Below, piece by piece: positions 1 to 46,247 of a stretch of 46,247 bases of DNA; within the stretch, counting starts at the first letter, position 1; each line of letters begins with the position of its first letter. The notes below the pieces were generated by a model. It was given only the letters and a program-made list of their open reading frames with translations, made no database searches and was not told where the DNA came from. A program made the translations under genes and the position numbers. This stretch comes from Bacteroidia bacterium (lineage in GTDB: Bacteria > Bacteroidota > Bacteroidia > UBA4408): assembly GCA_020845635.1 (NCBI GenBank), contig JADLFI010000032.1:1-46247 (forward strand). Reading direction: 5' to 3'.

Positions 1-131
1 ACGCGGAGAGTACGCCAGATTTTACGTACTGTACCTTACTGGCAAGGGTACAGGCGAATAATTTTCAATGCGGAGAGTTCGCCCTCTCCTGCATTAAAAA
101 AAAGAGTACCCAAGCCTTACGGGGCTTGGGT
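1..131. other. Structured noncoding segment with stem-loops and a 14-nt direct repeat
   Basis: No coding potential is seen here. A 14-nt sequence (GCGGAGAGTACGCC at 3-16) recurs at 70-83 with one change. Three inverted repeats follow one another: 29-53 (CTGTACC paired with GGTACAG), 67-95 (AATGC-GGAGAG paired with CTCTCC-T-GCATT, one bulge) and 108-131 (a 9-bp perfect stem, listed separately). The segment lies at the 3' end of the leftward gene. It could be a 3' UTR with RNA structure or a DNA-level site; the sequence alone does not decide. The window edge cuts it. Confidence 0.5.
100..131 (-). terminator. Rho-independent terminator of the leftward gene
   Basis: ACCCAAGCC at 108-116 and GGCTTGGGT at 123-131 form a perfect 9-bp stem with a 6-nt loop. 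Read on the minus strand, the stem is followed by ACTC and then a run of eight T (the A-run at 96-103 of the plus strand). It lies 25 bases past the stop codon of the 156-608 gene, which fits its role. Confidence 0.8.
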
Positions 132-155
132 AAAAATGACAATACTGTGACAATC

Positions 156-608
156 CTACGCCTTCAACAACTTCTCAATGGTCTCCATGCGGCTTTTCGC
201 CGCTTTCTGTTCATCCTCTGCAAGTTTGAAAAACGTAGCTTGAATATTTTCTTTTTCTTTCATTAAATCTTCTTTTGACAGGACGGTATCGGAGCTTGGT
301 GCGGGTGCGGTCTTGGTGACTACGCCTTTAATGATGTAAATGCTGTCGTTACTGTCGTCGCAAGCTGCCACAATTGTTTTTGTAAGGGGTGGGTTGTATA
401 GAATACACCCATCCGCCACAAAACTATTGTTGTTGAAATCCTTGCAAGTGAGGGCTTTGCCCTCAATTGCAAGTAGAACGTTGCCATTTTTTGAGTGGCG
501 GCAAACCACTCTAAAAATCTCGCCGCTGCTGATAGAAGCGGCGTAGGAGGAATTGGAGTTACGGTTGATTTCTTCAACAGAAATGCCGTTTAAATCAATT
601 TTTGCCAT
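156..608 (-). CDS. Hypothetical 150-residue protein, leftward
   Basis: This is the only leftward gene in the window. The start chosen is the ATG at 608-606, giving MAKIDLNGISVEEINR; an upstream ATG at 659 would add 17 residues of poor composition. The protein has a Ser/Asn-rich N-terminal third, a middle region with four scattered cysteines and beta-like segments (SIYIIKGVV), a Pro/Ala linker (TAPAPSS), and a charged helical C-terminus from about residue 110 (KEDLMKEKENIQATFFKLAEDE) that probably forms a coiled coil. No signal peptide or catalytic motif is seen. Its G+C content looks clearly higher than that of the rightward genes. It would belong to the opposite-strand gene block, in crAss-like phages often the early or replication block, but no function can be assigned. 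Confidence 0.7.
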   Translation of the reverse strand: MAKIDLNGISVEEINRNSNSSYAASISSGEIFRVVCRHSKNGNVLLAIEGKALTCKDFNNNSFVADGCILYNPPLTKTIVAACDDSNDSIYIIKGVVTKTAPAPSSDTVLSKEDLMKEKENIQATFFKLAEDEQKAAKSRMETIEKLLKA

Positions 609-730
609 AAGGCTGACGTTACATAATGGACTTTTTGGCAAATGCCCCACACCTCGCAATTGTAGTGAGGGTGGTGTTGCGCCCGTAACGTAGTTCTTGG
701 GGGGGGTAAGTTTAAGAAGTACACCCTCCC

Positions 731-828
731 TCTAAAAAAAATAAAAAAAAATTTTCCCCTAAAAAATAAAAAAAAATTTTCCCCTAAAAAATAAAAAATC
801 CCCATTAAAAAAAATAAAAAAAACCCCG
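731..828. repeat. A-rich tandem repeat with CCCC punctuation
   Basis: Units of about 25 bases of the form TAAAAAATAAAAAAAAATTTTCCCC are repeated in tandem. Two are nearly identical, followed by two degenerate shorter copies ending in TCCCC and ACCCC. The plus strand is almost entirely A with C4 blocks, so the minus strand is T-rich with G4 blocks. The A-tracts would bend the DNA. Copy-number drift between relatives is expected. Confidence 0.7.
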
Positions 829-839
829 CCGAGGCGAGG
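824..839 (-). terminator. GC-rich hairpin followed by T-run on the minus strand
   Basis: CCCCGCC (824-830) pairs with GGCGAGG (833-839) apart from one C-A mismatch. On the minus strand the hairpin is followed by TTTTTTTTATTTTTTTT, the layout of an intrinsic terminator. No leftward gene lies to its right, so it could stop leftward transcripts that start in the divergent region before they enter the 156-608 gene (an attenuator or the end of a small RNA). It could also be chance within low-complexity DNA. Confidence 0.4.
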
Positions 840-850
840 AAAAATAAAAA

Positions 851-898
851 GTTTACAAAAAGTTTACAAAAAAAATGTTTACGCCAAAAAATGTTTAA
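851..898. repeat. GTTTAC direct repeats (iteron-like)
   Basis: GTTTAC occurs at 851-856, 862-867 and 877-882, and GTTTAA at 893-898, with steps of 11, 15 and 16 bases, all in one orientation and separated by A-runs. The layout resembles iterons for a replication initiator or operators for a repressor. No binding protein can be named from this window. Confidence 0.45.
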
Positions 899-973
899 AG
901 AAAGAAAAAGAAAAAGAAGCAAAAAGAAAAAGAAAGAAAGTGTCTCTAATACAAATACAAAATCCTCTTAATA

Positions 974-1001
974 AATAATATAATACTAGTATTATATTAT
1001 T
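974..1001. repeat. 28-bp perfect AT palindrome centred on ACTAGT
   Basis: Every base from 974 to 1001 pairs with its partner around a centre between 987 and 988; only CTAG at the centre contains G or C. Candidate roles are a dimeric protein-binding site, a cruciform or an origin element. Such long perfect symmetry is unlikely by chance even in AT-rich DNA. Confidence 0.7.
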
Positions 1002-1110
1002 ATAATAGTATTTAAAAAAAAGTCTATTTTTCTGAAAAAAGCAAATTTTTTTTCTATTAAACACTAATTTAGTTATGATAAAAAAATAAAAAAAATTTTT
1101 TTCTAAAAAT

Positions 1111-1146
1111 ATTGCGCTATCACTAAATTTGTTGTATCTTTGTAGT
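1111..1146 (+). promoter_or_regulatory. Promoter of the dUTPase-led operon, Bacteroidota type
   Basis: TATCTTTG at 1135-1142 matches the Bacteroidota -7 consensus TAnnTTTG. ATTG at 1111-1114 lies 20 bases upstream, where the -33 TTTG box is expected. A CACTAA box at 1121 is shared with the promoter before 8468. The ATG follows the -7 box by only four bases, so the transcript would begin at or almost at the start codon. Confidence 0.6.
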
Positions 1147-1605
1147 ATGGATTTAAAGATAAAAAAGGAGCACAAAAATTTTAAGATGCCTACAAAGGCA
1201 ACGCAAGGCTCTGCTGGTTTTGACTGTTATGTAGCTGATTACTTTTTTTCTGATGGTAGTTTGTGGTATAACTTAGGGTTTTCTATGGAGTTGTCAGAAG
1301 GTTATTTTGCCTTAGTAACTTCAAGGTCTTCAATTGTGAAAACTAGCGGGATACAAGCAAATTGTGTTGGTGTTATTGATACGGATTATAGAGGTATTTG
1401 GCATTTTGTAATGAGACCTTTGAATAAGTGGTCAGAACAGTTGATAGGAGAAATTGTGCAAAAAGAAGATAATTCAATCCCTTATAATATAGGGGATAGA
1501 TGTTGTCAATTCTTTGTTTTGCCTATTTTAGATATTACTCTTTCGGAACATTCATCTTTAACATCAACAAATCGCAATGGAGGCTTTGGAAGCACAGGAA
1601 AATGA
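1147..1605 (+). CDS. dut: dUTPase (dUTP diphosphatase)
   Basis: Hydrolyses dUTP to dUMP and diphosphate, keeping uracil out of phage DNA and feeding thymidylate synthesis. All five motifs of the trimeric dUTPase family are visible in the 152-residue product: I (ATQGSAGFD, 19-26), II (SRSS, 59-62), III (GVIDTDYRG, 75-83), IV (IGDRCCQ, 115-121) and V (RNGGFGSTG, 143-151). The length is normal for the family. I chose the ATG at 1147 over an in-frame TTG at 1129, because the TTG lies inside the promoter and motif I is already complete. It is the first gene of the rightward block; its stop overlaps the next start as ATGA. Confidence 0.95.
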   Translation: MDLKIKKEHKNFKMPTKATQGSAGFDCYVADYFFSDGSLWYNLGFSMELSEGYFALVTSRSSIVKTSGIQANCVGVIDTDYRGIWHFVMRPLNKWSEQLIGEIVQKEDNSIPYNIGDRCCQFFVLPILDITLSEHSSLTSTNRNGGFGSTGK

Positions 1606-1982
1606 TTCTAAAAAGGAAATACCCGAATACTTCGGAGGTAAGTTTTTCAAGAAAGCAAAGTTTTGAATTAAACATTCTTCTTCTTCAATCTTTTCTTCCT
1701 CAACCTTTAACAGAGAAGGAAAGGGAGGTATTAGTGCAGTATTTACTTTCTCCGAATCAAGACGATTTATTTTGTCATAGTAATAAGACTTTTGTTAAAC
1801 AAGCTGCAAAATTTAAAACTATGGAGGTATTGAATGAGTACAATAGGAAATTGAGAAATAAACAGGTCTTTATTCCAAAAGGATCTAAATGGATTATTAA
1901 TCCAATATTGAATATACCGAGTGGAACAACAAAGTATAACTTAAATGTAGAATGGGTTATTAGGAATGATTCAACACAGTGA
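1602..1982 (+). CDS. Small pre-terminase protein, winged-helix-like
   Basis: 126 residues starting MILKRKYPNTSEVSF at an ATG that overlaps the dUTPase stop (ATGA); longer upstream reading is only overlap with dUTPase. The middle (LTEKEREVLVQYLL, then a KFKTMEVLNEYNRKLRNKQ stretch) has the helix pattern of a winged-helix DNA-binding domain, followed by a beta-hairpin-like end (FIPKGSKWIINPIL). From memory, Bacteroidota phages often carry a small protein of this shape upstream of the terminase. A DNA-binding or regulatory role is plausible but not shown. It overlaps the next gene by 17 bases. Confidence 0.75.
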   Translation: MILKRKYPNTSEVSFSRKQSFELNILLLQSFLPQPLTEKEREVLVQYLLSPNQDDLFCHSNKTFVKQAAKFKTMEVLNEYNRKLRNKQVFIPKGSKWIINPILNIPSGTTKYNLNVEWVIRNDSTQ

Positions 1983-2385
1983 CGTAATTGCAGAATTGGA
2001 AGAAGAGTTTAAGGAAGAATTGGAAAGATTTGGGGTCACGGCAAATGAAATAGTAACAGACTATTGGACAATCCTTAAAGAAGAAAATGGAACTAGGATA
2101 CCCAGATTAATTAATGTTCCTAATTTAGGAGTTTTTAGATTAGATATACATAGAATGGTTAAGGACTACTTATTTACAAAAAATAGAAGAATGGAATCCA
2201 AACTATTGAAAGAATTGTTAAGGTATAGAATACCTGTAAAATCAGAAGATTTAATTTCACACAGCACTTTAAAAAAAAATAATGTTTCTAGAACCACAGA
2301 GCCACAAATTCCAACCATTAGGGAAGAGGATATTACTGCAGCTAGCATTTCGTCAGAAATACAATCCGAATCTGATAACTCCTGA
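1966..2385 (+). CDS. Small IHF/HU-like protein (candidate)
   Basis: 139 residues. The N-terminal 45 residues are acidic and helical. Residues 53-59 (NLGVFRL), followed by a basic stretch, resemble the beta-arm entry of HU/IHF proteins (consensus NFGxFxL). The same pattern occurs in the product of 25423-26010 (NYGTFFL). The last 35 residues are low-complexity (Ser/Glu/Ile) and are encoded in DNA shared with the next gene, which suggests that the tail, not the core, accommodates the overlap. Role unknown; DNA bending or a structural ring-type fold are both possible. Confidence 0.6.
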   Translation: MIQHSDVIAELEEEFKEELERFGVTANEIVTDYWTILKEENGTRIPRLINVPNLGVFRLDIHRMVKDYLFTKNRRMESKLLKELLRYRIPVKSEDLISHSTLKKNNVSRTTEPQIPTIREEDITAASISSEIQSESDNS

Positions 2386-2725
2386 TGGAGTTAATATTAA
2401 TGACTCTTTAATAACTAAGGAAGTTTTTAATGTATGTAAGATTTTAGCTATTTCGCCACAATCAGATTTATTTCTTCATCTTAAAGAAGGAGACTTTGTT
2501 TGCTTACAAGATGAATGGTTAGAGGAAGAACCCGATTTTTCAAAAGGGTTTTCTCCTTCGACAGGAGAACCTAAATCTTTTAGACCACTTGGAAAATTAT
2601 TGCCTTATTTCTTTTCTCTTAATAAAGTAAATCCAGCAGAGCAAGGTAAAAATCTTTTATTTCTTTTGCCTGATAGTTGCATTGCAGGTAAACTTTTAAA
2701 TATAAATGAAGATGATTTCAATTAA
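2282..2725 (+). CDS. GroES-like or beta-barrel small protein
   Basis: 147 residues. The order of elements (LGKRILLQL, a loop with ITPDGVNIND, then VCKILAISP and LKEGDFVCLQDEWL) recalls the GroES fold: strand, mobile loop, glycine turn and the 'GDxV' strand. Phage co-chaperonins of this kind help fold capsid proteins, but sequence identity is too low by eye to be sure. The start at 2282 lies 104 bases inside the previous gene in another frame. No later in-frame ATG keeps the N-terminal strand, so the overlap is probably real. It ends 20 bases into the next gene. Confidence 0.65.
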   Translation: MFLEPQSHKFQPLGKRILLQLAFRQKYNPNLITPDGVNINDSLITKEVFNVCKILAISPQSDLFLHLKEGDFVCLQDEWLEEEPDFSKGFSPSTGEPKSFRPLGKLLPYFFSLNKVNPAEQGKNLLFLLPDSCIAGKLLNINEDDFN

Positions 2726-3041
2726 AGATATTACACCAAAGAATATTAAATCCTTTGTAGAAGGATATATTAGGAGTTTCATGATTAAATTCTTTCAGAA
2801 TAAGTTAGAGCATATTCATGAACAAGTTGAAGAGAGAAAATTATTAGTAGCTGAAAGAAGTCCTGAATGTTTAGAGCAAGGACAATGCAAGATTTGTAAG
2901 TGCAAAATTCCAGAATTATTTTATGCTGATAAACCTTGTGAAAATAATCCGCCTTGTTATCCACCCTTAGTAAATAAAGATGAGTGGACAAACCAAAAAA
3001 ATTTAAAAAGTATTTATGACGATCTTAAAACCAATAATTAA
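2706..3041 (+). CDS. Small cysteine-motif protein (putative zinc-binding)
   Basis: 111 residues. The N-terminus (SIKDITPKNIKSFVEGYIR) is basic and helical. The centre holds a cysteine cluster, CLEQGQCKICKCKIPELFY, followed by CENNPPC, which could bind one zinc ion. I recognise this pattern from a protein common near the terminase in Bacteroidota phages, without a known function. It overlaps the flanking genes by 20 and 26 bases. Confidence 0.75.
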   Translation: MKMISIKDITPKNIKSFVEGYIRSFMIKFFQNKLEHIHEQVEERKLLVAERSPECLEQGQCKICKCKIPELFYADKPCENNPPCYPPLVNKDEWTNQKNLKSIYDDLKTNN

Positions 3042-3399
3042 TGCTGTACCCAATAAGGGAAATTCTGTTGTAGATATTACTCCTCTGCAACATCAAGAAG
3101 CTGAATGGAATCGCACAGGTATTTCTTTTACAAATGTTGCGCCGGGTTCTAAACAAGAATATTCTTTCACTTATTTAGGAAAGAAAACTTTGAAAAGTGC
3201 TGCAGCTTCTTGTTCTTGCACAAGTACTGTGACAAAAGGAAATATAGTTTCTGGAGTATTAACAATAGATAAGAATTTCAGCGGTATTAAAGGACAAACT
3301 GCCAATGTTTCAAAAACTATAACAGTAACTTTTACAGATAATACACAACAAGTTTTGACTGTTGGTGCAACGGTTAATAAATTGCTTAAAATACAATGA
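3016..3399 (+). CDS. DUF1573-like immunoglobulin-fold protein
   Basis: 127 residues. The pattern FTYLGKKTLKSAAASCSCTSTVTKG, followed by VLTIDKNFSGIKGQ and a final VTFTDNTQQVLTVGATV, matches the DUF1573 domain: a beta-sandwich with a CxCT motif, common in Bacteroidota surface proteins. No signal peptide is seen, so the protein is probably used inside the cell or in the virion, perhaps as a decoration or fibre component. It ends in an ATGA overlap with the candidate small terminase. Confidence 0.7.
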   Translation: MTILKPIINAVPNKGNSVVDITPLQHQEAEWNRTGISFTNVAPGSKQEYSFTYLGKKTLKSAAASCSCTSTVTKGNIVSGVLTIDKNFSGIKGQTANVSKTITVTFTDNTQQVLTVGATVNKLLKIQ

Positions 3400-3884
3400 A
3401 TATTTTCTCTGATTATTGGGCAACTTTTCCAAACCATAAAATCTTTTCATCTTTTAATAAACTCACATCTGAGGAGATGTGGGTTTTATTTCTTTTATTT
3501 AATCCCACAAAAGCAAATCCTTTGCTCTCTATGTTAGATAGGAAGGATAAGGAAAAAGAAATTATCGCTACTTTAAAGATTGATAAAAAAAGGATAAATG
3601 AATTATCTAAATTGGAAGATGAATACTCAGAGAAAATATTAGTTTCAAGAGCAAAGAAAGAATTGGCTTTTTATTATAAGCAATTAGAAGAAAGAAGAAA
3701 GTATATAGAAAGTGTTCCCTACAATTCAGGTAATGCTGAACACAAGGATAAAATGATAAAGGGAACAAAAGCTATATGGGACGAATTTGAGAAAATAAAA
3801 CTGATAGTGGAAAAGGAAGAATCCTTAGAATCTCAAACAAGAGGTAATAGAGTAGAAAGTGCTGCAGAAAAGAAATTAATTTAA
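3396..3884 (+). CDS. Candidate terminase small subunit
   Basis: 162 residues, mostly helical and charged, directly upstream of TerL and overlapping it by one base (TAATG). The pattern (SSFNKLTSEEMWVLFLLFNP, a LEERRKYIESVPYN segment, then KAIWDEFEKIK and a final ESAAEKKLI) is one I know from the gene just before TerL in many Bacteroidota phages. A small-terminase role rests on position and helical character; no helix-turn-helix is obvious. It could instead be a virion or packaging accessory protein. Confidence 0.65.
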   Translation: MNIFSDYWATFPNHKIFSSFNKLTSEEMWVLFLLFNPTKANPLLSMLDRKDKEKEIIATLKIDKKRINELSKLEDEYSEKILVSRAKKELAFYYKQLEERRKYIESVPYNSGNAEHKDKMIKGTKAIWDEFEKIKLIVEKEESLESQTRGNRVESAAEKKLI

Positions 3885-6058
3885 TGCTATTTCCAGAAAT
3901 ATACAACCTTAAAAACTTTTTAACTGACCACCCCAACTATCACCCTGCTAGTCAAGATTATATATCTTATTGGAGGGAGCAAAAGAAGAGGTGTATTGAA
4001 GGCTTCTGGGCAGAAGACTATCCAAAAGATGGAGAAGTGGCTTATAGATATATGCCGGGGTATTTATATTTTTATGGAAATTTAAGTACTATTAAGGTAG
4101 TAGATGCAGAAACTAAAAGTACAGTTATATCGAGACCTCGTGTAGATGATGTAGAATGGATTTTCTTTACTGTCTTTTTAGTTTGTAGAGGTTTTTCAGG
4201 CTTTGAAAAAGATGAAGAATTTACTTGTATCATTGAGCCTGAAAGAAGAGACCCAAATAAAACTTTTGTAGAACCTTGGGAATATTTAAAAAGAACACAT
4301 TCTAAACCATTAGGTAGGGCTTTGTTTAATAATCAAGCCCTTAATCTTTTATGGCTCAGTAGTCGTGGTATTGGTAAAACATACTCAGTAGGAGCTGGTA
4401 TTATTACAGCGGAAATTCTTTTTGATGGTGCTAAGGTATATAATGAAAAAACTATTAATAATCCTGCAAGTATAACTATATTTGTAGGTGCTTATAAAGG
4501 AGATAAATCAACAAACCTGTTGGTTGCTATGGACGATGCCATAGCGAATTTACCGGGAAGTTATGGAGATGGGGATTCAAGAACAGTTTCTCCTTTTTAT
4601 AAGGAACTTACAGGGGTAAATAAACCGGGAAATATAAGACAACACATTTACAAGGTAAAAGAGAACGGAGATTGGGTCAGTAAGGGAACTAAGAGCAAGA
4701 TTGTTCATGAGGTTATTACTGTTGCCAATCCTCAATCTCCTGCGGCTTATAGGGCTACATTAGCCATTATAGAAGAGATAGGTTTATTAGAAGCTAATTT
4801 AGATGAAGTTCTTGGTGCGACTAATCCTGTATTAAAGGTAGGTAATCAAAAGTTTGGTTCTTTAATAGGTATTGGAACAGGTGGTAATATAGAAAAGGCT
4901 CAACAACTCGAACCTATTTTTAGGAATCCAAAGGAATATAACTTCTTTTCAATGTATGATATATTTGAAAATACAGGTGATATTGGATTGTTTATACCTG
5001 TGCATTATATGTTTAGGGAATACAAGGACAAGAATGGAAATACTAAATGGGATATTGTAAATGAAGTTATTAAGAATACAAGAAAAAAATTAAAATATAA
5101 GGCATTAGAACAGGAAAGAATGAACTATCCTGTTGTGCCATCAGAGATATTTATGAATAATAAGGGAAGTATATTCCCTTTAATTGAGATAAATGAACAA
5201 TTAAAATGGGTAATAGCTAATGAGAAAAAGATACAAAAGTTTACTTCCGTTGGAGATTTAGTTTATACAGAAGAGGGCTTAAAATTCAATGCAGATGAAA
5301 ATGCAATACCTATTAATAAATTTCCCTTAGAAAAGGGTGCAGACCTTACAGGCTCTATTGTTATATATGAACACCCTCCTGAATATATTCCTGAAAACCT
5401 TTATAAAATAGTTTATGACCCTGTGAGAGATGAGAATATAGATAAGATGGATCAAGGCATCTCCTTAGCTGCAATATATGTATATAAGGCTATAAATACG
5501 TATCAGGATATGAAAGATAGTTTGGTAGCTTCGTATGTTGGAAGATTGAGAAATACTGACCAGATACATGAGATAGCCTTAAAATTGGCGTTATATTATA
5601 ATGCTAAGATAATGGTGGAGATGGACTTACCCGGCTTTTATAAGTATTGTTTGCAAAGAAAGAGGTTAAATTTATTGGCTAAAACTCCTGTGGTGATGAT
5701 AAATAAATTTAACGCAAATGCAAAATTTAGATACTCCTATGGGGTTATGATGAAGGGAAATTCTGCTTTAAAAATTCAAGCAGAACAATACTTGGCTGAT
5801 TGGCTTTTAAAAGAACAAGAATTAGTAAGGGACGAAGAGGGCAATGTTGTAAAGGTTGTTAAAAATATAAATAGGATTTATGATAAAGCTCTTTTAGAAG
5901 AACTTAGAATATATAACAGAACAGGGAATTTTGACCGTGTTTCTTCTTTACTTTTATTAATGATATGGATTCAAGAAACTTTTCAAGAAGTTATTAATGT
6001 TAATGGAGAAGAGCAGGAAGATAGGTTTTCTGTATTTTTTGCAAAATATTTTAAATAA
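3884..6058 (+). CDS. terL: Terminase large subunit (TerL)
   Basis: The DNA-packaging motor and nuclease. In the 724-residue product the ATPase has a Walker A at 160-166 (SRGIGKT), a Walker B with catalytic Glu at 293-298 (LAIIEE) and a coupling motif GTGG at 331-334. The C-terminal nuclease domain shows acidic positions in VYDPVRDE (about 510-517) and in IMVEMDLPG (about 576-584). The N-terminal lead-in with RCIEGFW and YRYMPGYLYFYGN is typical of crAss-like and other Bacteroidota phage terminases. Translation is coupled to the genes before and after by TAATG overlaps. Confidence 0.93.
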   Translation: MLFPEIYNLKNFLTDHPNYHPASQDYISYWREQKKRCIEGFWAEDYPKDGEVAYRYMPGYLYFYGNLSTIKVVDAETKSTVISRPRVDDVEWIFFTVFLVCRGFSGFEKDEEFTCIIEPERRDPNKTFVEPWEYLKRTHSKPLGRALFNNQALNLLWLSSRGIGKTYSVGAGIITAEILFDGAKVYNEKTINNPASITIFVGAYKGDKSTNLLVAMDDAIANLPGSYGDGDSRTVSPFYKELTGVNKPGNIRQHIYKVKENGDWVSKGTKSKIVHEVITVANPQSPAAYRATLAIIEEIGLLEANLDEVLGATNPVLKVGNQKFGSLIGIGTGGNIEKAQQLEPIFRNPKEYNFFSMYDIFENTGDIGLFIPVHYMFREYKDKNGNTKWDIVNEVIKNTRKKLKYKALEQERMNYPVVPSEIFMNNKGSIFPLIEINEQLKWVIANEKKIQKFTSVGDLVYTEEGLKFNADENAIPINKFPLEKGADLTGSIVIYEHPPEYIPENLYKIVYDPVRDENIDKMDQGISLAAIYVYKAINTYQDMKDSLVASYVGRLRNTDQIHEIALKLALYYNAKIMVEMDLPGFYKYCLQRKRLNLLAKTPVVMINKFNANAKFRYSYGVMMKGNSALKIQAEQYLADWLLKEQELVRDEEGNVVKVVKNINRIYDKALLEELRIYNRTGNFDRVSSLLLLMIWIQETFQEVINVNGEEQEDRFSVFFAKYFK

Positions 6059-8412
6059 TGCAAACACAAATTTTAAACGAGTTTTCTAAAAATTATAATA
6101 AGAGTACTCCTTACTTGAAGGATAGGATTTCTTATGCTGCAAAAATAGCTAATAATTATGAATGGGTAAGAAATAAAATAGATTATTACTCGAGACATCA
6201 TCTTAGTTACAATGAGAGAAAGAAACAATTGGAAATTAATTATAATTTATACAATGGTCAATATGAAGAAAAAGACTATGCTTATCTTTTTAAGCAGTTT
6301 GGTTTTGAAACAGAATTAAAAAATGCAACTTTTAAACACTTTGATATAATGTCAGAGCCTTTAAGAGAAATTGTTGGGGAAGAGGAGAGAAGACCTTTTG
6401 AACCAATAGTGGTGGCTATTAACGCTGATGCTGTTATTAGGAAGAGAGAGGAAAAGGCAAAGTTATTGCAGCAATATATTTATATGAAGGCGATAGCCCC
6501 TATTATGGAGCAGGCTGAACAAGTTCCCCCTGAACAAAGAGAGCAGTTCTTAAAAGAGAATACACCAGAGGAAATAGAGAAATTGATGACAAAGAAATAT
6601 AAATCTCCTGAAGAAACTCAGGCTCAAAGACTCTTGAATTGGTTAAGCAAAAAAGAATACCTGAATAGGAAATTTAATTTAGGTTGGAAAGATGTGACTA
6701 TTGGCGCACAGGAAGTCTATTATGTAACAACAGAAAATGGACACCCCACAGTGAAGTTGATAAACCCAAAGAATTTTATCTTTGATTCGTCGGAAGAAAA
6801 TATTTTTATAGAAGATGGTGAATGGGCTTCTTATGAACATTACTTAACTATTACAGATATTTATAAACAATATGGTGAATACTTTACTGAAAAGGATAGG
6901 AAAGCTCTTGATGAGTATATTAATGATGATCTTTATAATCTTGATAAAGGACAATCTTTATTTAATGGCGAATTGATAGAAAGTTTTGGTACTGTTTATG
7001 ATGTTTCGACTTATCATAAATATTTGAGAGTAGTTCATACTGTTTTCAAAACTTTAAAAAAGATTAAATTTATATTAACCAATACACCCGAAGGACCAAA
7101 AGAATTTTTAGTTGATGAAACTTATAAGTTTAATCCAGAACTTGATATTGAGGAGACAGTTGCTTACATACCAGAAGTTTGGGAAGGTACTAGAATTGGT
7201 ACGGATATATATGTAAATATGGGTCCAGTTAAGAATCAATACACTAGTCTACAAAATCCCTTTTCTGCAAAATTGCCTTATTACGGAGCAATTTATGAAA
7301 GTAGAAATAGTGTTCCAGTTTCTCTTTTGGATAGAGCAAAGGCTTGGAATTATATGTTTGATGTAGCCTTTTATAGATTAGAGGAAGCTATTGGTTCAGA
7401 TTTAGGAAATGTCATGATAACCTTGCAAAAATCTATTCCTAAGAATTGGACACCAGAAAAATGGTTAGCCTTTTTAAAAGCTACAAAGGTAGCTTTAATT
7501 GACCCTACACAAGATGGATTAAATGCTGGTTCTGACCCACAATATTGGAAATCTATCAATGTGTCTAACAACAGTGATATTAGTAAGTACTTAAATCTTT
7601 TAAGTTATTGTCAAGAACAATGTTATAAATCCATAGGTACAAATGTTAATAGGATAGGTAGTGCCTCTGTTTCTGAAAGTGTTGGGAACAATCAGCAAAA
7701 ACTAATACAATCTGCCAACATTACTGAACCTTTATTTTCTCTTCATAATCAAGTTAAAGAAAGAGTTCTTACAGGCTTAATAAATGAGGCATTACAGGCT
7801 TATAAAGGTAATCCGCAGAAAACTGCTTATGTATTAGATGATGGCTCTATTGACCTCTTAGATATGAATACAGAGAATTTATCTTTGGAAGATTTTGGCG
7901 TATTCCTCAGTAATTCTGTGGAAGACTACAATATGGTTCAATCTTTAAGAGCTAATTTAAGTGCCTTAATTCAGAACTCAGATGGGGATTTAAGATTAAT
8001 ATCAACAGCCCTTAGAACTAAAAATCCTGCTGCCCTTGATGAATTAATTCATGAAAAATACGAGTCTATTGAAAAACAAAGACAAGCTGCACAACAGTCT
8101 GAACAGGAATTAAAACAAGCTGCTCTTCAAGTTGAATTGGAACAAAGACAATTAGACAGAGAAAATGAATTGAGAATTGCTATGATTAGAAGTATGGGTT
8201 ATGTGCGTGATGCCGATGTTAATAAGGATATGATTCCAGATATGTTACAGATGGAGAAGTTTAATAAGGAATTTGAAATTAAACTTAGAGAATTAGATTT
8301 AAGGAAAGAAGAACTAATGGAAAATAATAAATCAGAAGAAGCTGATAGACAAGTAGAAAGAGAGAAAATTGCCGCAGATTTACAAAAAAGTAAACAAAAA
8401 TCCGCCAAATAA
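6058..8412 (+). CDS. Portal protein
   Basis: 784 residues immediately after TerL, sharing a TAATG junction. The first 40 residues and the stem-like centre are followed by mixed alpha/beta clip and wing regions, including WLSKKEYLNRKFNLGW and an INPKNFIFDSSEENIFIEDG segment typical of large podovirus portals. The last 110 residues form a long charged coiled coil rich in Gln, Glu, Arg and Lys (HEKYESIEKQRQAAQQSEQ onward), fitting a barrel or extended tail of the portal. It makes the dodecameric DNA channel at one capsid vertex. Identification rests on position, size and these patterns. Confidence 0.85.
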   Translation: MQTQILNEFSKNYNKSTPYLKDRISYAAKIANNYEWVRNKIDYYSRHHLSYNERKKQLEINYNLYNGQYEEKDYAYLFKQFGFETELKNATFKHFDIMSEPLREIVGEEERRPFEPIVVAINADAVIRKREEKAKLLQQYIYMKAIAPIMEQAEQVPPEQREQFLKENTPEEIEKLMTKKYKSPEETQAQRLLNWLSKKEYLNRKFNLGWKDVTIGAQEVYYVTTENGHPTVKLINPKNFIFDSSEENIFIEDGEWASYEHYLTITDIYKQYGEYFTEKDRKALDEYINDDLYNLDKGQSLFNGELIESFGTVYDVSTYHKYLRVVHTVFKTLKKIKFILTNTPEGPKEFLVDETYKFNPELDIEETVAYIPEVWEGTRIGTDIYVNMGPVKNQYTSLQNPFSAKLPYYGAIYESRNSVPVSLLDRAKAWNYMFDVAFYRLEEAIGSDLGNVMITLQKSIPKNWTPEKWLAFLKATKVALIDPTQDGLNAGSDPQYWKSINVSNNSDISKYLNLLSYCQEQCYKSIGTNVNRIGSASVSESVGNNQQKLIQSANITEPLFSLHNQVKERVLTGLINEALQAYKGNPQKTAYVLDDGSIDLLDMNTENLSLEDFGVFLSNSVEDYNMVQSLRANLSALIQNSDGDLRLISTALRTKNPAALDELIHEKYESIEKQRQAAQQSEQELKQAALQVELEQRQLDRENELRIAMIRSMGYVRDADVNKDMIPDMLQMEKFNKEFEIKLRELDLRKEELMENNKSEEADRQVEREKIAADLQKSKQKSAK

Positions 8413-8435
8413 GGCAAAAATTTAAAAAAAAAATA

Positions 8436-8467
8436 TCAAACACTAATTTTTATATTATATTTGTATT
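8436..8467 (+). promoter_or_regulatory. Promoter of the scaffold-capsid operon
   Basis: TATATTTG at 8456-8463 matches the TAnnTTTG box. It is followed by TATTATGG, so the ATG lies four bases after the box, as at the dUTPase gene. CACTAA at 8441-8446 lies 15 bases upstream of the box (14 in the dUTPase promoter). No good -33 TTTG is seen. This is the only gap between portal and scaffold. Confidence 0.6.
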
Positions 8468-9397
8468 ATGGAACAATGGAAATTTTTAGAAGACGAATTT
8501 ATTGATCCTTTGGATAACCTCGAAGTTGAGGAATCTGATGAGGAAATTGTGGAAAAACCTCAAAAAAATCAACCGGATACAAGTACAGAAGAAGATGAAG
8601 AAAGTTTTAATCCTTTTAAAACTCTTGCTTCTGAACTTGGCTTTGAGTATGAGGGCGATGACGCAGAGGATTTTAAAGTAACTTTAAAAGAGCAAATTAA
8701 AAATGAATTTTTAGAGGAGTTGGGAATTGAAGACCCAAAACTTTCGGGATTAATTAAATACATTTCCGAAGGTGGTTCGTTAGATGAGTATATTACTAAT
8801 CTTTCTCAATTGTCAGACCTTAATAAATATTCAAATGAACAAATTTATGCTGCTTATTTAAGAAGCACTACTAACTTTTCAGACCAAAAAATATCTAAGA
8901 CTATTAGACAGGCAATAGATAGCGATGAATTGAAAGAAGAGGCAAATGCTGCAAGAGATTATTTCAGAAGTGCTGCTGAAAAATCAGAGGAGGAATTGAA
9001 ACAAAATCAAGAAGCTCTTTATAGAGCTAGACAAGAACAGTATAAACAAGAGATGCTCACAAAAAGGAATATCTTGGCTTCTAAAAATGTATTGGGTCAA
9101 ATTATTGAAAAGCCAAAAGAATTTGAAAAATATTACTTCGATAGGGCTTACACATATAAAAATGATAACAAGGTTTACAAAATTACAGCCTATGAAAAAG
9201 ACTTGTTAGATATTAATAAAGACCCTAAAAAAAGATTGGAGTATGAAATGTTAATAGCATACATGCACCAAAAAGGATTTAAATTAACGCCGCAGGAACA
9301 GAGAGAAGTAAGAGAGAAATCTGTTTCTGATTTAAAAGATAAACTAAGAGGACACTATTCAAAGAAATCCTCGACAACAATAATTGACGAATATTAA
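8468..9397 (+). CDS. Capsid scaffolding protein
   Basis: 309 residues, strongly acidic at the N-terminus (DNLEVEESDEEIVEK) and helical throughout, with a long coiled coil at about 155-200 (ELKEEANAARDYFRSAAEK) and a basic C-terminus (SDLKDKLRGHYSKKSS). Acidic helical proteins with a basic tail placed between portal and major capsid protein are typical scaffolds that guide shell assembly. No protease motif is visible, so scaffold removal by cleavage cannot be inferred. It has its own promoter and is followed after two bases by the capsid gene. Confidence 0.75.
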   Translation: MEQWKFLEDEFIDPLDNLEVEESDEEIVEKPQKNQPDTSTEEDEESFNPFKTLASELGFEYEGDDAEDFKVTLKEQIKNEFLEELGIEDPKLSGLIKYISEGGSLDEYITNLSQLSDLNKYSNEQIYAAYLRSTTNFSDQKISKTIRQAIDSDELKEEANAARDYFRSAAEKSEEELKQNQEALYRARQEQYKQEMLTKRNILASKNVLGQIIEKPKEFEKYYFDRAYTYKNDNKVYKITAYEKDLLDINKDPKKRLEYEMLIAYMHQKGFKLTPQEQREVREKSVSDLKDKLRGHYSKKSSTTIIDEY

Positions 9398-9399
9398 TT

Positions 9400-10908
9400 A
9401 TGCAAAACAAAATCTCAAAATTTCAAATTGCTAGACAAGATGGTAATCTAACTTGGGCTAACTATACAAGAGAAAATCACTTATATTACAATGGTTATAT
9501 TAAGCCAGCGGAACTAGCACAAAAAGCAGTACAATATGTAGCTACAAGTAAATCTCTTACTCGTGGTACTACACCTATTACTGACTTTACAAAGGGAAAA
9601 GGTCGTACTATTACAATAGATAAAAATGAATGGACATGGAAACTTTATGGTTTAAACTGTCGTCCTGCTGTTGTATTAGAAGATGTTGAACCTGATAACG
9701 ATGTTATGGGTATTCAACTTACTAAATTTAAAATCAAATTGGATTGTGACTACTACGTAACAGGTGATATTTTATATCCCCGTGGTCCTAAACAATTCCA
9801 AGTACGTATTCAAGAAGATCCCATAATGGACGGTGATGGTTGGATTTATACAGTTCAATTAATTACTGATGATCCTACTATGTTCCTACCTAAAAAATTC
9901 GTAAAGGTAGGTGAACAATGGAAAAAATTATTCTCTTCTTATGGTGAAGGTCGTATTGGTGCAGGTTCTACACAAAATAATAACTTGCCTTACTTCATTA
10001 TGCAATCTTGGTTGTCACACATAGCAAAACGTTATAAAGTTACAGGTGATGCTGCATCTACACGTTTGGTTATGGGTACACCTTCTATGAACTCAAATGG
10101 TTATGCTACTCTTGATCCTAATAAAAAAGGTAACTATTGGACTTATGAGCAAGATGCTATCTTTGAATATCAATGGAAACAAGACATAGAAAACTTACTA
10201 ATGTATTCTCGCTCTTCTCGTCGTGTTATTGATGAGCAAACAGGAAGTATGGTACGCCAAGGTCCCGGTCTTCAAGAATTGATGGAAGAAGGTAATATAC
10301 ATTACTATAATAAATTCTCTGTAAAATTAGTAGAAGATTTCTTAGCCGATATTTTCTTCAATCGTGTAGAATTTAAAAACCGTAACATTGTAATGTTGTC
10401 TGGTCAAGTAGGTTGCCAAATGTGGAATGATGCAATTGCTAACATAGCAAACGGTCAATTCTCAGATACTTCTTCTTTCTTCATTGACGATGATGGTAAA
10501 AAAGCTAACAGAAGCCAAGGCGGAACTCTTACCTATGGTAACTACTACAAAACATACAACATGATGTGGGGTCAATTAAGTGTTATGCACTTCCCTCTTT
10601 ATGATGACTTAGAAAAACAAACAGAAATTAATCCAGAAACTGGTCGTCCCACAGAAAGCCAAAGATTCACTTTCTTGAATTTAGGTTTAGGTGAAGGTAT
10701 CACAAATGATAATTTGATGTTTGTAGAACGCGAAAAAGGTGAAAGCTACGGCTATGTTGCTGGTACTTTCAGTCCTTATGGTCCAGCTAGCAACGAATTG
10801 ATGTCACATAGCGGAGATTACTACGAAGTAATCAGAACTAAAAAATGTGGTATCCAATTAACTGACCCCAAATTAACAGGCGAACTAATCTTTAATATGC
10901 ACTATTAA
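9400..10908 (+). CDS. Major capsid protein
   Basis: 502 residues in the canonical place after the scaffold. An N-terminal arm (MQNKISKFQIARQDGN) is followed by an extended loop and beta segments (WTWKLYGLNCRPAVVLEDVEP), consistent with an HK97-type fold. Codon use differs from the neighbours: arginine is mostly CGT here (for example near 9600-9800), while AGA dominates in TerL and portal, as expected for a protein made in very large amounts. Two genes for head proteins follow closely. The call rests on order, size, codon use and lack of enzymatic motifs. Confidence 0.85.
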   Translation: MQNKISKFQIARQDGNLTWANYTRENHLYYNGYIKPAELAQKAVQYVATSKSLTRGTTPITDFTKGKGRTITIDKNEWTWKLYGLNCRPAVVLEDVEPDNDVMGIQLTKFKIKLDCDYYVTGDILYPRGPKQFQVRIQEDPIMDGDGWIYTVQLITDDPTMFLPKKFVKVGEQWKKLFSSYGEGRIGAGSTQNNNLPYFIMQSWLSHIAKRYKVTGDAASTRLVMGTPSMNSNGYATLDPNKKGNYWTYEQDAIFEYQWKQDIENLLMYSRSSRRVIDEQTGSMVRQGPGLQELMEEGNIHYYNKFSVKLVEDFLADIFFNRVEFKNRNIVMLSGQVGCQMWNDAIANIANGQFSDTSSFFIDDDGKKANRSQGGTLTYGNYYKTYNMMWGQLSVMHFPLYDDLEKQTEINPETGRPTESQRFTFLNLGLGEGITNDNLMFVEREKGESYGYVAGTFSPYGPASNELMSHSGDYYEVIRTKKCGIQLTDPKLTGELIFNMHY

Positions 10909-10918
10909 TCTATAAAAC

Positions 10919-11806
10919 ATGGCTACAATTGTTCACGTAAAAGCAGCAAATGTGTCTAAATTTTGGCACAATCCTGATGTAAAGGGATATACTAATTTCC
11001 CCGAAACAACAAAAACTTATCCTATGAATTGGTCTTTTGACGAGCATAGGTTTTTATTCGATTTACCTGATGGTGAAATTATCGAATTGGCTAAAAAATG
11101 TAAATTATCCTATGAAGATGGAGAAGATAAAGGAAAGGCTATTACTACCTTTGATTTGAATCACAGAGAAGATCCTTTCTTTAACCATTCCAGACTGAGG
11201 ATAAAAATAACAGATGATATAACCACATTTAATACTAAAAATCCATTGGAAAAATTATTGTTGTCAGGATTTAAAACTTACCCTTTTGTTGCTAAATCTG
11301 AATCAGACAAGACAAATGTAGCAAGTGTTAAATGGGTTATCATAGACAAAGAATTAGAAGCAGCGGATAAGGAAAGAGGGTATCTCAATGAAAAGACCGT
11401 ATGGAAATTCTTTACAGGAACAGATAAAGAAAGATTAACACCTTCAATGATGCGTAATATCTTATTTGCTTTTAATGACAAAGCAATTGCAATTTCAGAT
11501 ACTACTGCACCTGAAGCTCTCGAAGCATTGTTAATGTCAAAAATAAAAGAGCCTAAACATCTTGGAAAAATGAGTAATAAAGAAAAATTCCTCGTTTTAG
11601 CCACATCTTCAAAAGAAGAATTAGAGATTAGAGCTTTAATGGGTAAGGCATTACAACGTGGGATTGTAAGAAAAACTGGAGAAAAGTGGTTTTATGCAGG
11701 AAATAAATTGGCAGACAGCACAGAAGCTACTGTTCAATTCTTGAAAAAACCAGAAAATTCAGCAGTTTATGTAGCTCTTAAAGAAGAAGTAGAATTTAAG
11801 AAATGA
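10919..11806 (+). CDS. Head-associated protein, hypothetical
   Basis: 295 residues, 10 bases after the capsid gene with an A-rich leader (AAAACATGG). The N-terminal part (VHVKAANVSKFWHNPDVKGY, then FLFDLPDGEIIELAKKC) looks alpha/beta. The C-terminal half is helical and Lys/Glu-rich (EPKHLGKMSNKEKFLVLATS). No known motif is recognised. The position suggests a capsid accessory or internal head protein. It joins the next gene by an ATGA overlap. Confidence 0.6.
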   Translation: MATIVHVKAANVSKFWHNPDVKGYTNFPETTKTYPMNWSFDEHRFLFDLPDGEIIELAKKCKLSYEDGEDKGKAITTFDLNHREDPFFNHSRLRIKITDDITTFNTKNPLEKLLLSGFKTYPFVAKSESDKTNVASVKWVIIDKELEAADKERGYLNEKTVWKFFTGTDKERLTPSMMRNILFAFNDKAIAISDTTAPEALEALLMSKIKEPKHLGKMSNKEKFLVLATSSKEELEIRALMGKALQRGIVRKTGEKWFYAGNKLADSTEATVQFLKKPENSAVYVALKEEVEFKK

Positions 11807-12492
11807 TAGATATTAATCAATTACATTATCTTTTTAAACAAAAAGTAAATAAAGTCGATAGCTTACAAAATATTAATTTTTTTGTTGAGCAAATAGATGA
11901 GTATTTAAATCAAGCACTTTTTGTTTTTATTGAACAAATATTAAAGGTTGCGGAATTAGACCAAAACAAAACAGAGTTTATTGGGGAATTGGTGAAAGTA
12001 GTGGAATTATCAGGGACTAATGCAGAGAAGAAATTCACAGCACAACTTCCAGATGATTATTACAGACATTTAAGATCCTACAGTACTGTAAATGGTTGCT
12101 CAGAAATAATCTCTAATTACCCCGTTCAATATGATGATTTAAATTCTTTTTTAACAGACATAAATTATAAACCCTCCTTAGCTTGGAAAGAAACTGGTTA
12201 TCAATTAAAAGGAAAAGAAATAGTTGTTTGGACTAACGATGAATTTTTAATAGATGCAGTTAATCTTACTTATGTGTCAAGACACCCTCGATTAGGTAAT
12301 CCTATTAATAGTCGTAACGGCTCTTATAATTTACCTGACGGAACTGCTGCACAACAACAAAATTTAATTTTAAGTAATAGAAATCAGGATAACATCATTA
12401 CAGATATAGCAACTTTATTAGTTTCTATTGACACTACTGATTCAAGTTATCAGTTAAAACTTAACAAACTTATACAAAATTATGTACTCTAA
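11803..12492 (+). CDS. Virion connector-like structural protein
   Basis: 229 residues. The layout (N-terminal helices with a VNKVDSLQNINFFVEQIDEY segment, then QLPDDYYRHLRSY, a KETGYQLKGKEIVVWTNDEF strand pair, and TYVSRHPRLGNP) is one I associate with connector or neck proteins of Bacteroidota phages, where LPxDY and YIRxP-like motifs are common. It may sit on the portal or link head to tail. It overlaps the next gene by 11 bases. Confidence 0.6.
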   Translation: MIDINQLHYLFKQKVNKVDSLQNINFFVEQIDEYLNQALFVFIEQILKVAELDQNKTEFIGELVKVVELSGTNAEKKFTAQLPDDYYRHLRSYSTVNGCSEIISNYPVQYDDLNSFLTDINYKPSLAWKETGYQLKGKEIVVWTNDEFLIDAVNLTYVSRHPRLGNPINSRNGSYNLPDGTAAQQQNLILSNRNQDNIITDIATLLVSIDTTDSSYQLKLNKLIQNYVL

Positions 12493-14014
12493 TAGAGAAA
12501 ATTATTTAATTGCTGCCAACAACTATGGTCTTGTAGCTGCTGGCACAAAACTTTATAACACCGATGGTTCGGTAAATATACTTCCCGGACAATTAGGTAT
12601 TTTTAATTCTAAAACTCATATTGCTGTCAATACTTTTATTAATCCTACTGATGTTTACTTAGCTGTTGGTTATGATACTAATGGTGATGGTGTTGCAGAA
12701 GAAGTTCGTAAATCAGCAGGTGATTTTAAAGGCTGTAATAGCATTGTAGCTTCAGCTGAACCTCCTCGTGGTGGTTGCCCTGAAATATGGGATTTCCTTT
12801 TTGACTGTACTACATGTGAAGCAGAATATGGTATTAAAGTTCAAGTAGAAAGCACTCGTCAAGCTCCTTATTTCGCTGACCAACATCTCCCTACTTATCC
12901 CTTTAATGTGATTACAGATTGCTGTGGTTGCGAAACTTGCACTACAGACCATAACTGTAATGAAATTGTTTGTAAAATCATTGACCAAATTAATCAAACT
13001 AACTCTGATAGCCAAAGCCTTTTAGTTAAAAGAGAATTTGATTTCATTGTAGAGAGGTTATATCCTACAATTTCGCATCTTACTTTGCCTTGTGTTTCTG
13101 GTTCTTGTGGAACTTCTGCTCTTTGTAAATTAAATAGCGTAGAATTGGAATATAATTCAACGACTTACACAATTAATACAACAGTTGTAAATCCAAATGA
13201 CCCTAACACAATGTTGCCCGGTCAAGTTAAATTGTTGGAAAACCAATTAAATGCAGGTTTAGTAACAAATAATATTCCCGGTAAATTTCATGTAATCCAA
13301 AAATGCACAGATTCTTGTTTTGAAATAACATTAAATTCTTGTGCTACAATCGAGGATTATGACTTTGAAGGTACTTGTACTGGTGTTGCTTTAACAACAG
13401 AACAACCTCTTACTATTAATGTTCCTACAAATTGTACTGATTGTGGTGATGCTGGAACAACTATAAAAAGATATACTTGTGGTATCCGCTTTATTGGTAA
13501 AATCTTCCCTCAAGAATGTGGTTGCTTCCCTCCTGCGGAATATATTCGCAATCGTGGTACTAGACTTCGTGTTTTCCCCACAACAGGCTTTGATTGCAAC
13601 AATTGGACAGTTGTTCAAAAACAAGATCTTGTTTTAGAAGAAGGAAAAGGTGTAGACCTTCGTTGGAGAGAATACACACAAGAAATTGGTGGTCCCGGTC
13701 GTGCTTATGCACCCCAATTAGCTCAATTGCCTCCTTATGGCGCACAATATGGCAGAATACCTTCTGCTCTTACAGCTAAATGCACAGACTATTGCCAATA
13801 CAGCTTCCAACACAATATCTATTCTAACAATGAATACGGTACAGGACAAACCTATTATTCAAAACTTCACACCATCGTAGCTATCCCAAGTACTGACACT
13901 ACTACTCGTAGTGCTTTTGAGGGTGCTATTAATAGCTGGATAGGTTCTTTGAATTGTCCTATTTCTACGATTACTTGTTCTGTAGACCAAGACAAAGTAC
14001 AAATCAAAATATAG
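12482..14014 (+). CDS. Abundant cysteine-rich virion protein
   Basis: 510 residues. The first 100 residues (TDGSVNILPGQLGIF, VYLAVGYDTNGDGVAEEV) are cysteine-poor and beta-rich. From about residue 85, CxxC-type pairs recur (FDCTTCEAEYG, DCCGCETCTTDHNC, CTDCGDAG), which could hold disulfides or metal. Codon use is biased to CGT for arginine as in the capsid gene, implying high expression. It may be a capsid decoration, collar or tail-shaft protein. It starts the run of cysteine-rich products that reaches 24634. It ends with TAG, one sign of standard code use. Confidence 0.65.
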   Translation: MYSNRENYLIAANNYGLVAAGTKLYNTDGSVNILPGQLGIFNSKTHIAVNTFINPTDVYLAVGYDTNGDGVAEEVRKSAGDFKGCNSIVASAEPPRGGCPEIWDFLFDCTTCEAEYGIKVQVESTRQAPYFADQHLPTYPFNVITDCCGCETCTTDHNCNEIVCKIIDQINQTNSDSQSLLVKREFDFIVERLYPTISHLTLPCVSGSCGTSALCKLNSVELEYNSTTYTINTTVVNPNDPNTMLPGQVKLLENQLNAGLVTNNIPGKFHVIQKCTDSCFEITLNSCATIEDYDFEGTCTGVALTTEQPLTINVPTNCTDCGDAGTTIKRYTCGIRFIGKIFPQECGCFPPAEYIRNRGTRLRVFPTTGFDCNNWTVVQKQDLVLEEGKGVDLRWREYTQEIGGPGRAYAPQLAQLPPYGAQYGRIPSALTAKCTDYCQYSFQHNIYSNNEYGTGQTYYSKLHTIVAIPSTDTTTRSAFEGAINSWIGSLNCPISTITCSVDQDKVQIKI

Positions 14015-14042
14015 AAAGAGTAAGACTAAATAATTTAAAACT

Positions 14043-14666
14043 ATGGCAAAAAGAAATTTATACGCTATAAATGCGGGTATCGTCAAGAAAGGTGGTGCAT
14101 CAGCAGATGGTCATTACCGTTCATTAGACAAAATTATCTGGGATATATTAAAATGCTGTGGTATCGATTGCTGTGTCGGCAATGGCGGCAATGGCGGTAA
14201 TGCCTTTATTAGTGCTGTTATCGATGAAGTAAATAACGCGATAGTTTTTACCCAATCTGATAATAGTACCGTTTCTGTTGGTCCATTGGACAATCAGACT
14301 TTGGCATTGATGGGTAATCAATTAACTATAGTTGGAGGAAATACTATTACAGTAGGGGCTACTGACACAGAAGCAAATGATGGGACTATGCAGTATAGGT
14401 TTATTTCCCCTTATCAGTTAAGTTTATACTTACAGAATAATTATAAAAAATATACGGAAACTGTTGCAACAACTACAACTAATTATGCAATAACTTTAAC
14501 ACCTGCTTACAGAGCAGGTTTTCAAAATTGGATTCAAGTAAGTATAAATGGTGTTTTGTTACATGAAGGAACGGGTGCTAACACTTATACAATTGTAAAT
14601 TCAACGCAAATTACCATCGATTCTGTAATTACAGGGGACTTTATTGAAGTAAAATACATGGCGTAA
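14043..14666 (+). CDS. Head or tail fibre-like protein
   Basis: 207 residues. A basic N-terminus (MAKRNLYAINAGIVKKGG) with a DILKCCGIDCCVG cysteine group and a glycine-rich linker (NGGNGGN) leads into short beta segments (NAIVFTQSDNSTVSVG) and a compact C-terminal domain (NWIQVSINGVLLHEGTG, then VITGDFIEVKYMA). An anchor, linker and beta-rich tip is the usual fibre design. It follows the previous gene after 28 bases with an A-rich leader. Confidence 0.55.
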   Translation: MAKRNLYAINAGIVKKGGASADGHYRSLDKIIWDILKCCGIDCCVGNGGNGGNAFISAVIDEVNNAIVFTQSDNSTVSVGPLDNQTLALMGNQLTIVGGNTITVGATDTEANDGTMQYRFISPYQLSLYLQNNYKKYTETVATTTTNYAITLTPAYRAGFQNWIQVSINGVLLHEGTGANTYTIVNSTQITIDSVITGDFIEVKYMA

Positions 14667-14667
14667 C

Positions 14668-14922
14668 ATGGAACACCAATTAATAACTAGTGTCATAAAA
14701 GACGGCAGTGTATTAATGGTGTTAGGATTTTTTGTTTGGTACTTTATGAAACAGCTTGCGATTCGTGATCAAAAAATAGACGAGTTGCAGGCTGCTTTCA
14801 TAAAACAAGAAGTCCAAATGGTTGCCACCATTGCTGCTAACACTGCTGCCTTTGATAGGCTTACAGCTTGTCTAAAAGAAATAGAAGAAGTAATTGTAAA
14901 AACAACAGAATGGAAATCATAA
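14668..14922 (+). CDS. Holin-like small membrane protein
   Basis: 84 residues with one membrane segment near residues 13-28 (GSVLMVLGFFVWYFMK), followed by a charged cytoplasmic coiled coil (RDQKIDELQAAFIKQE). This matches the BhlA/UviB-type holin shape: one N-terminal segment and a helical tail. The endolysin gene starts inside its last codons, which supports a lysis role: it would permeabilise or trigger the inner membrane so the endolysin can act. Confidence 0.7.
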   Translation: MEHQLITSVIKDGSVLMVLGFFVWYFMKQLAIRDQKIDELQAAFIKQEVQMVATIAANTAAFDRLTACLKEIEEVIVKTTEWKS

Positions 14923-15350
14923 ACTATATTTTAACAAAATACTACGGTATTAAGGAAGTAGAAGGACAAGGATACTCTCCTACTATTCTAAATTGGGTAA
15001 AAAAATATTTCCCAATGGTCAATGATGACGATATAATTCCTAATTGTTCTATTTGCTTAATGGAAGTATATAAGGAATTAGGTTTTGGGCATCTTATAAA
15101 ACATTGCACACCCGCAGCTATTTCTTGGTTACAAGGAGGAGAAGATTATTTCTTAGAAGCTGCAAAGCCCGGAGATATTGTGGTATTAAAACGTACTGGA
15201 GGTAATCATGTTGGTATTTTAGTTAGATACAGCCCTTATAAAAAAAGTGTATTCTTACTAGGATTTAACCAAAATAATCAATGCAACATCTCTGAATATA
15301 AAACTCATCTTATAAAAGGAATACGTAGATATGAACTCACAAGTAATTAA
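14910..15350 (+). CDS. Endolysin, NlpC/P60-like amidase (TIGR02594 type)
   Basis: A peptidoglycan-cleaving cysteine peptidase of 146 residues, counting from the ATG at 14910 (MEIINYILTKYYGIKEVEG); a start at 14868 would only add residues from the holin reading frame. Family features visible are YYGIKEVEG at the N-terminus, catalytic Cys46 in PNCSIC, PGDIVVLKR at 87-95, His100 in GGNHVGILV, and LGFNQNNQCNISEY with the closing GIRRYE. The family usually has WCS at the catalytic cysteine; here it is NCS. No signal peptide, so it depends on the holin just upstream. Confidence 0.85.
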   Translation: MEIINYILTKYYGIKEVEGQGYSPTILNWVKKYFPMVNDDDIIPNCSICLMEVYKELGFGHLIKHCTPAAISWLQGGEDYFLEAAKPGDIVVLKRTGGNHVGILVRYSPYKKSVFLLGFNQNNQCNISEYKTHLIKGIRRYELTSN

Positions 15351-15591
15351 AGTTTTAAATAAAAAGGAAATAGTATACTTAGAAAATTTAAAATATAATA
15401 ATAGCGGTATTATGATAAAATCTAAGGAACTGTTAGAAGAAGTTAAACTCAAACATCAAGTAGAATTTACTTGCAAGGACTATAAAGAATTATATTTAGT
15501 TTATAAAAGAGATTCTAAATTTACTTATTTCTTAGCTTTAAAAAATAAGACTCTGTCGGAGGGAAAAGTAAAATGGCATGTAACTGCATAA
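15331..15591 (+). CDS. Hypothetical small protein after endolysin
   Basis: 86 residues, basic and helical/beta mixed (MNSQVIKVLNKKEIVYLENL, KDYKELYLVYKRDSKFTYFL). No membrane segment or lipobox, so it is not a clear spanin. It overlaps the endolysin by 20 bases and the next gene by 19, so it is translated as part of the cluster. No function assigned. Confidence 0.6.
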   Translation: MNSQVIKVLNKKEIVYLENLKYNNSGIMIKSKELLEEVKLKHQVEFTCKDYKELYLVYKRDSKFTYFLALKNKTLSEGKVKWHVTA

Positions 15592-16085
15592 AAGAATTTG
15601 CTTATACGATTACTACTCCTGATTGCAAACACTTGCTATATCAAGATAATTCAACTTGGGTCGAAGTTCCTGAAACCTATGAGATTTCAATCGAAATCTC
15701 TGGTTATCCAATTAAAATCTTTACTGTAACTACTAATTCCCCAACTTTAATTTCAGCTGTTCAACTAATAGGCATAGACCAAAATCTACCTACAGGAATT
15801 TACTGTATTAAGGTTACTAATTGCAACGGCGATATTATTCAATATGATTATTTAAACTTATGCACCGCAGAATGCTCTCTATCTAACTTGCTTTCTAATT
15901 TAGATTTACTTTGTACTAATGAAGAATTAGAAACTCAAACAAAAGAATATCTTAATATTAAATTTTGGTTAGATGCAATTAGGGCAAAGTTTAATTGTGA
16001 TTGGTGTGCAAGAGGGGAATTAAAATTATTAATTACTGCCTTACAAAAAAAATTATCTAATGCCAAAAATTGTAAGTGTAGCTAA
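15573..16085 (+). CDS. Cysteine-containing tail or fibre protein
   Basis: 170 residues. It starts MACNCIKEFAYTITTPDCK. The N-terminal 90 residues are beta-rich (YEISIEISGYPIKIFTV, GIYCIKVTNCNGDI), like an immunoglobulin-type domain; the rest is helical with cysteines (LLCTNEELETQ, FNCDWCARGELK). It ends KNCKCS. It is probably an adaptor or fibre subunit; the composition links it to its large cysteine-rich neighbours. It overlaps the next gene by 26 bases. Confidence 0.55.
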   Translation: MACNCIKEFAYTITTPDCKHLLYQDNSTWVEVPETYEISIEISGYPIKIFTVTTNSPTLISAVQLIGIDQNLPTGIYCIKVTNCNGDIIQYDYLNLCTAECSLSNLLSNLDLLCTNEELETQTKEYLNIKFWLDAIRAKFNCDWCARGELKLLITALQKKLSNAKNCKCS

Positions 16086-16623
16086 TTGTAAATTAGCTGA
16101 AGTTGGCTTTGACAAATATTTTAGTAATATTTACGGAACAAAATACTGCGGTGATAATAATTTTAATTTGCTACATACTCTACTTTGGGCGTTTAATTTA
16201 CCTTGCTCAGACAAAGAAAAATTAACTTCGATAATAGCTAAATTATTAAAGCATTGTAAAGATTGTACTCCTGAAAGGTATAAAGAACCCATTATAATTC
16301 CAAACCCAGATTATACTTCTTGGTACACAAGCCAATCTTATATAGATTGTTTAAATCAAGAGTTAATAAATAGTGGTTTTATAAGTGTTATATCCCCATT
16401 AGTAGATCTGTGCGCCTCTTTAAATATTGAAATAAATCAATTTCAACTTTGTAGTAATATAGCTATACAGTTATCACAATCAGCAGTTCCTTGCTCTGTG
16501 ATACCCACTATAAATTTGCAAACTGTTTGTTCTATACCGCAAACTGAAATAGAACTAAAAACTTGTGATACTGAAATTCTCCTATCACAATTAATTACAA
16601 ATAATATCTTATCTAATCTTTAA
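16060..16623 (+). CDS. Cysteine-containing structural protein, hypothetical
   Basis: 187 residues. Helical N-terminal half with cysteine pairs (KHCKDCTPERYK) and a C-terminal half with beta segments and regularly spaced cysteines (VDLCASLNIEINQFQLC, VPCSVIPTINLQTVC). No known family recognised. Between the previous adaptor-like gene and the giant fibre gene it probably belongs to the same assembly. Confidence 0.55.
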   Translation: MPKIVSVANCKLAEVGFDKYFSNIYGTKYCGDNNFNLLHTLLWAFNLPCSDKEKLTSIIAKLLKHCKDCTPERYKEPIIIPNPDYTSWYTSQSYIDCLNQELINSGFISVISPLVDLCASLNIEINQFQLCSNIAIQLSQSAVPCSVIPTINLQTVCSIPQTEIELKTCDTEILLSQLITNNILSNL

Positions 16624-16635
16624 AAATTAATAAAC

Positions 16636-19600
16636 ATGTCATGTGGCTGTAATTCAGTTATAACCATACCTCAAACCTGTGATAAAAATGCTACAGTGTG
16701 TCAAAACGGACATGTGATAATTCCTATTTCTTGTAGTACGCCTATAATTTCCACACCTTTGCATGGAGAAGTTCTTTTACATGCAGTAGATTCAAATTAT
16801 TGGCTTATTTACCATCATACAGGCTCTACAATAGACCCTGATATTTTTACCTACACATGCGGCAGTACAACTTGTACGGTTAATGTAGAGGTTATTGAAG
16901 GTGTTCAAGAGAATCAACAAATTATCACACTAGTAGCTTCGGGGGAATGTGAGTTGGGTAGTCCAACTTATACTTGGGAAATTCCTCCCTGCGCAGTTTT
17001 AGTTGAAGGTTATACTATTTATGACAATGAGATTCAACTTATTGTAAATAATTATAATCCACTCCTTTCATTGGAAGAACAAATATGTCAAATTACTGTC
17101 AATGTTTGTTGCGGACAATGTACTGGGTGTTGTAAATGTAAACACTTTTATTGGCAACCCCCAATATGTGTTAATACCTGTGAGGAAGTAAATTGCTATT
17201 GTCCTTACAACTGTACCGAATATAATGAACAAACTTCAAATTGCAATCCTTCCTGTTCTTTGGAAGAACCAAATTGCTGTCTTTCAGAAACTTGTTTAGA
17301 ACTTACTCCATTTATACCAACTTATCAAACTAATACTTCTGGCATTAAATTTGCACTTTCAGCAAATTTACCCGGAGGTGTTTGGAGTGGTGCGCTTTTA
17401 TCAGACATTTCAGTTACTCCTGAAAATTGCTATGACGGCTATTTTACTAATCTTGTAGAAAGTGTAAGCGTAACTCTTGCTGGTGATTATATGTCTATTT
17501 ATATTGGTCAAGTAGATCCTGACACAGGTCAAACTACACCTACTACAGTATTTATAAAATATACTTACGGTGCTATTTCTGCCGTAATGATGCTACAAGT
17601 GCTGAATGGTATTGTAACACCTTTAAATGTAGAAACTCTTACTGTAGTAAGTAATCTCTATTCAGGAGTATCTTATTGTGAAGAAAATTGTATGAGTGCT
17701 CCGGGTTTTTGTGCAGAATGCTGTGAAGATTCTCACTGTACTCCAAGTACGGAATGTATCTTTTCCCCTACTTGCCAAAATGGTGAATGCCTTTGCTATT
17801 TAAATGGCGAATGGGCAGAACCATTGGAAAATGGTTGTTGTCCTCAATGCGCAGGTAATGTAGGGTGTCAAGAGTGCGTAAATGGAGTTTTACTTCCCTT
17901 ACCAACTTGTGGTGCGAATGAAGTGTTAAATCCTACTACTTGCCAATGTGAATGTCAATGTAGCCAAGGTTATTGTATAGACCTATTAGAAACTAACCCT
18001 TCTTTAAAATGCAAACCTTGCCCTTCTTCTTGTACTTCTCTTTCAAATCAATGGTTAAGTTGTGGAACACCTTTACAACTTACTTGTCCTCCCTGTCATT
18101 CTTGCATAAATAATGAGTGCGTAGAAACTCCTTGTGCTCCGGGATATTATCCCTCTGATAATCCTTGCTGTGTTCCTTGTCCTACTTGTAATTCTGGTAT
18201 TCAAGTAAAAGAATTTTGTAATGCAATTCATTTGCCAGAATTTATGGGGTGCGATAATGCAAAAGAATATTATCTTTTTAAATGGCATGGATTAACCATT
18301 CTTCCCGAAAGTAATTGTGATTATAACAGCTTAATAAATTATGTAAGTCCTTCTAATAGCATAGACATAACAAACAACATAGGAGCTTCTCTAACTGTTG
18401 AGTGGAATGCAACAGGAAGTACTTTCTTTAATCCTACAGGAACTACTGATGCTTTCTTATCTGGCGGCTTTTTAAAAATAAAAAGAATACCCACAGGAGA
18501 AACCATTCCTACACAATCATTACTTTTAAAAGGTACTTATTATGGAGTAACTGTTGGCTTTGAGTTTAAATTCAATGTTCTAAGTGAGACTTGTCAATTA
18601 GCAACTATTATTGACTCTGTTCTATTAACCCCTGTTAATCCAAGACTTTATGAAGTAAGTTGTACTAGGGTATTAGGAATTACAAGTTCTTGTCCATTCT
18701 CCTTTACACAATTGACTTTGGGTTCTGGGTGCGTGATGCCTGTGGCTTATTTAAATTATTCTATTTTTAATAATTTACCAGATGATTGTTTAGTTACTGC
18801 CACAGCAACTAATCAACAAAATGGCACTGTTTGTTACTCTTTAACAACAACGCATCAATTATATGCTTGTGTCGGAGGTTGTGGATGCGCTCCTTGTGAA
18901 GGTATTGGAACATTTAATTTATCTATTGAAACTCAAACTTCTGGAAATACTATTTATGGAAGTAGTAGTGTTTTAGTGTCTTGCCCCAATGAACTCATAG
19001 GTCTTTTATCTACTTGTGAACCTGCATCTGGTACAGAGGTTTGTCCTACTGTAAACAACTGTGGTTCTAGCCCGATAGAACTTCCTGATAATTACACTTG
19101 TTCAAATTGTTCCCCATTTACTTGCAATACTGCTTGTACCACACAATTCTGTGGTTGGGGCTATCAACAAAGTGCTTTTAATTTGTTAGGTTATAGTGGC
19201 AATAATATTCAAGTTGAACTTTTACCCGGTGTTTTAAATGGTAAATTGTGTTATGGCATAAATACAGAGTGTGGGTACGTATGTAATTGCAAAATTGTAG
19301 AAACAGCTTGTACTAACACACCACAAGTAGATTTCTTAGAATTTGATTGTACTACTTGCCAATGGAAATTTAATGTTACCGACTTAAATGGTACAGAGTT
19401 TGAAACAGGGACAATAACAAATGCTATTGCATGTACTAATGTGCCTTTAACTTATAGTATTTCAGGAACGATAGTTTCTGTTCCTGCAACAAGTTTGCCT
19501 TTTGGACAAACTTGTGAAAATTACTTAAATAGTATTGGTGCTGGTTGTGGTTCTGTTACCTTAACTTATACAGATAATGAAGGTTGTACTGCATCTGCCA

Positions 19601-21345
19601 CAGGCACTAAATTCTGCCAAGAAGATTGCACAATTTCTATTTCTTCTGAGATTGACTGCGAAGATAATGTAATAGAAGCTACTATCATAGGAGGAACACC
19701 TTCTTATACTGTAACAGCAACATCTAACAGCACTGTAATTTATAATAATATTATTAACAGCAATTCCTTTATTATTACCAATGTTCCTAATACTGACGTA
19801 ACAATTGTAGTTACAGATTCTAATGGTTGTATAGCAACACAATTTGTAGAAACTTCTTGTTGCGAAGATCCTGTATTTACAGCAACTTTGAATTGTACTT
19901 CTGTCAATAATGTCAATTTTACTGATACAGTAACCGTTGTTGTTGTGTCTTCTTGTGAGGAAACTATGACAGCTTCTGTAACTATTGTGTTTAATAACGG
20001 AACACCTACGCAAATAATTTCTTCTTCTATTAATATCAGTGGGACAGAGGAAATAGAAATACCTAATTATGCTTTAAGCAATATAACTTCTATTACAGTT
20101 GAAGTTAATTGTGGAGAATGTACTGCAGAAATACCCGTAGCTTTAACTTGTTCAGGAGAAGAAGTTTTTGGTTATAATTGTGCTGATTGTAATCTTTTAG
20201 TTTTAAATGGTCAATATGCAACCGTAAATTTATGTAAATCTTCTTGCCCAAATTATGGCTACAATTGCGAAGATTGTACTAATGCTGTTCAAGGAGGTGA
20301 ATACCTCACAACAGCTCTTTGTGAAGAAAATTGTAACTGTGTAATTCCCATTACAAACATAACAATAGAGAATGAAACTCCTGTTGAAGCAAATAAATAT
20401 AAATTAGTTTGCACAAATGGCGTAGCTTCTTGTGTTCAGGATAATGTAAATGGCACAACAACAAACTCAAATTGTGCAGGGTTAACAATTGATTGCAGCA
20501 CAACTGGTGGAATGGATTGTGTATATTATGAGGAAGAAACTTTTTCAACTCCAAATCCAGTATTTTCAATTTTCTATTTTGTTAAGGGTGCAATAGAAGC
20601 TGCAATTACAACAGGAGTAGCTAAAACTGCCATTATAACTTATAGTTTTAGAACTGATTTAGGAAATGAGTTTAATGGTATAACTACAGGTCACACCCTT
20701 AATGAAGTAAAAGCAGAAATTCATAACTCCTTTTTACAGATTTCTCAATTATTTTCGTGCTTGTTCCCACAAACTACTGTAACTTTTGTTAATAAAAATG
20801 GTGGTTACGCAGAAGAAACCATAGGAAATACCGCTACTTACGGCAATATAAGAATTGGTTCAGAAACAAATTCTAGTAATTTTTGGGCTGTTTGTAGAAA
20901 TAATAGTGGCTATAATCCAAATGGGTTTACAGTAACAGGGGATACATACCAACAAAACCAAGCTATACGCTACATTAATTTTAATCGTAACAGCTGTTTT
21001 AGACTAAACTCTTATTTAGTAACTTCAAATGTTTGTAGGTCTATTATGGATAATTTTATTCATGAGGCAGGTCATGCCCTTGGTTTAAGTCATAGTCAAG
21101 GCGCAGGAAATATTTCTTGTGGTAATCTTGGTTGTATGGATGGTGGGTGTGATACAAGTCTTGGTGGTTGTTGTACTCCTCCTTCTGAGGTCTTGTGTGG
21201 TTGTGGTTCTGCTGCTTGTGAACAATGGACTGATTGGTTTTCAAGTCCCTATTACGTAAAAGGAATTTATAATTTTTATAAACCTAATTCATTTGATACT
21301 TTCACTCCTTTAATTACTTATACAAACGATATTATATGCCCTTAA
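16636..21345 (+). CDS. Giant cysteine-rich fibre with C-terminal matrixin-like metalloprotease
   Basis: 1569 residues. The N-terminus (MSCGCNSVITIP) lacks a signal peptide. Much of the chain consists of beta domains joined by dense cysteine clusters resembling EGF or knottin modules (for example CCEDSHC and CQCECQC around 350-460). A SprB-like repeat lies near 1010-1070 (IIGGTPSYTVTA, then VVTDSNGCIA). Two short YNCxDC...LC...C modules lie near 1180-1235. From about 1320 the chain looks like a matrixin: ITYSFRTDL, helix, TVTFV, NIRIG, then the zinc site HEAGHALGLSH at 1476-1486 and a likely Met-turn methionine at 1501 in LGCMDGG. It probably cleaves host surface protein or matures the fibre. 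It overlaps the next gene by 10 bases. Confidence 0.8.
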   Translation: MSCGCNSVITIPQTCDKNATVCQNGHVIIPISCSTPIISTPLHGEVLLHAVDSNYWLIYHHTGSTIDPDIFTYTCGSTTCTVNVEVIEGVQENQQIITLVASGECELGSPTYTWEIPPCAVLVEGYTIYDNEIQLIVNNYNPLLSLEEQICQITVNVCCGQCTGCCKCKHFYWQPPICVNTCEEVNCYCPYNCTEYNEQTSNCNPSCSLEEPNCCLSETCLELTPFIPTYQTNTSGIKFALSANLPGGVWSGALLSDISVTPENCYDGYFTNLVESVSVTLAGDYMSIYIGQVDPDTGQTTPTTVFIKYTYGAISAVMMLQVLNGIVTPLNVETLTVVSNLYSGVSYCEENCMSAPGFCAECCEDSHCTPSTECIFSPTCQNGECLCYLNGEWAEPLENGCCPQCAGNVGCQECVNGVLLPLPTCGANEVLNPTTCQCECQCSQGYCIDLLETNPSLKCKPCPSSCTSLSNQWLSCGTPLQLTCPPCHSCINNECVETPCAPGYYPSDNPCCVPCPTCNSGIQVKEFCNAIHLPEFMGCDNAKEYYLFKWHGLTILPESNCDYNSLINYVSPSNSIDITNNIGASLTVEWNATGSTFFNPTGTTDAFLSGGFLKIKRIPTGETIPTQSLLLKGTYYGVTVGFEFKFNVLSETCQLATIIDSVLLTPVNPRLYEVSCTRVLGITSSCPFSFTQLTLGSGCVMPVAYLNYSIFNNLPDDCLVTATATNQQNGTVCYSLTTTHQLYACVGGCGCAPCEGIGTFNLSIETQTSGNTIYGSSSVLVSCPNELIGLLSTCEPASGTEVCPTVNNCGSSPIELPDNYTCSNCSPFTCNTACTTQFCGWGYQQSAFNLLGYSGNNIQVELLPGVLNGKLCYGINTECGYVCNCKIVETACTNTPQVDFLEFDCTTCQWKFNVTDLNGTEFETGTITNAIACTNVPLTYSISGTIVSVPATSLPFGQTCENYLNSIGAGCGSVTLTYTDNEGCTASATGTKFCQEDCTISISSEIDCEDNVIEATIIGGTPSYTVTATSNSTVIYNNIINSNSFIITNVPNTDVTIVVTDSNGCIATQFVETSCCEDPVFTATLNCTSVNNVNFTDTVTVVVVSSCEETMTASVTIVFNNGTPTQIISSSINISGTEEIEIPNYALSNITSITVEVNCGECTAEIPVALTCSGEEVFGYNCADCNLLVLNGQYATVNLCKSSCPNYGYNCEDCTNAVQGGEYLTTALCEENCNCVIPITNITIENETPVEANKYKLVCTNGVASCVQDNVNGTTTNSNCAGLTIDCSTTGGMDCVYYEEETFSTPNPVFSIFYFVKGAIEAAITTGVAKTAIITYSFRTDLGNEFNGITTGHTLNEVKAEIHNSFLQISQLFSCLFPQTTVTFVNKNGGYAEETIGNTATYGNIRIGSETNSSNFWAVCRNNSGYNPNGFTVTGDTYQQNQAIRYINFNRNSCFRLNSYLVTSNVCRSIMDNFIHEAGHALGLSHSQGAGNISCGNLGCMDGGCDTSLGGCCTPPSEVLCGCGSAACEQWTDWFSSPYYVKGIYNFYKPNSFDTFTPLITYTNDIICP

Positions 21346-24080
21346 AAAATGTATCTGCACAAGTAACTGTAACTGCGCCTTCAACTTATGCTTGGCAGGT
21401 TACAAATAATACTTGTGGTTCAGCACCTGTGTTTTCTGGTGCTATGTCTGGAATCTTAAATGCAGGAACTACTACTTTATCCCAAACAATTTCATTTCCA
21501 GAGGATTGTGAAGTTTCGGTTTGTTTGGTAGTAACGGAAGATGATTGTGTAGATTCAACCTGTTTTAATCTTGTTGAAAATACAATACACACGGAATATT
21601 CATGGGCTTGTTCTCATACAACAGAACAACAATTTGAATGTGTTTATGTTGAAAATGCAAGTGGAGGATTCTCCACAGAAGAAGAATGCGAATCTTGTAG
21701 AGATTCTCAAATGTGCCCTACTTGTAACGGAACTCCTTGTAATGATTATGTTCTTAATGCAACTTACAATTGCACTACGGGTATAAGTTTAAATTGGGTT
21801 GGTCCAGTTTATAACGGCATTATAGAATGTCTTTACTTAACAGTAAATATTGCAACACAACCTTGTACGGATAATATTTTAGCACAAAATATAAATGGTA
21901 CGCAAATAAATACTGTTACAGGAATGTTCCCTAATGGTACATATTCTGTTGGTGTTAGTGCGCAATTAGAAAATGGGTGTATTATATCTAGTAATCCTAT
22001 TGTAATTGACTGTTTAGGAACAATTGAGTGGAACTTAGAATGTTGTCAAACTATTGATACTTCTGGTATTATGGCAGGTTATCAAGATAAATACTATGTA
22101 TTAGACATTACTAACAATGATTTAAGTCAACCTATCTATGCAGACTTTTCCTTTTTTCAAGTTGCTGACAGGTTGAAATTCTATGATTATTCAGAAGTAG
22201 TTTTTACAAACGGGATACCTTCAAATCTTAACTCTTTAACTACTGTTGCTGATACAGATTATGTAGGGAAACAATTATCTTGCTATCCTCCTCTCTTGAC
22301 ACCTTATTATGGCTTTGTAGAAAAAGAAGACAATGACCCACCATCAGCACAGGGACAATCTGATACTGTAATGCAAAGTTTAAGTCCCTCTTGGTCACTT
22401 TTATTTCCTTGCAATAATAACTATACACAATCTTATACAACGCAGTTATATTGCCCACAATGTACTTATTACAATTCTGTATATATTATACCTAAAAATT
22501 GTGCAAATGCTCCTAATGTACCAGACTGCGAACCTGTGGACATTATTGGTTGTGGAAGATTAACTATTTCTCCTACAGCATTAGCTACGATTGGTACAGT
22601 AACCACAGGAAGTCCTGTATCTAATAGAAAAAAACTTTTCATTCATTTAGAAAGTAATGATTGTAATACAGGTTGTACTGCTGCAGTATTCAAAATACTA
22701 TGCCCCGGTTGTTATGGTTGCGAAATAGATTGTGATATATCATACAGTTGCACTCAGGGCTTACAATTTACTAATTGTGAAGATGTCGAAGTAAAAAAAT
22801 GTACTTTTGATGCTAATGGTGCTGAAATATGTGTAGATGCAGTTGAAGGAGAATTTTTAGCTAATGGTACGCATTATATCAAAGCTATAAATACTTCGAT
22901 AGATAACTGCTTTGAATCTACACCTATTCAAGTAAATTGTCCTGCTTGCACTACTCCTCAAATTAGAAGCGTTACTTCTGGTTGTATTAATGATGATAGA
23001 ACCAAAGGTTTAATACATGCAGATTTTTCAACAACACATACTACTGCTTATGTTCATTTTGGAGTTTTAATACAAGGTGATTATGTACCGGGAATGTACC
23101 ATAACAAATATGTTGGTTATGATTGTAATGTTTTTGGTTGTGCAGGTTATGTTCAAATTCAAGCCACTGGTATTATTAGTGGCGGTTATTATTGGTATCA
23201 ATCAGTTGCTTTTGTTCCTATTAATTCTACATTAGCTCTTGTGTTCTTATTTGATGATACATCTGGAACACTTACTGATTTAGTTAATACAGATTATAAA
23301 GTTAAAGTGACTGATGGTGCATGTTCTACTGAATATCCAAAAGTTGGAGTTAATTGTGTTGATTGCGAATCTTGTGAGAGTAATTTAGCAAATTATCTTT
23401 TTGGTATATCTACTGGAACTACAGGAGATTATTTACTTTCTCAAATACAATCTACCGTGAATAATACAGGTGATTTTAGTAATGTAAGTATTAATAATGC
23501 TTTGTTTGGAGGAATCAGTTTAGATTATTCTACGATTACCAATAGTCCTACAATATATTATAACAATCTTAATCCAAGTTTAGTGGACATTTCAATTTTG
23601 CCCACAGGGTATCACCCATGGTCATTTACGATTGCACCAACACCTGTTAATTCTAGTCTTGTTCCCAGCACTTTGTCAATACAAGTTCAAACTTATGTGC
23701 ACAAAGATGCTCTTGGTGGTGTAGTATACAATTCTCTGTTTAAAGATTTGTCCTTTACTCATTCTTGTTCAGTAGTTAATCCAGAAGAAATGACTATTAC
23801 TGGTCAATTATTATTGGAAACTCAATTACCTTTGACTACTTACACAACAGGAGACTTGACTGTTACTTTAAATGGAAATCCGGGGACAATTGTTAATGTA
23901 TCTGGTATTTCAGATAATACAGCAATAGATTTTTCTGCTGATAATGTAAGAAATGGCACAAACGTTTTGGCAATTTTATTTAAATCTTCTTATTCAGGTT
24001 CTACTGGAGTAGATGAACTTCCTGCTTATACCGATTTAATACAAAATTATACTATAACTTATACAATAGCTTGTCCATAA
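21336..24080 (+). CDS. Large cysteine-rich fibre protein
   Basis: 914 residues in frame -1 to the preceding gene, beginning 10 bases before its stop. The sequence opens directly in a beta domain (VTVTAPSTYAWQVTNNTC) without leader or anchor, as if it continued the upstream protein. It carries a CSHTTEQQFECVYVE...C module like those near the end of the upstream protein and many CxxC pairs (CPTCNGTPC, CPGCYGCEIDCD). Its last residues (NYTITYTIACP) echo the end of the upstream protein (LITYTNDIICP). No enzymatic motif is seen. Probable receptor-binding or adhesin component. Confidence 0.75.
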   Translation: MPLKNVSAQVTVTAPSTYAWQVTNNTCGSAPVFSGAMSGILNAGTTTLSQTISFPEDCEVSVCLVVTEDDCVDSTCFNLVENTIHTEYSWACSHTTEQQFECVYVENASGGFSTEEECESCRDSQMCPTCNGTPCNDYVLNATYNCTTGISLNWVGPVYNGIIECLYLTVNIATQPCTDNILAQNINGTQINTVTGMFPNGTYSVGVSAQLENGCIISSNPIVIDCLGTIEWNLECCQTIDTSGIMAGYQDKYYVLDITNNDLSQPIYADFSFFQVADRLKFYDYSEVVFTNGIPSNLNSLTTVADTDYVGKQLSCYPPLLTPYYGFVEKEDNDPPSAQGQSDTVMQSLSPSWSLLFPCNNNYTQSYTTQLYCPQCTYYNSVYIIPKNCANAPNVPDCEPVDIIGCGRLTISPTALATIGTVTTGSPVSNRKKLFIHLESNDCNTGCTAAVFKILCPGCYGCEIDCDISYSCTQGLQFTNCEDVEVKKCTFDANGAEICVDAVEGEFLANGTHYIKAINTSIDNCFESTPIQVNCPACTTPQIRSVTSGCINDDRTKGLIHADFSTTHTTAYVHFGVLIQGDYVPGMYHNKYVGYDCNVFGCAGYVQIQATGIISGGYYWYQSVAFVPINSTLALVFLFDDTSGTLTDLVNTDYKVKVTDGACSTEYPKVGVNCVDCESCESNLANYLFGISTGTTGDYLLSQIQSTVNNTGDFSNVSINNALFGGISLDYSTITNSPTIYYNNLNPSLVDISILPTGYHPWSFTIAPTPVNSSLVPSTLSIQVQTYVHKDALGGVVYNSLFKDLSFTHSCSVVNPEEMTITGQLLLETQLPLTTYTTGDLTVTLNGNPGTIVNVSGISDNTAIDFSADNVRNGTNVLAILFKSSYSGSTGVDELPAYTDLIQNYTITYTIACP

Positions 24081-24634
24081 TGTGTATCAATTGTGCTGAA
24101 TGCTTAGAGCAAGTAAATCCTGCTTGTATTTTACCTGTAACAGCGTGTATTACAGGAACTACCTTAGCGGAACAAATTGTTAATATTGCAAATAGTGTCT
24201 GTAATGTATCTGAACAATTAGTTACTGTTAATTTTGGCAATTCTAATTGCACACCTTATCAGTATGAATATACCCTGTTAGATGGGATTACTAATTTTAC
24301 AATACATATAGACTTCTATGCTTTTAATGATTATGTTTCAGATGTAAAAAATATAACTGTATTAAATGGAGCTTCTGTTATAGCTTCTGGTTCAACTACG
24401 AGTTTTACTCTTTCTAAAACCTTGCTACTGACAGGACTAACTTTTAGTATACAGTTTATTTTAAACAATGGTGCTGTTTTTGTTTATCAAGATGTTATAA
24501 CCTTGAATGGTTTAACAGCATTAAACAAATCCTATATAAAAACAATGCAATGTATAAATAACGGTATAGTAACTTTACCGATACAAACAGTGCTTCAAAA
24601 CATTTTAGACAGGTTAAATTCCTGTTGCCAATAA
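24080..24634 (+). CDS. Small cysteine-containing fibre-associated protein
   Basis: 184 residues from the ATG at 24080 that overlaps the preceding stop (TAATG); an in-frame TTG at 24071 is less likely. It starts MCINCAECLEQVNPAC, then a helical segment, a beta-rich middle (YEYTLLDGITNFTIHIDF) and a C-terminus ending DRLNSCCQ. The character matches 15573-16085, so the two may be related subunits or chaperone/adaptor pairs flanking the giant fibres. Last gene before the terminator. Confidence 0.6.
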   Translation: MCINCAECLEQVNPACILPVTACITGTTLAEQIVNIANSVCNVSEQLVTVNFGNSNCTPYQYEYTLLDGITNFTIHIDFYAFNDYVSDVKNITVLNGASVIASGSTTSFTLSKTLLLTGLTFSIQFILNNGAVFVYQDVITLNGLTALNKSYIKTMQCINNGIVTLPIQTVLQNILDRLNSCCQ

Positions 24635-24767
24635 AATTAGTGATAGTTTTTTAGTTTGGGGGGATCATTTATGGTCTCCCTTTTCTATTTATAACTATAA
24701 AATAGTTAAAGAATAAAAAAGATAAATAAAATAAAGACATTAGAGTATCTTGTTATAAATTATAAAA
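24635..24767. other. Intergenic break between fibre and neck operons
   Basis: The widest gap within the rightward structural genes. It holds the terminator described separately and an AT-rich leader. A TATCTTGTTA about 30 bases before the next ATG only weakly resembles the TAnnTTTG box and lacks the CACTAA box, so no promoter is called with confidence. Confidence 0.4.
24658..24685 (+). terminator. Rho-independent terminator after the fibre block
   Basis: GGGGGATCA (24659-24667) pairs with TGGTCTCCC (24672-24680) over nine positions, two of them G-U, around a TTTA loop, and is followed by TTTTCTATTT. This is the clearest plus-strand terminator in the window. Confidence 0.85.
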
Positions 24768-25439
24768 ATGACTTACAGAGATATAGTTTCACAAGTAAAA
24801 GCCCCATTTCATCAGGGGGTAGCTCCACAGAGCCAAAGATTAAGTAGCAGACATATCATCAGCATAGCTTTAAGAAAAAGAAGTAAATTATTGGCACAAG
24901 AGAGGGAAAAGAAATCTTTAAAGGATAAATTCCTTTTACAAAGCATTTGTATTCCCTTAATTGAAGTAGCTAAGCATGAATGTTCTTGCGTAAGTATAAA
25001 TGGTTGTAAGGTATTAAGAAGTAAAAATAAAATACCCACGCCCTTAAAAGAAAGTGAAAAGCAAGTAGTTAGTATTGATGGTAGCATCTCTTTTAGTCCT
25101 ACTACTTTCAAAGATTATAAAGAATTTCAAAGACTAAAAGTTAATTCCCCCAAATTCTACATTATGAATGAGTACCTCTATATTTCAGGAGTGGAAGATT
25201 TGCAATGGGTGAAGTTAATTGACGTGTTTGAAGATCCTTATGCCGCAGATAACTACACAGATTGTTCGGAAGAGACCTCAGATTCATTTTGTTCTTCTGC
25301 CTTAGAAACTGAATTTAGAATCTTGCCTAAACTTGAAGATGCAGTAATTCTCTTAATTATTGAAGAATTATACAAGTCTTGGCAAAATGGTTTACAAGAC
25401 ATAATTAACAATCAAACAATAGATGGAACAGGAAAATAA
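24768..25439 (+). CDS. Neck/ring-type structural protein
   Basis: 223 residues. A basic N-terminus (SSRHIISIALRKRSKLLAQ) is followed by LIEVAKHECSCVSINGCKVLR, a KIPTPLK turn, beta strands with YLYISG, and VFEDPYAAD. This combination (long N-terminal helix, HECxC, 'SKNKIP', 'FEDP') is one I recognise from proteins beside the ring genes of crAss-like and related Bacteroidota phages. It probably forms part of the ring stack between portal and tail. It overlaps the next gene by 17 bases. Confidence 0.65.
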   Translation: MTYRDIVSQVKAPFHQGVAPQSQRLSSRHIISIALRKRSKLLAQEREKKSLKDKFLLQSICIPLIEVAKHECSCVSINGCKVLRSKNKIPTPLKESEKQVVSIDGSISFSPTTFKDYKEFQRLKVNSPKFYIMNEYLYISGVEDLQWVKLIDVFEDPYAADNYTDCSEETSDSFCSSALETEFRILPKLEDAVILLIIEELYKSWQNGLQDIINNQTIDGTGK

Positions 25440-26010
25440 TTTAAAAATTCCTGCTTATCTAGGTAAAGTAAATTTTGTAGACCATTGGAGTAATCCTATT
25501 TATATGCAGCATGTAAAGAAAATGCGCCGTTTTCAAAGAGTATTTGAATTTGGGTTGTGTGTTTGTACTGCCGCCTCAGAGTGGGTTTCCTACAAAGTAA
25601 GAAAAATACCTTCAAAAGACAGACCTGTTCTAAACAAAGATACAGGATTAGGAATTTTTAAAAAGATAATACTTGCCTATACAAGGAAGATATTAGAAAC
25701 AGTTTTAAAACAAGGAAGATTTACCATAGATAATTACGGAACATTTTTCTTAGAAAAAATTGAATTAGACGAAAAGAGAAGAAAAATCTATGATAGTAGA
25801 TTAATAAAATATAAAAAGATGTGTTATCTATTAGAAGATAAACTTTATAAATTAGCCTTTACCAATAGAGAAGGTATGGTAACAAAAAATCCTTTTAGAT
25901 TTTTCAAGTTTTACCCGAATGAAATTACTACAAGAGAAATATATTACACATTATTAACAAATCCTATATTGCAAGAACTTGCAGTACAAAAAGGTAATTA
26001 TAACCCATGA
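25423..26010 (+). CDS. IHF/HU-like protein in tail module
   Basis: 195 residues. Helical first half; residues about 96-112 (KQGRFTIDNYGTFFLEK), followed by a basic, Arg/Lys-rich stretch, look like the arm region of HU/IHF. Genes annotated as IHF subunits are typical of the tail module in crAss-like phages, and I recall structural work assigning such folds to tail ring proteins, so this may be a virion ring component rather than a DNA-bending factor. The product has no other motif. It ends with an ATGA overlap with the next gene. Confidence 0.65.
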   Translation: MEQENNLKIPAYLGKVNFVDHWSNPIYMQHVKKMRRFQRVFEFGLCVCTAASEWVSYKVRKIPSKDRPVLNKDTGLGIFKKIILAYTRKILETVLKQGRFTIDNYGTFFLEKIELDEKRRKIYDSRLIKYKKMCYLLEDKLYKLAFTNREGMVTKNPFRFFKFYPNEITTREIYYTLLTNPILQELAVQKGNYNP

Positions 26011-26873
26011 TGGAATATTTAAAATTAGAAGCAGTCGTGAATGATTTTATAACATCTACAGGAAGTGATTTTGTAGATGAAGATACCTATTTTCAATGGG
26101 CATCAGACTGCTTAGATATAATAGGAGGGTGTGATGCACTCATACCACAAGTAAAAGTATTAAAATTATTTGAACGTAAGGCTGTAATGCCAAAGAATTG
26201 GGTAGCCACAGATATAATCTATGAATATATAGGAGACCCAAATCTTATTGAAGAATGCGCCAAAGAATTTACAACCGCTGTAATTGGAGAAGATGTGCCT
26301 GTAACACATTGTTGCAATAGAATAGAAGTAGATCCTTCTTGCGCCGAAGATTCCCCTTGGTTACGAAATGACAGAATGTCTTTGATGGCTAATGTGAATA
26401 AGAATTTTCGCAATATGTTTGTGCCTCTATCTTATAGAAGAAGGGCAAATTTTCCAAATTCCTTAGAACACAAATTCACAACACATAATGTTAAGAATTT
26501 CTACACATTTCTTGGGAAATATATAGTTGTTCAAAGTAAAGCTGAATATATAGTAGTATTCTACTTTGGGAAAAAAACAGATGAAAGGGGTTTTCCAATG
26601 ATACCTAATGTTCCCGAAGTTATAAATGCTATCGTGCTTTACATAGAAATGAAAATAGCTTATGTAGAATACAGAGCAGAAAAAGATAATAAGACACGAA
26701 ACTTTTTCAACGATGTACTAACATTATATAATGCAGCAGCAGGAAAAGCAAGAGCTGCATTAACACAAATTCCATTTGAATTAGCATCTTCTTTTGCTAA
26801 CATTCTACAAAATATAGTTCCTAATTACGAAGAAAGATATGCTCAGTTTACAAAGGGACGTTCAACCCATTAA
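26007..26873 (+). CDS. Ring/tail tubular protein (T7 gp11-like)
   Basis: 288 residues. The N-terminal helices (DFVDEDTYFQWASDCLDIIG) and the middle beta part ending IVVFYFGKKTDERGFPMIPNVPEVINAIVLYIEMK follow the pattern of crAss-like ring proteins and T7 gp11-type adaptors, where 'G(F/L)PMIP' precedes a helix. Its role would be to join the portal to the tail. Overlaps the muzzle gene by 35 bases. Confidence 0.75.
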   Translation: MMEYLKLEAVVNDFITSTGSDFVDEDTYFQWASDCLDIIGGCDALIPQVKVLKLFERKAVMPKNWVATDIIYEYIGDPNLIEECAKEFTTAVIGEDVPVTHCCNRIEVDPSCAEDSPWLRNDRMSLMANVNKNFRNMFVPLSYRRRANFPNSLEHKFTTHNVKNFYTFLGKYIVVQSKAEYIVVFYFGKKTDERGFPMIPNVPEVINAIVLYIEMKIAYVEYRAEKDNKTRNFFNDVLTLYNAAAGKARAALTQIPFELASSFANILQNIVPNYEERYAQFTKGRSTH

Positions 26874-29800
26874 TCAACCTGAACAAACTATTAGATTTGG
26901 TCTCAATGGTGTAAAGAATGAGTTTGATGCCATAGAAAACGAGCGTAGTACTACTCTTTGTGCTGATTTTCCAGAGGAAGTTGTTGGACAGTTAACCTTA
27001 AATAAGAACGAAGTATTGATTTTTACAACAAATTCTATATTCATTTTAGACTTAGATGATTGCACTTATACAGAAGTAATAGATTGTGATATACCAAATG
27101 CAAAATATGTAAGTGCTGTATATCATATCTTGGAGGATTGCAATCAGAGAGAGGTGTATTGGGTTGATGGAGTTCATGAATTAAGGAAAATAAATATAGA
27201 TAAGCCAGAAGATTGTGATTTTAAAGTTTTTAAATGTAATCATATCTTAGAAATAAAACCAAAAGTTTTAAATTACGGGGGGTTTTTAAGTACAGGAACT
27301 TATCAATTTGCTTACAGATACAAAGACGGAAATGTCGCAATTATTTCTGACCCAATTTACATTTACGATGAAAATACATCAGAATCTTGGAATTTAATAG
27401 ATGGAGCTATTGCTGGTACTACCACAACAAAATCTGTTGAAATAACTTTAAATGGAATAAATACAAATGAAGAGGAAGTTGAACTTATTGTTATTTCTAC
27501 TATTAATGGTGTTATTTCAGCATTTGTAATAGATACCGTACAGGCAATAAATCCAATTACATATATATATAATGGCTCTTTTAAATCAACAATTTCTTTG
27601 AATGAGCTATTAGTTCCAACAATCAGTTTTTCTTCTGCAACCCTAATCTGTGAATTTCAAAACTCTCTTTTAATCTCTGGCTTAAAACAGGTTAAAAACA
27701 TAGATTATCAAAAGTATGCAAATGAAATAACTGTCAATTGGGTAACACACAAAATTCCTGCAAGCCTTGCTTATAAAATTCCTGAATTTATGAACCTTAA
27801 AACCTTCATGGGTGATGAAGTTTATGCTTTTGGAATTGTTGGTTTCTTTTGTGATGGCACAACTACTCCAGTATTTCACATTCCGGGGAGAACAAAACTT
27901 GCAGGAGAAGAAATAATCATTTCTTCTGATAACCCAGATAATTTCTATTCTTGTGAAAAGGAGTATTGGGAAATTTATAACACTGCAAAAATAACAGAAC
28001 AACCTCATGAAAAATCTACAATTGAAGAAGATTGCGGACTTTATGATTTTAAGTTAAGGGTTTGGGAACGTGGTATTATGGGCTACAATGAACAGTGCAT
28101 TCTCTACCCAGATATTAAAAACTGTGAAGATGAGTTTATGTACCCATTAGGAAATGTACGACATCATAGATTTCCTGATAGAAGCCTTGTTCCACATTTT
28201 GAAAGCCAATCTCTTCCTGATGTTGAATGTATCATAATAGAAGACGGCAAGGGTGTAAGTAATAGTACTATGCCTTATAAAGGAGATAACGGCGAGGAAA
28301 TGTATATCTTTCCTTTAAGTATAGAAATAGGAAATATTCAACCTTTTGAAGGAATATACCATTGGGAAATAGTCTATGTAAAAAGAACAGACAATAATAA
28401 AACAGTAATAGCAAAGGGAAATACCCACAAAACTTTTTATACTCAATTAACTAATGGTCAAATTGCTTATCACCCACATTATAACATCAATAGTTCATTA
28501 GACTTTACTGTTAGTATAATTGATAATGGTTCTACTTCAGCCTATTCGGAAGTAAATAAATTGGTAACTTCTCCAGAAGATGCTTCTGTATATAAATTTC
28601 ATAGTCCTAATACAGCTTTTTTAAAGCCTTCTCTTGAAGCTACACATTTTGTAATAGAACAAGAATGGGACGGAAATGGAAGATGCTATGGATCAAAGGA
28701 TAAAAATACTGTAGGAGAAGATTGTTATGTAGGTACATTTAATTTTAACATGGCTGCATATAATAATATAAATGATTTGAGCCGCCCTGTTCAAGTAATT
28801 AAGCAAAGGAAAATAACAAAGGACACCTATGTAAATGCCCACACTACTAATTCTGCATTTGATAAACCCTTTATTAATTTGCACCAAGAAGGCGGTGCTG
28901 CTTTCAAACTTGAAAGTAATTTACCTTTTTTATCTCCTTGTAATACTCAATACAAAGATTCAAGTTTAGTTCCCTATGTAATAGATGATGAATGTACGCT
29001 AATACCTTGTGCAAGATCTTTGTATGGGAGCATGAAAAGAATACTGTGTGATCAATATGGAAATTTGCAAGGTTTAGAATATAAATCTCTTATTCAAGGA
29101 GAAAGAACATTAGATAGAAATGGAAAATATGAAATAAGAGAAGTCTTTGGCGATGCCTTTATAAATTATTGGAGTTACAGAAGAACTGCAATTTTACACT
29201 ATAACCAAACTATTTTTTCGGATGCTCCTGATGATAAAGACGAACTTCCTATTGCTTGTGGTGTTCATGGGTGGTACGAAAGTGATGTTAATGTTGACAT
29301 GAGACATGAGGGTATAATAGGTATAGGAGAAATCTATTATCCAAAATTAGGTAATGGCTTTTATAGGTTAGACACATTAGGAAAACAATTTACTATTGAC
29401 CACTCCTATTTAGGAAGATTTCACTTTAATAATGGGAATGACTCCTATATAAATTTAGGAATAGATAACTTTTATGGCTACAACAAAGATTATTCTTTAA
29501 ATAAAGAAATAAGAAGTTTCTTTGCTTATACAGATAAATATAAAACATGTGATTGTAATTCTGAATATTTAAATGATATAGCCGTGTCCGATGTTAAAAA
29601 TTGGAGTACTTTTAGATTCAACAATAGAATACAAGTACCTGCAACTTTTGGATTAGGTACTAATATGTTTGTTTTAAGCAATAGTTTATACTATCATACA
29701 GAAGACAATCTTTGGAAAATATTCTCTTCTCAAAGCAGATTAGAAACTGATAAAGACACTATCTACATAGGTAATGGTAATTTATTTGGTTCTACTCCGT

Positions 29801-30741
29801 TATCCCTATTTGCAACAAAAGAAGGTTCAGCTGGTTTACAGAGAAAACACGGAACACTATTAAATGAGATGGGATATTTTTTCTTTGATGATAAAGCAAA
29901 TAAACCATATAATTTCAGGGAAAATGTTTTGCCTATTACTGAGGGCTTATCTCTATTTTTTAGAGATTTGCCTAAAAATGCAGAATGGGTATTTGGACAT
30001 GATCCACATTTAAACAGAATTTTATTTACTGTAAAATATGAGGACATAAGTTGTTCTTTTTCTTTAAGTAGATTGAGAGATACAGGAAAATGGTTTATGT
30101 TCCATTCTTATTTACCTTCAATGTATTTAAACCATAGAAAAAACTTTTATAGCGTAAAAGAAAATTCAGTATGGCTTCATAATCAGGCAAATACATATCA
30201 AACCTTTTATAATACGTACTATCCCCATGAAATAGAAATTATTGAAGTTAGTAAACAAGGCAGTTCTATATTTAATAATGTGATTTACATGCAAGATGCC
30301 TTTACTTACAATACAGCTTTTAATTTAGAACACCCTATCAACGAAACATTCACACATTTGTATTTATATAATTCAAGACAATTTTCTGGATTATTGTCTT
30401 TAAAGCCTCATACAGACTCTACAATCGATTATTACTTGGAAGCAATACAAGACCTTACTTCAACTGCAAAAGTCAATAGAAAGGAGAATAAGTGGCTTTT
30501 AAATGAATTTGATGATATAGTAGAGGATTATACAATACCTTTTATTATTTATCCTTGTTTTTCACCTTTAAACTACGAAGTTAATGATCTTGCTGTTGAT
30601 CCTAATAGACCTTATTATGCAAGAGAAAGATTTAGAGATTTTTATTTAGGACAAAAATTCATAAATTTTAGACCTGAGAATCCAGAAATAAAATTAGTAA
30701 CTACAATTTTTAACACTTTAACAACACAATCATCGAGATAA
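26839..30741 (+). CDS. Large tail (muzzle-like) protein
   Basis: 1300 residues. The N-terminal third looks like beta-propeller or repeated sheet units: ENERSTTLC, then FTTNSIFILDLDD, then REVYWVDGVHELRKINID and GTYQFAYRYKDG. This pattern is shared by the large 'stabilization' or muzzle proteins of crAss-like phages, which close the short tail. The middle and C-terminal parts are beta-rich without enzymatic motifs (for example YPKLGNGFYRLDTLGKQ and SLYYHTEDNLWKIFSSQ). Position between ring proteins and cargo proteins fits. TAATG joins it to the next gene. Confidence 0.8.
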   Translation: MLSLQRDVQPINQPEQTIRFGLNGVKNEFDAIENERSTTLCADFPEEVVGQLTLNKNEVLIFTTNSIFILDLDDCTYTEVIDCDIPNAKYVSAVYHILEDCNQREVYWVDGVHELRKINIDKPEDCDFKVFKCNHILEIKPKVLNYGGFLSTGTYQFAYRYKDGNVAIISDPIYIYDENTSESWNLIDGAIAGTTTTKSVEITLNGINTNEEEVELIVISTINGVISAFVIDTVQAINPITYIYNGSFKSTISLNELLVPTISFSSATLICEFQNSLLISGLKQVKNIDYQKYANEITVNWVTHKIPASLAYKIPEFMNLKTFMGDEVYAFGIVGFFCDGTTTPVFHIPGRTKLAGEEIIISSDNPDNFYSCEKEYWEIYNTAKITEQPHEKSTIEEDCGLYDFKLRVWERGIMGYNEQCILYPDIKNCEDEFMYPLGNVRHHRFPDRSLVPHFESQSLPDVECIIIEDGKGVSNSTMPYKGDNGEEMYIFPLSIEIGNIQPFEGIYHWEIVYVKRTDNNKTVIAKGNTHKTFYTQLTNGQIAYHPHYNINSSLDFTVSIIDNGSTSAYSEVNKLVTSPEDASVYKFHSPNTAFLKPSLEATHFVIEQEWDGNGRCYGSKDKNTVGEDCYVGTFNFNMAAYNNINDLSRPVQVIKQRKITKDTYVNAHTTNSAFDKPFINLHQEGGAAFKLESNLPFLSPCNTQYKDSSLVPYVIDDECTLIPCARSLYGSMKRILCDQYGNLQGLEYKSLIQGERTLDRNGKYEIREVFGDAFINYWSYRRTAILHYNQTIFSDAPDDKDELPIACGVHGWYESDVNVDMRHEGIIGIGEIYYPKLGNGFYRLDTLGKQFTIDHSYLGRFHFNNGNDSYINLGIDNFYGYNKDYSLNKEIRSFFAYTDKYKTCDCNSEYLNDIAVSDVKNWSTFRFNNRIQVPATFGLGTNMFVLSNSLYYHTEDNLWKIFSSQSRLETDKDTIYIGNGNLFGSTPLSLFATKEGSAGLQRKHGTLLNEMGYFFFDDKANKPYNFRENVLPITEGLSLFFRDLPKNAEWVFGHDPHLNRILFTVKYEDISCSFSLSRLRDTGKWFMFHSYLPSMYLNHRKNFYSVKENSVWLHNQANTYQTFYNTYYPHEIEIIEVSKQGSSIFNNVIYMQDAFTYNTAFNLEHPINETFTHLYLYNSRQFSGLLSLKPHTDSTIDYYLEAIQDLTSTAKVNRKENKWLLNEFDDIVEDYTIPFIIYPCFSPLNYEVNDLAVDPNRPYYARERFRDFYLGQKFINFRPENPEIKLVTTIFNTLTTQSSR

Positions 30742-33700
30742 TGAAAAAAACAAATAAATTACTTCCTGCCAAAAGTGTAGAAAAGAAGGCACTTGGAGGA
30801 ATTATCGCTGCTACAGCAACAAATGTTATACCGGGCTTAATTGGAGGAATATTTAATAATATTGCAAAAAGACGTGCTGAATTAAGAGCGGAAAAGGATT
30901 TAATGGAACAACAAATTTTAAACTCTCAACCTGAACAATTTCGCAAAGGTGGAAGAATCTATGAATACCCCGGAGGAGGTTATGTTTATATAGATGATCC
31001 TTCATTTTATGGGGTAGATGAAAAAGGTAATGCCATTACCGAAGGTTATAATTTAGGTCAGGCAGGAGATGGTACTTACGATAGAGGAAGAACTATTCCC
31101 GCTTTAAATAAAGATTTGTCAAAAGGAATACCTGATAATAAAGTAATACCTTTAACAACAGGAAAAGAATTGCTTGGGTATGATGAAAAAGGAAAGCCTG
31201 TTTATGTAGGATATGAATACCCTTCCATTAAACCCATAAAACCAGCAATAACTGCTGCAACTGAATTGGTAGAATTAGATGAATTAGTAAGAGAAAACTC
31301 TAATAGTAAATTGTCCGCCAATGATTTAAAAAGATATAAAACGCTAAAAGCAAAGTATCCAAAAGAAAGTAAAAGGTATGAAGCAGCTTTTTCAACCTTA
31401 AAAGATTTAAACTCAGAAACGTCTTCTAAAAATCCTACAGCAAAAGACATCTTAATAGGAAAAGCAACTCAAACAAGTGTCCCTAAAGTAAGTAATCCTG
31501 ATGCCGAAGCGGTCGAAATCGGAGAATTGTATTCTCTTTTAGACTCCTATTTAACCGTTGGTTTAAATCAAAAGGATTTAAAAAGGTTTAAAGAATTAAA
31601 AGAAATGTATCCATCAGATTACGAAGATTCTGAGAAAACTATTGCCCAAACAAAAGGTTTAAAAGCAGAAGTACAAAATTTAGAGCAACAAGTTTATAAC
31701 AATGCTTTTAATCAAAACGGTTATTATTTAGATGACGCGCTTCTAGAAGATTATGTTGTAAAATATAAGAAGCTATATTCACAAGAACCCGATGTTAGCG
31801 AAATATTAAAAGAAAGACAAAGGCAAGCTAATTATAGAGAGGTTAATGAAAAATCTAAATGGATTAGCCCTTTTGTTAATTTAGTACCTACTCATAGTAC
31901 TGCACCAAGGGAAAAAAGTAAATTAAAAACCGAAGTGCAAAATTTAGAGCAACAAGTTTATAACAATGCTTTTAATGAAAATGGGTATTATTTAGACGAT
32001 GCGTTATTAGAAGATTATGTTGTAAAATATAAGAAGATATATTCACAAGAACCTGATATTAAAGAAATATTAAAAGAGAGGCAAAGACAAGCCAATTACA
32101 GAGAAGCTAATGAAAAATCTAAATGGATTAGTCCATTTGTTAATTTAACTCCTATTCGTAGTACTACACCAAAGGAAAATAGCACTTTAAAACAAGAAGT
32201 GCAAAATTTAGAGCAACAAGTTTATAACAATGCTTTTAACCAGAATGGGTATTATTTAGATGACGAGTTATTAGAAGATTATGTTGTAAAATATAAGAAG
32301 ATATATTCACAGGAGCCAGACATTAAAGAGATATTGAAAGAAAGACAAAGGCAAGCTAATTATAGAGAAGCTAATGAAAAATCTAAATGGATTAGTCCTT
32401 TTGTTACTTCCGATAATAAAAAGATTAAAGGTTCTACTAATTCAGCGGACTCTAAAAGTAAATTAAAAACAGAAGTGCAAAATTTAGAACAACGAGTTTA
32501 TAATAACGCTTTTAACCAGAATGGTTATTATTTAGATGACATGTTATTAGAAGAATACGTTGTAAAATACAAACAACTTTATTCACAGGAGCCTGATATT
32601 AAAGAGATATTAAAAGAAAGACAAAGGCAAGCTAACTATAAGGAAAATAATGAAAAATCTAAATGGATTAGTCCGTTTGTTCCTTCGCCTTTTCCAATTG
32701 GTGGTTACGTAAATTCTCCTATTCAAGCAGAAGAATTTCAAGGACAAAAAGAAACCATAGCCTTACCTAATGATCAACTTATTGAAACAAATGCAGAAGC
32801 TCCCCATGAGCAAATGCCTGACCAAGAAATTACTGATGTATTGCCAGAAAATTCTTATGTATTTTCTGCACGAAATAAATTGAGTGCAAAGACAGCAATG
32901 CAACTTCTTTTGGAATTAGGAATGGATAAAAAAGATGTTAATAAATTAAAAGGAAAAAAAGAAATTTCTCCTGTTGATGTGAGCAATTTAGCAAAGCCTA
33001 CAAAAAACACAGCGAATGACTATCAAACCTCTGAATTAAAAGAGAGAAATAGGCAAGCTGTTTTAGAAAAAGCTAAGACTTTCAACGAACTCTTAAAAGT
33101 TTTAAATCCAGAGGAACAACCACAAATGGCAGGAGGAGGTAGTTTATTAAATCCCAACACATATTCTCCGTTTGCAATTCCTCAAATAGCTATGCCTACT
33201 TTTAATCCTAACTTAAATACTACTTTTACAGGAAAGGATTATTTTACACAAAGGACTCCTCAAATATCTCCCTTTGTAAATTATCAAGTTCCCGATGTTT
33301 CGTTAAATTACCAAAACACACCAAATTCTTACAATCCTTTTGCAACAGCAAAAATGGATTTAAAAACAGGAATATTTCCAAAACCTACCACGAATTATTT
33401 TGGGGGTTCTCCTTATGCTGATTCTATTGCTGAAAAAAGAGCTAATGCGGACTTAGAAAGATATGAATCTTCTTTATTAAATGACTCAACAGCTATGGCA
33501 GAAAGAGATTTGGCTTGGAAAAGGGCACAACTCGATAGCGCATCAGGGTTTAAAGGAAACTCTGAAAAGCCTTTTATGAAAATACCTGAGAATAGGAGCA
33601 ATCAAAACAAAATGTTTTCAGACAAAGATTTGACTTTGTTTGCAGGAAATATGGCAGCAAATCTTGTGAGTGGTTTAGGAACATTATCACAACAAATGTA

Positions 33701-34220
33701 TAGAACTATTCCTACCAATTATGCTCCAATAATGAATATGAACACAGAACCTGAATATAAATCTGCAATTAATAGTTTATTACAAAGTCAAAAAATGGCT
33801 ACTGATTCTATTCTAAACAATTCTTATAATCCTTTATTGGGTATGGCTAATGCGACAAATGCTGCGGCAAATACTCAATCTTCCATTGCTCAATATATGG
33901 GGCAAGTAGCAAATCAAAGACAACAATTACAAAATCAAAAATTAACAGCTTTACAATCTTTATTAGCAGGAGAACAGGGAATAAATCAAAACATTGAGAA
34001 AGAAAGAGCAGCCCTTTCTAATTTGAAGAAAACATATCCGGGCGAGTTAGCAAAACACACAGCTCGTGATATTAGCAATTATGTTTTAGACAAAGATAAA
34101 AAACAAGCTCAAATGAATCAAGATAGGGCTATTTTAGAGATGATGATGAAGCTCTACAATAATCCTGCAATTACAGATTTATTAGATAAAGCTAAAAATA
34201 CAGTTTGGGGAAATAAATAA
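30741..34220 (+). CDS. Internal virion (cargo-like) protein with four tandem repeats
   Basis: 1159 residues. The N-terminus has a glycine-rich hydrophobic stretch (GGIIAATATNVIPGLIGG, about 19-36), suited to membrane insertion, followed by RKGGRIYEYPGGGYVYID. Residues about 307-655 hold four copies of a helical repeat (EVQNLEQQVYNNAFNQNGY ... KSKWISPFV). The C-terminal half includes a PENSYVFSARNKLSAKTA segment and long Gln/Asn-rich helices. The size and position after the muzzle gene match large cargo proteins ejected with DNA in crAss-like phages. No catalytic motif is seen. TAATG junctions on both sides. Confidence 0.7.
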   Translation: MKKTNKLLPAKSVEKKALGGIIAATATNVIPGLIGGIFNNIAKRRAELRAEKDLMEQQILNSQPEQFRKGGRIYEYPGGGYVYIDDPSFYGVDEKGNAITEGYNLGQAGDGTYDRGRTIPALNKDLSKGIPDNKVIPLTTGKELLGYDEKGKPVYVGYEYPSIKPIKPAITAATELVELDELVRENSNSKLSANDLKRYKTLKAKYPKESKRYEAAFSTLKDLNSETSSKNPTAKDILIGKATQTSVPKVSNPDAEAVEIGELYSLLDSYLTVGLNQKDLKRFKELKEMYPSDYEDSEKTIAQTKGLKAEVQNLEQQVYNNAFNQNGYYLDDALLEDYVVKYKKLYSQEPDVSEILKERQRQANYREVNEKSKWISPFVNLVPTHSTAPREKSKLKTEVQNLEQQVYNNAFNENGYYLDDALLEDYVVKYKKIYSQEPDIKEILKERQRQANYREANEKSKWISPFVNLTPIRSTTPKENSTLKQEVQNLEQQVYNNAFNQNGYYLDDELLEDYVVKYKKIYSQEPDIKEILKERQRQANYREANEKSKWISPFVTSDNKKIKGSTNSADSKSKLKTEVQNLEQRVYNNAFNQNGYYLDDMLLEEYVVKYKQLYSQEPDIKEILKERQRQANYKENNEKSKWISPFVPSPFPIGGYVNSPIQAEEFQGQKETIALPNDQLIETNAEAPHEQMPDQEITDVLPENSYVFSARNKLSAKTAMQLLLELGMDKKDVNKLKGKKEISPVDVSNLAKPTKNTANDYQTSELKERNRQAVLEKAKTFNELLKVLNPEEQPQMAGGGSLLNPNTYSPFAIPQIAMPTFNPNLNTTFTGKDYFTQRTPQISPFVNYQVPDVSLNYQNTPNSYNPFATAKMDLKTGIFPKPTTNYFGGSPYADSIAEKRANADLERYESSLLNDSTAMAERDLAWKRAQLDSASGFKGNSEKPFMKIPENRSNQNKMFSDKDLTLFAGNMAANLVSGLGTLSQQMYRTIPTNYAPIMNMNTEPEYKSAINSLLQSQKMATDSILNNSYNPLLGMANATNAAANTQSSIAQYMGQVANQRQQLQNQKLTALQSLLAGEQGINQNIEKERAALSNLKKTYPGELAKHTARDISNYVLDKDKKQAQMNQDRAILEMMMKLYNNPAITDLLDKAKNTVWGNK
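31659..32700 (+). repeat. Four tandem repeats of about 88 codons
   Basis: Copies start at 31659, 31923, 32187 and 32463, giving periods of 264, 264 and 276 bases. All encode EVQNLEQ(Q/R)VYNNAFN, then a YYLDD...E(D/E)YVVKYK segment, LKERQRQANY, and KSKWISPFV. The DNA is nearly as similar as the protein, which points to recent duplication. The 12-base surplus lies in the linker of the third copy. Confidence 0.95.
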
Positions 34221-36628
34221 TGTTACAAAGAGATAGTTTTTATTATATTCCAGATTTAATGCCTTGGTCTCCAACGAGTGTAGAAAGGAATCTGCCCTTA
34301 GACTCGATGTTGGAAATTGCTAAAATGGGACAAGCCCAAATAGATGCTCAGTTACAAGCTATTGGAAAATTAAAAGCTGGAGTTCATGGCATAGATGCCA
34401 TGTTAGATCAAGATACTTTTTATAAGACTCAGAAAATGGAAGAGATTGCTGGAAAAAGTAAAGAGTTTGCAAGTAAAAATCTTTTAGATAGAGGTGTTCA
34501 AACAGATTTACAGAACTATGTAGAAAGTATTGCTTATGACTCCAACTTAGAAAATATAGCAAATAGAACCAAATCTATAAGAGAAGCATATAAAACTTAT
34601 TATGACTTATTTGCAAAAGGAGAGACTAGTGAAGCTAATATTTATCCGATGTTAAAAAGTATAGAAGAGGCAAATGAAAAATTTAAAGCTACAAATACTT
34701 TCGATCCATCTATGAAAGTAGATTCTAGATTAAGACCTTATACAGATGTTGGTAAAGTCATATTGGAGGGAATTGATAAGGTAGATGTAAGCTCTATGCC
34801 TTTTAGTAATGGCAAAGACTTTCAAATTGTGGATTTAGGAAATGGGTATCAGCAAATTGTTACACTTGAAGGTAAATCAAAAGAAGCCTTAATGAAAGCT
34901 GCACAAACAGCTTTGGGAGAAAAAGGCATGACCCAATTATACTTAGATTATCAATATAAAAATTCACTTTCAGAAGACGGATTAAAAGATGATAAAGGAA
35001 ATCCAATAAGTTTTGAAAAATATGCAGGAGAAATTCTCCTTAATGCAAGTGAAGCCTTTCAAACAAAGGTTTTAAAAAGAGATAATCCAATGGAAAACTT
35101 ATATCAAAGAAGAGCCTTTGAACTGCAAAAATTAGCAAAACAATACGAATATGACAGAAACATTGCTCAAATGCGTATTAATGCAGATTTAGAAAAAGAA
35201 AAAAGAGACAAAGCTACAAAGGGAGCAAGCTCTGTATATTCTGCAATACCTGCCGTACCTACGACTACGGGACAAATGGTTGGAGATTTCGTGCGGTCTG
35301 AAAAATCTCTCGTTTCAACAAAATCCCAACTTGATAAGTTTGTGGGGGGCTATAACCTTAAAGTAGAAACTGATAAATTGATAGAGTTAAAAGAGAATTT
35401 TGACAATTCAAATTACGTTATACCAAAAGGAATGGACGAAGAGACTGTAAATAAAGTTTATGACGTTTTTAGAGACCAACAAGAGGGAAGTTATTTCTCT
35501 ACTTTAGTAGATAATTATATAAATGCAAAAGTAAAAAGAAAGGATTGGAAAGATATTTTTGAAGATGATGGCGAACTTATGGAGGCTTATGAAGCAGCGG
35601 AGAAAATTGCCGAGCAGAATAGACAGAATATTAATGAGCCTTGGCTTAATTTTGATATTATAGAAACTCCTGCAGGCAAAATGAAAGATAGGTATCTTAA
35701 TCTTGGAAAATTTGGAAAATATTTTAGCACAGTTGGTAATCCAAACGGAACAACAGCAGAAGAGGTTTTAACCAATGCGATAGAAAAGAATCAAGGCAAT
35801 AGTTGGTTTGAATCTTTAAAAACTAAGATAATTGCTGGAAGTGAAAAGATAAAGGGACGAGTTGGCGCAACTACTTTAAATTATGCACTAATACCTACTG
35901 ATAGTGAGAATGCTGCTGCTAAGGCTACTACACAATTAACAAAAGGAATGAACATCAGTGCTTTAAATATAGACGGATTTCCTGTTTCTACCTACAAGGA
36001 TAATAATGGAAAAGAGCATTCCATTACGGCATCTACTAAACCCACAAATGTTTCATTCATTTCTTCTGGGACTAAGCCTTATTTACAAGTTGAAGTGTCT
36101 GATGGTCAAAATACAGGCACTTTATATGCAGATGTTCCTACGTCCTACGAAGAGTCTTATAAAGAATTTATGCTTCAATCTATAAGCACAGAAGCAAATA
36201 GAACAAAGCCTAATGGGGCAGTTTTAACCGCTTCTGTAAATGCCTTGAATCATTTTGATAAATCCTTTAATATTAATTTGCTCAATGCAAAGGATTATTC
36301 TAAAATGCCTTCTGAAAGAGCAAGAGTAATTATAGGAGATGATGTTTCAACCCAAAATGTTATTCCTGCAAGTGCTGGATTTAAAGTGCAAGCAGGAGGA
36401 GGTAAAGTTATAAAATGTAATATATATGCAGTTCAAACCGCAGGAGGTTCTGAAAGATATTTCATAGGCTATAAAGCTGATCAATCAGAAGGAGGAACAG
36501 ATAGTACAGTTCTTGCCTTTTCCTTTGAGCCAAATTATTCACCTGCAGCAAAAGGTCAGGGAAATGTTTATTTTCCAGATATGCAATCGGCTGTTAATGC
36601 TGCAACAATTCTTAAAATTTCAAATTAA
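34220..36628 (+). CDS. Internal virion (cargo-like) protein
   Basis: 802 residues, largely helical. The start (MLQRDSFYYIPDLMPWSP, then LDSMLEIAKMGQAQIDAQLQ) matches the opening of a family of large internal proteins in Bacteroidota phages: an RD-FY motif, then a long helix with AQIDA. The centre has charged coiled coil; the C-terminal third is beta-rich with an Ala/Gly-rich segment (IPASAGFKVQAGGGKV). No enzymatic motif or membrane segment. Probably packaged under the portal and ejected. TAATG junctions at both ends. Confidence 0.65.
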   Translation: MLQRDSFYYIPDLMPWSPTSVERNLPLDSMLEIAKMGQAQIDAQLQAIGKLKAGVHGIDAMLDQDTFYKTQKMEEIAGKSKEFASKNLLDRGVQTDLQNYVESIAYDSNLENIANRTKSIREAYKTYYDLFAKGETSEANIYPMLKSIEEANEKFKATNTFDPSMKVDSRLRPYTDVGKVILEGIDKVDVSSMPFSNGKDFQIVDLGNGYQQIVTLEGKSKEALMKAAQTALGEKGMTQLYLDYQYKNSLSEDGLKDDKGNPISFEKYAGEILLNASEAFQTKVLKRDNPMENLYQRRAFELQKLAKQYEYDRNIAQMRINADLEKEKRDKATKGASSVYSAIPAVPTTTGQMVGDFVRSEKSLVSTKSQLDKFVGGYNLKVETDKLIELKENFDNSNYVIPKGMDEETVNKVYDVFRDQQEGSYFSTLVDNYINAKVKRKDWKDIFEDDGELMEAYEAAEKIAEQNRQNINEPWLNFDIIETPAGKMKDRYLNLGKFGKYFSTVGNPNGTTAEEVLTNAIEKNQGNSWFESLKTKIIAGSEKIKGRVGATTLNYALIPTDSENAAAKATTQLTKGMNISALNIDGFPVSTYKDNNGKEHSITASTKPTNVSFISSGTKPYLQVEVSDGQNTGTLYADVPTSYEESYKEFMLQSISTEANRTKPNGAVLTASVNALNHFDKSFNINLLNAKDYSKMPSERARVIIGDDVSTQNVIPASAGFKVQAGGGKVIKCNIYAVQTAGGSERYFIGYKADQSEGGTDSTVLAFSFEPNYSPAAKGQGNVYFPDMQSAVNAATILKISN

Positions 36629-39600
36629 TGGGTACAATAGATAAATTTTTAAGTCAACACACTGCTCAACCTGTATTAAACAAGTCAGCAAAGTATGAGC
36701 CTTTACCAAGTTCAGAGTTGAATTTAACCTCGCATGTAGATTTCTTAACACCAGAAGGCTGGTTTGGTCCGGGCTATAATACCTATGTTAAAAGGTTTAA
36801 TCCAACAGGTGATCCTGAACAAGACCAAAGAATTTTAGATGATCTTAGATACCAAAATCAGGGGTATTTGATGAGAACATTAAATACTGTACCTAGGCTT
36901 GTAGGCTCATTAGTAGGTTATGTTGGTGAAAGTATAGGGGTTGCTGGTGGTTTTGCTGCTGATGTTTTAGTAAATGCTGCTGATTTAGCCAAAGATGTAA
37001 AAACAGGAAGAGAGATTGAATTAAAGGGGCTTAACAACACCTTTGATAATTTTATGGTTTCGTTAGGTGCTGACTTTGCAGAAGGCTCAAAAGCATTATT
37101 TCCTAATTATGCTTCGGCTAATTATCAAGACCAAGGATTTTTAGATAGAATTACCTCTACACAATTTATATTAGGGGATTTTGTAGATGGACTTGCTTTT
37201 CTTGGGAGTTCTTTTGTTGGTGGTACGGGTGTGCTAAAAGGAATTGGCGCAGTAGGAAAACTTACAAAAGGATTAAAAGTAGGGCAGGCTGTGCAGAAAG
37301 AAATGGCTTTAATTAGAGCGGCAGAAAGAGCAGGAAAAAAATTAACTGCCTTTCAAAAGGTCTTAAAAAATACTCCAAATGCTATGGTTACAGCTGTCAA
37401 CACTATTGCAGAATCAGGAATTGAAGCTAATGGAGTAAAGAAAGAATTAATGAGATCTTACGAGAATGGTGAGTGGGGGTCTAATTTAACACCAAAAGAA
37501 GCAGAAATTATAGCTACTGAAAAAGCAAGTGAAACTTTTAAATTTAATGTAATGTTATTAGGCTTAACTAATCACTTAGAAACTGATATGTTATTTGGAA
37601 AATCTACTTTAACAAAGAGGAATGTCCAAGGTGCCTTAGCAGGAAAAAGAATAGTTGAAAGTTATATAAAACCAAAAGCAGCTTTAAATGCCATAAACGA
37701 ATCTTTTCAAGAAGGTATTCAAACTTCAATAGAAAGGTATGAAACTAATCTTGTGACAGGAAGAGATGAAGTAGTGCCAAGAAGTAGGTATCATAAACAA
37801 GGTTGGTTAGGTAGTACTGCAAATGTTTTAGAGGAGTTTTTAGATGGTATGGGAAATAATGAACAACAAGCTAGTATGTTCATAGGTAGTTTAATAGGTG
37901 CAGGTGGTTCTTATGTAAGTTCTAAATATAGAGAAAAATCTCTAAATGCGGATTTTAAAAGGTTAATGCAAAACACACAAGTAATAGGAGATATTTATAA
38001 CAGGGACTATGAAAGTTTATTTGAGGAAGAAGAATATGAAGAACCTGTTATAGATCCTAATACAAAACAGCAAGTAATGAATGGAACAACTCCTGTAACT
38101 CAGAAAAAGAAGAGGTTTAAAAGAGATGCAAATGGAGAATTGGTTTATGATCAAGAAGTAATAGAAAGAAAATTAGAACATTTAAGACGTGATAGAAACC
38201 TTTTTAAAGAAGCTGAATTAGCTAGATTAAAAGGGGAAGATGAAATTGGTGATTTAATTAGAAACACGCACTTGGCAAGATTGGCAAATACTTGGTTTGG
38301 ATTAGATTATGGCGATTTAATTTTAAAAACTAAATTAGAGAAAATTGCTGCTGAGGAAGCTGCTGCGGCAGGATCTTCTAAGGCAGATAATATCATGTTG
38401 GAACTGTCGAAAAATTTAGATCTTGTGGATAAATTAAAGGTAGCTTATGATAATATACAAATGGAAGTTTTAAATCGTGCCAAAACGAGAGAAGAAGAAG
38501 AAAATTTTACAAAGGATAAAAGTGCGGCTTTGCTTTATGAGGAAGCAAAGAGAATGTTTTTAAGAGACCTATCTACAAATAATGCTTTGGGAACATCTCA
38601 AACTACTCCAATACCTGCTGCTAAAAATAATCTTTACAACAGAATACTTTCTTTTTTTAATGTTTCTACAACTCCAGCAACAGCACCAGCAACGACAACT
38701 ACAACAGCAACAACAACTACAACTCCAGCAAATACCACAACCACAACAGCACCAGCAACTCCTGCAACAACCACAGCTCCTGTAGTAACTTTGCAAGATA
38801 GTGTAGATATGGCTATAAAAGACAGTGAGGAATTTTCCAAAAGGTTGTTAGAAAATGATGGTGCTGTGTATGAAGAATGGAATAATTTAAGATTAGAGAG
38901 GAAAAAAATAAAAGATCCTAAAACTTCGGCACAGGCTAAATTTAATATTCAAAAAGATTGGCAATCTTACAGAGATTTGATGTTAGAAGAAGGTTACTTT
39001 AATGGCAATAATGATTCCTTACTGCAAAGAATTAGAAGACATACTGCTGACACCTTAAAAAGAAATGGTAGATTAGAAAAGGCATTGGAGGCTAAAATTA
39101 AAAATGCACCTACAACTTTTGAATTATACGAGACAGCTAAACAATTAGGTGCTTTCAGAGACCTTTCTCAAAAAAATATTCAGTTGGCTGAGGATATAAA
39201 AGCTATGGCAGAGCGGGGAAAGAATACTGAAAAGACCAAAATTCAAGGAGATATGGCTGCTGCGCAATTAAAAAAGACAGCGCAGGAAAAAATAATACAG
39301 GATTTAGACAGGGCTATTAATTCTAATCCATCTGATAGACAAGAAAAACAAATTATAGATGTTGATCAAAAATTGCAAGATTATGTAAATGATACAATTA
39401 ATCTCTATACTGCTGCCGCTATTGCCAATATTTTTGTGTATGAAAATAAAGATACTGCTAATAACTTTTTAGAGCAGGGGGTACTAATACAATTAATAAC
39501 AGGGGAAACTCTTGTTAAAGTACTTATTAACGGAGAACTTTTTGAGGAAAGATCTATTCCTGTAGATATAGACACCTTAATTGATGTAGGTGTAATAAAC

Positions 39601-42600
39601 ACTATATTTTCTTATCATAAAGGTCAAGTTCAAGATGAAATAGATAGACTCGATAATGCAATACAAGATTTGCAGCAAGAAGAGTTACGAGTAGATAGAG
39701 AACTTGACGTTTTGGATAATCTGGATTTTACCCAAACAAGCGAATCTTTTCGTATGGCTAATTTACCAGAAGATGAATTACCTGCTGCTGTAAAGGATTA
39801 CCTAATTAAACAAGATATTGAAAGAGGAGAAGAAATACTCAAGACAGAGACAACTAATTTTCAAAATGGTATATACTCAACAACCAATTTAAAGAAGATT
39901 ATAGACTACTTAAAACTTCTCTTGAATTACCCTTCTTTGGGAGCTAATGAACCTGCTGTTCAGCAGTTATTAGCTGATTTAAATATCCTGTTTAATCAAA
40001 TGGATACAGCTTTTAAAAAGCAAATTGCAGAAGGTAAGAAATTCACAGATGAGCATGAGGGTTCTATAACAGAGTATGTAAAGGATTTTAGCACTGACCC
40101 AAACAAGCCTGTATTTATTGAAATAATAGATGAAATAAAAAGATTACATACAGTTAAAAATGACCCTGCAAGTGATCCAAAAGATATAGCAGCTGCGGAA
40201 TTAAAGTTAGCTACGAAAAGGAATGAATTACAAAATCTTTTGAGTAATTTAAATATACCTGAGATTCTCTGGGAGTTAAAGGAATTTTTACTTACAAACG
40301 GTGCGGAAATAGATGAAGCATTGATAGAAATCTTGACAAGGAAATCTACTTCCAAAAACACACAGCCACAAGCAGAGGTAATCCGACAAAATAGAACTTT
40401 GGTAGAATATTCTACAAGTTATAGATTATTTCAAGGCGTAATAAAAGGTATTCCATATTTAAATGCCTATTTAATCTCTGATAGAATTGACAGCTCAGAG
40501 TTTGCAGCGGTGATTAATAATATGAAAGACACTGATATTGATTTTAAAACACCGCCTTCTGCAGCAGATTTCGCTACTTTTAAGGCTAATTTATTAAGGT
40601 TATTTGAGGATTACAAAAAGGCAAGAAGAATAGAAAAATCTTTAAGGTTTTTAAATAGCGGTGTTGATTTAACTGCTTTTTATCAAAATGCTCCTATGCC
40701 CGCAGTGTTTCCTTCTCCTCAACAACAAGTTGTAATGGAGGAAGCCGTTGCTTTTTTAGAAACTAAGGAAACCAGTAAGATATTTGTTATTGATGGTGCG
40801 GCAGGAACAGGTAAAACTTTCCTGTTAAAATTATTTTTGGGTGCTAGAAAGGTATTTACATGGTCTCCTTACACACATGCGAACGCTAATTTACAAGCTA
40901 CTTTAAATATAGAACCATCAACAGTTACTATACAATCCTTATTGAATCTTTTAAATCCTAAAAATATTCCTGCTAATGACATAACGGCAAAATTTAATTT
41001 TGTAGTTGTTGAAATAAATAAGATAAAAGCTGGTACTGATACGAATTTAATCGCAATGGTTGAAAAATTAGAGAAAGGCACGCCATTAATAATTGATGAA
41101 ATTTATGCTGCTGATGTAGATGTTCAGATTATTCTTGCCGTATTAGCAGAAACTTTTAAAGCTAAGGTAATTGTATTAGGAGACCCAAATCAAATTTCTA
41201 ATGCTCATGGACTTGCTAACTATGCTTGGCAAAAAATAGCTGTTGCTGCCCAACATGGAACTCCTTTGTCTGTAAGGTTTAGAAGTTTTGTGCTTCCAAT
41301 TGCTGCTGTTCAAGAAGCCTTTTATGGAAAAACCTCTAAAATAGACGAACTCAATACTGTTTATAACGATGGCTTAGGAGTAAATGGTTTAGAGGATATG
41401 GGTAAATTTGTTGAAGATATAAAAGAAAAATTAGCAAATGGTGTAAATCCTAATGATTGTAAAGTAATTGTTAGTGATGACTTAGTAAAAGTTTATAATA
41501 ATCTTTTAACTAGTCAAGGGATAACTGTGGAGGTTCTTTCAGTAGAAAAAGCACAAGGTAGGGAATTTCCCTATGTTTGGGTAGACATTACTAAAATGAA
41601 CGTCAATGGCATTGTGGCAGAGACTGCACATAATAAACTTGTTTATACCGCTGTATCAAGGGGAAAATTATACATAGGTTATAATAATGCTGATGATAGA
41701 CCCGCAGACCAAAGGACTAAAATAAGAAGTTCTTTTGATGCCTCATTAACAGAGGATATAGGATTTAAACAAATGTTATTTAATGCAAATGAAAGAACTT
41801 ATTTAGAATTGTTGCAAAGAAGAAATGCTCCTTCAACAAGACCCATGCCAGCACCAATTGTTGCACCAACAACAACCACAAATACTCCGCCCCCTGTAGT
41901 ACCTTTGCCTGTTGCTCCTGTTGCCCCAGCAAGTCCACAACGTACAGCAATTGTAAATTCTGCTCTAAATAAAGGAAAGATTGTTCTCAATTTCCTTAAA
42001 AAATTGAAAACAGTAATAGCTAATAAAATTAACAATCAAACTCCTCCTCCTACTACAAATAACACTACTACTAATCCTCCTCCTAATAATCAAACTACTC
42101 CGGTTCCTCCTACTACGAATACACCAATTCCTCCTACTACGAACACTCCCGTTCCTCCTACTACATCTAATCAATCTGAAATAGAAGCTAAAAAAGCTGA
42201 TATAGAGAAAAGAAATAAATATACAAGAGAAAGTTTAAAAACTATTTCTGACGGCACTGGACTAGCTAAAAAAGGGACAGAAATTTTAGATACAAAATTA
42301 TTAGAAAATAATTTAAATATTGGTGACAAAATAGTTTTTTTTGATGAAAAAGAAAGAACAGGGGTATGGAATGGAAGTCATATAGTAGAAGATAAAACAA
42401 GTAATCCTTGGGGGACATTAGGGGTTTTAGCTAATCCTAAAAATTGGATTTTAAATAAATCTAAATATGATGCAGAATTAGCTGCATTAGAAGGAAATAA
42501 ATCTACAACCAATGATGAATACAAACTAGATTACTTAATTAATAAAACACCCATTAAAGCTGGAGTAGAAGAACTATTTGAGTCTAATCCTGAATTAGCT

Positions 42601-43461
42601 AATTCTGTATATGAAGCTTTAGGGTTTAATAATATAATTAGACCTAATGATAAAATAGTTTGGGGACATCCTGCTATTGGCAAGACTACAATGTTAGAAT
42701 CTAATCCTAATGCTTTTATAGATTGGGATAATGAATTTAATAGAAAGAGAGATAATTGGATAGCATCTAAAAGCAATGCAAAAATTGGTACTCCTGAATT
42801 TAAAAAGGCTCGTAATGAATACATGATTAATTATAATAATCATAAAGATTATGTTGCTTTTGTTAAAGAGGAGTGGAATAAAACCAAAGAAAAAGCTAAT
42901 AAAGAAAATAAAACTTTAATAGCCTCTCCTCACATGTTATTGAATTTATTTCCTAATGATTTCGATAGGGTAATAACTATGAGTGATAAAACATTCATGG
43001 ATAGAGCTATAAAAAGAAGTGGGGGTGATGAAGTTAATTCTAAATTATGGAAAGAAGGAATTAATAAAACTTTACAATCAATAGATAAGTCTAAAATTAT
43101 AGAAACTGATAAATTTATAAATGATTTATTCATAACCCCACAACAAAAACAACAAGCTATTTTTATGTTTTCGGAGTTTTTAGATTTATATTTGCAAGAC
43201 TTTGAACAAGTTGAAAGAATATTAAAAGAAGAAAAAATAATAGATAAAGATTGTACTGACAGTGATAAATTAAAAGCTGAAAAAGGATTACAAACTAATT
43301 TTATTAAAGGAGGTAAATGGAGAGTAATTAAAGACCTTAAAGGTTATCCTACGCATAAAGAAGGTGGAGTAGATTTAACTATTAGTAAAGATGGTGTAAG
43401 TATTAAAAATGGTAACACACAATTTATAGCAAAACACGGTTTAGTAATTCCTAAAAATTAA
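36628..43461 (+). CDS. Giant cargo protein with SF1 helicase and P-loop domains
   Basis: 2277 residues. Residues about 85-230 hold small-residue-rich amphipathic stretches (NTVPRLVGSLVGYVGESIGV; GGTGVLKGIGAVGKL) like injected internal proteins. Three Thr/Pro linkers (about 678-720, 1735-1770, 1804-1850) separate modules. A helicase of the RecD2/Dda type lies at about 1350-1690: GAAGTGKT near 1389, IIDEIY near 1486, GDPNQIS near 1518, KAQGREF near 1642 and VYTAVSRGKLYIG near 1672. A kinase-like P-loop, GHPAIGKT, lies at 2013-2020, followed by DWDNEF. The C-terminus (GGKWRVIKD ... GLVIPKN) is a small module. Probably delivered with DNA and acting on it at entry. Confidence 0.8.
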   Translation: MGTIDKFLSQHTAQPVLNKSAKYEPLPSSELNLTSHVDFLTPEGWFGPGYNTYVKRFNPTGDPEQDQRILDDLRYQNQGYLMRTLNTVPRLVGSLVGYVGESIGVAGGFAADVLVNAADLAKDVKTGREIELKGLNNTFDNFMVSLGADFAEGSKALFPNYASANYQDQGFLDRITSTQFILGDFVDGLAFLGSSFVGGTGVLKGIGAVGKLTKGLKVGQAVQKEMALIRAAERAGKKLTAFQKVLKNTPNAMVTAVNTIAESGIEANGVKKELMRSYENGEWGSNLTPKEAEIIATEKASETFKFNVMLLGLTNHLETDMLFGKSTLTKRNVQGALAGKRIVESYIKPKAALNAINESFQEGIQTSIERYETNLVTGRDEVVPRSRYHKQGWLGSTANVLEEFLDGMGNNEQQASMFIGSLIGAGGSYVSSKYREKSLNADFKRLMQNTQVIGDIYNRDYESLFEEEEYEEPVIDPNTKQQVMNGTTPVTQKKKRFKRDANGELVYDQEVIERKLEHLRRDRNLFKEAELARLKGEDEIGDLIRNTHLARLANTWFGLDYGDLILKTKLEKIAAEEAAAAGSSKADNIMLELSKNLDLVDKLKVAYDNIQMEVLNRAKTREEEENFTKDKSAALLYEEAKRMFLRDLSTNNALGTSQTTPIPAAKNNLYNRILSFFNVSTTPATAPATTTTTATTTTTPANTTTTTAPATPATTTAPVVTLQDSVDMAIKDSEEFSKRLLENDGAVYEEWNNLRLERKKIKDPKTSAQAKFNIQKDWQSYRDLMLEEGYFNGNNDSLLQRIRRHTADTLKRNGRLEKALEAKIKNAPTTFELYETAKQLGAFRDLSQKNIQLAEDIKAMAERGKNTEKTKIQGDMAAAQLKKTAQEKIIQDLDRAINSNPSDRQEKQIIDVDQKLQDYVNDTINLYTAAAIANIFVYENKDTANNFLEQGVLIQLITGETLVKVLINGELFEERSIPVDIDTLIDVGVINTIFSYHKGQVQDEIDRLDNAIQDLQQEELRVDRELDVLDNLDFTQTSESFRMANLPEDELPAAVKDYLIKQDIERGEEILKTETTNFQNGIYSTTNLKKIIDYLKLLLNYPSLGANEPAVQQLLADLNILFNQMDTAFKKQIAEGKKFTDEHEGSITEYVKDFSTDPNKPVFIEIIDEIKRLHTVKNDPASDPKDIAAAELKLATKRNELQNLLSNLNIPEILWELKEFLLTNGAEIDEALIEILTRKSTSKNTQPQAEVIRQNRTLVEYSTSYRLFQGVIKGIPYLNAYLISDRIDSSEFAAVINNMKDTDIDFKTPPSAADFATFKANLLRLFEDYKKARRIEKSLRFLNSGVDLTAFYQNAPMPAVFPSPQQQVVMEEAVAFLETKETSKIFVIDGAAGTGKTFLLKLFLGARKVFTWSPYTHANANLQATLNIEPSTVTIQSLLNLLNPKNIPANDITAKFNFVVVEINKIKAGTDTNLIAMVEKLEKGTPLIIDEIYAADVDVQIILAVLAETFKAKVIVLGDPNQISNAHGLANYAWQKIAVAAQHGTPLSVRFRSFVLPIAAVQEAFYGKTSKIDELNTVYNDGLGVNGLEDMGKFVEDIKEKLANGVNPNDCKVIVSDDLVKVYNNLLTSQGITVEVLSVEKAQGREFPYVWVDITKMNVNGIVAETAHNKLVYTAVSRGKLYIGYNNADDRPADQRTKIRSSFDASLTEDIGFKQMLFNANERTYLELLQRRNAPSTRPMPAPIVAPTTTTNTPPPVVPLPVAPVAPASPQRTAIVNSALNKGKIVLNFLKKLKTVIANKINNQTPPPTTNNTTTNPPPNNQTTPVPPTTNTPIPPTTNTPVPPTTSNQSEIEAKKADIEKRNKYTRESLKTISDGTGLAKKGTEILDTKLLENNLNIGDKIVFFDEKERTGVWNGSHIVEDKTSNPWGTLGVLANPKNWILNKSKYDAELAALEGNKSTTNDEYKLDYLINKTPIKAGVEELFESNPELANSVYEALGFNNIIRPNDKIVWGHPAIGKTTMLESNPNAFIDWDNEFNRKRDNWIASKSNAKIGTPEFKKARNEYMINYNNHKDYVAFVKEEWNKTKEKANKENKTLIASPHMLLNLFPNDFDRVITMSDKTFMDRAIKRSGGDEVNSKLWKEGINKTLQSIDKSKIIETDKFINDLFITPQQKQQAIFMFSEFLDLYLQDFEQVERILKEEKIIDKDCTDSDKLKAEKGLQTNFIKGGKWRVIKDLKGYPTHKEGGVDLTISKDGVSIKNGNTQFIAKHGLVIPKN

Positions 43462-43465
43462 TATT

Positions 43466-44677
43466 ATGTATAAAAGTATAAAAGTAGAAGCAGAACATAA
43501 TGAATTAATACTTGAAAATTCTCATGGAGATAAAGTAATAATTCCCGCAGATAAAAGGGATTGGGTTAAACAAAAATTATCAGATGGTTGTCATGCCTGT
43601 ATTGATAGTTTAGTAGAAACTTTACCTATTGCAAACCAATATGCAGGAGATGGAAGTTGGTTTCCAAGTTGGATGAATCCTCATAATTGGGGAGTAACTG
43701 ATTATACAGACAAAGGAGATTTTAACACAGCTTATAGTAGTGCAAGAAAAGCAGGAGAAAAAGTATTTTTGTATAATAATAAAAGGTATAATACTGATTA
43801 TAAAGGAACACCTCAACAACAATTAAAAGAAACAGGTTTAACTAATAAGCAAATTACAGGAAATAAAAGACTAAAAAAGGTGTATAAAAATACAACACCT
43901 TATACATCTATTTTACCACCATTAATTCAAGGATTAAAAGGGTATGCTGGATTTGAAGATAAAAATAGAGATATTGATGTCGAAAATCCTTTTCCTATAG
44001 CGTATTATTTAGAAAATAATCAAAAAGTATTTAGAGATTTGCCAGAAGAAGAACAAAAAAGATATAAAGAATTATCAAAACCTTATTTCAAAAGGGCAGA
44101 TGATGCTTGGGCTTTATATACAGGCAATTCTCAAAGATTTAAAACATTTGAAATATCTAATCATAAACCCTCTAATTCAAAAAATAAAGATGACTATTAT
44201 TATAGTTTAAATAAATCTTACCCTGAATTGTTAGAATTTATAGAAAAAGAAGGCATAAATCTAAAAATTGGAGAAAGTAAGCAAGTAGAAGAACCTACAG
44301 GATTAGTATTAAGAAATTTTAAAATAGGTAGGGGTCAAGATGAAAAAGGTGATTATATTAGTTATTATGATATTTGGAATCTAAATCCTTCTTTCGAGTT
44401 TCCCATACCAGAACAAGGTAAGCCTTTTGAAATATATGATAGAATATATACTAAAGATTATGGAGATGGAAAACAAAAAAGAATGTATTATACTGATAAA
44501 GAACTTTTTGATTTAGATGTGAATAAAAAGAATTTTGATACTTTAGCTTTACAAAAAGAGCTTGTAAACAGAGGTTATAAATTGCCTAAGTCAACTAAAG
44601 AAGATGGTTCTCTTGATGGTATATGGGGTGATGAAACTAAAAGTGCTTTGTTACAGTATCAAAAATCTAAAAAATAA
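43466..44677 (+). CDS. Virion protein with C-terminal peptidoglycan-binding domain
   Basis: 403 residues. The N-terminal module (ELILENSHGDKVIIPADKR) is a short beta unit that I know from the ends of virion proteins in Bacteroidota phages. Next come YAGDGSWFPSWMNPHNWG and a recognisable SSARKAGEKVFLYNNKRYNTDYKG motif. The last 45 residues (LQKELVNRGYKLP ... DGIWGDETKSALLQYQ) are a PG_binding_1-type domain. No clear hydrolase active site is seen in between. It may anchor the injection machinery to peptidoglycan or be an ejected wall-acting protein. It follows the helicase gene after four bases. Confidence 0.7.
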   Translation: MYKSIKVEAEHNELILENSHGDKVIIPADKRDWVKQKLSDGCHACIDSLVETLPIANQYAGDGSWFPSWMNPHNWGVTDYTDKGDFNTAYSSARKAGEKVFLYNNKRYNTDYKGTPQQQLKETGLTNKQITGNKRLKKVYKNTTPYTSILPPLIQGLKGYAGFEDKNRDIDVENPFPIAYYLENNQKVFRDLPEEEQKRYKELSKPYFKRADDAWALYTGNSQRFKTFEISNHKPSNSKNKDDYYYSLNKSYPELLEFIEKEGINLKIGESKQVEEPTGLVLRNFKIGRGQDEKGDYISYYDIWNLNPSFEFPIPEQGKPFEIYDRIYTKDYGDGKQKRMYYTDKELFDLDVNKKNFDTLALQKELVNRGYKLPKSTKEDGSLDGIWGDETKSALLQYQKSKK

Positions 44678-44750
44678 ACTCGAACAAGCTATTAAAAATG
44701 GTAACACAGTAAAGATAAAGATGCTTTTATTAAATTATTTAATAAAATGA
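44631..44750 (+). CDS. Micro-ORF, 39 residues
   Basis: Starts at the ATG at 44631 inside the end of the previous gene in another frame, and reads MKLKVLCYSIKNLKNKLEQ ... KMLLLNYLIK. It is basic with a hydrophobic end. It ends in an ATGA overlap with a second micro-ORF. Such coupling is like that of the proven gene pairs in this window, but the ORF is very short and may be chance. Confidence 0.3.
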   Translation: MKLKVLCYSIKNLKNKLEQAIKNGNTVKIKMLLLNYLIK

Positions 44751-44824
44751 CTTTAAGTATAGCTCTTGCTGTTTTATACTTACAATCACAAAATCAACAA
44801 AATAATAAAAAACAATGTTCATAA
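44747..44824 (+). CDS. Micro-ORF, 25 residues, hydrophobic N-terminus
   Basis: ATG at 44747 overlaps the previous micro-ORF stop (ATGA). It reads MTLSIALAVLYLQSQ followed by a Gln/Asn/Lys tail ending QCS. The first 12 residues are hydrophobic, so a small membrane peptide is possible. It overlaps the start of the homing endonuclease gene by 10 bases. Existence is uncertain. Confidence 0.3.
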   Translation: MTLSIALAVLYLQSQNQQNNKKQCS

Positions 44825-45492
44825 AAGATATACAAAGAGGGCAATACACAAATGTTTGTGGAATATATAAGTTATATTTTGACAATGATGATAGATTTTA
44901 TATAGGTTCTACAAATGATTTACAAGAAAGATTACAAGCACACACAAGAGCTATAAATAAACAAAAACATTTTAATATATATTTTCAAAGATTATGTTTA
45001 AAATTAGGGATAGAAAATTTAAAGTATGAAATACTTGCTAAATGTCCACAAGAGTATCTTTTAAAGATGGAACAATGGTTTATAGATAAATTAAAACCTG
45101 AATTGAATTTAGCAGAAACTGTTGGGAGACCTCCTATAAATAGAAAAAGAGGATATAAAATGTCAGAGGAAGCTAAACAAAATATAAGCAAAGCAAGAAC
45201 TATTCAAAAAATAGATAGAAGTAATTATGTTCATTCAGAAGAAACTTTAAATAAAATAAGTCAATCTTTAAAAGGTAGAGTTATTACTGAAGAATGGAAA
45301 CAAAAAATGAAAGAAGCTAAAGCTAAAGGAGGTAAATATTCCAAATTAACTGTTGAACAAGTTAAAGAAATTAAATCTTTAGTTAGAACTAAAACAGATG
45401 AAGAAATTTCACAACTGTTTAATTGTTCAAGAGCTACTATAAATCAAATCAAAAACAATAAAATCTGGAAAGAAGTATGGGAAAATGTATAA
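44815..45492 (+). CDS. GIY-YIG homing endonuclease, free-standing
   Basis: 225 residues. The catalytic domain shows GIY at 16-18, YIG at 29-31, an arginine in LQERLQAHT (Arg39) and the catalytic glutamate in LKMEQWFIDKL (Glu86). Two NUMOD3-like DNA-binding repeats follow (MSEEAKQNISKART; SEETLNKISQSLKG), then a C-terminal helix-turn-helix (LTVEQVKEIKSL ... CSRATINQIKNNKIW). This matches Seg-type endonucleases that cut phage genomes lacking the element and spread by repair. There is no intron sign at its borders, so it is an intergenic selfish gene. Its stop lies inside the start of the next gene. Confidence 0.9.
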   Translation: MFIKDIQRGQYTNVCGIYKLYFDNDDRFYIGSTNDLQERLQAHTRAINKQKHFNIYFQRLCLKLGIENLKYEILAKCPQEYLLKMEQWFIDKLKPELNLAETVGRPPINRKRGYKMSEEAKQNISKARTIQKIDRSNYVHSEETLNKISQSLKGRVITEEWKQKMKEAKAKGGKYSKLTVEQVKEIKSLVRTKTDEEISQLFNCSRATINQIKNNKIWKEVWENV

Positions 45493-46247
45493 TAACATAT
45501 AAAGGTCAAAAGTATTCAGAAGAACAATTCAAAAAATACTTTATTAATAATAAACAAGAATTTACTACATTTATTGCTAAAAATAAAGATGTAATGGATT
45601 CTTTTAAAAGAAAAATGGAAGGGATTAACTTTGTGTTTAGTCAATCACCTGAACTTGCATCTATTGGTAGTAAAGCTCAATATTTACAATATTTATCTAC
45701 TATTTTTAAAAACAGTAAAGTAAAAGATATTGTTTATCGTGGAAAAACAGAAAATCAAACTAACAAAAAAAGTAAAGAATTAGGTATATTTTTTACAGAC
45801 GATAAAAATGCTGCTAATATTTATGCTATTAAATATAAAGGTGATGAATTTGATGATTCAATAATACAAGGGGTTGTAAATAAATTTGGATTAAATCCTA
45901 CCATTGAACAAATAAAATCTGAAATAGCTTTCTTTGAAAAAATGGGAGCTACTAAAGAACAAATTGAAAAAGATGCTAAAGAATTTCAAAAGTACATACT
46001 GAATAATAAAGGTATAGCTGAACAAGCAATTATTAATATAAAAAATCCTAAAAACTTAACTGTAAAAGATTGGTTTGATAATTATGACAATAGTAGTAGT
46101 TTAAAGGAAAATTCTGATGGTCTTTTGTTGAAAGGAGGAAAGCAATCAGATAATAGGATATATGATGCTGGTGAAAATCAAATTGTAGTATTTGAACCAG
46201 AACAAATTCATATACTAGGTTCTAAACAAGATATAGAAGGATTTAAA
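45477..46247 (+). CDS. ADP-ribosyltransferase-like protein, N-terminal part (runs off the window)
   Basis: The ATG at 45477 lies 16 bases before the end of the endonuclease gene, and 257 codons remain open to the window edge. After an N-terminal unit (TYKGQKYSEEQFKKYF) come VYRG at 86-89, GIFFTDDKNAANIYA at 103-117, IINIKNPKNL at 185-194, and VVFEPEQIHILGSKQDIEGF near 237-256. This is the pattern of ART domains in phage polyvalent proteins: the first arginine, an FFT/STS-like strand and the closing 'VVFEPEQI' strand. The target is unknown; host RNA polymerase or another host protein are guesses. The C-terminal part is missing. Confidence 0.7.
   Translation, partial: MGKCIITYKGQKYSEEQFKKYFINNKQEFTTFIAKNKDVMDSFKRKMEGINFVFSQSPELASIGSKAQYLQYLSTIFKNSKVKDIVYRGKTENQTNKKSKELGIFFTDDKNAANIYAIKYKGDEFDDSIIQGVVNKFGLNPTIEQIKSEIAFFEKMGATKEQIEKDAKEFQKYILNNKGIAEQAIINIKNPKNLTVKDWFDNYDNSSSLKENSDGLLLKGGKQSDNRIYDAGENQIVVFEPEQIHILGSKQDIEGFK

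Follow-up and report, generated by a model that had tools for sequence, protein, structure and literature searches.

The enzymes listed on the tail spikes of crAss-like phages target glycans, phosphoesters and the cell wall: the tail-spike domains described in a 2023 review of the Crassvirales are BACON, glycoside hydrolase, phosphatase and CHAP, and proteases go unmentioned there (PMC10136315). Peptidases of the metzincin kind are found in other phages, within the tape-measure proteins of actinophages. The annotated gp17 of Arthrobacter phage Shambre1 (L306), for instance, carries HEVGHALGLHH together with SIMHP. Metzincins have a Met-turn methionine beneath the zinc, and their fold is made of a backing helix, a sheet of 4-5 strands, an active-site helix and a C-terminal helix. 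In one metzincin family, the matrixins (M10A), the third histidine of the zinc signature and the Met-turn methionine are usually about 8 residues apart. The pappalysins (MEROPS M43; ulilysin, mirolysin, cytophagalysin) feature a Met-turn of the type NxMDY, with a tyrosine switch, and a calcium loop, which in cytophagalysin corresponds to D251-T256 (PMC11674741).

The stretch of DNA analysed here, denominated the window, is a whole contig of 46,247 bp from an assembly of 3.05 Mb in 60 contigs, and is the contig of a crAss-like phage. Terminase, portal, capsid and ring proteins of the crAss type are encoded in order (Table 1), and comparison of the capsid protein places Fpv-group Flavobacterium phages (34.6% identity) closest among the named relatives, followed by gut crAss-like phages. 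The bin is unreliable for the host, because a nearly identical contig and more distant relatives are found in MAGs of other taxa. The former (L216, QCWD01000016.1), 98.5% identical to positions 884-18050 of the window over 17.1 kb, belongs to a MAG that bears the label Nitrososphaeraceae archaeon; a relative with 57% capsid identity, and siblings of the window phage, are binned in a MAG labelled Neisseriaceae. The phage contigs in these two MAGs are probably mis-binned, and the kinship of the phage suggests a host belonging to the Bacteroidota. In one sibling, a terminase ORF of 1500 aa (G451:C52:6933-11435, L230) matches the terminase of the window in three separate segments, and the extra stretches of ~370 and ~380 aa are possibly two inteins.

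Table 1. Features of the window relevant to the fibre-borne peptidase domain and its phage context
Feature	Position	Strand	Remarks
Terminase large subunit (phrog_6681)	3884..6058	+	PHROG match
Portal protein (phrog_6547)	6058..8412	+	PHROG match
crAss-like major capsid protein (phrog_11589)	9400..10908	+	PHROG match
Conserved neighbour, 170 aa	15573..16085	+	46-50% to siblings
Conserved neighbour, 187 aa	16060..16623	+	34-41% to siblings
Putative virion appendage (fibre) protein, 1569 aa, cysteine-rich (8.4% Cys), predicted peptidase domain at its end	16636..21345	+	ATG start, uninterrupted ORF; inside virion-gene block colinear with sibling phage
N-terminal ~206 residues of fibre	16636..17253	+	38-42% identity to siblings; probable virion-attachment module
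SprB/Ig-like beta repeat (GGTPSYTV...VTDSNGC), residues near 1000-1075	19633..19860	+	By eye; no Pfam match above cut-off
Two short cysteine-rich repeats (YNCADC...C, YNCEDC...C), residues 1180-1235	20173..20340	+	Probable stalk ahead of peptidase
Predicted C-terminal peptidase domain, residues ~1321-1569 (~250 residues)	20596..21342	+
Zinc signature HEAGHALGLSH, residues 1476-1486 (H1476, E1477, H1480, G1483, H1486)	21061..21093	+
M1501, Met-turn candidate of the preliminary description, 15 residues after H1486	21136..21138	+	Doubtful
D1502-GGCD-T1507, pattern DxxxDT of pappalysin calcium loop, 16 residues after H1486	21139..21156	+
QWTDW (1530-1534), where pappalysins have their Met-turn NYMDY; Thr instead of Met	21223..21237	+	Tentative
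Second appendage protein, 914 aa	21336..24080	+	Sibling ortholog (N-terminal 316 aa, 24.6%) directly after serine protease gene
CrAss_Ring_2 tail ring protein	24768..25439	+	Pfam E 1.3e-24

The sequence HEAGHALGLSH fits the extended zinc signature of the metzincins (clan MA(M)), HExxHxxGxxH/D, and is the single occurrence of HExxHxxGxxH in the six frames of the window. The signature is real and not fortuitous, since only 7.7e-6 occurrences are expected by chance per protein of such composition, and none was found in 20,000 shuffles of the 1569-aa protein. A preliminary description of this DNA, made from the letters alone, had singled out the signature and delimited the peptidase region to 20560-21330, which is correct to a few bases, though the protein itself extends further, to 21345. 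The upstream elements ITYSF (1334-1338), TVTFV (1381-1385) and NIRIG (1404-1408), and M1501, the sole methionine located C-terminal to the signature, are likewise all present. A zinc peptidase of the metzincin type is the most likely identity of the last ~250 residues. Neither a signal peptide nor a propeptide has been seen in the domain.

Gene position and architecture point to a tail fibre, as opposed to an appendage elsewhere on the virion. Its layout reads as an attachment module, a shaft, a stalk and a tip, usual for appendages contacting a receptor; a sub-threshold Ig-like Pfam match covers residues 975-1053. Beyond the first ~206 residues, the protein diverges from the corresponding proteins of two siblings (contigs C52 and C148 of G451), and the conservation of the N-terminus along with divergence of the remainder is the usual pattern of host-contact proteins. 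Relatives of the N-terminus were found neither in viral contigs nor in phages, and searches in 395 genomes detected Ig-like fragments only. The nearly identical contig mentioned above ends at fibre residue 471, and the C-terminal end is thus known from one assembly. A recent acquisition of the domain is unsupported by base composition, the GC content being 0.337 in the peptidase domain, 0.352 in the rest of the fibre gene and 0.323 in the window.

Close homologues of the domain have been found neither in viral contigs, genome contigs and phages, nor in two sets of 60 and 395 genomes, the weak matches in the latter two sets being host M43-type proteins or unrelated. Thirty-two mostly crAss-like records (28 crAss-like viral contigs, many of which near full length, two MAGs with relatives and two named phages) were searched for HExxHxxGxxH, and the signature was found in none. 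Loci of crAss-like phages and of the siblings, 1.16 Mb in all, likewise contained no metzincin signature. The domain is therefore accessory, and not a housekeeping one. M43 peptidases are encoded by 57 of 60 Bacteroidota-class relatives of the genome hosting the window, and may have been a ready source of the domain; a search for M43 genes in the window's own genome as a possible origin returned the query alone.

Zinc peptidase signatures of various kinds have been identified in other viral sequences. More than 90 ORFs carrying metzincin signatures were found in viral contigs (loci L017-L136); some of them encode small secreted proteins that resemble archaemetzincins (HEIGHTLGLDHC..L.CIMA). 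M43-type domains are part of large Ig-like or Pro/Thr-rich proteins, possibly of the virion, at L043:3834-6395 and at L104:1098-2903 and 2990-4891. The domain is above the Pfam cut-off in L043 and below it in L104, where there are two in tandem. Many crAss-like contigs feature a small HExxH protein (open frame of ~130-150 aa; IAHExxHxxN...DNDEPxAYL) conserved upstream of the capsid genes (L166:3109, L170:2706, L171:2706, L182:3154, L187:3154, L202:2162, L204:2178, L213:3145, L014:1327). HExxH zincin-like stretches are also located within giant cargo-type proteins of crAss-like phages (L014:46131, L228:18320, L229:11715, L229:13694).

Gene order in the sibling contig C148 follows that of the window across positions 15573-30741, and again at 36628, with one extra gene. 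This gene (L221:4645-6333, 562 aa) lies exactly between the orthologs of the fibre and of the 914-aa gene. The fibre ortholog is there 910 aa long and lacks the metzincin; in the window, the place of the extra gene is taken by the metzincin, encoded at the 3' end of the fibre gene. The product of the extra gene matches the PHROG category 'protease' (1.3e-12, N-terminal part) and, weakly, NAL1_N (0.0028, pointing to a NAL1_N-like N-terminus) and Trypsin (0.041, below the Pfam cut-off), and in its C-terminal part weakly matches trypsin-like PDB chains. Candidate His and Ser motif regions of the catalytic triad are GNQHC, identified by eye, and GDSGSP. The gene plausibly encodes a trypsin-type serine protease, whose fold would be unrelated to that of metzincins. 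That one slot is filled by two unrelated proteases speaks for a cutting role that is accessory and directed at the host, and would be the best evidence of a proteolytic function there, though the cases are two only and may be coincidental. It can tentatively be proposed, though the balance leans somewhat against it, that a crAss-like lineage has an exchangeable protease slot by the first appendage gene, used to cut or recognise the protein coat of particular Bacteroidota hosts.

The following mechanism is proposed for the window. H1476, H1480 and H1486 would bind zinc and E1477 would serve as general base. The resulting endopeptidase would be borne on the cysteine-rich stalk, exposed at the distal end of the fibre. 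During adsorption it would most likely cut a surface-located protein of its Bacteroidota host, be it a surface lipoprotein, an adhesin, a protein coat or a capsule-anchoring protein, and the cut would let the tail gain the outer membrane. The module would be accessory and exchangeable, as the sibling with the same fibre N-terminus has the trypsin-type gene instead. We give even chances to this reading as a whole; that the substrate is a host surface protein is an idea helped by the serine protease found in the same slot of the sibling.

The fusion of the domain to a fibre, the proximity of other virion genes and the location of the sibling protease gene between two appendage genes would also fit an assembly or maturation protease, which clips the fibre or a neighbouring virion protein, the serine protease of the sibling acting likewise. 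Proteases of this type are however usually conserved together with their target, while neither protease signature is found in most of the crAss-like relatives whose DNA was searched, denoting that virion assembly has no general need of them. The accessory and exchangeable character of the domain suits host adaptation better than virion maturation, and the latter is unlikely.

The peptidase is classed as metzincin-type, M43 being the family towards which the data lean. Matches of the domain to Pfam models are all sub-threshold, and mainly involve zinc peptidases (M66, 9.5e-4; M10, 0.0036; Reprolysin_3, 0.008; M43, 0.11). The M10 model (PF00413) scores 17.6 bits against a curated cut-off of 24, and covers the zinc motif region alone; M43 (PF05572) scores 12.9 bits against a cut-off of 23. 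Similarity beyond the motif was evaluated by comparing the domain with profiles derived from M10, M12B, M43 and other loci, relative to shuffles in which the motif was kept or the flanks only were used. M10 profiles, both upstream and downstream of the motif, performed no better with the domain than with 2000 shuffles of it, and with M12B profiles, too, the domain did not outscore its shuffles beyond the motif. Similarly, motif-fixed shuffles showed that hhalign scores to M10, M12B and archaemetzincin-like profiles are due to the motif. The global hhalign score to M43 was 34.2, by a slender margin higher than the maximum of 60 shuffles (32.6). In the M43 downstream flank, 45 of 2000 shuffles were as good as the domain (a probability of about 0.02, uncorrected for the six tests made), and in the N-terminal half of the domain the M43 match was no better than in shuffles. 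In motif-fixed pairwise tests against 182 metzincin domains, M43-like sequences, a class assigned from source search or sequence features, accounted for 10 of the best 13.

The region C-terminal to the zinc motif resembles pappalysins more than matrixins. A DxxxDT pattern located 10-31 residues after the third histidine is found in 32 of 34 M43 sequences, in none of 50 M10 and M12B sequences, and in 1% of shuffles. QWTDW is found thirty residues beyond D1502GGCDT, and NYMDY sits at 30-40 residues in M43; the QWTDW pattern was widened once seen, and statistics on it are biased. The pappalysin Met-turn NxMDY with its tyrosine switch is not matched as such, as in the tentative alignment methionine is changed to threonine (Thr1532) and tyrosine to tryptophan. 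If the alignment is correct, the Met-turn residue is a threonine and M1501 is a mere bystander; M1501 may be the Met-turn methionine if the protein is instead adamalysin- or matrixin-like. Met-turn variants can, as reported for ulilysin, retain some activity. The residue noticed in the preliminary description is thus there, 15 positions after H1486, and the function attributed to it is doubtful in view of the alignment of D1502GGCDT and QWTDW to M43. The adamalysin/reprolysin group was also considered, on account of a match to acutolysin (E 0.5), the likeness of CGNLGCM to CGGKSCI and a possible Met-turn spacing, and set aside, as M12B profiles fared no better than shuffles.

Structure prediction has been of limited help. 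From the single sequence AlphaFold gave nothing usable (pLDDT 30.8). With 30 M43 rows, pLDDT was 44.7 and pTM 0.42, a gain perhaps partly attributable to the rows chosen. This low-confidence model features a strand at 1334-1338, a helix at 1353-1367, a strand at 1380-1385, the zinc helix at 1464-1481 and a helix at 1529-1536, and the succession of strand, helix, strand and zinc helix anticipated in the preliminary description recurs in it. Foldseek searches with the model gave no match at E <= 0.001. In a VIA fold search with the same model 15 of 44 rows were MMP, ADAM or serralysin chains (Z 2.0-2.8); vWA domains were interspersed with the MMPs at Z 2-3, and pappalysin chains were absent from the rows. 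Model and fold searches neither prove nor refute a metzincin fold.

These data bear on the matrixin identity originally proposed for the domain, with M1501 as Met-turn. The order of ITYSF, a helix, TVTFV and NIRIG, partly reproduced in the model, resembles that of matrixins, as does by eye VKGIYNFY (1541-1548), which recalls their C-terminal helix, and MMP chains are among the fold matches. An M10 score below the cut-off and confined to the motif, flanks at or below the level of shuffles, the M43-specific DxxxDT pattern and a His-Met spacing of 15 instead of the usual ~8 weigh against it. What survives of the proposal is a probable metzincin-type zinc peptidase at the C-terminal end; its inclusion in the M10 family is improbable.

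Equally improbable appears the hypothesis that the domain kept the metzincin fold and signature and mainly works as an adhesin, binding a host surface protein with little or no catalysis. The threonine replacing the Met-turn methionine in the pappalysin alignment, and the adhesin-like nature of the remainder of the fibre, are consistent with it. Yet the zinc signature and the catalytic glutamate are all intact, and would be needless in a pure binder, and the same slot of the sibling hosts an active-looking serine protease. It is highly improbable that the domain is active once the phage has entered, or upon lysis, shedding receptors against superinfection or the re-adsorption of progeny to debris, as this does not require a fused, virion-borne enzyme, even if receptor-destroying enzymes on virions provide a general precedent, and a virion enzyme cutting a receptor would also have such an effect.

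The preferred reading remains that of an endopeptidase at the fibre tip cutting a host surface protein. If true, a virion-borne endopeptidase in one phage and a different protease in its sibling would indicate that a protein layer is a barrier or a receptor in some hosts, and the slot, if confirmed as such, would be the proteolytic counterpart of the capsule depolymerases of tail spikes. That peptidases are unusual on phage tails, as suggested at the outset, holds for the Crassvirales as tested (0 of 32 mostly crAss-like records; PMC10136315), but metzincins are present in tail proteins of other phages. Enzyme-tipped phage appendages are known; within the literature searched, this class of enzyme is unreported for the crAss-like group, and none of it describes a crAss-like fibre that bears a metzincin, which is no proof of absence.

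In comparison with pappalysins, the domain shares HExxHxxGxxH, the DxxxDT loop, later cysteines, TPP, and a turn-like QWTDW at fitting distance. It differs in the M43 score below the Pfam cut-off (E 0.11), the change of the Met-turn methionine to threonine, an N-terminal half indistinguishable from shuffles, and the fusion to a phage fibre. With matrixins it has in common the zinc signature and a rough order of elements, but the profile match is below the cut-off, is unsupported beyond the motif, and the methionine is far from the third histidine. The actinophage tape-measure proteins (Shambre1 gp17, L036, L086) similarly associate a metzincin peptidase to a large tail protein, so that a metzincin on a phage tail protein is not wholly new. 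In contrast to the window, their peptidases are of the M10 family (above the Pfam cut-off in L036 and L086), have a Met-turn of the SIMxP type, and are located inside a tape measure and not at the end of a fibre. The trypsin-type gene of the sibling shares with the window the slot directly 5' of the 914-aa gene ortholog, but is a separate gene, putatively encoding a serine protease of unrelated fold. Crassvirales tail spikes resemble the window fibre in being modular, fast-evolving appendages with an enzyme or binding domain, but their domains act on glycans, phosphoesters or the cell wall (PMC10136315), whereas that of the window would act on a protein.

Follow-up and report, generated by a model that had tools for sequence, protein, structure and literature searches.

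A giant cargo-region protein of a divergent crAss-like phage carries an SF1 helicase domain beside the virion RNA polymerase gene

What would a helicase and a second P-loop domain do in a giant protein encoded among the cargo genes of a crAss-like phage? The reading frame that raises this question lies in the window analysed here, which spans the whole 46,247-nt contig C32 from an assembly of 3.05 Mb. The contig carries crAss-like genes for the terminase (TerL, 3e-91), the portal protein (2e-131), and the capsid protein (Crass_capsid, 1e-84). The nearest relatives of the capsid protein are found in the Flavobacterium Fpv phages, at only 35% identity, and the phage is therefore divergent. The features of the cargo region are listed below (residue numbers refer to the giant ORF, P0001).

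26839-30741, plus strand: muzzle (tail stabilisation) protein, 5' of the cargo genes (phrog_15100 8e-43, weak crAss_MUZ_C)
34220-36628, plus strand: 802-aa gene of the cargo region, in the place of phi14:2 g068 / crAss001 gp46 (by position only)
36628-43461, plus strand: P0001, giant putative cargo ORF of the phi14:2 g067 / crAss001 gp47 class, 2277 aa (ATG-to-stop frame)
36628-38307, plus strand: N-terminal carrier domain, aa 1-560, with the homology core at aa 70-487 (homology to phi14:2 g067)
38665-38781, plus strand: Thr/Pro/Ala-rich linker 1, aa 680-718 (sequence)
38848-40690, plus strand: charged middle region, aa 741-1355 (sequence comparison)
40705-41697, plus strand: SF1 helicase domain, aa 1360-1690, with the full set of motifs I-VI (Pfam AAA_30 3.4e-10, motif positions, alignment with other cargo helicases)
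41773-42177, plus strand: Pro/Thr-rich linker 2, aa 1716-1850 (sequence)
42166-42510, plus strand: exchangeable cassette, aa 1847-1961, flanked by the joints SNQSEIEAKKADIE and SKYDAELAALEGN (49% identity to the giant protein of contig C11; swapped in L149)
42565-42627, plus strand: joint VEELFESNPELANSVYEALGF, aa 1980-2000 (recurs in giant ORFs from the cargo regions of other crAss-like phages)
42631-43122, plus strand: P-loop NTPase domain, possibly nucleotide-kinase-like, aa 2002-2165, Walker A GHPAIGKT at aa 2013 (homology; model and fold search)
43279-43458, plus strand: C-terminal tail module GYPTHKEGGVDL...HGLVIPKN, aa 2218-2277 (shared with ORFs in the cargo regions of L057 and L072)
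45477-46247, plus strand: 5' part of the vRNAP gene with an ART-like N-terminus, open at the contig end (in-frame continuation on G000:C11)

The single frame of 2277 residues described in the first-pass annotation is intact from ATG to stop. It is arranged, starting from the N-terminus, as carrier domain, linker 1, middle region, SF1 helicase, linker 2, and exchangeable C-terminal modules, and the Thr/Pro linkers that had been noticed between the domains are present at aa 680-718 and about 1716-1850. No relative of the middle region (aa 741-1355) was found beyond a sister phage, and phmmer of P0001 against the PDB gave no match.

The remainder of the phage genome is very probably found on contig C11 of the same assembly (59,278 nt), as indicated by an exact 127-nt overlap with the end of C32, the continuity of the reading frame, and the phage genes of C11 (a g065-like gene, PolA, ribonucleotide reductase, Thy1, a DnaB-like helicase, and primase); the two contigs, joined at one end pair, would form a single genome of ~105 kb. 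The overlap falls within the part of the vRNAP gene that encodes its ART-like N-terminus, and the break between the contigs may have been caused by sister phages sharing this ART-like module. Single-protein scans of IMG/VR, with P0001 and with the capsid protein, gave no close relative, an alignment scan with the P-loop pair gave none either, and none was present in 100 related host genomes.

The virion RNA polymerase, which the first-pass annotation had missed in the window and proposed to seek in the rest of the genome, starts within the window at 45477, and its catalytic part lies on C11. There the frame runs on for 4,488 aa (whole protein ~4.7 thousand aa) and contains TGADFDVD, the DxDxD catalytic motif of crAss vRNAPs. 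An ART-PolyVal-like match in this gene (1.4e-5) is under the curated score. The succession of P0001, vRNAP, and a 1429-aa g065-like protein corresponds to phi14:2 g067-g066-g065, so that the comparison with crAss-like cargo genes proposed earlier comes out as conserved synteny; in blastp searches within a small set the three proteins match g067, g066, and g065 with E-values of 2e-11, 1e-10, and 2e-12, respectively. P0001 is separated from the vRNAP gene by two small ORFs. The one directly 3' of the cargo gene (43466-44677, 403 aa) has a C-terminal PG_binding_1 match below the cut-off (4e-4), and the other (44815-45492, 225 aa) has by eye the look of a GIY-YIG-type endonuclease (CGIYKL...YIGST).

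The assignment of P0001 as a cargo protein had been made from its position, and it now rests on more than that, since P0001 is related to phi14:2 g067 and g067 to crAss001 gp47, both of which are detected in virions. Residues 70-487 match g067 at 4e-5 in tblastn (50,697 phage records searched), with 2e-11 in blastp (small 5-protein set), and the g067 N-terminus matches gp47 at 1e-8. By hydropathy, the glycine-rich hydrophobic stretches of the carrier domain near aa 103-121 and 180-203 have similarly placed counterparts in g067. The record of g067 (YP_008242291) lists a virion protein identified by MS/MS, g066 and g065 are likewise annotated from virion MS/MS, and gp47 was detected in crAss001 virions (PMC10172136). 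The same carrier domain forms the N-terminus of the vRNAP chain in the IMG/VR records L095 (1e-15) and L025 (1e-14), and therefore appears to mark proteins travelling with the polymerase. In these two records the g067-type carrier is fused straight to vRNAP, which is a gene fusion inside the cargo block. Judging by its relatives, P0001 is probably a cargo protein of the g067/gp47 class that is packaged and ejected, and its delivery into the host can be regarded as well supported. Pfam scans of g067 and gp47 revealed no helicase, and a helicase is thus not generally required for ejection.

The helicase domain is recognized by Pfam as AAA_30 (3.4e-10), Viral_helicase1 (1.6e-7), and AAA_19 (5e-7), all above the curated cut-offs. 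Its motifs are I GAAGTGKT (aa 1390), Ia-like SPYTHANANL (1413), II LIIDEIY (1487), III GDPNQ (1518), IV RFRS (1550), V VEKAQGREF (1639), and VI YTAVSRGK (1673). The earlier description as a Dda/RecD2-like helicase stands with respect to the complete set of motifs and the AAA_30 match, but not with respect to the SH3-like 2B-sized insert, which is missing: the spacing between motifs IV and V is ~85 aa, as opposed to ~200 or more in L030, L031, and L036. The domain is therefore described here as an SF1 helicase and not as Dda or RecD2. In the helicase tree, the stand-alone crAss SF1 enzymes form their own clade, while the branch of the window helicase is very long (4.1), which prevents its placement among the cargo helicases of other phages; the tree neither supports nor contradicts a common origin of the cargo-borne enzymes. 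Contig C11 has no stand-alone AAA_30 helicase, and with DnaB-like, primase-like, and PolA genes of its own in the phage, the helicase of P0001 is not obviously replicative. Its use as the replicative helicase is less likely given the DnaB-like helicase and the replication block on C11. According to the function of its family, the domain would be an ATP-driven DNA translocase.

The second P-loop domain does not match any Pfam family above cut-off. Its residues 2002-2151 share 59% identity (150 aa) with the N-terminal portion of a cr1_1 protein (2007 aa) that adjoins vRNAP and also has an exonuclease match and an ART-PolyVal domain; the same match is seen in cr55_1. Weaker relatives are found in L054 and cr124_1 (29% identity for cr124_1), in both cases in the gene after vRNAP, and the Walker A sequence GHPAIGKT is conserved or near-conserved in three phages. 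Of the two structure predictions suggested by the first-pass annotation, that of the P-loop domain (pLDDT 76) was good enough for a fold search and that of the helicase (pLDDT 47.6, built with 4 sequences) was not. The nearest structures to the P-loop model in Foldseek are dephospho-CoA, CMP, and gluconate kinases, all matched weakly (best E-value 3.5e-3, TM about 0.43, none under 1e-3). Together with the Walker A motif, this is compatible with the kinase-like character noticed earlier, and "kinase-like" seems a fair label for the modeled fold.

A sister phage was retrieved by a scan of GTDB genomes (QCWD01000113.1, L149, and QCWD01000056.1, L150). Its contigs are binned in the MAG Nitrososphaeraceae archaeon WS9, apparently by a binning error. 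Through the carrier, middle region, and helicase, the sister and window proteins are about 98-99% identical, and all helicase motifs are kept, with one change, N1419D, located in the Ia-like stretch. The helicase-coding parts differ by 5 nonsynonymous and 1 synonymous changes, too few for dN/dS. On the 3' side of linker 2 the sister has two other cassettes, the first of which is related to g067 aa 1389-1523 (7e-5), and after the VEELFE joint a different domain is found, devoid of Walker A and followed at the contig end by an ART-like start (by eye). Thus, the stable portion of the protein includes the helicase, and the P-loop domain lies in a variable tip and is not a fixed component of the machine. 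The cassette joints SNQSEIEAKKADIE, KYDAELAALEGNKSTTND, and VEELFExNxELANxVYEALGF are short and nearly identical in DNA, and the cassette of the window recurs with its joints near the vRNAP N-terminus as a paralogue of 49% identity. The swap is what intragenic recombination at the repeated joints would give.

Fifty vRNAP-bearing records were searched for AAA_30 and for SF2 Helicase_C. AAA_30 is matched in 13 of the 50, and in three of these 13 the match lies inside the vRNAP ORF, 5' of the DFDxD motif (L030, 3401 aa; L031, 3775 aa; L036, 4150 aa). Two further cases were found outside this search: in L134 the helicase follows the polymerase core within the vRNAP chain, and in cr118_1 gp14 (YP_010110531, 4946 aa) the DFDID motif at aa 3207 is accompanied by a full SF1 helicase at the C-terminus. 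New here is an SF1B helicase fused into the vRNAP chain in five other crAss-like phages; the records of L030, L031, and L134 contain a crass capsid gene. The Helicase_C control matches 33 of the same 50 records, always in ORFs of 173-537 aa and never in a giant one (0/33), which argues against a merely random occurrence of helicases in the giant ORFs of crAss-like phages (3/13 versus 0/33 records, Fisher p = 0.019, although the records are not independent). In the literature covered by our search, no cargo-borne or vRNAP-fused helicases are described in crAss-like phages; PDDEXK domains have been reported in the transcription-block giants (PMC7886860).

Some details of these records deserve mention. 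The gene of cr118_1 gp14 (L145 16381-31221, NC_055872.1) is labelled "exonuclease V", a misleading label for a vRNAP-helicase fusion. A SLOG/YpsA-like (DprA-like) stretch lies between the helicase and the vRNAP core in L036 (cpYpsA 4e-7) and, by eye, in L030. The vRNAP gene of cr124_1 (L155 22-7902, NC_055899.1) contains 41 in-frame TAG codons, so that TAG seems to be a sense codon there, and the cargo-helicase profile does not support the annotation of gp01 in this genome as a "DNA helicase".

We consider it somewhat probable (about 0.55) that P0001 is an ejected carrier that brings a DNA translocase together with vRNAP to act on the incoming genome, and that bears an exchangeable effector tip. 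The virion would hold the protein and release it together with the DNA or before it; in crassviruses the cargo is presumed to exit the capsid before the DNA (PMC10172136). The conserved N-terminal carrier would get it packed and through the tail, and the SF1 helicase domain would be the translocase, delivered with the vRNAP encoded just downstream. Its action would fall in the very first phase of infection, when movement along the incoming genome would most likely help internalisation and free or unwind the template for transcription by vRNAP. Exchangeable effector cassettes would form the C-terminal modules, represented in the window by the kinase-like P-loop domain. Both halves of P0001 are found fused to vRNAP elsewhere, the carrier in L025 and L095, and the helicase class in L030, L031, L036, L134, and cr118_1. 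For the vRNAP fusions of crAss-like and N4-related phages, a coupling of DNA translocation to early transcription has been proposed (PMC10770324), and a translocase delivered with the polymerase would directly fit this proposal. A broader version, to which we give less than even odds, is that in some of the crAss-like phages the ejected SF1B helicase, recruited to different chains (to the carrier here and to the polymerase elsewhere), may be the motor of the vRNAP machine that draws in or opens the genome, with the carrier tips exchanged as effector cassettes at the conserved joints.

The module swapping itself admits another explanation, as counter-defence effectors would also be exchanged between near-identical phages. 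P0001 could then be a polyvalent protein whose injected helicase and P-loop domains remove defence proteins of the host from the incoming DNA or disable them there, a function proposed for P1 DarB, and contribute neither to entry nor to transcription. Helicase-containing multi-domain proteins that are injected, DarB among them, have been described (Iyer 2017, PMC5512222), and ART-PolyVal-like domains are present in the neighbouring vRNAP chain, in cr1_1, and in L036. However, the helicase lies in the segment conserved in the sister (98% identity), before the swap point, a DarB-like methylase partner is absent, and the fusion of an SF1B helicase to the RNA polymerase in five relatives speaks for a DNA-handling job. 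We regard this explanation as rather unlikely for the protein as a whole and as most plausible for the C-terminal tip.

The long Thr/Pro linkers flanking the part formed by the middle region and the helicase would also suit a frame cut by a protease, with the N-terminal part alone being packaged and the helicase and P-loop domains left to serve replication or packaging in the cell at a late stage. This is improbable, as crAss-like cargo genes are expressed late and their products ejected at the next infection (PMC10136315), five other phages have the helicase within an unbroken vRNAP chain, and the window phage has a separate replication block. Finally, fast module turnover, the strong divergence of the helicase (branch length of 4.1), and the weak kinase fold match would be expected if the two domains were inactive passengers of recombination with a structural role at most. 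The retention of all helicase catalytic motifs in both the window and the sister, the Walker A motif of the second P-loop, conserved or nearly so in three phages, and the recurrent, class-specific fusion of the helicase in other phages make this explanation very improbable.

As a putative carrier with a translocase and an exchangeable tip, P0001 can be compared with several known systems. Like P0001, phi14:2 g067 and crAss001 gp47 are giant multi-domain chains with a homologous N-terminal domain, and g067 (L011 15806-21199) also shares its position just before vRNAP. Unlike P0001, g067 ends in a region (aa 1591-1645) with a weak resemblance to GNAT, below cut-off, which is possibly another exchangeable module on the carrier, and gp47 has PDDEXK-like and HEAFH motifs by eye. 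In cr118_1 gp14, L030, L031, L036, and L134, an SF1B/AAA_30 helicase is likewise carried on a giant crAss cargo chain, but there it sits in the vRNAP chain and has a 2B-sized insert, whereas P0001 is a separate protein of the g067 class and has none. T4 Dda, RecD2, and the stand-alone crAss SF1 enzymes (p-crAssphage gp14, cr3_1, cr8_1) share motifs I-VI and AAA_30 with P0001; the stand-alone crAss enzymes are single proteins of ~440-490 aa from the replication block, while the helicase of P0001 is shorter than these and joined to a carrier domain. In conjugative relaxase-helicases such as TraI, the helicase enters the recipient with the DNA, as proposed for P0001, but TraI-type proteins have a relaxase, and Pfam detected no such domain in P0001.

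P1 DarB and the polyvalent proteins (PMC5512222) resemble P0001 in being large, multi-domain, helicase-bearing, and delivered with the genome, the last being presumed for P0001. Several domains (carrier, helicase, and P-loop) are indeed combined in one chain of the structural block, as in such proteins, but no signature polyvalent domain (LPD, ART-PolyVal, MuF, etc.) was detected in P0001 by Pfam. DarB combines an SF2 SWI2/SNF2 helicase with an adenine methylase, and a homology of P0001 to DarB was rejected in view of the SF1 type of its helicase and the absence of a methylase in the Pfam scan. The SF1 example among polyvalent proteins is UvrD-like and comes from actinomycete conjugative elements (PMC5512222). 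Virion-delivered helicases as such are already known, P1 DarB being one.

Among the viruses of the human gut, the crAss-like phages rank first in abundance. They have ~100 kb of DNA and giant proteins to deliver, and we know of no described entry motor for them. A cargo helicase that is fused to vRNAP in other members of the group is a concrete and testable candidate for such a motor, and the exchangeable tips make these cargo proteins a place to seek injected counter-defence functions.
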